From Branchiostoma lanceolatum (lineage: Eukaryota; Chordata; Leptocardii; Amphioxiformes; Branchiostomatidae), in NCBI RefSeq assembly GCF_035083965.1, contig NC_089722.1, positions 28,356,642 to 28,420,641 of the forward strand: DNA of 64,000 bases. Direction: 5' to 3'. The notes beneath the pieces are model-generated. The model was not told where the DNA came from and did not search any database. It was given only the letters and a program-made list of their open reading frames with translations. Within the stretch, counting starts at the first letter, position 1. Every line of letters begins with the position of its first letter. Of this stretch, positions 1 through 64,000 are shown one piece after another. The translations under genes and the position numbers were made by a program.

Positions 1-1994
1 TACCCTGGAACATTTTAACCCCTCGCTAACAGATTAAAGCAAAACACAACAATCAAGAAACCTTAGACACCCAAAAGGTTAGGTTTATTTTGTATCGATG
101 AGCAGACCACGTCTACAGGTAACAATAGGCGACGCTGTGCAAAACAATGGTTTATGGATCGTTTTCATCTGCAAACTCAGCAGTTGGGGCATATCTGTTG
201 CAAAAGTTTTGTTTGTGGGCGTTATCAATGCCCGTTTTTGTTTACTAGGTAAAGTTTTTGGGTCAGGGGTTGCAGACGTTGGGGCACTGTGTATTACATG
301 TATAGCTCAGCTAACAACTTTACGTTGCCCATTTTTTTTTAGGGAAAAGGGTTAAGTCGAATTATCTAGAACAAAGGCTAGCCTGATCAAATCACGCTTA
401 TAAGTTATACCGGCCTGCCTAACAATAACATCCACCACCCCTTGCAGCCTTGGACAGCAGACTTTGCTTTACACAGACTAGACATAGAGCATTACGAACA
501 ATATAACACTTTTCTTGCTGACACCTGCTGTTCACAGTACAACTGTGGGTACATAACTGGGCCCATAGCAGTAAGAAAGGTAACTGAAATCACACTACTG
601 AGACTAAACACGATTCTATCATAAATTGAACCTCACCACTTCCAGAATACCATCTGGGTCTCTGTGAGGAAATGGAACATGCACTGATCCATAAAAGCCA
701 CTCTTGTATATCCAGGCCTACTAAAAGGTTTATGAAATGATGGAAATGCACCAGTCCAATGATTTTATCACTTAAGTTAAGTTCTCAAATCTTGTTATCA
801 TAAAACTATGCGCCCCGTCCTCATCCAATATTTGCCAGGGAATATCCTGTAAGCTTCTTAGTCTTTTCAGAAAATTGCTAGCATTAATAATATTGTCTGG
901 ATCCAAATAGAATTGCTTCTTTTATTTTCAAAAGATAATAAGACTAGATGCTTGTATCAGCGGTAGGGCAGGCAGTGAAGCCGGGTTAATGGAAAAGCCA
1001 ATTCGTGACGCTCTGATGGACCACCAAATTCAAGGCCCAACTTCAATTCCATCTCAGTAAACCCGGTATCACTGACATGAGGTGCCCTTCAGTCCTCCTC
1101 AAGGATAAAAAGGGCTTGTGATACATACAGATGAAATGCGTTCTAATTGAAGATACATGTAGATATTTCAAGTAGTTAATTTCCTATAAATGTATGTACA
1201 TGTACAGTACAATGCACTTTGAAATGTATCTTACAGAAAAGTGCCTTCACACTTAATGGTTTCTAGTATGTCACAGAAAATTATCTAAATGTAGCTCATG
1301 TACAAATCATAAAAAAAATTTGATTCCAAAATTCGCATCATCAGAGGAAATTACAGACCATTTGGACTTAAAAAGCTACATATATCCTTCTGTCTACGTC
1401 TGACTGAACAGGCACCAAACCAGTTCCCAGCCTAGCCAATAAACCTCAAGGTCTCCTCGTCCTTACTGACGGGTTCAATGTCCTCATAAAGAGCACTGGA
1501 TGTGACTAGAATTTTCTAGTTTGCAACTGTGAACAAGTACTAGTATATGTATCATCCAGTCCTTCACAATTTATCACCAGTACTCCAATATAGATCTCTA
1601 TGATTCTCAGGGTTATACATGTATGCTTGGTACAGATCACCAACAAAGCACTATCATCACAAAAATAGAAAGTCATAAGAACAAGGGTTGGCAACCTAAT
1701 ATAAATCAAGTCCTGAGTTCAGCTAAAAAGATCCCTGGCAAATATCAAGTGCAAGATCACTTTACACGGTTGATAGCTGGTGTTTTTCTGGAACATACCC
1801 CATGAAACCTGAACTGACTTTAACTGTCCTCAGCTGCATGAAGCGTTCACATGAAGGTTGACAGAAAAAGGTTAATGTCATACTATTGCTAAGGGGAAAA
1901 ACACATTGCGGTCAACCAGAAATAACTGCACAGATACTACTCCCACATCCTTTTCAGTCAGGTATACAGGTACACTGTCAGAGATGCTTACATG

Positions 1995-2897
1995 CAGTGT
2001 TTCCGCCAGACCGCGACTGAGAGGCCGTCCACTTGGGGAGGGCCGTACCGCGAAAATTAATTAACCGTACCGCGAAAATTAATTGACCAGGAAAAGCAAC
2101 TGAATGTTGTGATCAGAAAAAAACTTTTTTAATTTTTCAAAATCAATTTGTTACGAAGGTCGCTATAATACTGCTTCAATCGTCACAAAATGCGATCTAT
2201 ATTGACCAGAAACGCCTGAAGTGTGAAGGGGTTTTCCCGCCCTGTGGTCACGTGACATCTTGCCGTCAACCAATCAGAGCACAGATTCAATGACGCGACC
2301 CAATCAGCGCTTAGAACCTTGCATATCAATGAGCTTAAAAACATGGCGGACGGCCCGGGACGGGGCAGGTTGCGACTCGACTTATGTGAATTCATAGCGA
2401 CAAAAACGATTTATCTACGGTACATTTGGAGAATTTTCACGGAAAAACATTCAAAGGAATATATATTGTGTCGAATACGGTCAGAAATGATGGCGAATCG
2501 CGGCAAATCACGACGTAGAGGCTGAAATGCACGGGCGAAATTCTTGGTTTGTTTACGTTTTTCCTTGTTTTCTTCGATGACTTTCTTCGATTGAGTCTTG
2601 AAAAACGAGTTTTTAATGAGATCACCGTATGCCAAAGGCACCGACATCGATTCTTCGCAAGCTTAACAATAGCAACAAACAAAAGAGTGTGAATGTCCAA
2701 CGATATAGAGCGTCCCCACGCCCGCAGTAACAAAGAAAAACAAAGAAATTATGCCGACCTCTCGCATTTTTTCCCCGATTTCTCGGTATTTAGTTTGTCT
2801 TTTTTTTAAAGAGGACGGCCTATGTCTGAGTTCAGGCCGTCCAAAGCGACATAAGGCCGTCATTTGACGGGAAGACGCCCCTCTGGCGGAAACACTG
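1995..2897. mobile_element. Non-autonomous hAT-like DNA transposon
   Basis: The element starts CAGTGTTTCCGCCAGA and ends TCTGGCGGAAACACTG, a perfect 16-bp terminal inverted repeat. It is flanked by the 8-bp direct repeat CTTACATG (1987-1994 and 2898-2905). An 8-bp duplication with CAG-type ends is the signature of hAT elements. At 903 bp it has no transposase frame. The interior holds imperfect inverted pieces around GGCCGTCC near both ends, a tandem GTACCGCGAAAATTAATT motif, and a GC-richer middle (2215-2360) with CACGTGAC, two CCAATCAG boxes and an ATGGCGGA segment that looks promoter-like. Confidence 0.85.
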
Positions 2898-4704
2898 CTT
2901 ACATGAACAATGAATTTGCTGCGTAACCTCTCAGTCTCACCTAAGGCTTTAAGTATAACATTTTACTGTTGAATGCAACAAAAGGCAGAAAATTACACAT
3001 GGATTTCAGATAATGAGTCATGGGATAATATTTCAGTGAGGGTGACAGTTTTATTTTTGACTACAGGGGTTGGGGGTAAATTCAATGATCTTGAGTTGGC
3101 ATCTTGGGTTACTGTACCTCCTTTAACTGACAAGAAAGTAGATTACCGAAAAACATTCATTGGGTCAAGATTAAAAGGTCACATTCTTAGGATGATACAG
3201 GACTATCGAATCACTAGACAGTGGAAAACCTTTAGCCTGTGTAACGCAAACTCCGCTGCCAGGGAGTTTTACGATACTACTCAATCTTTGTTCATCCAAC
3301 AGGACGGGACGTATCAGTCAGCACCTAATAATTTTTCATTCTTATGAATATGAGGGTGCTCAGTGACTTTAGGTACTGGAGTGAAAACATCTGTCTGTGA
3401 CGAGATTCAAAAGGGTTGCATGGCCGCATTGATAACACGTCGGTAATACTGAGTAATACACAAGTATCTTGGCTCCTTTATTTCTAAAAAGAGTCAACCA
3501 GTCCAAAAAGCTGGACAGCTATTTACGTATATGCATTTAGGAAGCTTAAGTTACTTTGAGTATTTGGCAAATCTTGTAACTGTGCTCTATCTATGCTCTT
3601 GTTGGTATGTGCCCTAGTTTTTAATGGATAAAAGATAAGTGAAGAGCTTATACAAAACATGTACATAGACTGTGACATAGGGATTAATTTCTGTTTTGTT
3701 CCCAAGTCTAGCTCCTTTAAATTCCTGAGATGGCCTGTCTTTAAAATTAAATAGTGATCATGGCCCTTGAGCACTAAATACAGCGAGATAAATAATACAC
3801 AGAAATGGTCACTGAAACCATCACTTCTGCTTGGAAATGAACTTATCTATCTGGTGACCCAGAAAAGACTGCTGCATTCTGGCGACTTGAGGCTACATCT
3901 AGCCAGCATCAATCATCAGCTGTTATTTATAGAACTGGCAAAGTAACTAGAGTTCAAAACACAATAAACCAATGAGTCAATGACGTTTGAAAACAGCAAT
4001 GTACATCATGTACACAAATATGCTCTTCATGATCAATACATCTCTTGTCCTTTAGAGAGATTCCTCACAAACGTTAACATGTTCACATGAGTACCAAATA
4101 AGAGCCAACATTTCATAATATTTGCCCTGAGAAGTGATATTCCAGTTTCAAGACATCAAGCTATAGAAAACACTACCTGGAAAGCAACAAGTCCAGAGTA
4201 CATGTTAATAAGTAGATCAGTTGTACTTGACAACGTGAGAAAATTTGACTGACATTTGGAATGTGCCCTTCAGCAGTGTCCTCTGGCCAAATATTACTCT
4301 GGTGTGTGTAATACAGTCTGAGGTCACGACCCCATAGGAAATCATTCTGGGGTCAGGACTGCCTGATACTATTATGGTTTTACTGCAAATTTGGGAGAAA
4401 GGCCATTAGGGAAAAGACTTATGGCCACTTATGTGACAGTGTTACTAGGTCATTACTATCACCATCAGCCCTGTCCCTTCTATCAGGCATATCTATAACA
4501 CAACAAATGCTTCTTCACTTACTGACAGAAAGCTACCAGTAATTACTTGTAACAGACATTACCACTGTACTACAGGTGTGTTTCTAAGCACAGTTAGCCA
4601 TGAGACCACACTGAAAACATGTATTCGTATGTTATGAATAAAAACAGATATTTTGCTGTCAACATTTGTGTTTTTATATAATTATATTCAATAAAAATCA
4701 TGTA

Positions 4705-5436
4705 GAGTCCATTCCAAGTCACCGCATTCCATGTCATAATTTAGAACTATTTTCAAGTTATTGTTATTATTTATGTAAGAGATTTGATACTTTTGAAATA
4801 TTTTGAATGTGATTTCAACTTTATAAATATTTCTTAAGTTTTCTACAACTTAAGAAATATTTATGATGTAGAATATGATATTTACAATGGTTTCTAAATA
4901 ATGGTAACAGCATTCTACCATTATTTACAATTATTTACAATTTCTTACCATTTTCTACCATTATTTGTAACATCTCTATCATTGTCTATAAATAGGTCAG
5001 AGGGCTGGGAAGAAAGTAATTCACACATCCTTACGAAGTTTAGGGAAGAATGCTTTCCACAAAGGACCCAACAGTGTCCTGCAGTGAAGTCTAAAGATGT
5101 ACAAAGGCAGACAGAAGGGCCAGATTAGCACCTACTTTTATGGGGGCAATCACCATTCTACCATTGTTAACCATTTTCTACCATTTTCTGTTAATATTTC
5201 TAAAAGTTAAATAATCACATAGACGTTTAGAAATTATTACAAATAAAGAGGTTTTTGTACAGTTACTTTCCTAATATTTCTAAATTATCTAATCAAATTC
5301 AAATAAATTCATATTTTTGTATTTGATCTTTTAGAAAAATTTAGAACTATTGTTAGCCAGATGTTCTTTTATAAGAAATTTTTCAAAATGATTACAAAAT
5401 TATTATAAAACCCTCGCGGTGACTCGGAATGGACTC
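4705..5436. mobile_element. Mariner-like MITE with TA target duplication
   Basis: Near-perfect inverted ends, GAGTCCATTCCAAGTCACCG on the left and CGGTGACTCGGAATGGACTC on the right, are each bounded by TA (4703-4704 and 5437-5438), as expected for Tc1/mariner insertion. The 732-bp interior is AT-rich. It contains many copies of a TACCATTATTT-like motif and smaller hairpins such as CTTAAGTTTT...AACTTAAG near 4840. No transposase is encoded, so this is a non-autonomous derivative. Confidence 0.7.
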
Positions 5437-7074
5437 TAAGGCATCCTAGAAAATGGGGAATCAAAATACCATAGAAATAAGTAAGATCATAATCTAACTG
5501 TAAGCAAGATGATAATCTAACTTTCTGACCTAACAATAGGTCTAGAAGCAGACATTGTATATTTTGAAGGACAAGGGTGTGTTCATCTACTACAGATGGT
5601 TTTGGAACATGACTTCTGTGGAATCAGGTGATCTTCCATTAGTAGAAGAATCTCCATGTCTCTGGTTGCTTCAAGCAATACATTTGGGAATGTCACTGTC
5701 TGGAAATGGTCCTGCATTGTCTGGGACAGTGGCCAACTTTAGGCAGACATACATGTATGTAAAAGGCAGTTCACCAACCAACCCTTCACGATCAAGGAAG
5801 ATTAGAGTTCCCGAGGTAGCACTCGCCAAAAACAATTTATACTGACACATAAGCACTATCTGATCTCTTTCATTAGTCTTTGGTAAGAGCCACAAAGAGT
5901 TATGATACCTACATAGACCACGGCACACCATACAACATTCTACAGTTACATAGGGACACAACACAGTATCCATTGAGGTGAAAACACTGCTCAGTACCAA
6001 TTTGGTGTCATGACATAGACCTTGCAGTTTGTTGAAATTGTATAACTGTTTCAGAAAGGCTGTTTGCTAATTCTGCACCTTTTGTTTAGCCTGCAAAATT
6101 TGTCGAGATTTTTTTCAGTGACTTAACAACTTTCTTTCTGCAAAATGAATACTTTGAGCTATGATGAATTGATGCTAACTATATCTTTGATACCTGTTGT
6201 CCTAGTCTATTTTTTCAATCATGCAGTATCAAACTTCAAGCTTATCTGCCTTTGTGTGGGGACTGACCTATTGTGTGCCCCAAAATCTGCATTTCATTAT
6301 GCTCACCATGCCTAAAACCTGCCTGGCTGCCTTGTGTATACAAAACAACAGACCATAAAAACACTGCATTCTTTTTCATTTCGAGGAAAGCTATGCATGG
6401 TTATGGGACCATGTCTCCATAAAGACCTGACTCAGCACTTTGTAGCCCTCTGGTAGGTCATCATACCAAATGTGGGCCAGTTTGGCCCTTATTGACCTGT
6501 CCTTACAGGACAAGCGGGGGTCTGATAATAAATCAGGGCCTGACAGGGGCAAGAAATCACAGGGAAATGGGGACAGGTGGACTTTTGACCTTCCAAAAAT
6601 CCTATGACCTCTGTGTAGTATTTGATTGTTTAGAGACACATTCTAGGGAGATTTTGATAGATTTGTCGCTGATATCGATCACAAACGTTGTAGTTTGTCT
6701 ATAACAACAACCCATTGTGGATTTCTCAAGCAAAACAGACAACGAGACGTCCCAAAGTGCCCCAAATCCATGTTGTTCTCGGTTGTTTGGAAACAACTCC
6801 CATCTAATCTAAAGTAAAAGTGTCCCTATCTGTACATACTTTGCTTTCATGTGACCACTTCTTTAGTTAGCGTGGAGACCATACTGGTGTTGACAAGGAC
6901 TTCCGTGGTGTAAACTAGTACAAAAGTCAACAAAACATCACCTACACGTGCAAGAGCACATTACCTAACCGGCCCGTGGGAATTTAAACCGGAAGGTGAT
7001 TATGCACAGCCCCACGAGGATTTCCCCGCGCGAGCGTCCTTTGTTTAACTCTCAAATGTACAAAGGGTACTTAC

Positions 7075-7288
7075 CTAAGACATCTACGTTTTTATATCTT
7101 GCTATAAAGTAGGCATCGTCGCCGAAAAGTCCCTTCTTGTGTATTGAATTGTTGAAGTCTTTGGAAAATCCTTGTGCGGTTGAAACCAGGCACAAGTCTC
7201 GTTTTCTCTTCGTTCGCAGATCCTGAGTGGTGGCGGGGGAAAGTAGAGCTCTTGTCAGCATGCGACCGTACACGATCACCGACTGCAT
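7075..7288 (-). CDS. PPTC7: PPTC7 mitochondrial PP2C-type phosphatase, exon 1 only
   Basis: This single coding exon starts at the ATG at 7288 and ends at a splice donor (G/GTAAGT, read on the minus strand) after 71 codons plus one base. It has an in-frame stop just upstream of the ATG. The peptide begins MQSVIVYGRMLTRALLS and contains FSKDFNNSIHKKG, FGDDAYFIARYKN and VDVLG. These line up with human PPTC7 (MFSVLSYGRL, FGKDFRKG, GDDACFVARH, ADVLG). PPTC7 is a PP2C-family phosphatase of mitochondria involved in coenzyme Q and mitochondrial maintenance. The basic, hydroxylated N-terminus fits a targeting peptide. The GDD is the first metal-binding motif; the remaining catalytic exons are outside the window. 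In human 12q24.11 PPTC7 also neighbours a RAD9 gene. Confidence 0.85.
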
Positions 7289-7458
7289 GCTTCTGTGGCT
7301 TCCTGACCGTCTTCACATACCTTGAACCACCCCGATGGACGCAACTCGTCGCCGAATGAAGGACAAAACTCGGTCACAAAGTCCCGGGTCCCTCCGGTTG
7401 TGACTGCATTTTCAGCGACGCCATCTTGACCAGAGCACTGCGCATGACGGGTTTCCCG

Positions 7459-7466
7459 TGACGTCA
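7459..7466. promoter_or_regulatory. CRE palindrome in PPTC7 promoter region
   Basis: A perfect TGACGTCA, the CREB/ATF consensus, lies 170 bp upstream of the PPTC7 start codon in GC-richer sequence that also has a GCCATCTTG (YY1-like) motif near 7420. It is probably part of the core promoter. Position and motif are seen; function is inferred. Confidence 0.45.
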
Positions 7467-7737
7467 TGTATTGCGTAATGTGTCGACGCCTACTTTAGTA
7501 TGCCCTTATATGGGCAGCACGTTCTGGTCATCAGCTGTTTCATATAAATACTACACTTGTGGTGCGGCAACAAATATAGGTAAACATAGCAACTGGCAGG
7601 GAACATGAATAGGTTTGATCTTGGTGAATGACTCCTTTTTCCAGGTTGGCCACAGCATGAATTGGCACAGAACATAATGATGTACACACTAACCCATGTC
7701 CTTGGTCAACCTCCCCATTCCATTTTATACATTACAG

Positions 7738-7767
7738 CAAGGAGGTTTTATATATAAAACCTCCTTG
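7738..7767. mobile_element. Tiny CAAGG palindromic element, 30 bp
   Basis: A perfect 15+15 bp palindrome (CAAGGAGGTTTTATA followed by its reverse complement) lies between two copies of ATTACAG (7731-7737 and 7768-7774). It is one of eight such units in this window; the direct repeats look like 7-bp target-site duplications. Confidence 0.75.
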
Positions 7768-7986
7768 ATTACAGATAACATAACAGCCTAAACTACAGCA
7801 GGTAGGTTGATAATAACAAGATATTCCGGTCCATAATTCTAAGATTTAAGGCTCTGCTTTTGATACTCGATGTCCTCAGATTCAAATTAAAAGAGTCCTT
7901 CACTGCATGCAGCTGTAATGTTTCTGCTTTTCCACCAGAGGGCCTCACTGTACCGGATCTGGCAGTGGCCACTGACGTTGTTGCAG

Positions 7987-8007
7987 CAAGATCATTAAAC
8001 CTCCTTG
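7987..8007. mobile_element. Tiny CAAGG element, 21 bp, one arm decayed
   Basis: The unit reads CAAGATCATTAAACCTCCTTG: the right arm (AAACCTCCTTG) matches the family and the left arm is mutated after CAAG. It is flanked by GTTGCAG on both sides (7980-7986 and 8008-8014). Confidence 0.65.
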
Positions 8008-8706
8008 GTTGCAGATATAGGATAGGGACTAACTGTATGTAGCATTTGATGCAACATGAAGTTTCAATCATAAAAGACTAGAACTACCAGGCTTGGGACA
8101 CCACTTGCAGTGCAGCAATTTTTCAACTTGCTTGTATACTTAGTAGTAACGTTAACTGAGATAAAGAATTCAAACATACCAGCCATTATACAAGGTAGAT
8201 TTAATTCTGAACCACTGACCTGGAAAATTTAATACTGTGGGTGTAACATGTACATCTATTAGACAGAATGAACAGAATATTGGAAATATGCCAAGTTTCT
8301 GATATAAAAATACTACATTTCAAGCACTCTGCAAACTGCCAAAAATTATCTTTGAACAAGCCTTGAATTGGAAAGAAATTCTACGATTGGTCATTTCAAC
8401 TTCCTTACAATCCAGCGAAATGCTGGACAGGGGGTGTGAATGTTCCCCATAAACGTTTCAGCTCCTTTGGTTTTAAGGTCTGCGATTACCCCCAATTCAC
8501 CCCAAATCAGGGGTACGTTAATGGGGGAATTTACAGTATCAGGGTTATCCATTGAGACATAAATCATGAAGACATACATGTACATGTAGTGCTTTAAATT
8601 GACGAAATATTTTTAGGCAAATGCACATAATTCAATGGATAGACCCTAACATTCTAATCTATGTGTACTGAACCAAGTATTTGGTGCACTTAACTTCCAT
8701 AGATAC

Positions 8707-8732
8707 CAAGGACATTACAGACAATGTCCTTG
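8707..8732. mobile_element. Tiny CAAGG element, 26 bp
   Basis: The 10-bp arms CAAGGACATT and AATGTCCTTG enclose ACAGAC. The unit is flanked by ATAGATAC on both sides (8699-8706 and 8733-8740), an 8-bp direct repeat, one base longer than in the other copies. Confidence 0.7.
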
Positions 8733-9238
8733 ATAGATACTAAGTACCTTTTGCTGGTGACAGACAGCAATACAAATGAATACAGTATACAAGAAGCTAA
8801 CAAAAATTGCCCATGAACAAAGAAGCAACCTAAGGCTGAAGAATACTGTAGTTCTTGTTTCTTTCACTGTAACTTTAAGTTCACTGTTTTCACTGTCACC
8901 GCTGGACCGTGAACTTATCATCACAGTGAAAAACCTATTTATGATTCCTTCACACATCCTTTCTGCAAGTCACTTGCTACCACCGTGAAGTTAAAGTTCA
9001 GTGAAAATGTCCATTTTTCTTACACCGTGAAATTTTGCTACTGTGAACTTACAGTAGTTGTAACAACGTAGGAGAGGAATTGAATAACTATTGGGATGTA
9101 CAATGTACATAACAGTCCCTCCATTATGCTTTCATAAAAAGATTTCCTCCTCATTCTTTTAATATGTACATGTAGTATTTACACTAAATTGTTTTAAAAT
9201 GGCTAGGGATAAAGAGAGATGATAACAGGTTCAGCACT

Positions 9239-12200
9239 TTAGTCCTCATCATCTGTGTCTTCACAGAGGACTTCAGCTTTCTCTGCTGTTGCTGGTGCTT
9301 GTGTGGCCTGAGACTGTGAGGAAATCCCAAAGAACATGGAGCGAAACTGTAAAGGAAATACAAACAATTCGTAAAAGTGTATAAGCCCTCATAAAGTCAT
9401 TAGTTACAATCATAATCAAAGGCACAACTCTTTTATCACATAAACACACACACACAATATATATCTAGCTATGACGTCATGTAACACATCTGCAAAGTCA
9501 TTGATGAAGGTTAGACATCCAGGTAGTAAGATACGCCAAAAATAGTTACTCAAGCAACTGGATAAAATTTTGAAACAGTCAGACGTTTCAGACAGCATCC
9601 GCTGTCTTTCATCAGTGACTGCTGTCTGAAACGTCTGCGGATGCTGTCTGAAACGTCTGACTGTTTCAAAATTTTATCCAGTTGCTTGAGTAACTATTTT
9701 TGGCACATCTGCGAGTCCTTTAGTTAGCAAACATATTGTTTCACTCCTATAAAACTGATACTATAAGAAGCCTTAGTTATCCACCCCTACCCTCTTGCTA
9801 GGAGGTGTGCCTGGAACAAGTTCTTCTTCTGCCTCCTCTTCCATCACCATGGAAACATCATCATGTGACTGGTCATGTGATGTGAGCTTCTCCTCAGGAT
9901 ACCTTTGGAACAAATAATAAAGTTCTTACATTTAAAGAGTTAAATTCTGAGCAGCAGCATGTAGATTGCATATACATGTATCTTTTCTTTTTCCAATGAC
10001 AGATGAAATGTAATGTAAAATGCTCTTGAAAATTTCACTCACATCATTTGCAAAAAGACCGCATATATGATACAAAGCTAGTTTTGTCTTATATTAGTAC
10101 TCATTTGTAGTTGATGACAACTGCCGGTGTACGGTGTACTCATCATCACACAAAGCACAAGTCGTCCACACTTTGTATACTGGTGGTCCATTGACAGGAT
10201 TGCTTATAAAGTGAGTAACATGGCAAGTACACCATTAAGTGCCTGACTTACTGAGATCTGGGTCTTTTTCCTAACTCCAGCGGGATTTCTGGGCTAGCAG
10301 ACCTCTCTGGAGATGCCTCATGTTTGAGTGCACCATTCCTGATATATTGGAAGGAAACAATGTTACATTTTACTGTAATTTGGTCAAAACTGCATGTCAG
10401 CTAGGAGCTCAAGGCTAAGGAAGGTCATTTGAGGAAAGTTAGAATTTTTAGTCCTTTTAGCTGAAAGTTGAAGACAGTCATATCACAATATTACATTTTG
10501 GTCATTTTTTACAGGGAAAAGTATAACATTCATGATCAGGTCGGACTGCTTATAATCATCTAGCCTGGTATCTAAACCTATTGTAGCTCCCAGGTCTCTT
10601 CTGTCCCCTCCGCAAATGGCCAGTGAGCCAAACTCTCCTTTTAAATAGCGGATGGGACAAAAGAGGCAAAATGATTTTAAGCAGTCGGAACTGATCAAGA
10701 ATGTTATACTTTTCAGGTTTGGATACCAGGCCAATAGTCATTTTAGCTGAGTACTTTACCCATACATGTACCTTTGTGGTGCTGTCTCCTGGGACAATGC
10801 TGCCTCCATCTCATTGGCTCCCATGGCTATGACATCATCCATCCCATCATTCATCATGTCATCAAACCCACTGTCCATTGGCAAGAAGCTCTCCCCACCT
10901 GCACAGGACCTGGGAGGTAGACAGGAACATCATGTAACCAAAGTCCAGATTCTGAACTATCAAACAGGACATAGGAAGATTGTTGTGTTTCTTCCTTTTA
11001 TTTGTAGTGTGGTTAGTTTGTCTTGTTGTTTCTCCTGTTCATGGTACTTTTGCACGTAGGGCAAAGTCAGTGTTTCTTCCTTCCTAACCAATCTTGCCTG
11101 ACAAATTAAGAGCTTCATAACGTACGATGGTTTGTCACCTGTTTGGCTGTCTGTTTTCCTGCAATCTTCTGTTCTCCATCATTTCACTTTCGTTCCTCTT
11201 ATTTTCTTGTTGTTGAGTCCTCTTAACTGTTCTGTGATGATAAAGAATATGCACAAGATTCAAGCAAGGTATTTGCCATAGAAACCTTCAAATCCCTGCA
11301 CATTTTCTATAGGCAAAATACTGGACAAGCAAAAGAAAAACCCTTTATTGTTTCTTAAGATTTTGTGTTTCTCCTGAAATAATAATTGAGACAAGTGCCA
11401 AGCCTGATGAAACAACAGAAATCTTGTTGTTAACATATAAAGTAAGGCAAATGGGTTTTCTACCTCTTTGTTTTTGATGTCCCTACAGTTGATGTCCCAG
11501 CTCTGCTGATGGCTTGTTGAGATGACTGTGAACCCTGAGTGGAGCCCAGGTCAGCTAAGGTCGCCATCACAAAGTTGGAATCAAAGGCTGGGTCTCCCTC
11601 CAATGAAAATACTATAGGTCTAGGGATCAAAAGTGAAGCATATCTTTAATGATTCAAGAAAAAAAGTACACAGTGCAATGAGGTAAAGATCCTCAGCAAA
11701 TGGCTGTTTTCAATTACACTGTTCCTGTGTTTTCTTGCCTTCTGTTACACTCAATATAGCAAAATGACAGTTTTACAGGAAAAGAATCTTGACAGTACTT
11801 ACTTGCCACTTGTTTCAAAGTGCAGGGAGAGGGGCATGCCCGCTGCCTCTGCGAATGCCAAAATGGCCTGTCAAAAGAGTTAAGAATGGTTACAGGTTAG
11901 CAGAAATCAGGGCGTATTTTCATATTGAGAAAACATAAAACATTTAGTATTTCTACAATGATGATTAGAAAACCTTAAATCACAGTAGTTTTGTTAATGA
12001 ACTTTTATCAAAAAGCTTCATGTCTATAAAAAGAGCTTTGTAGCTACTTTTCAAACCAACATTTCACAGTTACAAACACACAGTTGCACAGATTGGCCCA
12101 AAGTAGGGAAAGGTTTAAGACTTTTTTGTAGACTTTGATATATATATAACACCTAGATAAGATGACAAACCAAGACAATCTAAGGAAAGGATCTCCTTAC

Positions 12201-15200
12201 CCTCAGTTCCTTGAGACAGAAGGTGAGTTCTGTGTCTACACCAATCTGAAAGTAGTCAAACTCCTCCGCTGCTAGGCTCATCTGGGTGTGGAGGACTTTA
12301 CTTGGGTCTGCACGTGCATAGGAGTACAAACATACTGACATCAATGGAGTTTTAATATCAGGGTGAACACTATTCCCACATACAACATAACAAACGATTG
12401 TAACAAAATATTATAATGCTTTAATTTCTACTCTTTCTGGAGCCAAGTAAAAAATCCAATCATTAGTCTGACTCTAAGAACCTATCATAAACTAAGTATT
12501 ACCTTTACTTAGAAGAAAGTTTAGGACAAAAAAACTAAAGGCTTCTACAGATCTAAACAATATTCTATACATGGAGATCACAAATCAACATGTGCTCTCT
12601 ACCTATAGCTATATTCATATGTAGCATTATTAATATCAGCACACGTTATTACAAATAGAAATCTTTCCTCCCTATTTATTTTGCCTCAGTACTACAGGCA
12701 GTACTCACCAGGCTCAGACTCAACATAGTTTTTCAAAATGACCTTCTCAGGAGAGACAATGAGAGTGATCTCTTCCAGAGACAGCTGGAAGTTCTGTACC
12801 ACATCTGTTAAGAGTCTGTAAGGATATGACAAAACTTATACATACAGCAGTCTGAATCAAACATCTACAAGTGACCACCTCCACATAAGGATCACTTGGC
12901 CAATGTCACCACCTGTCCACGTATACCAGATTCAATTGCCCCTAAGAGTGGTCCTCTTGGGTAGGTTTTTGAAACTAATGAAACAACAAATACTGTAGCC
13001 TTTTTTGGCCACTTCACAGCATGTCTACTGATGATTAGTACATTTGTGCAAGGAATACAGTATTATGCACAGGCTATCAGCTAGCAGGGCGTCATGACGT
13101 CTTTTGGACGCCCTACCCTAAGAAAACAAGGAAATTGGACGCCCTTCTTTTGCAGAGAAGACACCCTGTGTCCCTAGTGATTACATACACATGCACATGT
13201 GTTCCCCACACACACTCACTGCAAAATGGACCATTCCACATACAAGACAGTTGAACAGCATGTTAATTTATTGACATGCAATACTACCAGGTAATTGTAA
13301 ATCCATAGATAGAGCACATTGGGAAGCTCTGGTTCCCATTGCAACCCCCCCCCCCACACACACACACACACATTTTTTGGACGCCCTGTCTATAAATCCT
13401 AGCTAAAAGCCTGATTATGCGGTATGTAAGTTTTAAAGACCCCAGTAAAACTATATAAAGGCTGGATAATGTAAACTTTAGGCTTCAGTTTGCTGCTGGC
13501 AGCCATGCAGTGCACATCAGTGGAGGCCTGCCTGAGACAGTTTACCAGTTACTCTTCAACTTATGTTTGAAATAACAACAGATATCAGACATTAAAGTAT
13601 GGCTTCACATCAAGAAGGACACTTAGCCCAGAAATAAAGTAATGACAACAATGGCTTGTGATTTAGTTTGAGACATTGACTGGCAGTGGCAGTTATGTGT
13701 ACATTTCTTCAGAGCCCCAGCCTATACTGGTTTCTAAGACTACAAGTGGACACCAAAATTACAAGTCAAAATTACAAGTCAAAATTACAAGACACAGAAC
13801 TGCCAAAGCTAATGTGGGAAAAACATTTTCAAGTTGGAAATGTAGACACAGTTAGATAATCTGACACTACATTGACAGGGTTGATTTGAAAATTTAATCA
13901 AGGCTGATTTCAAACCTCAAAGTTGCAGAAAGTATCGTCTTGATCATCCAAGGGATCTTATCTGATTAAAACCTTACAGTTATTTGCATGGTTTGAAAAC
14001 GTTCCTACGAAAACCAGTACACAAAATTTTTGTATTTCTTTACCAGTATTATGGTAATCTGTCCTTGCCCATTGTTCTGGGATGGCAGACGCTCTAACCC
14101 TTTTATGAATTTATGTGGTTATGGGGGTCAATCCACCATTCAAGCTGCTCGACATGTCACAGTAGGAACACTTACTTTACGACTTGCCCAGGGTAAATTT
14201 CTGGCCGGTTTAATGATTTGAACTGAGGAAGAAAAGAAAACACTGCTATTGCTATACCACACTGGCACAACTAAATATAAAGTACATTGTACTTTGATTT
14301 CTTACTTTGCCATTAAGTACTTTTCTTACTTTGCCTGTGCAGTGATGGCGTTTGGACAGAGGTCCTTAGAGAAGACAGCCTGTAACGTCTCACACTCCTG
14401 GAAGGTCAAGTTGTAGGTCTTTGTTATACCTGCAAGAAGAAAAAATACATGTCTGAGACATTGGGAGCAACACTGATCAACTATCATGTCGGTGTTTTAA
14501 GTTCTTGTTTGTATGTATGTCCAACTATGTCATCTGTTAACGTTTCTCAATTCACATAACACATAAAGTTTTCTCAAATATCCTTTGACTATGTCCTGGT
14601 GTTATGATAAATATAAGAAAGCCAGATACAAGAATTGTCTAGATGTCAAAGTGGATAAAAGGGAAAAGGGACAAAATAGCAGTTTAAAAATTAGACTCCA
14701 CTTGATTTTATGATTACTGTACCTACTTTTTTAACAGTATAATTTTGGAGGATGACTTACTGTGTTTACAGTAGAGTTGAAAGACCAGTCTTGGCCCTTC
14801 ATCCAGAGTGATCTTACATCGGTCCACTGATCGCTCCAGGGTGGAAAGGGACCGGAACACTGCCAGAACTGACTGTGATACAAAAAGTCATAGGGATGGC
14901 ATGGTCAGACTCTACACAGGAATATGGTCTTCAACAAAAGGGAGTTCCACAACTGTATATGTATCAGTATGATACTTATCATGTACATGTATGATATTTA
15001 TCATGTACATGTGCGTGCAGTTATCAGATAGTCCCATGATTTATAAAACTATTGTAAATTTTAGCAAAATATACCATAGGTAGCTTTCAATAATCTGTGC
15101 ACTTTAACAGGAGTACATCACATGGATGTAGCAATGGTGAAATATCTACCACATACACATATAAACTGAATATGGGGTCCGTGTATTCACCGAAATACGG

Positions 15201-18200
15201 GAAATACACGAAATACACATCCGAAAATACCGAAATACACATGAATATGGCTGAAATCTACCGAAATACAGTATGATTTAATGAGTTAACGTCACAGGTT
15301 GCTATGTGCCGGTATAAGATAATATATTTATAGCCCTGGCGACAAGAAAATGACAGAAAATACTTCGCGATCCCGGCGCGGCCGGCCGCCGCCATCTTTC
15401 TTACCATACGCCATGATGTTTGTTTTTCAGTGGTGTCTTCTTCTGTGTCATTTACACAAAAAGGGTGGTGAAAGGTACCGAAATACAGTATGATTTGATG
15501 AGTAAACATCACAGGTTGCTATATTTCGGCATAAAATCATGTATTTATGGCCCTGGTGACAAGAAAAATACTTCGCGATCCCGGCCGACCGCCGCGTCAT
15601 CTTTGTTACATGCGCCATGATGTTTGTTTTTAGTGGTATCTGAGTCATTTACACAAAAAGGGTGGTGAAATGTACCGAAATACAGTATGATTTGGTGAGT
15701 AAACATCACAGGTTGCTATATATCGGTATCAAATAATGTATTTTATGGCCCTGGCGACAAGAAAAAACGGTGAGGGTCCGCATCGTGATCCGGAATTTGA
15801 AAATGGCTGAAATGCGATTATGCGATCGCCTAAAGTCTAAGGGATTTTTAAGGACATTGTTGTAGGTATTTTCTAGCGACTTATATTTCTTATCTGTGGT
15901 ATTTTACACACAGGACAACAAACTAATAAAAAAGTTAACTGAAGGTTACATGACCCTCCCGGAGGCGAAGGTTCCTAGCCTATTGTAGTCAACAATATTG
16001 TTATTAGCAACAATTGGCAACCAATCCAACTGTATGTCATTATCAGTGTAACGTTACTTGCGAGTTGTATTCATTTGAGAGAACGCGAGAATGCAGAAAT
16101 GAGATTATGTACCTTCCAATCTCTCTATATATTTCAGTTTGTTTTGTTTGGCTCTTTATAAAATAGGTAGCGTTATTTGGTATGAGTCCTTTGTGAATTT
16201 GTAGAGGGGAAAGTGTCGATAGATCATGATATAGCAATGTTCTTTCTGTGGGCTTTTTCTCATATTGGTGTATGGAATATATTAAGCAATTTCTATTAGA
16301 TAGAATAAAACAACAGAACAAAGTCATTTACAGTCAAGATCGCACTGAGAAATTTAATAAGGGGCAAGATCTAAGGCGGCCGGGGCTACTAAACATGCGT
16401 TTTATGTATAAAACAAGGGATGCTTGGTACCGTAAGTATGCATGTGCCATAATGTGGTATAAGTTTCGCACTGCTCATGAACTGAAATGGCATTACGCTC
16501 CACCTCAGGTAAATCAAGTATTGAGTACATATTCGTTTCACTTTATTATGTTAGCGCGCAAGGAAACCAATGCGCGAGGGGTACCGGTGTGTTGAAGTAA
16601 TTTTTTCTCACATTTATTACGTACCGTTGCGTTCGAAATTGTCTAATTAGCATTACTATTGCATTTTTAGCAGTGATAATTTGGAGGATGTAATTTGTTT
16701 TACCCAAACTCAGGGGGGGGGGGGGCATTCTGGTTTTCCTCCTCCTCACGAAACAAACAAGCGATTGGCCTGGAATACACATCTGTCTGTTACGTGCGAT
16801 ATCACGTCATTGTCTACACTGGAATACAAGCGTCACTGGTGTGTTCTATTGTTTCACACTTCGGGGCAAGACAGTATCATTTACGACCATTTCCATTTGT
16901 AACCAAAAGTGCAGTATTTATCACTAATCCACTTACTAGAGTCCTTGGGCCTAACTCGTGTTGTAGTTTAATCCTTGTTGCATACTATTAGCCTTGTATA
17001 CAATAGAGCGGTCTTCATTGATTCATTATCAGCACGTGCACCTGGTACCTTTTTTTATGTGTATCATCACTATGCAGGCCAATATTGATTGTCGGAGGAA
17101 GAGCTTCCCACGGCGTTTTTCTTGTGCTGAGACCTGTTCCCTATACTGTATACATTCCTTGTAATGTTCTGACGAGTTTGTCCTGGTTTGCATTGCGTTT
17201 TAAACTTACCTTCCACTAACTCGAGCTGTGTTCTGTTTGACTCACAAATGTTGCGTCCGGACTTACCTTACAATAAATGTTTGACATTTGAGGAACTATG
17301 ATATGGTTTTAATGTTGGAAGAAATGTATACAACGAATGTAATAATTCTACAAGGAGGAAAAGTCTTTGCAACAACGACGTCTGCTTAGGACCCTGTCAC
17401 ACTTGTGCGTATATTCAAGTTCGCGTGAGTTGCGCATTAACATTTTTTGGAGTTAAGTAAGGTTTGCGGGAAAAAAAGTTGTTTTCTACTTTGACCAAAA
17501 CCTAAACCAAAAACATGTCAATACGCGACCCATGTGGACTTGCATATACGCACAGGTGACTGCAGGCATGGATCAGGCATGTCGACAGAAATAGTCGATT
17601 TTTAACCTCCTTTCTTTGACATAGTTACGTCTTTCTCTTTCGGTGGTACGAACTTTCTCATCATTCCGAGGCGCATTGCTTATTCTTCTAAGCGATTCCT
17701 TTGGATCTATTCCTAAGCATACGAATGAACGTTTCAACAACTGTGGAACATAAGGTAAAACGTATACGTTAACGCAAGGAGGTCAGTTTTGGTTAACGTA
17801 AACAATAAAGTATAAAGGGCAAGTTACATCCGACGTCGAATATGGTAGCATTAACAATATTTGAAACAAAAGCAATTGAATATCTTGTTAGTTTCAGTGT
17901 TGAGTTTGCGTTCCACTTAACATCTCACACTGATTTTGTTTACCTTTCATTCATTGCGTATTCATTGACAGTTGTGTTGGCGCTGACACGTTGCGTAACT
18001 AACTTTACCTCTACTACGTACCATTTCTAACATGTTTCCACGTTACTACAACTGTTGTGCTGTTGTTTATGAACAACTCATTCACACACTACGTCACACG
18101 TAGTAAAACACAAAGGGTAAGTTATCGATCATCTTTCGGCAGCTACTACATCTTGCCCGATCCGCCATCATCTATTACAAATGTTGGAAATACGGTAGGT

Positions 18201-21107
18201 ACTGTGTTAGCCTGAACTCAATCAAGCTCCTGTTACAGTAACGGCCTGCCGCCCTGTAACCGCATAGTCGCCCAAGAGGAGGGGACAGAAATCCCCGGAC
18301 AGCTGGAGTTTGCGTTATACAGAGCACTTGAGAGAACACTTCTGTAAAGTAATTTTGAGTGATGAAGCTACACACAACCCTGTCACAAATATATAGCCAA
18401 CATATTCTAAGGAAGTTAAAGACATCAAAATCGTCCTCAAGAGAAAACAAAAAAAAATGCCTACACAGGCAGATGAACTCACCTTTTACATAGATTACCA
18501 GTCCGTCATCTCAGTTCTTACCAGCTGAGCCGTTTAGCCACTCCATCCACCAACACTACTGTGGTCTTGAGGATCATATAAGTTACAACCTACGCAACCT
18601 ATCAGATAATAAGACTTTTTTTGCACTGTATATAAGGTTATGACAATACCACAAGGCAGAGGCCTGTGAATAAGAATTTTCCCCGCTATTAGCTAGCCTG
18701 TCAATAAGATTTTTCCCGCTCTTGACAGGATAAGCTTGTCAATAAGAACCGTTAACCCTTATCCTAATATATAACACTTAGAGCATAACCAAGTAACATG
18801 GTTCATAAATAAAATCTCCCCGATGTTCACAGGATGTTCCTGTGAATAACACATAACCGTAAGCCTTAAAGCTAAAAACAACCCTAACCCCGTGAGGATG
18901 ATCCTGTAAATGGAACAAATGAGAAAACAAAACTTGACATTCTTAGTAAGAATGATTAGTTTTTGAATGTCAAAAACAAAACAACGGATGTTATAAAGGA
19001 GAAAGCAAAAAAAAATCGCTACCGAAGGAGTTGAACCTACGAACTTTAGCTTCCTGCCCTGCCTCAGTTCAAGTGCCAGTAGAGCTAACAAGTTTAGCCT
19101 GCCATTATTTGTTATTCCAACAAGTACATAGCCTGTCAATAACATTTTTAGCCAGTGTTAATGAGCCACAGCCAAAACATATCACTATGTTTATTCATTC
19201 AGTATCAGTTACCGTATTTCAGTAATTTCACCACCTTTTGTGTGTAATTGACTAGTACTAAAATACCACTAAATTAAAAGACAAGACTTTAGGCGTTCCC
19301 ACCGTCGGATCGCATATCCGCCATTTTCGAAGTTCCGCCGGGATCACGATGCGGACCCTCACGATGTATTTTCTGAATCTTTTCTGCGGATTTCTTGTCG
19401 CCAGGGCCATAAATACATTATTTGATGCCTATATATAGCAACCTGTGATGTTTACTCACCTAATCATACTGTATTTCGGTACATTTCACCACCCTTTTTG
19501 TGTAAATGACTCAGATACCACTAAAAACAAACATCATGGCGCATGGTAACAAAGATGACGCGGCGGTCGGCCGGGATCGCGAAGTATTTTTCTTGTCACT
19601 AGGGCCATAAATACATACTTTTATGCCGAAATATAGCAACCTGTGATGTTTACTCATCAAATCATACTGTATTTCGGTACCTTTCACCACCCTTTTTGTG
19701 TAAATGACACAGAAGAAAACACCACTGAAAAACAAACATCATGGCGTATGGTAAGAAAGATGGCGGCGGCCGGCCGCGCCGGGATCGCGAAGTATTTTCT
19801 GTCTTTTTCTTGTCGCCAGGGCTACAAATATATCATTTTATGCCGAAATATAGTAACCTGTGACGTTAACTCATCAATTCATACTGTGTTTCGGTAGATT
19901 TCAGCCATCTTCATATGTATTTCGCGTATTTCGGACATGTATTTCGTGTATTTCCCGTATTTCGGTGAATACACGGACCGCTGAATATGTGCACCTTCTT
20001 TTGCAATATGCAAGGACAAGCTATGTTGATCACAGAAAAGTACTTGCAAAGATTTGAACTAATGTATGTATAGATCTGTATCTATATAGCTGGTAAAACC
20101 ACCCTTCAGCATAACACATCAGCTTCGCAGGCAAGCGGCACGGCGGCAGCTGGTTATATCACAATGAACCTGTCACACCTACAAAAATGTAACCATGCAC
20201 CAACATCTCACCTTCATCTGTATCTTACACTTGAACGTCTCCTCTACGTCCTCCATCTCTCCTCCTTCCGTTGCCTCTGAGCTGTTGTCATAGTGATAGA
20301 AGAACTCAGGTGCAAAGATGAAACAGCCATACGCTGACCTGGCAGCATTGACAGTACGAAGGGCCAGCTGGAGGGGAGAACAACCAAGAACAGTACAATA
20401 ATTAAATAAATTTTACATTGTTTATATCATATGTTACGGCAAGGAGCCTCCTTGGTTACGGTTAGCCTGGGTGCCATCCGATAACTCCTAGTCCTACACT
20501 CGCAACACTGAAAAAAGCATTAAGTAATCGGATGGCACCTATGCTGATCATATGTACCTTTAAAAAACATGCATGTGTCACTTTACTTGTAACTTATTAT
20601 CAATCTGTCGCTGCCATTCTGTCAAATAACGAGCAAATGTCAAGTGGTACAGGAAATTGAGGAACTGCTACTAGAATAACAAAAATGACTTACTCCATGT
20701 TCGAGTGGTTCCAAGTACAACTCCTCCCCTATTTTTGATAGGGAATGGATCGCCTTGCCAAACACTGTGCAGTAAAATTCAATAGATAAGCACAACTTGG
20801 GAATTAACTATGCAAAATATTATCTCATATTTCAAAAAGGTTTCTATATTTTCCATATGATCAGTGATACAAGGTTAGTTCTAGTCAGTTACTTATTCAT
20901 TCATGCAATCTTGGGGAAAATGTGTCATGGTATACCGAAATACTTTTCACCCGATGATGAACTAACGAAAATGTTCAGGAACACGAACAAAACTTGTAAC
21001 ATACTTGCAGATAAAAAATACCATAAAATAAGCATAACAGCAAACCTAAAAACGAGAAAGGTTCAAAATCTACCTTTGATGTTAGTTCCCGGGATGATGC
21101 ACTTCAT
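9239..21107 (-). CDS. RAD9: RAD9 checkpoint clamp subunit (9-1-1 complex), 12 exons
   Basis: Coding exons in transcript order: 21107-21074, 20764-20694, 20367-20212, 14872-14761, 14429-14330, 12815-12709, 12307-12201, 11867-11803, 11619-11464, 10909-10772, 10338-10252, 9902-9791, 9346-9239. All junctions are GT-AG and keep frame, giving 450 residues (human RAD9A 391). The start MKCIIPGTNIK matches human MKCLVTGGNVK. Residues 1 to about 270 form the two PCNA-like domains, with VFGKAIHSLSKIGEELYLEP, RSAYGCFIFAPEFF, TLTFCLKELR-type and AFAEAAGMPLSLHFET segments. The disordered tail carries VPGTPPSKRFRSMFFG and ends in the acidic CEDTDDED. RAD9 pairs with RAD1 and HUS1 in a nuclear ring that recruits TopBP1 and activates ATR. 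Human RAD9A and RAD9B are vertebrate duplicates; this copy is in the RAD9B position. Listing each segment gives 13 blocks; the first two are a 34-nt start exon and a 71-nt exon. Confidence 0.93.
9535..9704. mobile_element. Foldback MITE in the last RAD9 intron
   Basis: About 68-bp inverted arms begin GCCAAAAATAGTTACTCAAG and end with the exact reverse complement. The centre contains two inverted copies of a CAGACGTTTCAGACAGCATC segment around CTTTCATCAGTGACTG. A single, non-inverted copy of the same arm sequence is inserted in VPS29 intron 3 (23037-23125). No open frame is present. Confidence 0.75.
13070..13413. mobile_element. hAT-like MITE in RAD9 intron
   Basis: The left end CAGGCTATCAGCTAG mirrors the right end CTAGCTAAAAGCCTG. 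Inside each end lies GGGCGTC / GACGCCC. The flanks ATTATGCA (13062-13069) and ATTATGCG (13414-13421) form an 8-bp duplication with one mismatch, fitting hAT. The 344-bp element contains a poly-C/CA microsatellite (about 13346-13371) and repeated TTTTGGACGCCCT motifs. Confidence 0.65.
15175..15842 (+). repeat. Left arm of the 4.8 kb inverted-repeat element
   Basis: Three tandem imperfect units start near 15259, 15476 and 15671. Each runs from an ACCGAAATACAGTATGATTT motif to a GTGTCATTTACACAAAAAGG-like motif, with the third cut short. The arm contains GCCGCCGCCATCTTTCTTAC, whose complement AAGATGGCGGC is a YY1 consensus. Segment copies inside the arm are about 85-90% alike by eye. Confidence 0.75.
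16248..16595 (+). other. Unrecognised 115-codon open frame inside the 4.8 kb element
   Basis: An ATG-initiated frame rich in aromatic and basic residues (for example FMYKTRDAWYRKYACAIMWY) lies in the interior of the inverted-repeat element. I recognise no domain, see no splice context or poly-A signal that would make it a gene, and its length can arise by chance. It is listed only because it is the longest frame in an otherwise unexplained 3.4 kb. Confidence 0.12.
17775..17791. mobile_element. Tiny CAAGG element, 17 bp
   Basis: The sequence CAAGGAGGTCAGTTTTG lies between two copies of GTTAACG (17768-17774 and 17792-17798). The right arm is decayed or shortened. It is nested inside the 4.8 kb element. 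Confidence 0.65.
19285..19980 (-). repeat. Right arm of the 4.8 kb inverted-repeat element
   Basis: This is the reverse complement of the left arm, with the same three-unit structure and the same outer end (CCCGTATTTCGGTGAATACA then CGGACC). Its inner limit is set where CCTAAAGTC of the left arm pairs with GACTTTAGGCG near 19285. Confidence 0.75.
20440..20454. mobile_element. Tiny CAAGG element, 15 bp
   Basis: CAAGGAGCCTCCTTG has 7-bp arms around one base and is flanked by GTTACGG on both sides (20433-20439 and 20455-20461). It is the shortest member of the family here and lies in RAD9 intron 2. Directly after it comes a separate inverted repeat (about 20463-20547) with TAGCCTGGGTGCCATCCGAT at one end and ATCGGATGGCACC at the other. 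Confidence 0.7.
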
Positions 21108-21343
21108 TTTTACTGCACTCAGAGTCTGTAGAAGTAGAGAAACATCTCAAGAAACCTGTCACAACCCTAAGGCACAAAATTTGAGTTCAGCGCCATTTTG
21201 TACACTCTCCCAAGGCGTTCCGTTAGCAATTTTCTCATTGGTTACTTTGATAAGATTCCAACCAATAGAAATTGGACTTTGATAGATTATTGCACTTTGA
21301 CCTCCGCATGCGTGTAAGAGCATCGGGCACAGATCCTGTAAAA
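21108..21343. promoter_or_regulatory. Bidirectional RAD9/VPS29 promoter
   Basis: Only 236 bp separate the RAD9 start codon (minus, 21107) from the VPS29 start codon (plus, 21344), so both core promoters must share this segment. It has three CCAAT boxes, one in each orientation plus one more: ATTGG at 21237, CCAAT at 21262 and ATTGG at 21271. This is the usual NF-Y arrangement in TATA-less divergent promoters. No TATA box is evident. Human VPS29 and RAD9B are also divergent neighbours. Confidence 0.75.
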
Positions 21344-24342
21344 ATGGTGAGTTGTGGCAAACGTTTTGCGAAATTACCAAGTATTCTCAATCTTCGTGCG
21401 CTTTATTGTATGTATTTAGGTCAAAGAAGGTATAGGCGATACATCTCATTTGCAGAGAGATGTAACAATCGAAGGAACTCTTCGTAAAGTGAGATATCAG
21501 GGCTTTATAGTTCATTTGCTAAGGGGAGGGGCGAAGCAGGAAGTCATATGACTCGCACTGACCACACTAGATTGTCACTAAATTATGTATCCCACTAAGT
21601 AATTTGTACCTGTGCGTTGCACTGATGGGGTTGTTCTCAGGCTCATGTATTACAAGGACAGGCACTGGAAATAGGACAGAATAGAACTGTGTGGTTTACA
21701 GACTACCTATGAAAACACACTTGTGGAACTAAAGAGACGAAATCTGACGTTTTTGCAAATAGAAGAAATGTTTAATCCAATGTTTCGTATTATGTATACA
21801 TTACGTACAGTGAAAGGGCACGCCCAAAAATTATGAGACAATAAAGAACTAGGTAACTTACTGTATGTAAGTTGATATATGTTACTAGATATATACTTTG
21901 CAAGGTTGACTGTATGCAAACAGAAACACATCAACCAAGCCTAAAAGGGACCATGAAGAAGTATGCAAAGTACAAATAACCAAGAAGATTGGAAAAGACA
22001 CAGTGATCGAGCAATGAAGTGTTGGAAGAAAGTTTAGCACTGTATTATGATTACTACCAACACAGATGAGTTTCCATTATAGAGCAATGATTGAATGAAG
22101 TTGTGGAGTGTTGTTTTCCCTCTTCTTTGTTTAAGTGTAGCCAGTACAGACTTAGGATACAGATAAGTATAAAGCAGAAATCAAGAGAAACCTGATTAAA
22201 ATTTGTTTCCTTTTCCAGTTGGTTCTTGTACTAGGAGACTTACACATTCCTTACCGGTCCAATGGAATGCCGGCTAAGTTCAAGAAACTGCTGGTACCAG
22301 GAAAGATCCAACACATCCTCTGTACGGGGAACCTCTGCACAAAGGAATCCTTCGACTATCTGAAAACACTGGCCAGTGATGTCCATGTTGTCAAAGGGGA
22401 CTTTGATGAGGTAAGGGTAATAGTGTTCAAATACTACTGTAAATGTTTTATTTTTTGCATTGTTTTAATGTTTGCTGTTGTAGAGGTCATGGCAAACTTT
22501 AAACCACCATGGCATGAAAATGCTTATTCAGTCTTCTGCCCATCTACCCCCTTGTTTTAACAACAAACTTAAAACCTTCACAAACACTTCATTCTTTCCC
22601 TACTGCAAAATTGAATACTAGTACCCGTGAACTTAAAGGCATTTACAACTTGTGATTATGGCCTCTGCAGACTAATATGCTGCCTTTGTCAAACTTTTGA
22701 ATTTCCTTATGTAAGGTACACAGTAGCTTTGAAGTATCAAGACCATTTCTTTTCTCTAGTCACACTAGTGCTCCTCCAAGTTTTCTTTTCAACGGTGTTT
22801 ACTGTGATTTTTGTCCATTTAAGGTCTTTATTATTGTTTCAGAACCTAAGTTATCCGGAACAGAAGGTCGTCACAGTTGGACAGTTCAAGATAGGACTTT
22901 GCCATGGGCATCAGGTACCAAGAAAAACTCTTTTTAAGTTTGAACATGAAGGCAGATGCTTTTTTAGTTAGGTGTTGTTATGTATTGTGTTGTGTTGCGT
23001 CTTGTACTAAGTTGTAGGTAACTTTATTATGCTTGGGCCCAAAATAGTTACTCAAACAACTGGATATAAGTTTGAAACAGTCAGACGTTTCAGACAGCAT
23101 CCGCTGTCTTTCGTCAGTGATTGTGTTATTATGCTTGGTTTCAATGAAGTTTATCAGCTGATTTGTCAGTCAACACTGCACCCATGTGGAACATATAAAA
23201 CAGAACAGTTTTGCATTTCCACAAATTTGTAATGACTTGTCCATAACAGGTTGTTCCATCGGGAGACATTGGGAATTTATTAACTGATTTGTCAGTAAAC
23301 AAGATGGCTGCGTCCATGTGGAACATGTAGAACAGAACCGTTGTGCATTTCTGTAATGACTTGTCTACACAGGTTGTTCCCTGGGGAGACATTGAGAGTT
23401 TAGCCATGGTACAGAGACAACTGGATGTGGACATCTTGATATCCGGCCACACCCACAAGTTCGAGGCTTTTGAACATGAAAACAAGTTTTACATCAACCC
23501 AGGAACGGCAACAGGAGCATACAATGCACTAGACAGGTATGGTATTGTTAGCTTACCTTTACCCAGTTCTCATGTCTGAGGGTGAGGGACTATGGTGACA
23601 TCCAGTATCAACCTCTTCCATTCCCTCCTGTCTGTGTCTGTGTGTGAGAACATTCTGCCAGTGGTATGCCTATCCAGTATTGTTACAAAAATATTCTTTC
23701 TTTTATGCATTGGCAAAAAGTCTGTTCTCATTCATAGCATTATAATCACCTTTTGCCTGGAAAAGCTGATTGTTGCTTGAGGAAAAGATTTTGAATTCCT
23801 CATAAGTACTAGAATAGCACTTTTCTTGGGTGTTGGAGTACATTGGACTTAAGGTATAATTTTGATTGCAAGTCTGTTATAGTGTGCAGATTTTGATAGT
23901 CGTGTATACATTTTCCTATCAGCTAAAAGAAATTGAACTTCATCACGAAGTTGTTGCTTGCTAACAGCTGGCTTCTCCTCAAGTGCACTACATCAACGGG
24001 GCATGTCAGGGGATTCAAACCTAGGACCTCTGGGTTCTGGGCCAAACACCCTGCCATTACACCACCGTGGCACCACTCGTTGATTGCTAAGAGCTGTCTT
24101 CTCCTCTTCCCTGTAGTGGTGTAAGACAGATTTTGATAGACATGTATATATTTTCCTATGGGCTTAAAGAAATTGAACTACATGTAGTTGTTGATTACTA
24201 AGAGCTGGCCTCTCCTCTTCCCTGCAGTGGTGTAACGCCGTCGTTTGTACTGATGGACATCCAGGCGACCACAGTGGTGACGTACGTGTACCAGCTGATC
24301 GGGGACGATGTAAAGGTGGAGCGTATCGAGTACAAGAAGTAG
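21344..24342 (+). CDS. VPS29: VPS29 retromer subunit, 5 exons
   Basis: Coding exons: 21344-21346 (ATG only), 22219-22410, 22843-22914, 23373-23536, 24228-24342. The junctions are GT-AG and in frame, giving 181 residues against 182 in human, with near identity throughout. As in mammals, exon 1 contributes just the initiator Met, followed by [16 protein letters not shown]29 is the metallophosphoesterase-fold scaffold subunit of retromer, which binds VPS35 and regulators such as TBC1D5 on endosomes. Visible motifs are GDLH (residues 7-10), GNLC where true phosphatases have GNHD, GDFDE, HGHQ and [16 protein letters not shown]. It ends VERIEYKK, lacking the final Pro of human. Introns 3 and 4 contain partial duplicates of the exon 4 and exon 5 acceptor regions. 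Confidence 0.97.
23037..23125. mobile_element. 89-bp insertion related to the 9535 foldback, 13-bp TSD
   Basis: The segment is flanked by the 13-bp direct repeat TTATTATGCTTGG (23024-23036 and 23126-23138). It matches one arm of the foldback at 9535-9704 (AAAATAGTTACTCAA, TTTGAAACAGTCAGACGTTT, CAGACAGCATCCGCTGTCTT). A 13-bp duplication is more typical of target-primed retrotransposition than of DNA transposons, so this may be a short SINE-like fragment. Confidence 0.65.
23156..23400 (+). repeat. Tandem duplication carrying a decoy VPS29 exon 4 acceptor
   Basis: Two units of about 123 bp lie in tandem. Each runs from CTGATTTGTCAGT through CATGTGGAACAT and AATGACTTGTC to an AG followed by GTTGTTCC. 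The second unit leads into true exon 4 (23373). The first ends in a look-alike acceptor at 23248-23249 and the first nine or so codons of exon 4 with substitutions (start 23250). If used, the decoy exon reaches an in-frame TAG within about 80 nt. Confidence 0.75.
23886..24235 (+). repeat. Repeated VPS29 exon 5 acceptor region
   Basis: Three imperfect copies of a unit of about 110 bp lie in intron 4. Each runs from CAGATTTTGATAG through AAAGAAATTGAACT to GCTAAGAGCTG and TTCTCCTC. The last copy provides the real acceptor (CCCTGCAG, exon 5 at 24228). The middle copy ends in CCCTGTAG then TGGTGTAA (24117), a decoy acceptor 111 nt upstream whose frame hits TAA before exon 5. The first copy is interrupted by a tRNA-like insertion. 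Confidence 0.7.
23980..24079 (-). repeat. tRNA-like (SINE head or tRNA relic) insertion
   Basis: Read on the minus strand it has an A-box-like GTGGTGTAATGGC, an anticodon-arm-like stretch with CCCAGAACCCAG, and a good B-box, GGTTTGAATCC. This suggests Pol III ancestry. It does not fold into a clean cloverleaf because the ends do not pair well. It sits between two diverged copies of GTTG(C/A)TTGCTAA(C/G)AGCTG, inside VPS29 intron 4. Confidence 0.4.
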
Positions 24343-26947
24343 CACATCCCTATACCACTTCTCCTGTCTATCTCACCCTCTTTGTATTTGTATAATTGTA
24401 AAGAATGTATCTTCAGTAAGGACTTGTCCTGTCAATCACCTAATGGATTGTCCAATCAGTTGATGTATTACATTGCTGTGATTGGCTAGTGTGGATAGGT
24501 CGGTCAGCCATATTTGGAACACACATTCACCTTGATCTTGACCCTCCCAAACAGTTGGTGGATAAGGCTTAACGACAACCCTGGCTTTGATGTATTATTG
24601 ATTTCATATGTTATGTATATTGATCCTGACTGTGAAGGTACATGTAATAACTAATATGATTAGTTCAAGTTGAGTTACACTGAGACATATTCCATTTTTA
24701 ACAGTTCATAGGATTTTTTCCCAGGGCCATGTAAGTTGTGAACAAAGCATTTTGTTATAGTGTACTTTTTCAAGGTACAAATGTACCATAAAAGGCTAAA
24801 ATGTTCAATACACGAGATAGATATGTCAGTTTTTCATGATAATCTCATTACATAAGTGATCTTGCGTGGTGTAGACTGCACAGTAATTACATATACTATC
24901 ATGCAAAATATTGAATTTTGTGATCCTTATTGTGTAGAAGCCAAAAAAGGTATTTAGATATTAATGTGTTTAGTAGATTTTAGAAGTGTCCCATGATACC
25001 ATGATTGTTATATAAATTAAATCTATGTCCATACTTTGGTCTTTGTGTCAGCAAGATATCCAAATCAAAAAAACATCATAGGTGTCAAAAATAGTGAAAA
25101 TATAATTATAGTGTAGATGATGAAAATCTTGGGACTTTTTCAGCTTCAAATCCTCTCAATTCCTTCACTACTTGAGACAATGTGTTACCGGTATGTTGTA
25201 AGTTTATGTAACCACATTTGCAAATGAATCCTACCAGCAGGAAAATTCACTAGATCTCAATTTGCAATTTTTTGTTTCATGAAAGTTAGAAGTAGAGAAA
25301 ACCAATATCTGTTGTCACACTCCATATGAAATAACTTTAAGCTCTTTCATTATAACATTGCAATGTACATATAGCATCACAATATTAAAATAGATTCAGT
25401 GCAGATTCTAGAAGATTCAATTTTATTGCTGTAGTAGGCATACAATAATCGAGAAGTTTTCACTGAAAATCTTCTATATACACTGTATACATAGAGTCAA
25501 AAACATTTAGAATATAAATTCCTGTTCCTCAAATTACCATAAGCATGATTTTATTCTTATCAACTATTAGGTTGTTCATAAATGACATACCCTGTATTAT
25601 CAAAGTTTTACATCTGGATGGTATACATGATCTGGACGGTATACACGTGTGCTAATATATTGTACGTAGGAGTACAATCTTTTCACAGGATCAACCAGGG
25701 TCCACCGTAGATTTACTTGCCGAGCCATCCTGCTTTTATTCTCTTAACTTTCCTGACAGAGAATACAATAATATTCTGTTTGTCTACATTCACTCCGAAA
25801 AGTGGAGCATTCCACAATTCAATGGTGTATTCGTTTGAAAAAAAGGAACCATCTTTTAACAATGATGGTAACGATGACACCTATGGTGCGGCTATTCAAA
25901 TGTGAAGGAAGGGTGTGAAGTTTATGTCCAAACAAAAGAATAACCTTGTTCTAAAAAAAAACAGTACCATTATTTACAACAGTTATGAACTCTTGATGGC
26001 ACAGTTGTTTGTAGAGAAGCTGAGAAGTATCTTCAGCCATTCAAACACTAATCAAGAACTTTTAAACAAATGGATTGAAACTCTGCATCAAACACAATAA
26101 ACCTAAAACCTCTTCATTACCATAATTTGTTCTTATGCTTAAGACAATGCTATCAACCATCTATGCTATGAGTAGATTATATTTACATGATAGCATGCTG
26201 AATGTTTTTTTTATCTCTTGGCTGGCCCAAGGATCGTTTGTATTTCTGTAATGCAATGCCTGGTGTTCACAGAGCTCTGCATGTTCATTGGAGGCATCCA
26301 ACCCTCCCAGTTTCATGACCAATCAGAACTGGGCTTATATAACTGGAGGGGCTTAAATGTTTAGTATTCAGGCACCCCATTGGCTATCCAGGGTACCCAC
26401 ATTTCTCTAGAACTCACACTCACGTTATCACCAGGAGGTTCCAGCAGCCTTTAATTTAGGAGCAAAAAAAGAACAAATTTTTTATACAAAAAAAAAACGG
26501 AAGTAAGGCCCATCACCTTTGACTTCTTCAGGAAGACTTTACACAGGTAGAACACAGAACACTGATGCACACAAGTTTTCTCCTCAGTGTGTTTCAACCA
26601 TTGTTCTAACCATGCTTCAAACATTGATGTGCAACAAGTATTTACAAGCACACAGTGACAGCAATACATCTTTTTTTGGCACAAACATACAGTGGTACAT
26701 GCACTCCAAAGTACAGACTTTCTGCTGGTACCTTAAGCCTCTTTCCACATTCCCTGTATACATGTGCATCAGTTGGTTGAGGGTTAAAGATTATGAAGTC
26801 ATGCCCCAAACAGTGAGCATTCCTTTTCCCACGACTGTGTTACTAAGGAAAGTCAAGTCATGACAATGTTAGCCTCACCACACCACTGACATGCACCAGT
26901 CCTCAGATAACCATGCTGAGACGTGCACAGGTGCATTTGTGAGACAC
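24343..26947. other. Convergent spacer between VPS29 and FAM216A-like gene
   Basis: This holds the 3' UTRs of two convergent genes plus AT-rich spacer. Two adjacent short frames (about 25717-26097) are interrupted by a stop and a frame change and match nothing I know. I see no inverted-repeat element, RNA gene or exon here. Confidence 0.5.
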
Positions 26948-29900
26948 TTAGTACCTTGCATCATCTGAGACATCATCAGCCTCCTCTACCTCCTCCTCAT
27001 CCTTTTCTTTTTCCTCTGCCTTTTCTTTTTCCTCTGCCTTCTCCTTTTCCTCTGCTTTCTTCTTCTCCTCTGCCTCTTCGCTATGAGCTTTTTCTTCCTT
27101 CTGGGGCGACGACTTTGACTTTGGCTCCTCTTTCTTGCTCTTGTCTCTTGGTTTCGGCTCAAGCTTGATGGAGTTGAAAGACTGGGAAAGATCCTCATCA
27201 GGTGAAGAGCTCTTTGGAGGACTCTCTTTTTGTGCTGTCAAAGGTGCAAGGATGATCAACATTTACATGTCTATACAACTGTTTCCTTCAGTTCTGTTGA
27301 CATCCCTTAAACACCAATGCATCTATCTTGACAAGTTTAAACCAAAAAATATACATACAAAAAGAAGGTGTGTCAACAACATGAAAAAGAACAATTAGAA
27401 TCATTATACTGGTACCTGAATTTCTTCGTGGATGGCTCCCATTCCTTGCAGGAGCTGACTTTCTGGACAACTCTGCATCACTGTTGGGAAGGTTTAGAAA
27501 ACATTACTGTGACACATTTCTCCACCATGTTCCTATAGCAGACTACATATGAAAATTCTACTGGGTCTGTAGCTAATCATAACGTAGTCCCGAAATTATC
27601 TATGTCCATGCCAGCATTATGATATTCAGATGGAAGATTACCATTATATGATACTGTAAATCTTGAAACGTTTACGATGGTGACCTCTCCGCCATGAATT
27701 CTAAACACTGCAAATACACATGTACCTGTTTCAACCCCGAAAACACAACAACTTTTTTTCCTCCTACTGTAAGATAAAACCACTGCAAAAGTAAATGAAT
27801 TTACAGTACTCCCTTGCAATGACTGACCTGTTGGAGCTTTTAGACCTTGCCATTTGTGTCTGCGGTCGTGACCTCCAGACGCTGGGGTCGACAACTCCAG
27901 GCATGGTCTTCCTCGTTGCAAACAGGTACGACCTGTACTTCTCCATCTCCTTCTTGTTGATGTGTCCTTGATGAGGAAATGTGACACTGTCAGATTTCTT
28001 CACTTATGTGTTTGTTAAGCTGGTACAGAAATGAAATTAAACTGTATACATTATAGGAAAACAGATGGGTATTGCATCTTGTAAATTGTGCCAAGAGGCT
28101 TCAAAGCCAAAGCTTTCTTGCAAAACAACTTATCCATGTATTCTGTCTCACAGCAACCATTAATTAACATATCCAAAGCTGTATTAGCACTTAGTATGTA
28201 TAGGAAAGTGTTGAGATGTGAGACAAACTTCTAACTCTGTCACATCTACATGTAGTACTAATGGAGTGAAAGGGTCCACATATGTTGTCCATACCCATTT
28301 TCTGTTGATGCCTGAGAAACTGTTCGTATCTGCCCTGGATGAGCCTCTTCATGTGGGAGGTACTGTACACGGATGCAGTGCTCCACAAGTACTGTCTCTG
28401 GCCCCAATTCAGGTCAGGGTGCTGAAGGCATACAAAAATGTGAAGTTTAACCTGTACAATAGTACATAATGTACCATCTTGGTATCCAAGGTTAACGTTT
28501 TAACAGACATTACATGTATTTAATTAGGTCAGGAGACCTGCATATCACTGTAGATAAAGACATTTGCATGTGACTGAAGATCACGAAAAAGGACAGCTTC
28601 TGGCTTTTAAGACATCTGTCTTTCTATGTGTATTCTATTCTGTGGTATTTATTTCTTTTTTGTAACAAATATTCTCTAACTTAAATCAATATATTCTTAA
28701 CATCTACTAACATAATTCCACCAGGGTACATAATTCTGCCACCCTGAAAATATACGTCCAAATAGATCTCCAACCCAACGTCCCCCAGTATAATGCACTC
28801 CTGTATATCTAAACTGTGCATACCTGGGGGTGCGGGGGGTCCAATGCTTTTCAAAGTGGCAGACTTTATGTACCCCGGCGGATTAATGTTAATGGAGATT
28901 ACTTACTCTGTACATTTTATGATTTTCCCAAGGATGTTGTACGTATGACACAACAGGTGAAGCTAAGGTGTTTGTGATGAGTTACCTGTAGATAGTAGTT
29001 CTTCTTCATGGACGGGGGACAGGTGAAGGCCCTGCGGCGGCTCCAAGACTGTGACGTCAGGGTGTAGGGGAAACTGGGGATCTGGTAACTCATGTGGTAA
29101 CTGTCCTTCATCAGGTACGAGGCAGGGTCTGAAAACATCGCAAACTTTTGTTATTTATGGCCAAAGTGGGACACCCAATCTGAGTTGCAGTGCGGACTTC
29201 ATCAAGTACACTGTAGGAGGGTAGCCTCCATATCAGGCTCTCTGGGCTTTTTTTTGGGCTTGTGATACACTTTTTGCTGATGGCACCTTTTTGTGCTGGG
29301 TCGGTTGTTGCCCAAAAAAGGCCCAGATAGCCTGCTATGGAGGCTAGCAGGAGGCCAGGCCAGAAAACATTGCAAACTTAGAGTTATTTGTGGCCAAAGT
29401 GGGACTCTCTACACTTAGTCTATTGTGGAATAACAGGACTTTCCACTCAACTCACATAGTACGATTTTGTAGCTCCAAAACTGGTCACTTGGCTAGCCTG
29501 ACTAAATCACACTTCTAAGCGACCAGCCCGACAGTTACCGGCCCCCTAGAGGCGATCAATTAATCCCCACCCAAGTAAGACATTGTGTAAACACAGGCTA
29601 GTCACTTGGCTTTGTGGTTAAAATGTACAATTCTAGGGGGGAAAGTTGCAGTAAATGCCAAGTTATTGGTTGATGATTGGTTGATTGATTGGTTGGTTGG
29701 TTGATTGATTGATTGGTCGATTGATTGATTGATTGATTGCCAGAGACATTTTTCATAGTATAAAACAAAACTGTAATATAAACTACACACTGCTAGACAG
29801 AATGTTAAAGCTAACAAATGAAGTGCTAACTTCTGTCTCTCACCTGTGTATCTCCCATGAGTCTCTCCTGCGCCATCGTCGGGTGGCACGCTTTGGCTGC

Positions 29901-32900
29901 AACACAGGAACAAAACGCCAATCATTTTCCTACCACACACACCAGCATTTATGTGAACAATCATGCCATCTATTATACTGTACATTTCACTTTTAGATTA
30001 AACTTATTAATTATTGATAGCAGTCTCTACTGTGCAAGCATCAGAGTTTGATTTGAACTTACAGCTGAATTTTACCTGGTCATAAAACATGGCTCAATAC
30101 ACAATAGACAGATGGACTTGGTTAATTATTCATGACAGCATGATTGTAGTTATGCCTGATGTTGACTGACATCGCAAATTTGTTGCATAGATCAGAGCCC
30201 AAATGTTATATGTGAGAACTGATACTTATCACTGATAGCTCAGAATAGAAACCTGATACTTAAAGTTTTTGTTTTACTGTTCCTATTTTAGTATTCTTGT
30301 AACCTGTCTCAAGTTTTTCTAAAGCTGTTCTAAAATAGGACGGACAGACTAGCTTTGAATAGAGATTTCCGACTTCTGATTCACTCAATTTTGTATACTT
30401 TAAGATTTGTTAAATGTTCAATTTATATTATACATGTACGCATTTATACAACCAACATCAATGATGAGGTGAACACAATGTAGCAATATATACCAGTGGA
30501 CAATAGTTATCAACATTGAAACCGAGATATCAAAACAGGAAGTTCCGCTGCAGTACCATAACAAGCCGCTAGGGCACCCAAAATCTAATCATTTCCATGT
30601 CTCATCAAGACCTACCCACCTACCAAATATCAAAACAATCCATCCAAGCCTTCTTGAGTTATGCCATTGGTCCGCTGCAGTACCGTAACAAGCCGCTAGG
30701 GCACCCAAAATCTAATCATTTCCATGTCTCATCAAGACCTACCCACCTACCAAATATCAAAAATCCATCCAAGCCTTCTTGAGTTATGCCATTGGTTACA
30801 AACACACACACACACACACACACAAACACATTAACGCTACCCTCTGCATAACCTTCTCGGCGAAGGTAAAAATGCGTGATCAACACCCTACCTCCGTAGG
30901 ATGGAGTCATGCTCAGGTGCAGTAGTACTCCTTTTGTGCAGCTTCCTGCTGGGCTGGAGGACAGGAGATATGATATAGACATTCAAAACATGGACACCAA
31001 ACAAACCGGTCCTCACAATGTTACTGTTTAGACACCTTAACACTTTAAACAGAAATCTCCAGCCAAAAACAAAACTCTTGTTCAACAGGTGTGTCCACAA
31101 ACTGGTTTGCTGACTTAAGACTGAAGAGGATTTTTAGGGGCTCAAGAAGACACGGTTCATGACCTTCCGGAGTACTTGATATTAATCATCCCGAAACATC
31201 ACATGTTTTTGACTCTGTGGACATACGTTACAGTAGCAAAATGTCTTGGGGCTTTTTTTCATATTAGTCTGATGGTAACAAATGGCAAATACGCTTTTCC
31301 TTTCTACTAAAAATGGCTAATATAAATACTTTTAACAGCATATCATTAGAAAAAATCAAATAGTTTGAGTAATGATTGGCAAATCATTATCCAACTGCTT
31401 AAATGCAGACTATTGTCCTGAAAACATTTACATCAGTAAAGTCATATTCGTGTGCAAATAGACTTTTCCTATACACCTTTTTCTAAAAATAGCAAAAGTC
31501 ATGATATGTCAGCTTACATTACCTGTAAGCGATACAATGAGACTATTATCTACATGTAACTCAAAAGAGACTCAAAATGAAAAAATCGTCACTGAAAGAT
31601 GTAGGAAGATATTTTTGGTTGGTAAATCATACCTCCTTGCTCCTGGTCCTGAGCAGTTTTGCCTCGGTGCCAGTTTTTGGGACCCTGCCATACTTGTACT
31701 CGGGGCTGTACCTGTACCGGTCCTGCTCATCTCTCCCATGGGGGAAGCTGTGGAGAGGACAGAAAACCAACAAACTATCAACATAATGATGGTAGCATGT
31801 TAGCTCCTTGCATATACACAGCCAGCTCCAAATTTTACAAAAAGCACTTTCGAAGCAAGTAAATCACCTGAAATCACTCAGAAAAACACTTAAAACCATA
31901 TGATTGCAACTGGACGCATGATGCAACAAAGTGTTTCAAAACATTAAACAAACTGGTATAGCGTAACACAGACCAAGGAGGTTTAATTAAACCTCCTTGC
32001 ACAGACCTTAACACCATTTTACTTTACAAATTGAAAAGAATCCCCCACCAAGTGTCTTTTAAATGCCATTGTCTGATCACAATGCGTTCCGTGCTTAGGT
32101 CTACACAACATAACAACTGACTCAGGCTGTATGTCAGTGGAAACAACAGTATGTGATGTAATACAAGAAGCTTTACAACATGACCAGAGGAAAGCTATGT
32201 CCCTGCGTACCTATTCTCCGACCCATGGGTCGCCTTCGGCATTCGACTCATGGCTCGACGGTGTCAACTGAGCCGCCTGGCTTCTTGTGAGCAAAAACAA
32301 GACCACAATGCCCTTTCAAGATCAACTCTACCCTAAACAACGTTACCTAGCTCTGCGTGTTTGGCCATGTATGAAGTACCCTAGAGAGCAGCTGCATAAA
32401 AAAGAGCAATATTTGCATACAAGCTCAGAGGACAAAGCCCGCGGGTAGTACAACAGGAATCGAATTTGTTTCCTTGGTTTTGCGTGCAAGCGAGACGTCA
32501 CGAAAAGGGCAACATACGTTGCTAACTTGGTAATAACAGTTGCTTGACAGGTGTTGTAACGGATGAATATCGCTCAACAATAATATATATGAGAAGATCG
32601 ACTGAGAAAGTCTATGAAAATGTACAGTCGCACTATTTGCGCACCATATGCTGCAGATTAATTGAAGTCTATTACAGACATTAAATATCTTTTTTTTTAA
32701 TTCTGCTTTTTACTCTTTAGATCTTGCATACTGTGACCTTTACTGCCTTTGAAATACTGTTTTTCCCATACCTTATCCTCTATTTCCTCACAAAACCAAC
32801 TTGATTTATTCTTGGCCATTCTCTTGTTGCCAACCTGACAAAGAAACTTATCAAAGAGATGAATGTGAAAACAATGAAGTGAATGACAAGTCATGGCGAG

Positions 32901-35062
32901 AAGTAATATAAGTGCTTGGTGAACAAACAGGGACAGCCAGCAACAGCGGAATTTTAACTTGCCAATATTTGATATCACAACTGTAATGCTAGTGCTTACA
33001 TACAACTAAACTATGTCAACTACACTTATCATCAAAAGTTGTCAACTTCAAAATAAAGGAAAACAGCAGGTGCTCTCTTCATCTGAACTTTTAGCAAGAC
33101 TGTGTGAACAACTGTTCCTCCTAAGATACTCAAAACAAATGTTTTTTCACCTTCTACAGTGCATGCAAGGTGTGCAAACATTTCCAGCTTTCGTCTTTTT
33201 CCTGAAGGTTTCTTTCCCAGCCCAGTGCATGCATACAAAAGTCAAACCAAATTATACCAAATTGGTCTCCTAATGTAGCGTGAAAACCCAGTCAACCTTT
33301 TCTAGACTTCAGAGAGCCTAAAAAGCAGGTAAACCGATGTAGCATGCACCTTTCTAGTAGGGGATTAACTGCGGGTGTAATGTTTAGCTATTCTGTGTTA
33401 GAATCACTTGCTGGTCCAAATGGTTGGGAAATGTTGTGGCAGTGCATTTTAAGACCAGCATTTTCAAGAGGTTTGTCAGAATGGTTATGGAAACACTGTT
33501 GAAACATTTTATTCTGTTGGTATTTCATGCCTTGATTGCTTGAAGTTTTGTTTGTGCTTTGATACATTTATTGTACATGTATATTTACATGTATCAAGAT
33601 ATAACAGCCCTTTTTTCACTTCAATCTACTCTGGGGCTTTGATACCTTCACCATCATCATATAGCTTCATTAAAATTTTATAATCGTTACACTAATTATC
33701 CCAAAGATAATAGGATAGGAAGTACATATATGAACCTGCTAGTGAATATAATGTAGCCCTAGCCCAAAAGTAAATGATGGTAAACCCTCCGAAAAATCTT
33801 AAGAGGGACAACTTCATCCTAAAATAGTTTGGGCTGTGTTCGACAAGACAATAGCTCCTCCAGTCCCTTCAGAAAACAAGTTTGACAACAAGACAAAATA
33901 ACTTCCATTTTACAAACATATACAAAACTGTTTGTTGGGAGGTCTGGGTTGTTCCAGAAAAAGGGACAAAACAACATTTACACTACTATTCTTGAAGGAC
34001 CAATTGCTCTTTATTGCATTAATTGAGCCAACCTTTTTCTTGAAAACATTAAACTAAATGTGTTTTTTCCAGATCCTGTTCGGGGCTGTGTTACCCAAGA
34101 GACTAATCCTCAGTGCACTACTATATCCTTTGTGCAGGTTGACAGGTTTCACACAAAACAATAAAAATCAATTATATACATGGTGACTACATGTGGGATT
34201 AGAATTCCATTTGTGCTCCAAAATAACCCAGTTTTGTCTTGACTTAAGTGCATGTTGATAGCCTTACTGGCATTGGGTTTTCCAACCTAGAACCTTAAAG
34301 CAAACGGAACTCATAAAACAACTAGAGCAACTGAAAATGATTCTTGCCAGCTGGCTCAAAGAAGAGTGACACAGCATTTCACTATTATAATGGAAAATGG
34401 AAGATACGGCCATTACAAAATCACCCAGTTAGAGCTGATACCTCAAGACCCTTACATTTACAGCTAGAGAATGTAGGAATCTGAGTCTCAGTGGTTACCA
34501 ATAACCTATGTTGTTATGGCTTTGACGAAGTTAATCCACAGCCATAAATGTTTACTTAATTACAAATGCCATGTACCTCAGAGTAAATGGTTAGAAAAAT
34601 TCAATAGTTTCTTCGGCTTCTTGGTAACCTGTTGTTATGCATTATGTTTGAGAATTTCACCATACAAATTTTATTTTCAAGAGCGTAGAAGGCCTCTCAA
34701 AATGTGATAGTAACTTGATATCTCACTTTTTGTAATAATAAAAGAACCCTGGGGCCAGCCCTGTGCTGAGACTGACTACCTTCTAGACGCTGAGACTTGC
34801 AGAACAACAATGCTGGAAGGCTTTCTTGGAAAGGTTAAAGTGTGTAGGGTTTGAATTTTAGATGGCACATGTTGTTTCTGATGTTAAACAGAGCTTTCAC
34901 CTTTTAAAGGGTGTACACTACAGTATATCAAATACCCTGAAACGTTACCCTTGAGAATATAATGATCATAAACTTCATCTTCCCTTAAAGTTAGATTAAA
35001 GCATGATAGGAAGAAATGAAATACAAAGTTGCATACCTCGGTTCTTGAAGGGGAGCTGGCAT
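26948..35062 (-). CDS. FAM216A: FAM216A-like protein, 9 exons
   Basis: Coding exons in transcript order: 35062-35037, 31747-31633, 30953-30892, 29896-29844, 29128-28986, 28421-28295, 27966-27828, 27480-27416, 27234-26948. All joins keep frame, giving 338 residues (human FAM216A 273). The recognisable core spans exons 5 and 6: FTCPPSMKKNYYLQ then HPDLNWGQRQYLWSTASVYS and HMKRLIQGRYEQFLRHQQ. It parallels human FAM216A (SMMEASFFKHPDLTTGQKRY, LCSIAKIYN, LKMLMKRQYMHVLQ). The family's molecular function is unknown to me. The N-terminal exons are rich in Tyr and Arg. The last exon encodes a highly charged low-complexity tail of AEEKEK units ending DDVSDDARY. Position next to VPS29, tail to tail, is the same as in human. 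Confidence 0.8.
29222..29346. mobile_element. TAGCCTCC foldback MITE
   Basis: Ends TAGCCTCCATATCAGGC and GCCTGCTATGGAGGCTA pair as inverted repeats, and CTGGGC / GCCCAG pairs further in. The flanks GTAGGAGGG and GCAGGAGGC are a degenerate 9-bp repeat. A second copy of the family lies near 61957-62095. Confidence 0.55.
29494..29600. mobile_element. TAGCCTG MITE with 10-bp direct repeat
   Basis: TAGCCTG...CAGGCTA ends are bounded by GTCACTTGGC on both sides (29484-29493 and 29601-29610). The interior resembles sequence at about 379-430 (GCCTGATCAAATCACGCTTA), so the family is dispersed in the window. It lies in an intron of the FAM216A-like gene. Confidence 0.6.
29666..29740. repeat. TTGA/TTGG tetranucleotide microsatellite
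   Basis: Runs of GATTGATTGATTGGTTGG-type tetranucleotides, in an intron of the FAM216A-like gene. Confidence 0.8.
30548..30828. repeat. 125-bp tandem duplication plus CA microsatellite
   Basis: Two nearly identical units lie in tandem (about 30548-30672 and 30673-30797). Each includes AACAAGCCGCTAGGGCACCC, CAAGACCTACCCACCTACC and CTTCTTGAGTTATGCCATTG. They are followed by (CA)n and by CCTTCTCGGCGAAGGTAAAA. The tail resembles 3' ends of dispersed retroelements in many invertebrates, but I cannot name the family. Confidence 0.7.
31974..31999. mobile_element. Tiny CAAGG palindromic element, 26 bp
   Basis: A perfect 13+13 bp palindrome (CAAGGAGGTTTAA and its reverse complement) lies between CACAGAC copies (31967-31973 and 32000-32006), in FAM216A-like intron 1. 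Confidence 0.75.
32007..35036 (-). other. FAM216A-like intron 1, no further features
   Basis: This is the rest of the intron between the short start exon and exon 2. It is AT-rich with only short chance frames on either strand. I see no inverted-repeat element with clear ends and no RNA gene. Confidence 0.5.
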
Positions 35063-36027
35063 CTTGAAGCTTCGAGCAACACCCTCCTTGTCCAAGGTAA
35101 AACACTGTTAGTTGTCCCAGTTGTTAACGTGTGTGACAGCTCCCCTGTAATCAGTAATGGAGCTCTTTATAAAGGGAGACCCACCTCTAACAAAACATCT
35201 GTTGATGATAAGAGAAATATCATACACATGCCTCCCATATCCTCACAACACGGAGCTTATCACTAGATACTACAGCAATTCTCCGGCGTACTTCACCCAA
35301 AGCACCGTGTACAATGAGCAGAGAACACGCCGATAAATACAATGGTAACTCAAGAGCAAGTTTTGAAACACAACACGGTCGAACTCAAACATGAGCATAG
35401 CTACACACTACTCTACAGGTTGTAGTTGTTGGCTCAAATCGGTCACAAAATTATCTGGCAAGCTCTTAAAAGTCGTATATCATGTTTCACGTACCTTAAG
35501 GTGTCAAAATGGTGCACTTGAGAAGGAACTTAGCTGGTTATGTTGTAGAAATCAACCATTACGTTGTTAGACCACTCGTGTCTCCATGGCTATTGTGTGC
35601 TTAGCTGTTAAGAGGCGAGTCCATTACACGGGGGTGTAAAGGCAACTAGATTATCATGAAAATCTAGAATCCACAGCTCATAATGCAAACATACTAAAAA
35701 AATTAAGTATGATATTCATTTTATGTTGTACGTATGGGTTTAATATGAATGATAACTTTTAACTTCTGTTATATTCCTTAAGAAAGCGTCTGTTACCCCT
35801 ATTTAACAGAGGGGAAGAATCCTTTCAGCTCGAGCCAGATCCGGCTTACTTCCGGGTGTGCGCGCACATACTGACAGTCACCAAATTGGGACACGTTGCT
35901 AAGCGACAGCGTCCCAGCTGGACAGAACGCAGGTTGACTAGACTGTAATGAGTATGATTATCCCTCATTACGACCAATACAAAACGGTGTCGTTTGTAGT
36001 GTATATGATACAAACAAAGCCGTTGCA
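35063..36027. other. 5' flank of the FAM216A-like gene
   Basis: This holds the 5' UTR and upstream sequence of the minus-strand FAM216A-like gene. The UTR probably begins with the CTTGAAGCTTCGAGCAACAC block just above the ATG. No TATA box or coding potential is evident. Confidence 0.4.
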
Positions 36028-36036
36028 TATTTGTTC

Positions 36037-36175
36037 TACTCTCCAAGCAGAGGTTGGTGAAGAAGAGTATCCTTATGCCCCGTTTTCCGCTGGCACTCTC
36101 AACGTGTGCCAACAGGAAACGGGGCATATAATTAAAAGGTCACAATCTTCTCCACCAACCTCTGCTTGGAGAGTG
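36037..36175. mobile_element. TACTCTCC foldback MITE, copy 1
   Basis: It starts TACTCTCCAAGCAGAGG and ends with the near reverse complement CTCTGCTTGGAGAGTG, bounded by the 9-bp repeat TATTTGTTC (36028-36036 and 36176-36184). The interior has a second hairpin, CCCCGTTTTCCGCTG against ACAGGAAACGGGG. It shares its outer 16 bp with the element at 50016. Confidence 0.8.
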
Positions 36176-36529
36176 TATTTGTTCGATCGTCACGTCACGG
36201 TGCGACAGCCAGTTTTAACTACCTGTATCATGCTATAAGCAGTACAGGTCGTACATCTGAGATGTGAATCAATGGGACTCAAATATCACGGACGATTCAC
36301 GGTGCAAATATAGTTAGAAATTTGGGAGTTGTGAGGTCGGAGTGTAAACTGGTGACTTACACAAATACTGGTACATTTCCACACGATTTGATTGTGCTGG
36401 AGTTTGCTCCACAAATTTGTTGGAGTAACTGCAGAGTACAGTTGTGTCGCTAGGAGGAGGAAGAGCACATATCGCTAGTAAAAGGCAGGTAAAAGGGTAG
36501 TCATCATCGGCTGGGAAAAGTATTGAACC

Positions 36530-36610
36530 GTTGTCGGCAGGATTCCAACCTACGCTGGCAGAGCCCAATGGATTTCTAATCAATCGCCTTAACCACTCGG
36601 CCACGACAAC
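36530..36610 (-). tRNA. tRNA-Ser(AGA)-like gene, probably degenerate
   Basis: On the minus strand the 81-nt sequence has a fully paired acceptor stem (GTTGTCG with CGACAAC), a good A box (TGGCCGAGTGG) and an anticodon loop TTAGAAA with AGA. It also has a long variable arm and a T arm, the layout of tRNA-Ser. Two changes count against function. The anticodon stem has a T-C mismatch (ATTGA against TCCAT). The T loop reads TTGGAAT instead of TTCGAAT, losing the conserved C56 that pairs with the D loop and damaging the B box. No clear T-run follows immediately, so this is likely a pseudogene. Confidence 0.6.
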
Positions 36611-37156
36611 CGATCATGTTGTAAGCATAGATGTATTTTGCGTTTCACAATTTGAAAAATGCTCCCATAGATATGTAGATATGCTTGTTTAACCACAGGC
36701 ACAGAGAACTAACTAGCTTAAACACCATGGGCCCGGCATGGGTAAATCGAAAGCTTTAAACTGAGTCTTAGATCTCGTAGGTCTCGCCCACAATAATCGG
36801 TTTATGTCTTAGTTTGCAATTGTCTGGCAAATCTCTAAATCCATCAAAAGTGGCCCATATCATTTCTTATTAAATTCATCAGCGTTTGAGGAAATCTATT
36901 TCAGACTTCAGTAACAGAAATCTTTAACGAGAATAAAGGCGCAAAGGAAAGGAAAAAAATAATTACGATCTTAAATCTATGTCATGGCAATGAAGAATAT
37001 CAGACTATTGTAAATATGTTACATGTATACGACACAGTGCCCGGCTCCATTGAAAGCGTCACTATTCTATACACTGGCTTCCAAGAAGCTCTCTTGTCAC
37101 CTAGAGTCAACTTGAATCCGAAACCCCTCAGAACTACGTGGGCTACGTGTTCAGCA

Positions 37157-37357
37157 CTAGTCTCTATCAGACTAACCGCGTCGGCTATAGAGAGAACATT
37201 TGTCTGGGGACTTTGGCCATGGAGGATAACATTCCCATCCGCAATATTTGACCCTATCTCCATAGCCGACTCCCATCATACAGTTGACTCTATTTGACCA
37301 ATTTCTACTATTTCTACTATTTTCCCAGCGACCCGTGGAGACTGGTAGACGGTCTAG
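37157..37357. repeat. Dispersed repeat, CTCTA(C/T)CAG family, copy 1
   Basis: This segment contains AGACTAACCGCGTCGGCTAT, GACTTTGGCCATGGAGGA and CCAATTTCTACTATTT, and ends GGAGACTGGTAGA. It recurs at 52709-52893 and, more decayed, at 62343-62471, where the ends read as TAGCCTC(C/T)ACCAG...CTGGTAGAGGCTA. It is a MITE-like family associated with the p47phox-like cluster. Confidence 0.65.
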
Positions 37358-37487
37358 TTCAGCATAGAGGCTGATGGTTGTAGATGGTCTTGGCCCGGGT
37401 CCCAGATACTTGGAGAATTGCCCGATTGCGAGAGGTCAGGTTGTCAAACCGGCCATGCAATGTGACAGGCTCTGTATTAAATCTACG

Positions 37488-37509
37488 CAAGGAGGTTTTA
37501 AAAATAGAC
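37488..37509. mobile_element. Tiny CAAGG element, 22 bp, right arm decayed
   Basis: CAAGGAGGTTTTAAAAATAG followed by AC lies between ATCTACG copies (37481-37487 and 37510-37516). The left arm is intact; the right arm has lost the CCTCCTTG end. Confidence 0.6.
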
Positions 37510-38019
37510 ATCTACGGTAGAATTTCAGGCGAAAAATGCGCTCGACTCTTTGACGATTTTGAAAGTCGGCGACCTTCTGGGGTCTTCTGGCGATCAGCAA
37601 ACCCGGCCGAAGGTCGTTGGCAGTGTGACGCCTACTATTAGTAATAAGTACATTGACAGCGGCTAATGATTAACCGGCATTGTCACTTTAATGTATAGTG
37701 GACCTTCCGGAAGTTCTTCAGTCACGCTACTCCGGTATCTGCACGCTGGGGGCACAACACCACCGGTGGGATTGAGAGCTACGCACATTGTTTCCTGACA
37801 GTCTGCTTAAATCTCCTTTCTATTGTTATATATAGCTTCATAGTGGTAGCCAGTATCCCTTTTGAAACTGAAGATTGTACAAAAGCCTCACTAACACGTG
37901 GAGCTCACCCCTATTCAGTGGACGTTTTCAATCGATGCCTGCTGGCATTTGGTGCCATAAACTACGGCGGACGTCAGTTCGCATTCGTCCGAGGAGTCAG
38001 CACATAGACCGGGTCAAAA

Positions 38020-41000
38020 ATGGCGGAGGGCAACCGGCGTAGGTCCAGGAAGTCCATTACAGGTGTGAGTCTCCTGGGGATAGAGAAGCGCTACGTGCCG
38101 AATAAGCATTACGTAAGTATCGCACAGATAGGACATACAGAGTCTCAACATACAGCTAATGATTGTATAGCACCACTACGTAGGACAGTGAAAGAAAAAC
38201 GGTGGCGTATGCCATGTTGGCTTCAAGATATATCGTTCTTGGTGTGAGTTGGAATGATCCGTGTGTTTGATCCTTAATTGCATTTTCATTCTATTTGTTG
38301 TCTGATATTCAACTTAACTAACAGGGACATCTCGACGACTCGTGACTTGGGAGGGGTACCCTTTTCATCACAAATTTAGATCGATATCTGTTCGTCATTT
38401 TGCCGCAGGGATAGTTTCCATCCGTAGTAATGATTCGTTTCCTTCTCTTTTCCTACATCCTGTTCCTGTTTCAGAAGTTGCAAACTGGCGGAACTGTTGC
38501 AAAAATAGTTTAACCAGCGTGACCCTCCCATTGGGGGGGGGGGGGGTGCGAAAACCATGCATTGTAGTGTTTAAAAACCAGTCGGACGAGGTTGCTCACA
38601 GCTGCATGCTCTAAATCACTTGTCTAATGTCAAAAGACAGCTGGTACCTGCCGCTGTATGGTACACTGCATTATTCACACGTAGACAAACAGCGCTGAGT
38701 CATTCATCGTTAACGTCGGGATGTTCCCCTTTATGACGTCACGTTACATGTATGTAGGACTTTAGAAGCAGACGGATATTATCTACACAATGATGCGTGC
38801 AAGCAGCCAGAATTAGAAGCCTGGTCATGAAGTCGTGGTTTTACACTTTGTTGGTTTTGACTCAAAGCTCTATTGTTGCATGGCCTTTTGTGGGAATGTT
38901 GACCTTGCCGAGGGCACAGTGACACTGGTGCCTACACGCACTGTCCCGGGTTTACAAACTAGTACTGTGTGTGCGATACGCCTAAGGCTAAGTTTTAAGA
39001 GCCGATTAATAAGAGCAAGGAGGTTTAGATGGCCTTGGTATTAAAGAGGGTGTCTAGATCTGCGATGGCGATAAAGAATATGTGACTTCTTTGATCCTTT
39101 TGTATTGTAACGCATTTTATAACTGAAGGGACTACCCTTGAGATTTATAAATGAATAAGTGAATTAATTGTAATTCATTCTATTGCGTGCTTTCGTTTTA
39201 CACCGTTTTATGGGTTTCTATTTCTTGGATTTCAGACAGACGAAAGTTAAATTATACCACAACTAGTGACTTGTTCTGTTTGATGATACAGGGATGGACA
39301 TATACTTGTAGATAGATGAGGAGAGAGAAAGAGACAAAGAGGGAGACAATTTCAATAAGAATATCTAACTGTTAGGTATTCTAAGACTCTGGGTTAAAAT
39401 TTTACAAACGTCTTTGCAATACTAGTAGTGTATCTCCAATACCATCAAGGCTAAAACTCACACTGAATTCGAATTTGACGATATGAATGGAAAGCTAACG
39501 TATAATCATTGTACCACAGTCATACATCCTGTCTGTGAAGTGGTCTGAGGGCAGTGAATTCATCATCTACAGACGATACAGCGCTTTCTTCCAGCTCCAC
39601 GTGAGTAATACGATCTAAACTCAGTAAATGGTTAACACTCCGGTCACGTAGGTCAAAACGTGGTTTCCCGGCACGTGTAAGGTTGTGGGTAGTTGTGTGG
39701 GAGGAATGTAATCTGGGTTTACGCCAAGTTTACAAGGAAATTTGGTTGTCAATGAACTTGACAGTCACGGTATTATTTTAAAGCCCGGACCGGAACTGAA
39801 GGGTGGGCGGTAGTACATACATATCAAAGAGACCACTTGGTTAAGTCTGGTGACTCAGAAACATCATTTTATACAAAGCAAACTTACGCAAAGCAATTAC
39901 ATTTCTTATTTCAGCAAAAGCTTTCCGAGTTGTTCCCAATAGAGACGGGAGCAGTAAGCAAGAAGGACCAGACGATTCCACCCCTACCGAGTAAGTGACA
40001 TCTGAGTAACACACTACATGATCTAATTAGTTCAGACATGTGTGCATGATCAATCAACTTTCGTTTTCGTTTTCTGGAGACTGCTCCAGTACTATTTCTG
40101 ACGTAACTACAGCAAGATCTAGTACCGGTACAATACTGATTGAACATACATATATTTACTACAGTAAAAAGATAGTCATGCATTTAGTATACCGGCCGTG
40201 AGACTATCGAACGATATATATATGTAATAGTTGAGGAACTGCTAGCCTGGATGCCAGACCCCCAATCTCTAACAAACGATGGATATGTTGGCATCCAGGC
40301 CAAGGAACTGCTTGCAACAGCAAGAAAATAGCTTGCTCCGAGTCTGCCAGCTTTAAATGGCATTTTTGGCAGCAACATGTCCAGTAACTCTCGACCACTG
40401 CCTAATTTTAGAGGTCAGCACAATTTCGCAGGTCCCCGTGCAATGTGATAGGATAGATTTTCAGGCAGAAAATGTGCTCAAATCTTTGCCGCTTTTGAAA
40501 TTTGGCGACTCTTTCTGACGATTAACAACTTTAGAAGAAGGTCGTCGACAGTGTTACGTAGCCTCCGATGCAGACTCAACCCGGCTGTTTTCTTTTTCAA
40601 GTTATTGTTTTTATACTATTGTACTTTTTTCTCATTGCTGGCCGGCAATAAGAAAAAAAGTATAATTATTATAGTATAAAAACAATAACTTGAAAAAGAA
40701 AACAGCCGGGTTGAGTCTGCATCGGAGGCTAAGTGTTACGCCGACTTTAGGTCAACCACTTTCCATTGTTGCCTAAAACGTTAATTTCATCCACAGAGCA
40801 GAGATGGTTTGGGAACGAGAAGTTCAAGGTGGCAGACGAGAGGATGCTGACGATCGACGAATATTGCCGAAAAGTTGCGATGGCCGAGCCGAAGATTTCC
40901 GAACACGAGGAAGTGCTGTCCTTCTTCGATACGTTGCCAGAAGACCTGGCCCCTCCGCCTCCCGACCCGTATGTAACAGGGGTATTTCTTGTCAGCTAAG

Positions 41001-44000
41001 AATGTCCATAAGTCCATGTTAAGGACTTCATACTGATGCGAGCTAGCGTGCGAATGAAAAAAAATGAAGTTTGGAATCTACGTGGTCAGGAAGGCTAAAC
41101 AAATCACTAAGCATACATAGCGAATGGCATAGCGAATAATAGCTTCTTCATTTTCATTTCTTCACATCTTCTTCGAATTGAATTGAGTTTGGCACTCTGC
41201 GACTTAAGATTCACTTCAATACTTCCTTCTTTTTAATTTGCGGCATATATTTGATAATTTTGCAGGTAGCTGCTTTGTACGATTTACCATATGGTCGAAA
41301 ACTTTTTAATGGACGAAATTGATGCGCGCTCGAATGCCATCCATATAATCCAATCAACATGGCCTAAACTAGATTTCAATTTTAAGATCATGTGTCTTAT
41401 TTTTCTAATCTTTCCCTGCAATCCTTACGTGGTAACAATTGTCGACCATAAGATGGGTGGTGATGAGTACATAACTTTGGTTTGATGTCTTGCCCAACAG
41501 GAAGAAACCAAACAAGACGTACCTGACATTCCAGTCGAAAAGTGGAGAAACCCAAATCAAAGAGAAATCGGCGGAGAAATCAGGTATGATGGTACCATTT
41601 GACACATCGATTTGACTTGGTGTACATGTCATAGCCAACCAACCAATTTCAGTCGGCTATTGCTCTAACCCCCACCCCACCTCCCACTACCGCCAAAAGA
41701 AATGTCTTCATTAGCGAACGCCTATGAATTGTGCATCCATCCTAAACATACGGGGTGCTTATCAAGTATGGTGAGGTTACTCAGTTTCTCCTGATCTGAC
41801 CAATGGCTGTGCATAATAAGCAAAGAATCTGCCAATTTTGTAGTCTAGGCAAAGTAGAAGAAGAAGTACATTTCATTCTAGACTATCCTTTGCATGATAG
41901 CGACAGAACAATTCTCTTCAGTTATGTGTTAAGTAAATTTTCCTTCTTCAGATACCTAAATAGTAGAGAGAAATTCATATTTCTTACAGCCTTCGATAAA
42001 CCAACTGAGCAACTCTAACTAATCATACAGCCTCCTACATCTATACAATTACCAAGAAACGAGAGGAAGTCGAAAGTACTAGAGTTAACTAAATGATTAT
42101 ATACTCATGAATATATAGTATATACATGTAGTTGTTAACATGTGGCCTGTGCTTAGCCCAGTGGGGCAAACATGTTCCTTAAAGGTCTTCATTCAATAAA
42201 TAGTTGATACGTACGACGTGACACCCCACAACGCCTGTGTTAACTGGAATGATTTATATCTAGCCCTTATGGGCATCAACTTGAACAAAGCTCACTGTTT
42301 AATGGTCCTGTTTGATCGCACCTGTAGGAGACGACCTGCAGATCTCAGCGCCCATCCTCCTGGAGACGTACCGAGCGATCGCCACCTTCTCGCCTAGCGG
42401 GAAAACTGAGGTCCGCCTGGTGGAGGGAGCGCACGTGGACGTGGTGGAGAAGAACATGAGCGGTAGGGAACCCGTTTGTATGGAAAGTCTTATGATAGAC
42501 AGAAAGAACCCACGACACCTTTCGAAAAAGAGTAGTGCCCCGGTGTGCGATGGTTCTAAGTTCTAAGTTAGTGATTCACCGCAAATCACCCGATGAAATA
42601 ATCTCTTTGCTAGATGGATGGCTGGCTGGCTGGCTGGAGGGAGGGAGGGAGGGAGGGAGGGAGGGAGGGAGGGAGGGAGGGAGGGAGGGAGGGAGGGAGG
42701 GAGGGAGGGAGGGAGGGAGGGAGGGAGGGAGGGAGGGAGGGAGGGAGGGAGGGAGGGAGGGAGGGAGGGAGGGAGGGAGGGAGGGAGGGAGGGAGGGAGG
42801 GAGGGAGGGAGGGAGGGAGGGAGGGAGGGAGGGAGGGAGGGAGGGAGGGAGGGAGGGAGGGAGGGAGGGAGGGAGGGAGGGAGGGAGGGAGGGAGGGAGG
42901 GAGGGAGGGAGGGAGGGAGGGAGGGAGGGAGGGAGGGATTAGATAGATGTAGCCTTGAAAGTGGTGGTAATTAATGCCTGATAAACCGATCTTATCTATC
43001 ATGAATGGCCCATGAAGTAAAGTTGACATCTTCACCCGTCCAGGCTGGTGGTTGGTGCAGGTGGATGAGAAACAAGGCTGGTGCCCCGCCTCCTACCTAG
43101 AACCTCTGGACCAACCAGAGGAGAGAGACGAGGAACGTCCCAACTGGGAAGGTACAAGAGTCTTTCTGAAATATCAGAATGAAAGGAGGGACCATAGGCA
43201 CAGTCTGATCACACAAAAACACGCACACACGTGCGCGCGCACACACTTACTCACTCACTCCGAGTCACACACACACACACACACACATACTGTACATAGA
43301 CGTACGTGAATACACTGAACAGACTCAATGATACCCGAGACGTTTTCCCTTAGCCACGAAGAATAGGATGATAGTGTGCTTGGGGTAAATGGAGACTTGA
43401 TCCTAACAGAGATCTTGTATAAACGTCGAACAACTGTCAAACAGATGCACATCGTGCGTCTAACTCCTGAACGACTTGTACTACAGCATTGGGGTTCTTG
43501 TTCAGAAACAAGACTTCTATGCAAATGCCACCCCATGCATAGTCCTAAACCTTCGCGTCTCTTTCTCTTAGGGGAAGAGTTCCTGACAACAGAACAGTAC
43601 GAGGCACAGATAGATGATGAGATCGGTTTTGACAAAGACGTGATTGTTCACGTGATCCACAAGCTCCTGGACGGTTGGTGGATTGTACGGTAAGTACTAA
43701 TCGTCGACGCCCTTGGATTTCCATGAACGTGTTTACAAAAACGAACACAGATATTTTATATTTGCTACGGCTCAAGCCAGTGAGTATTATTGTAGCTTGT
43801 TCGCTGCGGTTACGGTGAAAGTATATTTGCCCAAGATGATACAAGCTTTGGTGAAATATGTTTTTCTTTCCATATCTTACTTCACGTATTTCTCACCATT
43901 GGCTGAAGCTGATAAGTCAACTCGCTGGAAGTAGTAGCAAGACCATATTGACTTGTTTCTACAGGTACAACGACAAAGTAGGTTACGCCCCTTGCGCCTA

Positions 44001-47000
44001 CCTGGAGAAGTACACCAACCCCCACCTGACCCTTAACAAGGCCCGTGCAAGGATAGGCAGTGACACAACTACCGGCTCCTTCATCAAGAAGCTGCCCCCG
44101 AGAAGGTCAGTAATAGACTAAAAAGGTATTTTTTGTACCAAATGACGCTCCACGACAAATCTCTTCAGCAAATAAGTCGAATACCTCCGTATTGATTACA
44201 AGCATTTTCATTATCTGTATTTTGATGACGTATACAGTACGTTTCTAACATTGGAATTGTCTTGCTGTTTTCTGTGATTTTCTTTTCGTTTCTTTTGAAA
44301 ATTATGAATGTTTTTAAATGAATGGGCTGTGTGAATTAGCTATAATTCAGACTGTTGACTTTCTGCCAAATGCTAATAAAGTTCTTTAAATTTGATTTGT
44401 AATGGGGTTTTTAACAATAATGTGCCCTGGAGTGATACCGTTGGTTATCAAAGTTCTTTTTGTAAAGGGGAATGGTAGTTGTTGCCCTTATGAGTTTGTT
44501 AGTATGCGATGTTAGCGGTACGCTCAACCCAAGGAAGACACCGGAGTCGTGCTACGTTTGAAGACGTCTGTATTCGTTCCGTTCTCTGTCCAAGACTCTA
44601 TTCGAGTCTCAACTACATGAGTACATGAGTTGTATTTCCCTATTCATATATTTCCTTACCGCCTACACATTTATTTCTAAGAAAAAATACATTGTTCTCA
44701 AACTAGCTACTTCCTGGTCCCATCCAAGATGTTAAAGAATTATCCGCATTTGACCACTTTCCCAAAGATGGTCAGCCTGGCACTACACCCCCATGGTAAA
44801 AGGTCATTGAAAGGGATCATTAATATATAAATGGTTTTATTCGCAAATTCATACAGAGCTAAAACAACATTGCAGCCTAATGATACAAAGTAAAAAGGCT
44901 GAATTACGCAGTTTCAGGGAATACACAACTGTACAAAATATCATCAATATTTACAAACCTAACCAAAACTGAACAACAAGGATATGTAGAAACGGTAGTA
45001 GGGTGATTATGGCCCATCACCACTACATCTACTCTTACTCTTGATTACTTAACTAATTAACTAATAAAATTGAGAAAACAAGACGACCACTCCCCTTTCC
45101 AAGAACAGAACAGAACAGGGACAGTCTGAGTGTACACGGAACTAAAAGTGAAGATGTACAAGGAACTATATTATATCATAGTACAAAGGGTAGCTAGTCT
45201 ACCCTATTACATTTTCATCGCTTTAACTTACCAAAGAAGGAAAAGTGGCATGCTATTGTAAGAATGGTTTTGCTTTAAATGTCTGTATTTCAATGTTTTA
45301 GAATCGTTTGGTTGTCTTTCAACGTGACTGATTTCCCTCATTACAGGTCTACTATCCAGAAGAAGAGCAGTGCCCACGAAAAGGAGCCAAAACAACGCGA
45401 CCTGCAAATCTACAGGCGCAAGACTCTTGAGGCCTCTAAAAGAGCTAACCTGGCAGCCAAAGCAAAGGAGGCTTACAGGAGGGTAAGTGCTGTGACGGAG
45501 GAACCCGATGAGGAAGGGAGGTACCTGGATATGGCCGGCGATACAGTGGCCAGTACTGCCGCGGAGGGATACATCTTACCTGACAACGCCGTGAAGAAGT
45601 TCGATCATCCGTACGTCAATGAAAGTGTGGTGGAGGAAATCGCCGGTCGAAAGGCCAGATCTTCTGATCCACGTTCAACAGGGAAAACCCCCGCCACAGA
45701 ATCGTCCCACGTCTATTTCAACGACGAGAAAGTCCTGACGCATGCGCAGGGAACCGCCAGCTCGGGCAACATTTACGTAAACGAGGAGTCTCTGACAGAA
45801 GCACATGCAGGCAAGGCTGGTGAGAGTAAAGCAGACGAAGTTTGGACACCAGCGTTCGTGTCATCAAAAAAACAGGCGGCGTATATGGATATGGCCGGCG
45901 ATGCAGTGGTCAATAATGCCGCGGAGGGATACATCTTACCTGACCACGCTGTGATGAAGTCCGATCATCCGTACGTCAATGAAAGTGTGGTGGAGGAAAT
46001 CGCCGGTCGAAAGGCCAAATCTTCTGATCCACGTTCAACAGGGAAAGGCATGGTCACAGAATCGTGCCACATCTACATCAACGACGAGGAGGTCCTGGCG
46101 CATGCGCATGAAACCGCCAGCTCGGCGGGCAACATTTACGTAAACGAGGAGTCTCTGACACAAGCTCAGGGGGGCAAGGCTGGTGACAGTTCGGCAGACG
46201 ACATTTGGGCACCAGCGTTCGTCTCATCAAAAAGCAAGGCGGTGGAGACAAGAAACAGTAACTCCTCCAACAGAGCTGTTTGGGAGCCAGCCTTTGTCGA
46301 TGAAGAGAAAAGCAATAAGGATTTTCCTAAGAATCCAGGTTATATCGACAGTAACACTGTGGCGTCCATGACAGGAAAGAGGACACGTAAAAACACACAG
46401 TTTATGAATCTCGGATACGCGCCTGACGCCCCCGTCCGTTCGGATGCCTGGAACCCAAAAGGACCAAACTCTGACAGCAACGCTTCGATGGACTCTGCCT
46501 ACGAAAACATTCATGTGCACCAAACTACTGTCGCAAAAGGAATGGCAACGCGGCCACAACATGGTCCGAGCCCAAGAGCTCCCCGGACGCCAGTCCCAGC
46601 ACCCAGGAGTACAACTCCAATCTTGCTGCAGTTACCGGGGACAGGCAGGGGGACTGAGTCTCACAGCGGTAGTTCAACTCCTAAAAGCGGCCGCTCCACG
46701 CCCCGGAGCGGCCGATCCAGCCCAAGGAATGGTCGTCTGAGCCCCGGTATCCCAGCCAGACCAACGGCAGCAGAGATAACAGCAAAGTGCAGTTCGCAAA
46801 CCAAACTACAGTTCCTACAGCCTCATCAAGACCCAGAGAATTTCGTTTCCAGTGGTAGCAATGGTCGTTTAATTCCAAGGAGCGGTCACGGTACGCCCCC
46901 TAGCGGCCGTTCCACTCCTAATGCTAGGGTCACATCTCCAAGCCGGGGCCCGACCGGGCTGTTTGAGAAAACAAAGAATAAAAGCTCAAAATCAAGAATG

Positions 47001-47024
47001 TACATAACGTATGGTAAGGAATAA
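38020..47024 (+). CDS. p47phox/NCF1-like NADPH oxidase organiser, copy A, 10 exons
   Basis: Exons: 38020-38112, 39520-39600, 39915-39990, 40797-40968, 41501-41583, 42328-42462, 43044-43151, 43572-43689, 43965-44105, 45347-47024. All are GT-AG and in frame, giving 894 residues (human p47phox 390). The order is a PX domain (about 14-140; LLGIEKRYVPNKHY, basic YRRYSAFF, ELFPIE), SH3-A (about 178-238; GWW at 214-216), SH3-B (about 256-306; LLDGWW), then PPRRSTIQ and a basic YRRKT/YRRVS stretch matching the autoinhibitory region. A late segment (about 802-825; PARPTAAEITAKCSSQTK) matches the p67phox-binding C-terminus of p47phox. The family holds p22phox through its tandem SH3 groove and brings p67phox to the membrane oxidase. 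The extra tail (395-790) contains 120-residue repeats. NOXO1 and SH3PXD2 are less good fits. Confidence 0.87.
40243..40302. mobile_element. 60-bp TAGCCTGG MITE with 9-bp TSD
   Basis: TAGCCTGGATGCCAGACC and GGCATCCAGGCCA are inverted ends, flanked by AGGAACTGC on both sides (40234-40242 and 40303-40311). It is related to the longer copy at 60671-60792 and lies in intron 3 of copy A. Confidence 0.8.
40559..40731. mobile_element. 173-bp TAGCCTCCG foldback MITE with 9-bp TSD
   Basis: Long, almost perfect inverted arms (TAGCCTCCGATGCAGACTCA inwards for about 68 bp) are flanked by AGTGTTACG (40550-40558 and 40732-40740). It lies in intron 3 of copy A, about 65 bp before exon 4. Arm identity is near perfect, suggesting recent insertion. 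Confidence 0.85.
42637..42938. repeat. 300-bp (GGGA)n tract
   Basis: About 75 uninterrupted AGGG tetranucleotides, preceded by (CTGG)n, lie in intron 6 of copy A. The long open frames across it in every phase are artefacts of the repeat. G-runs of three at four-base spacing could form G-quadruplexes on the plus strand. Confidence 0.95.
43205..43290. repeat. CA/CG-type dinucleotide microsatellite
   Basis: Interrupted (CA)n with a GCGCGC patch, in intron 7 of copy A. Confidence 0.8.
45522..46244 (+). repeat. In-frame 360-bp tandem duplication in the copy A tail exon
   Basis: Unit 1 (45522-45881) and unit 2 (45882 to about 46244) encode residues 395-514 and 515 to about 635. Each unit carries Y(L/M)DMAGD, EGYILPD, DHPYVNESVVEEIAGRKA, Y(F/I)NDE, GNIYVNEESLT and W(T/A)PAFVSSK. 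A third, eroded echo (VWEPAFVDEE) follows at about 46276. Unit spacing is exactly 120 codons at the start; a three-base insertion lies in unit 2. Confidence 0.9.
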
Positions 47025-47262
47025 TGATTTTTTTAAAGTTTTGTGTGTTTTGTTGTCTTCTATATCATAGTTTTCGTTCCGGCAAGCTGCCCGGCCGGGC
47101 CCCGGCTTGGAAATGTGACCCCAGCATTAGAGTGGTCGATCCAGTCCCAGAAATGGCCGCTTGAGCCCTGGCGCCCAGTCCAAAGGGACAATAGAAGAAA
47201 TTGCTGCAAAATTCGGTAACATTACTAAGGCCTTGCAGCAAAAATAAACAGACGGTCACGCT
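47025..47262 (+). pseudogene. Rearranged duplicate of the copy A C-terminal coding sequence
   Basis: Just 3' of the copy A stop, 47085-47134 is an inverted copy (about 90% by eye) of coding positions 46913-46962. It is joined to 47131-47244, a direct relic of about 46700-46790 that translates as SGRSSPRNGRLSPG then TIEEIAAK and stops. The direct part is out of frame with the main ORF. An AATAAA at 47243 may be the copy A poly-A signal. This segment may simply be 3' UTR. Confidence 0.65.
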
Positions 47263-49310
47263 GTCAACGATGATAACGGGGGGTGGGGGCTGGTGTTATA
47301 AAGCTTGAAAGAACGTTGTTGGGCGACACCATAATTCAAATGGCTCGTCAGAAAACTCACAGCGCAGTCAAAGTAGCAACAACTCGGGGTCCTTTAGCAC
47401 TTCAGTGTTAGAGGACCGATTTCCAACTTTGAACTGACCGATTCGACATACATGTACATGTATTCAGAAACAATCAGGTGCAAGTAGCGTCTGTGCAAAA
47501 CAATGACGAAGTTATAGGATGCAGGAGGAAGCCAACTCACATGGGGACGGAAAAAGTTTGGCTTTCATTTTTGTATCATTAACAAACGAAGATCTATAGA
47601 TTTCAACAGATTTCAATAGATTTTTCTCAGATTATAGTTTAGTTTGTGTCTTTACGTTTTCGCTGTTCTGAGACAGTAATACTTATGTTTTTTCGTTGCT
47701 GTATTAAGTCTACAACATATCACGTTAGGTGCTGTTTCACATATTGAAACTGTCTTGTCTAGAAAGTGCAAGAATAAATCGATATCAATCACTGAAAATG
47801 ATAAGATATCACAAATGTATTAACAAGACTCGATTTCAATTTTCTTATAGTCAAATTCAACCATACATTTTGTGGAATGAGTCCTGCCTATCTATCTCCT
47901 TGTGCTATTTAAGCTAATATGTGATTATGTCACAGATAAGTCTTACGGGTACGTTTAGGCGTTGCCTAAACTGAGAGATAAATACTAGGTAAGTCTTATT
48001 ATGGTTGCCTAAAACATCAAATACAAAAACTAACCATCACCACTTACCTAGCAAATACCGCCGCTGGTAAACACAACTTGCCCTGTTTGTTGCGGTTGTA
48101 GAACGAAAAGTAACATCATCTCTTGGTGGTTTCGCTGGCGAAGATTTCAAGGGCCTTGTCCTGGGCCTTTTCAGAACGAAAAGTAACATGACACATACCA
48201 GTAAAACCGCAAACGAACCACGCCTGTGCGAACTGACTAGGCGATCAGCTGTCATATAAACTTTATTGCACAACAATTGTACAAGGTGCAACGTATGGCA
48301 TCTTCTGCTACGTAACAACAACCATTCTACAAGACTAATCTAGACCATATAAACACCTAAAATAACCCATCACACTTATCGAGAAGAGAAGGGGTGGCCG
48401 GGTGTGCTCGGCTGAATACGCGAGCCGTAGCGAAGAAGCATTGGTGTCATTCTGTTAGAGTGGACAATATGTGCCATTTCTTTGCTTAGATTATAGTATG
48501 CAAAAGTTCTCCCTCACCAAAGTAAGGGGGAAGACTACAATCTCTAGAATCCATTATGTATTGTTGAATATATGGTGGTTTCCACACAGGACGCCAACAA
48601 AGACAAAGTGTACGAAAACAAAGTATTTGTGCTATATATACTTCACGTTTGCTATGTTAGTTTAGTGGGGTCTTTTTATAAATGTGAATTTGTATTTGCA
48701 AACCTGTAAAAATGCCCGTGGAATTGTATGGCAAGTAATGATGAGCGACATGTGTCCCACGAATGCCATGTCTCGCTTTGTGTCTTGAAAGAGCATTTCT
48801 CCTACCCCCTCACTCACACATCAAGGTCGCAGAACACACACAGTATTTCTATGACGCGGGTACGGGTACAAAATGTAGTGCAGCCCAAACTCTTGAAGAC
48901 TGGGTAGAAAGTCGCATGTGAGAGGCATCCATGTGTAAACTGTGCTGTGTGGTGTAGAAATATGTCGGCTTTTAGACTGTAGGATTTGGATGATAGACCT
49001 TTTCCGCTTTGTGTATAAATGCGCCTTCTTATGCAACCTGTTGAACCGACTCTCGGGGTGAGTCGGCTGCAGTTCAGTGACCTCTCGCAGAGCGCTGTTT
49101 CATAGTGGGCGTGAGGAGCCAATACACCGACAATTTTTTTATAGTTTTTGAGTTATTTGTAGGTTGTACCCTAAACTCAAACAAACATGTATTCGTTTTT
49201 CGTATTTCTCAAGTGCACCGCACTTCAATTTTAACCGCGTTGAAGCCAGTCACCTTGTAGCCCTTAACTTTAGAAATCCCTATAGGCCGAAAACTGTGCT
49301 CTGTTACCTC
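47263..49310. other. Spacer between p47phox-like copies A and B
   Basis: No exon is recognised. The segment 48195-48255 (GCCTGTGCGAACTGACTAGG, CAGCTGTCATATAA) resembles 52240-52277 just before the copy B coding exon, so part of the spacer may be a decayed duplicate of that flank. Otherwise it is AT-rich with nothing clear. Confidence 0.4.
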
Positions 49311-49314
49311 AACA

Positions 49315-50640
49315 ACAATCGCAAACATTACAACAGACTATTACCCAAATATCTTGGTGAGACGACCAGAAGGGGACTATGCTATAGTATAGTGAATGTT
49401 GTTGCATGTAGACTGATAAAGTTCATCTCATGTCTGAAAAGTTCACAGGGGGCGTGGTTGCAAAAGTCAGATTCTTCTGGAACAATTGGTGACAGAACCT
49501 CGCACTAATTATCACGCCAGAAATATAACAAATTATCTGACACTCCTTAGTCTATCACGCCGCAATCATTATAACAAATTATCTGATGTAATTACAAGGA
49601 AATGATAACCAATGGCGCAGATCATTCTGTCGTGACCAACTGCCCTCCCACCCGTTGAGGCATACACTGATTCAGATTTTCATTCACAATTATATTAGTA
49701 CATAACATGGTAACGTAACAGCACACTTACAATTTACACAATAATATATCGTTACAGGGGCCATTCCCACTGGCTTTTTGGGCTAGGGTTTGCTCCCTAG
49801 GTCTTTTTGACAGGGGTGTTTCGTACCCCTGGATTTTCCTTGCTAGGGTGCTTCCTTGTGACGTCTGTACAATGGCGTCTTCTTGGATTTTTGTGCAGGG
49901 GTTTCCCTCTCTGCGGTTTGAATTTGAGACCTACTGATTATCTGTTTTCATTACACACTTAACAAATTGTACACAATTACAAATTTAGAGCATTCACACA
50001 TAAAGCGATATTAGATACTCTCCAAGCAGAGGAGTGGGTCCGGCAGGTTTTTGACGTGTTTTTAGGCGTTTTTGTCGGGCTTTCTACTTTGTCATGTTTT
50101 TTTTGTCTAGCCAACCCACACTAGACAAAAAAAACATGACAAAGTAGAAAGCCCGACAAAAACGCCTAAAAACACGTCAAAAACCTGCCGGACCCACTCC
50201 TCTGCTTGGAGAGTAGATATTAGAGGCATTACAAATGCAAATACAAAATCAACCTCGAGCTCTTTACAGATACAAGTACTAGTACTAGTCATAGATGAAG
50301 ATTCATAGGTCCATACCCCCAACCTTCATTTGAATCAGTGTATGCATCAATGCGTGGGCAGTTGGTCACGACAGACGACATGACAGAGTGATCTACGCCA
50401 TTGGTTATTACTTACATTTAATTTCATCACATAATTTATCATAATGATTGCGGCGTGATAGACTAAGTTTAGAGGGGTTTTGTTCCAGAAGAAACTGACC
50501 TTTGCAACCACGCCCCCTGTAAACTTTTCAGACATTGCATGAACTTTAACAGTCTGCATGCAATAACATTCACTATACTATATCATAGTCCCCTTCTGGT
50601 GGTCTCTCAATATATTTGGGTAATTGTCTGTTGTAATGAA
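49315..50640. mobile_element. 1.3 kb foldback region with a nested MITE
   Basis: The left arm (about 49315-49660) and right arm (about 50345-50640) are inverted copies. CAACAGACTATTACCCAAAT pairs with ATTTGGGTAATTGTCTGTTG, GGGGGCGTGG with CCACGCCCCC, and CTATCACGCCGCAATCATTA with TAATGATTGCGGCGTGATAG. The arms are about 80-90% alike with indels. The central spacer carries the TACTCTCC element at 50016. The outer ends and any target duplication were not resolved. Confidence 0.7.
50016..50215. mobile_element. TACTCTCC foldback MITE, copy 2 (200 bp)
   Basis: Almost perfect 95-bp inverted arms starting TACTCTCCAAGCAGAGG are flanked by the 9-bp repeat GATATTAGA (50007-50015 and 50216-50224). The arms are essentially identical, so the insertion is probably young. 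The core differs completely from the copy at 36037; only the ends are shared. Confidence 0.88.
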
Positions 50641-51056
50641 GAAGATGCCCTGTCCCTATTTCTGTCGTTTATCTATTGTACGTATTTTCATGTCTGCGGC
50701 ATGATGTTCAATTATGTTTGACTTACAATATTGTACAATGACCTTTAAGAAAGGGAGGCGTGCCTTACTGCAGGTGAACGGCCTTCCCTAAGAGCACACC
50801 CTTAAGGCGTGTCGACTTGGCATTAGTAGAAGGTCAAGTAATTTTGATAGCCTCCAAAACAGGCCCTGAGCAGCCTTTTGATATATTTTTTAATCAGTTT
50901 CACGCTGCTTTCTGTTTGCTGGCGTGTTTGGTTTCTACCGTTTTCATAGTATTGGTTGCCTTCAGAAAAAGATAACAATGCTTTGTCAAGAACAAAATGC
51001 TAACATTTGAGCAGCACAAAATCCTGCTAGGGAGACTATTCTGTCGCCGGAATTTG

Positions 51057-51160
51057 TATATATAGTGACGTGCGTCCTGACGTGTAACTGCACACCGCTA
51101 GAGACCCCGTCTACGCCGGCTAGGAAGTTCGGCGGCTCCGTCGAGAACCACAAAAATTAG
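51057..51160 (+). promoter_or_regulatory. TATA promoter and leader exon of p47phox-like copy B
   Basis: A TATATATA box lies at 51057-51064 with TGACGTG-type half CREs just after it. A GC-rich leader then runs to a consensus donor (AATTAG/GTGAGT, 51160/51161). The first acceptor downstream is TCTTACAG at 52299, directly before the copy B start codon. This predicts a noncoding first exon of about 51090-51160 and an intron of 1.14 kb. The transcription start is inferred from TATA spacing. Confidence 0.55.
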
Positions 51161-52299
51161 GTGAGTACGGCTTGAGGATTATTCCAATATTGTTATAAAC
51201 GTTATGGACAATGTTCTAAGTGTACTACAGCCTGTAGAAAATATTGTGCAGACATGTAATTGATTTCTTTGGCGTTTTGAATAAAACTTGTAATCATGGC
51301 CAGTGACGGAACATTTCGGTTGTGAGCTCGTCCAAATGCTGGACACAGACTGCAGCCAAAAAGGTTGCGAGGTGAAAAATATTGTCTTAACCTCTGGTTG
51401 CGACTGAGCTTCTGTTAGAAGTTATGTTGTTTTTATAGGTTAAAATCCCCCCACACCATAAGGTGTATAGGGGGGTGGGGGGTGCCCATCCCCGTTTCAT
51501 AGCCCTGGGCCACACAGTGGTGCAATCATTGCAGCAGGGGGCTAGTCCACTGGCAGTGGAGTGTGTTTAACTTCCATACTGTTTCAGAAGTATGTACCAT
51601 TTTTATTAAGTCTTTGGTATGACTCAATGGGTCTCTTGTCCAGAGGTGTTCCTACCTGGGCACGAACTCGGGTCTTCTGGTTCCAAGTAATTTGAACCAG
51701 ATATTACACACCACAGGGACACCCCCCCCCCCCTTATTTGTATTAGTGTTAGTAATAAAGGCGTTACTAGGCCCTGTTAGTAAGGCAAATGCCAATTTCT
51801 GTAACACGAAGTTCCTAGCTAATTTGAAACTGTTGTTAAACTATTTTTCAAAAACAAAAAAAAACAAGGTTATTCTCAATTCGCGAGGGTATGAGGTCGC
51901 GGAACTCGTCGTTTGGTTGTTGGTTCTTTCAACAGAAATAAGCTACGTTTTAAATCGTTTGCTTTACAAGCTAGCTATGATCACGATTTTTAAGTGTCAA
52001 CAAAGAACAAGTGGTCAGATGTATACGTAAGTATGGGCCTTACCTATAACACACCTTAAATTTGCCCATGCCTAAATCTGATGCACCGCTAATTGGCAGT
52101 AGATGTGATACGTAACAAAAGGAGGGGTGTGTATTTATGTATTGTTATTGGATTCGTTACGGCTTTTCTTGGTAATTGTTGCCGGATTGCAGCACACAAG
52201 GAAACGTTAAACATAACACCACGACCGCATAGGAGGAAACACCTGTGCGGACTAATAAGGCGAGCAGCTATCATATAAGCCACACTTTCACTCTTACAG

Positions 52300-52432
52300 A
52301 AGACTTGACGCTCGTCTGAGAATGGGTAAAGAGAAGCGCCACAACATGCCGGTGGACAAGTCGTCTCGACATACCCTCACACGTGCGACAGTCCTGGGCA
52401 TTGAGAAGCGCTATTTACCAAGCAAGCACTAC
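52300..52432 (+). CDS. p47phox-like copy B, first coding exon
   Basis: After the acceptor at 52299 a 22-nt leader precedes ATG at 52322. The exon encodes 37 residues (MGKEKRHNMP...) ending TVLGIEKRYLPSKHY and stops at a phase-0 donor (TAC/GTGAGT). The last 15 residues match exon 1 of copies A and C and the start of the PX domain of p47phox. No exon 2 follows before copy C's own first exon 6 kb away, and a LINE fills much of the gap. Exon 1B is therefore either an orphan of a broken gene or an alternative first exon splicing into copy C exon 2, which has the matching phase. Confidence 0.75.
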
Positions 52433-52666
52433 GTGAGTACAAGTTTACGTTTTGGGCGCTGAGCGCCACACTTTTCGTGCTCTCCTCAATATTTTCGAGA
52501 AAAGTTTTGCTCAAAAAGATAATAACAGCTTCGAATGAATATTCCTGTTTCCTGAAGAGGGATATTATCTGTCTTAGGCATTTTCTGTTCTGGTAAGATA
52601 CACTGTAGTTAAAGTTATGTCACACTAGCCCGCAACAAATATCAGTTTATAATATTGCCGTAGCCT

Positions 52667-52970
52667 TGAGTCCAGCCTTGTTAGCTTTCGCCCGCTCCCA
52701 ACGCCCGCTAGCCTAGTCTCTACCAGACTAACCGCGCCGGCTATAGGGAGAACATTTGCCGGGAGACTTTGGCCATGGAGGGTTTCATTCGCAGGCATAT
52801 TTGACCCTCTCTCCGTAGCCGACTCCCTTCATATATTTGGCCAATTTCTACTATTTTCCCAGCGACCCGCGGAGGCTGGTAGAGCCTACGCTAGCCGCCG
52901 AAAGTACGTTTGGGCATTGTGTTGGCGGCCAGCGGACGTTGGGAACGGGCCAAGCTAACAAGGCTACTAT
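52667..52970. repeat. Nested MITE pair downstream of copy B exon 1
   Basis: The outer inverted ends contain CCTTGTTAGCTTTCGCCCGC and GGGCCAAGCTAACAAGG, the same family as 62247-62346. Inside lies the CTCTACCAG repeat (52709-52893). The nesting shows the CTCTACCAG family inserted after the outer element. Confidence 0.6.
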
Positions 52971-53589
52971 TCAGTCTACTACTGCCACAGAGCGTCTGTT
53001 AATTCGTAGCTACCCTGTAACGTGACGGGGGAAGGGGGCTAAAATACATACATGTATATAGCATATACTAGGGTGGGTCAAAATAATGCAAGTGGTTTTA
53101 TTACAGACACATTTTTTATCGAATGAGTTGAAATTTGGCACAAGTATAAAGGCACAAATCTTCTTGATACTAGTATGGCTAGGAGTCCTTTCTGTGACGT
53201 CACGATCCGTTGCTAACTTGTCCCACCAAAGAGCACACAGTAGACAATTGATTTAAAGATAATATACTTTTACTAGATGCTATCAGAAAAGACCAGATTT
53301 TTACGTAAATGATGGGGAATTGGGAAAGTTCATTCCACTGGCACTTCAAGCTGACTAATATATCTAAAAGACCAAATGGTGTTAGACTATTGCACAATGT
53401 ACTAGTATGCATATGTAACTTGTTGCATTGCTACTATGATAGATGTATAGCTTTATTTGTATTGTATTGTTGTACTTATGTTGATCGTTCTTCATTACCA
53501 AAGTTTATGTTCACAGCAATGGGTATGTCCAATCTAATTATACTGGGTTTAACGGTTCTGAATGGATTGCTGAGAAGGTGCGCCAAATC

Positions 53590-56500
53590 ATGCCAATAGA
53601 TATTGAACAGTACAGGGCAGTCATTGGCATGTTTTCCGCTGGTTTGACTTTTACTATTAAGTTAAGCCTTAAGTATACACTTAGCTTAGATAAGTGCTTC
53701 TCATATACGCTAGCATGTATCTCCGTTATTGTGATTCTTCTAGCGGGAGACATCCATCCCAACCCAGGGCCAGTCTCTCGTAAAGATTTAAATTTTATGC
53801 ACATCAATGTCAACAGTTTGGTAGCCGGTACCAAAATGGACGAACTGTCCGCTCTCGTAGTTAGATTTAAGCTCGATGTTGTCGCCATCTCAGAAACATG
53901 GCTGGGCGAGTCTGTTGATTCAGTTGCTATCTCTCTTGATGGCTTCCAGGCTCCGATACGACGTGATAGAAACCAGCACGGTGGTGGTGTCCTTATTTAC
54001 ATATCTGACCAGATCGCATACAAGAGACGCTCAGATCTGGAGCCCAAATCTGTTGAATGTATCTGGCTGGAACTATTTGCAGGATGCTATCGTGTCATAT
54101 TTTCTGTTTACTACCGCCCACCTGGCCAGGACGCCAGTACTGCTAATGAATTTATTGACTTATTTACTGACTCAGTCTTTGCAGCTGGGTCCTCTAATTA
54201 TGACGCCGTCATAATTACAGGTGACTTCAATGCCAAGCACAATGCATGGTGGGCTCCTGACCCAATTACCTCTGTCGGCTCAAAACTATTTCAAGCATCG
54301 ACTATGTTAAACCTTACCCAGGTGATTAGCGAGCCGACATGTGATTTGTCACGTTCCCCTTCTTTGATTGACTTACTGTTTACTGATATGAAGAATCTTG
54401 TTAAATCTACCACAGTTTTGTCTCCCCTTTCTGGATGCCACCACTGTCCCATAATTACTACTTTTAATATGTCCTTAAAGTCCCCGCGCCCTTATATCCG
54501 CACTATCTGGGAATATCCTAAAATCGATCATGACTTATTAGCTGAATTTTCGTCTGATTCCAAATGGCATGAAATTTTTTACTGTAACGCTGTTGATGAT
54601 GCATGTTATAAGCTGGTAGATCTTATATTTGAAGCCAAAACCAAATGTGTTCCCCATAAGGACATTCTTATAAGACCCAGAGATAAACCATGGATGTCTC
54701 CCAGGATTAGATCGTTGATGCGTCGGCGAGACAAGCTACATAGGAATGCTAAAGTTTCGAACAGTACCACACTGTGGTCTGCATACCGTAATGTCAGAAA
54801 TAAACTAGTACGCGAAATATTACTTGCTAAGTCTAACTACAACAGCCGTCTCGCTGACTCCTTGACGTCTTCTCCTTGTTCTAGCAAGAAATGGTGGCAC
54901 ATTGTTAAATCTTTCTATTGTAGTAAAGTGAGTTCTAATATTCCTCCCTTAAGGTCAGGTCACTTGTATGTAACTGATTCTTGTGAAAAGGCAACCATGT
55001 TCAACAATTTTTTCACTGCTCAGGCCTCTGTAGATGACACCAAGGCAAGCCTCCCACAACTTGATTTTCTCACTGATGTCCGATTTTCAGAATGTTTAAC
55101 CACACCTGCCGAGATTGAACTCTATGTATCTTCTCTAGATATATCCAAAGCGTGTGGTCACGATAATGTTGATAATCGCTTTCTTAAACTCATATGCCCT
55201 TACATATCTGATAAGATCGCTTACGTTTTCAATTTGTCATTTTGCCATGGTGTCTTTCCAAAGGCCTGGAAACGGGCAAACGTGGTTCCAATTTTCAAAA
55301 AGGGAGAACCAGATGATGTATCTAATTATCGCCCCGTATCTCTGTTGCCCTGTTTGTCCAAAATTTTAGAAAAAATTGTATCGAAACACTTGTATAACCA
55401 TTTGATGTCTCAAAATTTACTATATTCCCTCCAGTCGGGCTTCATCCGCGGAGATTCGACAGTAAATCAACTTATTTGTATTACTGATAAAATCTTTAAT
55501 GCTCTAGATTCCAACAAAGAAGTCAGAGCGGTTTACTTAGACTTTTCTAGAGCATTTGACAAAGTCTGGCATAAAGGACTTATGTTTAAGCTGCAGAGAA
55601 ACGGGGTCGACGGCCCAATCTTAAATTGGTTCCATAGCTACCTCTCTGACAGAGAGCAAAGAGTTGTTATTGATGGTCAATGTTCGGATTGGAGTTATGT
55701 TGGCGCAGGTGTACCTCAGGGTTCAGTTTTAGGGCCTCTCTTATTTCTTGTCTTCATTAATGACATGGTGGACGGTCTAGTTACATGCCCTTTTTTATTT
55801 GCTGACGATAGTTCATTATTGGACATTGTGGAAGATCCTAACGTTACAGCTGATCGACTCAATACTGATCTTGGGAAGATATCATTTTGGTCTTCAACAT
55901 GGCTTATGAACCTAAACCCTTTAAAAACTGAAGAAATGTGTTTTTCTAAGAAATCAAATCCTCCCGACCACCCCCCTCTTCTTCTTGATAACTGTGTTAT
56001 CAAATCAGTCAAAACCCACAAGCATATAGGGACTTTTCTTACGTCCACCTTGTCATGGGAAACACAAATTTCTCATATGATTGGCAAGGCGTCCAAACGA
56101 GTGTCCACTCTTAACAAATTGAAATTCAGATTATCACGAACAGTACTTGATGTTATTTATAAATCCTTTATTCGTCCTCTCCTTGAATATGCTGACATTA
56201 TTTGGCATGGATGTACTTTATATGATTCCCAGCGATTAGAACGTGTCCAATACGAATGCGCGCTTGCAGTCTCAGGGGCTGTAAGAGGGTCTTCGTATTC
56301 TTCGCTACTTTCTGAATTAGGTTGGGAAAAACTTTCGGATCGTCGTCACGTTCACTCTATGATCATGTTTTACAAAATTGTCCATGGCCATACTCGCCAG
56401 TATCTTAAGGATTTGATCCCTCCTGAAGTCTCCATTTCTACTTCTTATAATCTTCGCAACAAACTTAATCTAAGGATACCGCTCTGCTCTACAACTCGAT

Positions 56501-56991
56501 ATCAAAAGTCTTTTATTCCTTATGCAACGCATCATTGGAACGGTCTTGGTATAGCTGTTCGATCCTTAAATCTTTCGTTGTTTAAAAAACATCTAGTGAA
56601 ATTAGTACGTCCCTCTTTCTATTCACATTTTAGTCATGGCCCCCGGTACACTTGCGCCCTCCTCACACGCCTTCGCACCGGCACGTGCAGTCTTAACCTA
56701 AGTTTATTTACACGCAACTTAGCAACAAGTCCAGCCTGCACTTGCGGATGTCGAAGCGAAAGCGTTGCTCATTATCTTTTGTACTGCCCTATATACAATC
56801 AACAAAGACTCAACCTTCTGGGCAACCTACGGAACCTTTTAGCCCCTATTCTTGATATCGATACTTTGTCTGATCAAGCCTTCATTTATTTATTATTAAG
56901 AGGTTCATCCTTCGTTTCGTATGATTTCAACTGTAACATTTTAGGCTTGACTCAGCACTATATTTTGACAAGCAGACGTTTTAAAACTTAG
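53590..56991 (+). CDS. LINE ORF2-type polyprotein: endonuclease and reverse transcriptase
   Basis: The first ATG (53590) opens 1,133 codons. Counting from an in-frame GTG at 53578, a hydrophobic stretch (VILLAG) leads to GDIHPNPGP at residues 57-65, a 2A-like motif. An APE endonuclease follows (HINVNSL, AISETWL, ITGDFNAKHNAWW, CHHCPI). The reverse transcriptase has NYRPVSLLPCLSKILEK, YLDFSRAFDKVWH, GVPQGSVLGPLLF and the catalytic FADD at 741-744. The C-terminus has a Cys/His cluster, CTCGCRSESVAHYLLYCP. No stops or frameshifts interrupt it. No separate ORF1 with a Cys-His nucleocapsid domain was found upstream. Confidence 0.92.
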   Translation: MPIDIEQYRAVIGMFSAGLTFTIKLSLKYTLSLDKCFSYTLACISVIVILLAGDIHPNPGPVSRKDLNFMHINVNSLVAGTKMDELSALVVRFKLDVVAISETWLGESVDSVAISLDGFQAPIRRDRNQHGGGVLIYISDQIAYKRRSDLEPKSVECIWLELFAGCYRVIFSVYYRPPGQDASTANEFIDLFTDSVFAAGSSNYDAVIITGDFNAKHNAWWAPDPITSVGSKLFQASTMLNLTQVISEPTCDLSRSPSLIDLLFTDMKNLVKSTTVLSPLSGCHHCPIITTFNMSLKSPRPYIRTIWEYPKIDHDLLAEFSSDSKWHEIFYCNAVDDACYKLVDLIFEAKTKCVPHKDILIRPRDKPWMSPRIRSLMRRRDKLHRNAKVSNSTTLWSAYRNVRNKLVREILLAKSNYNSRLADSLTSSPCSSKKWWHIVKSFYCSKVSSNIPPLRSGHLYVTDSCEKATMFNNFFTAQASVDDTKASLPQLDFLTDVRFSECLTTPAEIELYVSSLDISKACGHDNVDNRFLKLICPYISDKIAYVFNLSFCHGVFPKAWKRANVVPIFKKGEPDDVSNYRPVSLLPCLSKILEKIVSKHLYNHLMSQNLLYSLQSGFIRGDSTVNQLICITDKIFNALDSNKEVRAVYLDFSRAFDKVWHKGLMFKLQRNGVDGPILNWFHSYLSDREQRVVIDGQCSDWSYVGAGVPQGSVLGPLLFLVFINDMVDGLVTCPFLFADDSSLLDIVEDPNVTADRLNTDLGKISFWSSTWLMNLNPLKTEEMCFSKKSNPPDHPPLLLDNCVIKSVKTHKHIGTFLTSTLSWETQISHMIGKASKRVSTLNKLKFRLSRTVLDVIYKSFIRPLLEYADIIWHGCTLYDSQRLERVQYECALAVSGAVRGSSYSSLLSELGWEKLSDRRHVHSMIMFYKIVHGHTRQYLKDLIPPEVSISTSYNLRNKLNLRIPLCSTTRYQKSFIPYATHHWNGLGIAVRSLNLSLFKKHLVKLVRPSFYSHFSHGPRYTCALLTRLRTGTCSLNLSLFTRNLATSPACTCGCRSESVAHYLLYCPIYNQQRLNLLGNLRNLLAPILDIDTLSDQAFIYLLLRGSSFVSYDFNCNILGLTQHYILTSRRFKT

Positions 56992-57107
56992 TTCAGGTAT
57001 ATTGATATATTCATTGTTTGTTTGTTTGTTAGCTTGTTTGTATTGGACGACCCAATTGCTGTTTCTCATTGCTATTGTACTTGTCTATGTAACTTGTATT
57101 TTTTTTC

Positions 57108-57153
57108 CAGAGGTGATGTTTAATATTAGCTTCAGCTAGAGTACATCACCTCT
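57108..57153 (+). other. Stem-loop in the LINE 3' UTR
   Basis: CCAGAGGTGATGT pairs with ACATCACCTCTG around a 21-nt loop, about 30 nt before the A tail. Such hairpins near LINE 3' ends can serve in recognition by the reverse transcriptase; that role here is inferred. Confidence 0.55.
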
Positions 57154-58339
57154 GTGTCCTGTATATTCTTCTGTTGTTTAATAGAAAAAAAAAAAAAAAA
57201 TTTACTAGTAAATGGATGGCGGTATGACGTAATACTAGTCCCTGATACCAGGAAGACGTGCACTGTCTCCACACGCTGACCAAGATACTGACGTAGTACT
57301 AACAGAAGATAATCCGTTCTATTGATGACGAAATGACCCGTCTTTCTCGGAACCCTTTCCGGGCAGGTCGCTGACCGGAAATATCCGAAAGACAACGAAT
57401 ACGAGCCTGCGTAACACAATCTCTCGCTGTCGGGGGCTGATTGTCACTCTCAAGGAGCCAGCAAGTCGGGCGGACCGCTAGCAGCGCGATTTAAAAATGA
57501 AATCATAAACGTCTGAAAAAATACAATTAGACACCATGTAACCCTCCTGATGGGGTTTTATTCATATTCTCTTTATTTATAGAGTGGTTGTGTACACGTA
57601 TGTATGTCCATACATACGTGGGTCTGCATGTCCATAAGGCGTTTTAAGTCTACGAAAATTCGTAAGCACCGTTTAGGGTTCCTGTCGCACATGACGCTAC
57701 ATTTAAACAGTCTTACAGTGCCCGGTACAGTCATTGATCCAAACCCGACCCAGTATACACCTTGAATTTTGGAATAGAAATGGCAGCCCTGGGGGATACA
57801 TAGATGGTGGAACTGAACCCGAGTACGGAAATTTATGCCAAAAAGTAGCAGAAATAACTAGAGGATTCCTGTATCAGTTAACTTCTTGGACCAGAAAGGT
57901 TTGAAAATGAAATAATCTTTAATCCGTGGACGCGCAGATATTGTTATCAATTATTGATGTCCCCTGGCTGCTGTCACAAACACTCTGTAATGTTGCTGTC
58001 TGGATCGCCAAATACATAGCCTTGCCACCAGTCTCTCCCAGGGAACGGTTGGGTTCAGTCCTCTCCACTGAAAGCTTCTATCCCCGCCCGGCAAACTAGC
58101 CGGTGATTTTGCTTGCCTGAATTTGATTATCAGTCTTCTAGGGGAACTGAGGCAAAAGTTCCTTGGGCCACTTCACCCTGGTGCCGAAGGGTTGACCTGT
58201 AAAGACTCTGGATTCTACTAGTAGGTTACAAACTGTGACTCACAGCCCGCATCCCTGGAAATCCCCGTAACTCGACACGCGAGCCTTTTGATTGGATATC
58301 ACGCGGTCAACTCACTTCCGGTAGATGTCAACGTCTCTG

Positions 58340-58554
58340 ATTGGTTGTCAGTGGGGCGTGACGTCACCATGTCAATAAGTCAGGCGCTCGGAGGGGTGAA
58401 AGCGTTGCCTCTTTGCACGGTCACTGTTCAGTAGACCACCGGAATCGGAACACGCACCACAACAACTCATTGCAGCAGTTAGATCTGTACCAGTAAAGCC
58501 AAGTCCATCTAAGGACCGCAGACATTTGGAGAAGGGAAGACGTAGCACTCCAAG
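58340..58554 (+). promoter_or_regulatory. Promoter and 5' leader of p47phox-like copy C
   Basis: GC-rich sequence lies directly upstream of the copy C ATG, with an inverted CCAAT box (ATTGG at 58340) and a perfect TGACGTCA CRE at 58359-58366. No TATA box is evident, unlike copy B. The leader appears to be unspliced up to the ATG at 58555. Confidence 0.5.
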
Positions 58555-59155
58555 ATGACGGACGAGAATCAGTTGAAGAAGATCATCGCAGGTGTAAGAC
58601 TACTGGGGATTGAGAAGCGCTATGTGCCCAACAAACATTACGTGAGTACATGGAGCTTCAAGCTAGCGCTTTGTACAGTCTTTGATGACGGACAAAATAT
58701 AATTTTGGTGCTTGAACCATACTACGATATAACCTGGTGCACTCCAAGAGGCATGTTAAACGTTGTCTTCTCAAACTAACTAGTAACTATGTAGGGGCGG
58801 GGTCCCCTCTGGGGTAACTTATCTTGCAGTCGGAGCAGGGACTGTGTTATAATCCGTAACCCCCGTGATGTTTCTTTGCCGCTTCGTCTCATGGACTGAG
58901 ATGACATGAACAAACAGCGAAAGGAGATACATACTAACGCTAGTACAGTTATTTTGTAAATTCCACCTGTTCACTGTATACGTACCGGGCCCAAACTAGC
59001 AGTACCCCGTTGTTGTCTTAAACAGACCTGTCAGACATGGTACATTGTGTACTTGTCTAAAGTGGACAGCAAACCTTTGGCCGATTTCTGCCCACTGAAA
59101 GGTCAGGTGAGGTATGTTTTTGTTAATTGGTAGTGCTATCTATGCTATTTTTCAA

Positions 59156-59188
<33 letters not shown>

Positions 59189-59251
59189 TACACACACACG
59201 CGCGCTGACTGACACACACACATACATACACGCACACACACACATACGCGC

Positions 59252-59338
<87 letters not shown>

Positions 59339-62300
59339 GTACACATATAAATGACACACACACTGCGTAACAGATGGCCTTGAACTGCCAGTCTGAAAGA
59401 ATTCGTTCTCCGGTTCACCCGATACTACGGTCTTACACGTTTACCAAGTCAATACACTTTTAAAAGCTTTTAAAAGCCCCTTGTGCCATTGATTTTACCC
59501 AGAGAGCTCCCCAGAAATGTGCTGGCCCATGACCAAGACTACGCAGCTAGCGGAACACCCCTGCATAAGTTGTCAACCATACCAAGGACATTATATATAA
59601 TGTCCTTGACCATACGTAGACAAATCATATATCACTGCCTGGTTATATTTCACTTCCAGATGTGTGAGAAGATAATTATAGATTCAATGTTTCCCGCATT
59701 CGGTGGATGGGGTTAACTTGGCATAGACTTTGACGCCACCGCGCTCCAAATGCGTATTGTATTTCTCTAGTCTCGGAAATCACAGATCTGTTCGTGGGTA
59801 TTGAAATTGTTTCTCATTTCAATGGCATGACTCCTAAAACACTATGCAAATTGCTGCCCATTGAATAGGTAACGTGTGTGTGTGTGTGGGGGGGGGCTTT
59901 GCATGTTCGAGAACTAATTGTTCCCTTTTAGCGTCGCTTCGAGTCTTCACACGTTAACGGATGTGCAGACATTGCTGCAGATGTCCTTGTCAACCGGCCG
60001 CTGTTGTGTGATAAACAAACTGTACAGTTAACCGTCTCTGCACGCAATCGTGTTTTGTGCTCACAGTACTGTGGCGGGACACAATGGATGCTATCTTTAA
60101 CTCTGCAAAAGAGATACCCCGGGCAATGCATGGACATTATCCAGGGATCGCACCAGGAGGTGCTAGGGATAATTACCACGTAAGAGACAATAGCTTGGAA
60201 AGTAAAGCTTGATGTGGCAATTAAGCTTGGGGACACTGCGACGGCCCCGTGCTGCCCCTGCTTCAATGAGGGTCTTCATGCTCTTTTCCGTAAGACGTAG
60301 TCAGCCTATTTATATTTCCCGTTATTTTGTAGGGAACAGACGTCTTGTTCACGTAAGTAGCGAGGCAACCTTAATTATTCTTCCGAAATTGGCGTGAAGC
60401 GTTGCCGGTACTCCCCATGCAGACCCTCGTAAAGTGAAAAGTAGAGATATAAGAAATGAGTCTTCAGAACTGCGAAAAGCTTTAATTTGAAAATACCTGA
60501 GCTAGTTCTAACCTTGGTGACATTCCTGTCCACTAGTGCATTTCCATTTCTTTCGAGAGAGGAGAATTAGCCATCTCCGGACCAGAGGCCCGTCACAACA
60601 TGCTTGTCCACCCGTGATAAAGCTGCGAAGAAAAAGATCCAAGCCTAATCTGACAGGGAGCCGTTTGCTATAGCCTGGATGGCAGACCCCCAATCAGATA
60701 TTTTAGAGAACGTTATGCTAAACGTTATGCTGCGCCTGTGGCTGAATAGCTATTAGGTAGGTGAGGTGAGGTGAGGTCTGTCATCCAGGCTACGTTTGCT
60801 ACGAAAACACAAAACGTTCTTTACACCTTACATAACTCGCTTTGCGTTGTTCGGGAGAATCGTGCTGACAATGACATAGCTCGCTTTGAGTTCCACCCGA
60901 CTGTGACGGTCCGTTGACTTCACAGTGCACGTATTCCTTGAAAAGCGGATACCACTTGAGACACAATACACATTTCGAAGAAGGAGAACGAAGGGATGTT
61001 TTTGACATTTAACGTGTATGTGACGATTTTAGATAGCATTTGGGCACAAAACTACTGATGCAGACACCGCGAAATAAAGTCTCCGCAAACATGTTCCTTT
61101 TCACCACTAGACCCATGTTAACAAAGCCCGAATACCACAGGTGTTAGTATATAAAGGGACGTGACCAGAATGATCACTAGCTATCTTTAGAGACAAGTGG
61201 AGGATGAGTTTAGAGCAACAACACCAGGTAACTGTTTTGAACCAGAAGCACACAATAAAAATGAAAGAGGAACTGACTACTAGTACCATGTACTTCCCTT
61301 ACAGTGACAGTACAGTTCGTGCATACATTATTGTTACAAACATCGGGGGTAAAGAGATGCGTCTTCTTTTCCGTCTACACGGGATATTTGATGGTTGTAT
61401 CACACCACCTCTTTTGAAAACGTTGACCGATGCTATTCTTGGTCAACTAGCTAGTCAAAGTTGATCGTTTGGTGCCCGTTTATGCCCCTCTCCCCCCCCC
61501 CCCCCACACACACGTGCTGGCGGCATGGAATTGGGTCCAGCAAAAGTATTCAAAGTAATAATTAAACCATGGCTGATGATGTCTACGTTGTATGTTGATC
61601 GCTTGTATCCTAAAACTCTGATGTATCAAATGTTTATTCCTCCACAGTTATACATTCTGTCTGTGAAGTGGTCTGAGGGCAGTGAATTCATCATCTACAG
61701 ACGATACAGCGCTTTCTTCCAGCTCCACGTAAGTAACGCGATATGTTAACTCTGATGTAACTCTGTAGGGTCTAGTCGTTACCATTCCAGTCACGTAGAC
61801 CACATCGTGGTTTCCCGGCCCGTGGAGGAATGTAGATAAAGAACATGTGGTTACAGGATGTTAAAGAAGGATTAGAGTTTAAGTTGACGAGGAAATGTGG
61901 AACCGGTTGTTATAGTAGACAGTTGAGAGTGACTTTTGGAAACTGACAGGAAAGTGTAGCCTCCATAGCAGGCTCTGCTGGGCCTTGGGGATGGGGCGGG
62001 GGTGGGGGGGGGGGGGGGGGGGTGGGCTTTTACCGTGTCAAATGGTTACACAAACGACCCAGCACAAAAAGAAGGCCCAAAGAGCTTGCTACTACGGGAG
62101 GAAAATGTAGGTTGGGTGGGATAGTACCGAAGAGAGTTCGCTGCAAAAGTCTACATGTAACGTTATATCCTATTCGGAACTCGAGGTGCAGGGATCATCC
62201 TTAGCCTGAGTACCAGCCTCCGTAGGTACTCAGGCTAGATCATCCTAGCCTAGAGTCCAGTCTTGTTAGCTTTGGTACGCCCAACGTCGGCTAACTAACG

Positions 62301-63520
62301 GACGATGGAAGCGGGCCAAAGCTAACAAGGCTGTACTCCAGGCTAGCCTCCACCAGGCTCGATGGCAGAATGTACTCCCTCCGTAGCTAACTCCCTTGGC
62401 ACACTATTCACTCTATTACGGCCAATTTCTACTATTTTTCCAGCCATCCGGCGGAGCCTGGTAGAGGCTAGGCGTATACACGAATCATAGAATTCGGCAG
62501 AAAAAGGAATAATTAGCCGGTAGAGTCAGTCCACAGTGAAGATCACATTTCGCCCGTTTGTAGCGGAGCCAGCAAATGAAACCCTGGAGTAGTTAGTCTG
62601 GTAGTAACTCCAGGCTGGGATCGATGATGTTGTGGAAATCAGGCCATTCAGCTCCTGTGGTATGCTTGAAGTGTTACATACAATAGGAGGGGCTGGGAAT
62701 GTCGCGAGGTGTGGCTTTCTGCGTCATGCAGTTGTTATCCGCTGTTCTGCAGGGTGTAAAAATGTAAACATATACAAACACACGGGTCACACATCCCACG
62801 TCTAGTTTACGCAAAAATTAGCTAACTCACCCAACTGTAACATTTTCTGTCTCCTGTCTTCCAAGGCCATTAGCCTGACCTATACAACCCTGTTTTTGTA
62901 GTAATATTGGTCGTGGTGTTAGACTAGAGTCAGCTTAATCAAGACAACTCAAGTCTCATAATGTATCCTGTGTAACGTTACTTGGTATAATCGTGACACG
63001 TGTAACGTTTCACGTATATATAACAACATTCCTGTTGTAAATTTAAAGTTTTTGAGACTCTTCTCAAAATGAAATGCATTACAGTGCACATTGCAACATT
63101 AAAAAATATTATTTCGTTGTCCGTTGTAAATTATGAACATTTGTAGTCTGATGCCATTTGCATAACTTTGACTTTCGCTGTGAACTTAAGAAAGGTATGA
63201 ACAATTCTTCACGTTTTTTGGGTAAAAAAAACCCCGAATATACTGCTCATGAACAATGAAATTTCACAAATACTGTTGTGTGATTATATGTAGTAAAATA
63301 CCACTGTCGGTAACTTGCACTAACTTTAAACATAGCAAAATACTTCAGAAGTTATGAGCGATATGAACAATAGTGATGTTAACTGTGCATCATATCTTTA
63401 CTGAACATTTCAAATCTAACCTGTTTTCCCATTCTATTCTACAGGAAAAACTAACCGAACTGTTCCCAATAGAGACGGGAGTAGTCAGCAAAAAAGACCA
63501 GAAAATTCCTCCCCTACCAA
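58555..63520 (+). CDS. p47phox/NCF1-like copy C, exons 1-3 (partial)
   Basis: Exons: 58555-58641 (29 codons, ending LLGIEKRYVPNKHY), 61648-61728 (27 codons, LYILSVKWSEGSEFIIYRRY, SAFFQLH) and 63445-63520 (EKLTELFPIE through KIPPLP). Exon sizes and phases for exons 2 and 3 are identical to copy A (81 and 76 nt). The window ends in intron 3, so the rest of the PX domain, the SH3 domains and the tail are not visible. Exon 2 differs from copy A at only 2 of 81 bases, whereas exon 3 differs at 14 of 76. The basic YRRY of the phosphoinositide pocket is kept. Confidence 0.85.
59156..59336. repeat. (CA)n microsatellite
   Basis: About 180 bp of CA repeats with CG and TA interruptions lie in copy C intron 1. 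The Cys-Val and Thr-His open frames across it are artefacts. Confidence 0.95.
59583..59608. mobile_element. Tiny CAAGG palindromic element, 26 bp
   Basis: A perfect 13+13 bp palindrome (CAAGGACATTATA and its reverse complement) lies between ACCATAC copies (59576-59582 and 59609-59615), in copy C intron 1. Confidence 0.75.
60671..60792. mobile_element. 122-bp TAGCCTGG MITE with 9-bp TSD
   Basis: TAGCCTGGATGGCAGACC and GGTCTGTCATCCAGGCTA are inverted ends, flanked by CGTTTGCTA on both sides (60662-60670 and 60793-60801). It is the same family as the 60-bp element at 40243. Confidence 0.85.
61957..62095. mobile_element. TAGCCTCC foldback MITE, second copy, with poly-G tract
   Basis: TAGCCTCCATAGCAGGCTC at the left resembles 29222. 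The right side (GGCCCAAAGAGCTTGCTACT, then GGGAGG) is a decayed inverted end. A G-run of about 20 bases (62002-62022) lies inside. No clean target duplication was found. Confidence 0.5.
62202..62237. mobile_element. 36-bp TAGCCTGAGTACC palindromic element with 9-bp TSD
   Basis: The 13-bp arms TAGCCTGAGTACC and GGTACTCAGGCTA around a 10-bp loop are bounded by GATCATCCT on both sides (62193-62201 and 62238-62246). It is the smallest member of the TAGCC group in this window. Confidence 0.8.
62247..62471. repeat. Two adjoining TAGCC-type elements
   Basis: 62247-62346 has ends TAGCCTAGAGTCCAGTCTTG and GTACTCCAGGCTA with inner TTGTTAGCTTTGG / CCAAAGCTAACAA, the same family as 52667-52970. Immediately next is a decayed CTCTACCAG-family copy, 62343-62471 (TAGCCTCCACCAG...CTGGTAGAGGCTA). 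Confidence 0.6.
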
Positions 63521-64000
63521 GTAAGTCTTTTGTTTATCATGTTGTGTGTACAAAGCAAGGAGACTTAATTAAAGTTACCGTTGAAGAAAGACCGTATTCG
63601 AAGCGCTTCAAGGAAACTTTGGAAGATTCCGATTGTCTGTTTTCTTAAAATCAAGGAATTTGGAAAGTTAAGATACAACACTCAAGGGTACGGTTGGCAT
63701 AGCCTGGCCTTTACAACTGAATGGTACATATTACACCTGTGTACATAACATTGGCTTCAAGCGCCTCATTAGTCGTAATAGGTTTCAAAAAGATGGTTAC
63801 ACCTATTCCGCCGTACCTCCATTTTCAAGGTGAAGCACAATAACATCCTTATCAATAGGATCTAATCGCTGTTCGGCGAAAACGGGAGGTTTGAACAATG
63901 GCGAGCTTCCTGTTGATCATTGCTTCAAGAGATGAAACGTTCAGTCACAGTGGAAGGTCAGACCACGGGCGCCTTTTGTAAAGTTCTTGGTCAAACGTAT
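63521..64000 (+). other. Start of copy C intron 3
   Basis: Sequence after the exon 3 donor (CAA/GTAAGT). By analogy with copy A the next exon should begin with K(Q)RWFGNE; no such sequence occurs before the window ends. The short open frame running through the donor is intron read-through. Confidence 0.6.

Follow-up and report, generated by a model that had tools for sequence, protein, structure and literature searches.

A lancelet p47phox-type NADPH oxidase organiser gene with a putative tyrosine-docking array between its regulatory and p67phox-binding parts

The window, namely the whole 64,000-nucleotide stretch of Branchiostoma lanceolatum DNA analyzed here, contains a p47phox-type gene whose assembled model comprises ten exons (38020-47024, + strand) and encodes a protein of 894 residues. 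All nine introns are of the GT-AG type and the ten exons join in frame. The last exon, which spans 1678 nt and is entered in phase 2 through the acceptor ccctcattacag/G, contains an uninterrupted open frame of 558 codons and has a GC content of 0.53 versus 0.36 in intron 9 and 0.40 downstream. The exons are:

38020..38112, + strand: exon 1, start of the PX domain (gene model; tblastn with the human p47phox sequence, 60% over 20 aa)
39520-39600, 39915-39990 and 40797-40968, + strand: exons 2-4, PX domain (gene model; Pfam, residues 39-128)
41501-41583, 42328-42462 and 43044-43151, + strand: exons 5-7, linker and first SH3 domain with GWW at 214 (gene model; Pfam)
43572-43689 and 43965-44105, + strand: exons 8-9, second SH3 domain with GWW at 284 and start of the autoinhibitory region (gene model; Pfam)
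45347..47024, + strand: exon 10, final coding exon of the model, ending in TAA (gene model)

Additional p47phox copies lie nearby, of which one (copy B) shows exon 1 only and another (copy C) leaves the window after exon 3.

A Pfam search of the protein recovered the PX domain (PF00787, E 4.1e-14) and two SH3 stretches only in the 894 residues, with matches exceeding the Pfam cut-offs. In an alignment with 8wej read by eye, the human PX residues R42, P73 and R90 correspond to R49, P80 and R99. Both tandem SH3 domains bear the GWW signature, thereby retaining W193 and W263 (human numbering), while F209, described as an essential SH3 residue of human p47phox in the main text of PMC2121648, is replaced by Tyr. 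The segment LPPRRST (332-338), which spans the junction of exons 9 and 10, is the sole match to the tandem-SH3 motif, and fits its strong form as published. The adjoining autoinhibitory region gives an NCF1_PBR_AIR (PF16621) match at 330-361 (E 2.8e-4; 21.1 bits, under the 25-bit cut-off) and is covered up to residue 364 by an alignment with 1uec in a search of PDB sequences; by eye, S303 is kept, S304 is changed to Thr, and the S328 position is occupied by Thr or Ser (YRRKT/YRRVS). Among the 60 PDB matches listed, the best nine are NCF1 (8wej, E 5.3e-73), with SH3PXD2A (2ega, 7.8e-12) and NOXO1 (2l73, 5.7e-11) among the weaker ones. The PX domain, the two GWW-containing SH3 domains, the PPRR motif and the p67phox-binding segment described below support the identification of the gene product as a p47phox-type NADPH oxidase organiser. 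An SH3PXD2 (Tks4/5) identity was rejected, as it requires additional SH3 domains and only the above two are present.

The features of the last exon are as follows:

45348..45497, + strand: remainder of the autoinhibitory region, containing YRRKT and AYRRVS (residues 337-386; NCF1_PBR_AIR, 1uec; end placed by eye)
45480..45488, + strand: internal alternative donor AGG/GTAAGT, last exon base 45482, phase 0 (score 6.3)
45516..45875, + strand: tyrosine repeat unit 1, 120 codons (Y395 YLDM, Y411 YILP, Y425 YVNE, Y459 YFND, Y479 YVNE)
45876..46238, + strand: tyrosine repeat unit 2, 121 codons (Y515 YMDM, Y531 YILP, Y545 YVNE, Y579 YIND, Y600 YVNE)
46500..46511, + strand: Y721 YENI, after the repeats (assembled protein)
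46677..46742, + strand: SGRSTP-type Ser/Thr-Pro repeats, residues 780-801 (TP780, TP787, SP794, SP801), adjoining the p67phox-binding segment upstream
46743..46817, + strand: p67phox-binding proline-rich region and C-tail, PGIPARPTAAEITAKCSSQTKLQFL, residues 802-826 (visual comparison with the residues given in PMC2121648)
46893..46940, + strand: second Ser/Thr-Pro cluster (TP852, TP859, SP866; sequence)

A sequence-only reading of this DNA had regarded about 560 residues of the last exon as additional to human p47phox. The open frame is of that length; nevertheless, its first ~50 residues are autoinhibitory region and residues 802-826 match the human p67phox-binding segment, leaving ~415 added residues (387-801) between these two parts and a 68-residue C-terminal extension (827-894). 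The other elements of that reading were recovered in the assembled protein: the two repeats of about 120 residues, the ten tyrosine motifs and the YENI at the same residue numbers, and the SGRSTP-type repeats followed by the conserved p67phox-binding segment. In this segment, seven of the eight vertebrate-invariant p67phox-binding residues (P363, P366, R368, P369, I374, R377, C378, T382) are identical, R377 being Lys; of the other C-tail residues K383 is kept while L373 and K385 are not.

The two repeat units differ at 45 of 360 aligned nucleotides and by one in-frame codon indel, and both are net acidic. Order-promoting residues constitute 0.18 of the tail (380-870) versus 0.31 of the PX-SH3 part, a composition that by itself suggests that the tail is probably disordered. 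Comparisons of the tail with Pfam and PDB sequences yielded no match at E up to 10, and six peptide patterns from it were not found in viral contigs, which is unsurprising for a gene of animal origin. The data did not support a third, degenerate repeat unit downstream of 46238: the best local match (VWTPAFV/VWEPAFV) was equalled in 189/1000 shuffles for unit 1 and 139/1000 for unit 2. Comparison of the segments at Y395 and Y668 gave P=0.068.

All five tyrosines of unit 1 lie in YxN, YxxM or YxxP motifs, a result not obtained in 20000 shuffles (P<5e-5), and three of the five are in YxN (P=0.00045); YxxM and YxxP taken singly gave P of 0.04-0.15 and 0.19-0.66 in the three sets tested. With unit 2 left out, such motifs account for 6/12 tyrosines in the tail versus 2/14 in the PX-SH3 part (Fisher P=0.061). 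The flanks of the YxN sites within a unit resemble one another (shuffle P=0.019); hence, the three sites per unit may derive from a single module as sub-repeats and would then not be independent. Open frames did not exceed 280 codons in any of 1000 first-order Markov sequences with the composition of the tail, against 558 codons in the gene. Codon-usage scoring lent no support to the tail frame, with the true frame scoring -3.2 versus 0.2 for frame +1 over the whole tail, and -16.4 versus 5.0 for another frame in the part after the repeats; GC3 is 0.54 in the tail versus 0.70 in exons 1-9.

Taken whole, the repeats look neutral. Their Ka/Ks of 1.26 (bootstrap 0.65-3.07) does not set the coding frame apart from the two wrong frames (0.80 and 1.09), the nucleotide differences are spread evenly across codon positions (15, 16, 14), and the 31 amino-acid changes observed compare with 31.1 expected under random substitution, so that in this one repeat pair neither Ka/Ks nor random substitution detected overall purifying selection. 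All five motifs were kept in 3.2% of random-substitution trials (P=0.032) and 22.6% were stop-free; consequently, neither motif retention nor the stop-free frame is strong evidence. Amino-acid changes at the tyrosine and the +2 and +3 positions number 0/15 versus 31/105 elsewhere (P=0.008, for one repeat pair of one gene), which is modest evidence that the tyrosine-motif residues may be constrained.

The protein is closest to vertebrate p47phox/NCF1, with which it shares the PX domain, tandem GWW SH3 domains, PPRR motif, and p67phox proline-rich region and C-tail as well as its best PDB matches, but which lacks the ~415-residue insert and the C-terminal extension. In the human sequence a single tyrosine lies past the second SH3 domain, and none there is in a YxN, YxxM or YxxP motif. 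Tks4/Tks5 (SH3PXD2B/A) are not known to have a p67phox-type segment or a repeated tyrosine array; the lancelet protein has both, and only two SH3 domains. According to PMC7663256, Tks4 and Tks5 are p47phox-family Src substrates tied to Grb2/Nck and NOX1/p22phox; PMC3765130 states that Src phosphorylation of Tks5 depends on PI3K and the PX domain, and PMC2121648 describes two or three SH3 domains past the tandem pair. For sea urchin and Ciona, PMC2121648 describes p47phox-like proteins with a PX domain, bis-SH3, an autoinhibitory-like region and a lineage-variable C-terminal region, with extra SH3 domains and without the C-terminal proline-rich region, whereas the lancelet protein has the vertebrate-type proline-rich region and the tyrosine array. 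The sequence-only reading had further proposed an oxidase organiser fused to an IRS/Gab-like scaffold. The docking proteins of the IRS/Gab/Dok type combine a lipid-binding N-terminus with a disordered tail bearing YxxM and YxN sites, a combination that this protein shares, with disorder here being predicted. The proposed fusion is an analogy: proteins of this group have a PH (and PTB) domain ahead of their tyrosine-rich tail, and membership was rejected as the whole lancelet protein has no Pfam match to either domain at E up to 0.01; its tail has no match in Pfam or PDB at E up to 10.

We favor, at even odds (probability about 0.5), a p47phox-type organiser with an inserted and amplified, probably disordered, acidic tyrosine-rich segment that would serve for docking and connect kinases to the oxidase. 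We infer that the tail is transcribed, spliced and translated in the animal and that it is phosphorylated, engages SH2 partners and takes part in a PI3K-PX loop. At rest, the tandem SH3 pair would hold the PPRR motif as in p47phox. Upon phosphorylation of the tail by a membrane tyrosine kinase, the YxxM pair, whose 120-residue spacing suits the two SH2 domains of p85, would recruit PI3K p85, and the YxN sites would recruit Grb2-type adaptors; Crk is a further candidate for docking on the tail motifs. PI3K would then generate PIP3 and, through a 5-phosphatase, PI(3,4)P2, the lipid preferred by the p47phox PX domain according to the main text of PMC2121648. The organiser might thereby help to provide the lipid that anchors it at the membrane next to the receptor, with its far end carrying p67phox. 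More tentatively, and somewhat short of even odds, a NOX2-type organiser may here have become its own kinase docking platform, uniting PX domain, p22phox/autoinhibition switch, p85/Grb2 sites and p67phox carrier in a feed-forward loop on one molecule.

Alternatively, the tail could be a translated, flexible, Ser/Thr-Pro-regulated linker grown by repeat expansion, with the tyrosine motifs being by-products of copying that have no SH2 role. The near-unity Ka/Ks and the random-like amino-acid changes fit such a spacer, as do the possible sub-repeat origin of the YxN sites and the 12 [ST]P sites of the tail, situated in the stretch that in human p47phox carries the SP sites, flanked by the autoinhibitory region on one side and the p67phox segment on the other. 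The unchanged tyrosine, +2 and +3 positions speak against it. So does codon choice at the motif residues, provided that the YxN segments are ancient duplicates: the residues have then been retained although their codons differ (TAC/TAT for Tyr, AAT/AAC for Asn, GAA/GAC/GAG for the acidic residue). We consider this explanation less likely than the docking segment. It is far more improbable still that the tyrosines serve something other than SH2 docking, such as AP-2-type YxxPhi sorting or a tyrosine-based control of autoinhibition: YLDM, YMDM and YENI fit the former, and Y..[LIMVF] describes 4/17 tail tyrosines (379, 395, 515, 721), but the commonest motif, YxN (7/17), falls outside the YxxPhi class, with YENI alone fitting both.

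Another possibility, which we regard as improbable, is that the tail is alternatively spliced, with the full array restricted to some cells or to a minor form. Donor 45482 outscores each of the nine donors in the gene model, whose scores range from -0.9 to 6.0; downstream acceptors score up to 6.4, and use of this donor could remove the tail, giving a short isoform that ends just past the autoinhibitory region without the p67phox segment. A second route, joining donor 45819 (score 5.1) to acceptor 46042 (4.3), both in phase 1, would excise 74 codons in frame, including Y515, Y531 and Y545. On the other hand, the two acceptors scoring at least 3 in 45480-47260 are in phase 1 and out of frame for donor 45482, and of seven downstream joins tried six yield 2-15 residues after AYRR, while the seventh (47131) reaches a degenerate p67phox-like unit through an acceptor scoring -5.5. 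Moreover, the conserved p67phox segment sits within the 558-codon frame, which implies that the full exon 10 is translated now or was so recently.

With regard to the docking-segment reading, the earlier suggestion that no protein of such layout had been described requires qualification: the predicted tyrosine-docking array within p47phox, between the regulatory and p67phox-binding parts, is new, but kinase-substrate organisers of the p47phox family are already known in Tks4/Tks5. Among open-licence literature, titles on p47phox with amphioxus or YxxM included none on this layout, although the protein may have a database annotation, and no paper was found on amphioxus NADPH oxidase together with NCF1, on neutrophil cytosol factor in Branchiostoma, or on p47phox in lancelets. 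The tail may link tyrosine-kinase signals straight to control of the ROS-making NADPH oxidase, and, should it work as predicted, this lineage would have receptor-tyrosine-kinase/PI3K signaling wired directly into a phagocyte-type oxidase organiser; in vertebrates a comparable tyrosine-kinase link falls to relatives of p47phox, for example Tks4/5. The presence of a p67phox segment of vertebrate type in a non-vertebrate is possibly also new: the 2007 survey in PMC2121648, whose main text does not contain the words lancelet, amphioxus or Branchiostoma, reports the p47phox-p67phox tail contact for vertebrates but for neither Ciona nor sea urchin. The segment found here bears on the time of origin of this contact.

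The p47phox-type gene designated copy A was rebuilt from splice sites as a ten-exon model in which all nine introns are GT-AG, the phases agree across all exons, and the frame of 895 codons has its sole stop as the final codon. Exon 10, proposed by the sequence-only reading, is present and joins this model in both splice sites and phases, and the tyrosine residue numbers of that reading match the resulting protein exactly. The two tail repeats of about 120 residues that it described were likewise recovered, with 120 aligned residues. Intron 6 also contains a (GGAG) array of 75.8 copies with 100% matches (42636-42938).

Features of copy A (exons from the splice-site model, repeat units from the repeat alignment)
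38020-38112 (+), exon 1
39520-39600 (+), exon 2
39915-39990 (+), exon 3
40797-40968 (+), exon 4
41501-41583 (+), exon 5
42328-42462 (+), exon 6
43044-43151 (+), exon 7
43572-43689 (+), exon 8
43965-44105 (+), exon 9
45347-47024 (+), exon 10
45516-45875 (+), tyrosine repeat unit 1
45876-46238 (+), tyrosine repeat unit 2

Pfam searches recovered a PX domain (E 4.1e-14) and two SH3 stretches (SH3_1, E 2.2e-15), while the NCF1 autoinhibitory model scored 21.1 bits, under its cut-off of 25. A PDB sequence search gave 68 matches at E up to 0.001; in the best 60 of these, the top nine are all NCF1 (8wej, E 5.3e-73), the alignment with the NCF1 structure 1uec (E 6e-42) reaches residue 364, and non-NCF1 matches are much weaker (SH3PXD2A 2ega, 7.8e-12; NOXO1 2l73, 5.7e-11). 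Two GWW triplets and one LPPRRST correspond to published tandem-SH3 signatures (PMC12730246). The segment PGIPARPTAAEITAKCSSQTK retains 7 of the eight residues that a 2007 survey (PMC2121648) lists as invariant for the proline-rich region and C-tail of vertebrate p47phox, with R377 replaced by Lys; that survey describes sea urchin and Ciona p47phox-like proteins as being without this region, and its main text contains no lancelet names. The copy A protein belongs to the p47phox family.

Exon 10 encodes, in order, the rest of the autoinhibitory region, about 415 residues with no Pfam or PDB match, the p67phox-binding segment, and a 68-residue extension. The earlier layout, with the array in exon 10 and the conserved p67phox segment after it, thus holds, but must be amended in that the exon opens with the autoinhibitory remainder and the insert is about 415 residues. 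The array is thus flanked on both sides by conserved parts of the protein, all in a single open frame, and this position is the best argument that it is translated. In 1000 first-order Markov sequences of tail composition, the longest open frame was 280 codons, short of the 558 codons seen here. The GC content is 0.53 in exon 10, 0.36 in intron 9, 0.40 downstream and 41% in the window. Against translation, the tail has a GC3 of 0.54 where exons 1-9 have 0.70, and codon usage learned from those nine exons does not favour the true frame, which scores -3.2 over the whole tail (other forward frames 0.2 and -19.6), 9.6 over the repeats (7.1 and -21.7), and -16.4 over the stretch after them (-11.4 and 5.0).

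The tail is rich in the candidate SH2-docking motifs YxN (Grb2-type), YxxM (p85 of PI3K) and YxxP (Crk-type), which account for 11 of its 17 tyrosines versus 2 of 14 in the PX-SH3 part (Fisher P=0.006), or 6 of 12 when unit 2 is left out (P=0.061). All five tyrosines of unit 1 lie in a motif, which was matched by 0 of 20000 residue shuffles; individually, YxN (3 of 5 tyrosines) gives P=0.00045, YxxM P=0.043 and YxxP P=0.19, and any motif in the tail minus unit 2 gives P=0.003. The three YxN segments of each unit are also alike outside the motif (P=0.019 versus shuffled flanks; up to 20000 random triples of windows included 40 that did as well), so that they may derive from one module copied long ago. 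If so, their motif residues use differing codons (e.g. Tyr TAC/TAT, Asn AAT/AAC).

Aligned over 360 nucleotides and 120 residues, the two units show 45 nucleotide and 31 residue differences, besides a single codon indel that keeps the frame. Ka is 0.144 and Ks 0.114, a ratio of 1.26 (bootstrap interval 0.65-3.07), against 0.80 and 1.09 in the wrong frames; the differences fall evenly on the codon positions (15, 16 and 14), and random substitution would on average give 31.1 amino-acid changes where 31 are seen; hence the repeat as a whole has drifted, with no detectable constraint. The Y, +2 and +3 sites are unchanged (0/15 versus 31/105 elsewhere, one-sided Fisher P=0.008); this set, chosen from general SH2 preferences, is one of four tried, the others being the tyrosines alone (0/5, P=0.22), -1 to +3 (4/25 versus 27/95, P=0.16) and -2 to +4 (5/35 versus 26/85, P=0.049). 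In 20000 trials of random substitution at the observed rate, all five motifs survived in 3.2%, and 22.6% were stop-free. That the motif positions stayed unchanged while the rest drifted is suggestive, though not strong, evidence of constraint on the motifs.

Candidate splice sites offer possible alternatives to the full tail. Scored with a donor consensus, AGG/GTAAGT at 45482, in phase 0 directly after the autoinhibitory-region residues AYRR, reaches 6.3, higher than any of the nine model donors (-0.9 to 6.0). The two acceptors scoring at least 3 within 45480-47260 (45682 and 46042) both have phase 1, which does not match the frame of this donor. Six of seven downstream joins tried add 2-15 residues after AYRR; that to 47071 yields FSFRQAARPGPGLEM, which by eye loosely resembles the human sequence there. 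The seventh, to 47131, would run into a degenerate second p67phox-like unit, but through an acceptor that scores very low (-5.5). Given this strong donor and these joins, a short isoform is possible, which via the six joins would be devoid of both tail and p67phox segment. Donor 45819 (5.1) with acceptor 46042 (4.3), both phase 1, is predicted to remove 74 codons in frame, including Y515, Y531 and Y545, and retention of intron 9 to end the protein at ...RRSVID.

Several features surround the 3' end. A donor TATG/GTAAGG at 47013 (+; 5.6) could swap the last three residues for a longer C-terminus via the weak acceptor 47071 (1.8). The stop codon lies between the arms of an inverted repeat (46918-47007/47041-47130; 90 nt, 72% complementary, 33 nt apart). 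A degenerate second copy of SGRSSPRNGRLSPG and the p67phox-like segment follows at 47131-47241 (+), with 21/33 residues identical over 47131-47229, the PxxP lost, a TAA at its end and AATAAA at 47243.

Copy A is most likely a p47phox whose linker turned into a docking tail, and SH2 docking that couples kinases to ROS production is plausible. A membrane kinase would phosphorylate the tail, p85 and Grb2-type proteins would be recruited, and PI3K products would then supply the PX domain, whose preferred lipid in p47phox is PI(3,4)P2 (PMC2121648); the step from motif to binding we infer from general SH2 preferences. Tks4 and Tks5 are a close precedent: they share the N-terminal architecture, and are Src substrates tied to Grb2 and Nck and serving NOX1/p22phox (PMC7663256); EGF-induced Tks5 phosphorylation requires Src, PI3K and the Tks5 PX domain (PMC3765130). 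Copy A differs from them in that its array stands in a protein with just two SH3 domains and a p67phox segment of the vertebrate type.

Further p47phox-like exons, with boundaries set by eye, occur at 52346-52432, 58555-58641, 61648-61728 and 63445-63520 (+). A lone exon 1 among them is either copy B or an alternative first exon belonging to copy C; the latter has exons 1-3 within the window, its SH3 and tail would fall past the window end, and its exon 2 is apparently near-identical in DNA to that of copy A. A LINE-type element at 53485-56991 (+) has an open 1168-codon frame with endonuclease and reverse transcriptase, near whose start lies GDIHPNPGP, which we take to be similar to a 2A skipping peptide; a literature search for this likeness in the element gave no match. 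This LINE, the GC content of the window and the p47phox relations would fit an invertebrate deuterostome such as a lancelet, and any dating of the p67phox segment hinges on that origin. Neighbouring frames match Rad9 (12183-12410, -; E 5e-8) and FAM216B (28194-28499, -; E 1.5e-7), and a tRNA match at 36529-36610 (-; 49.3 bits) is the sole Rfam match in the window at gathering score.
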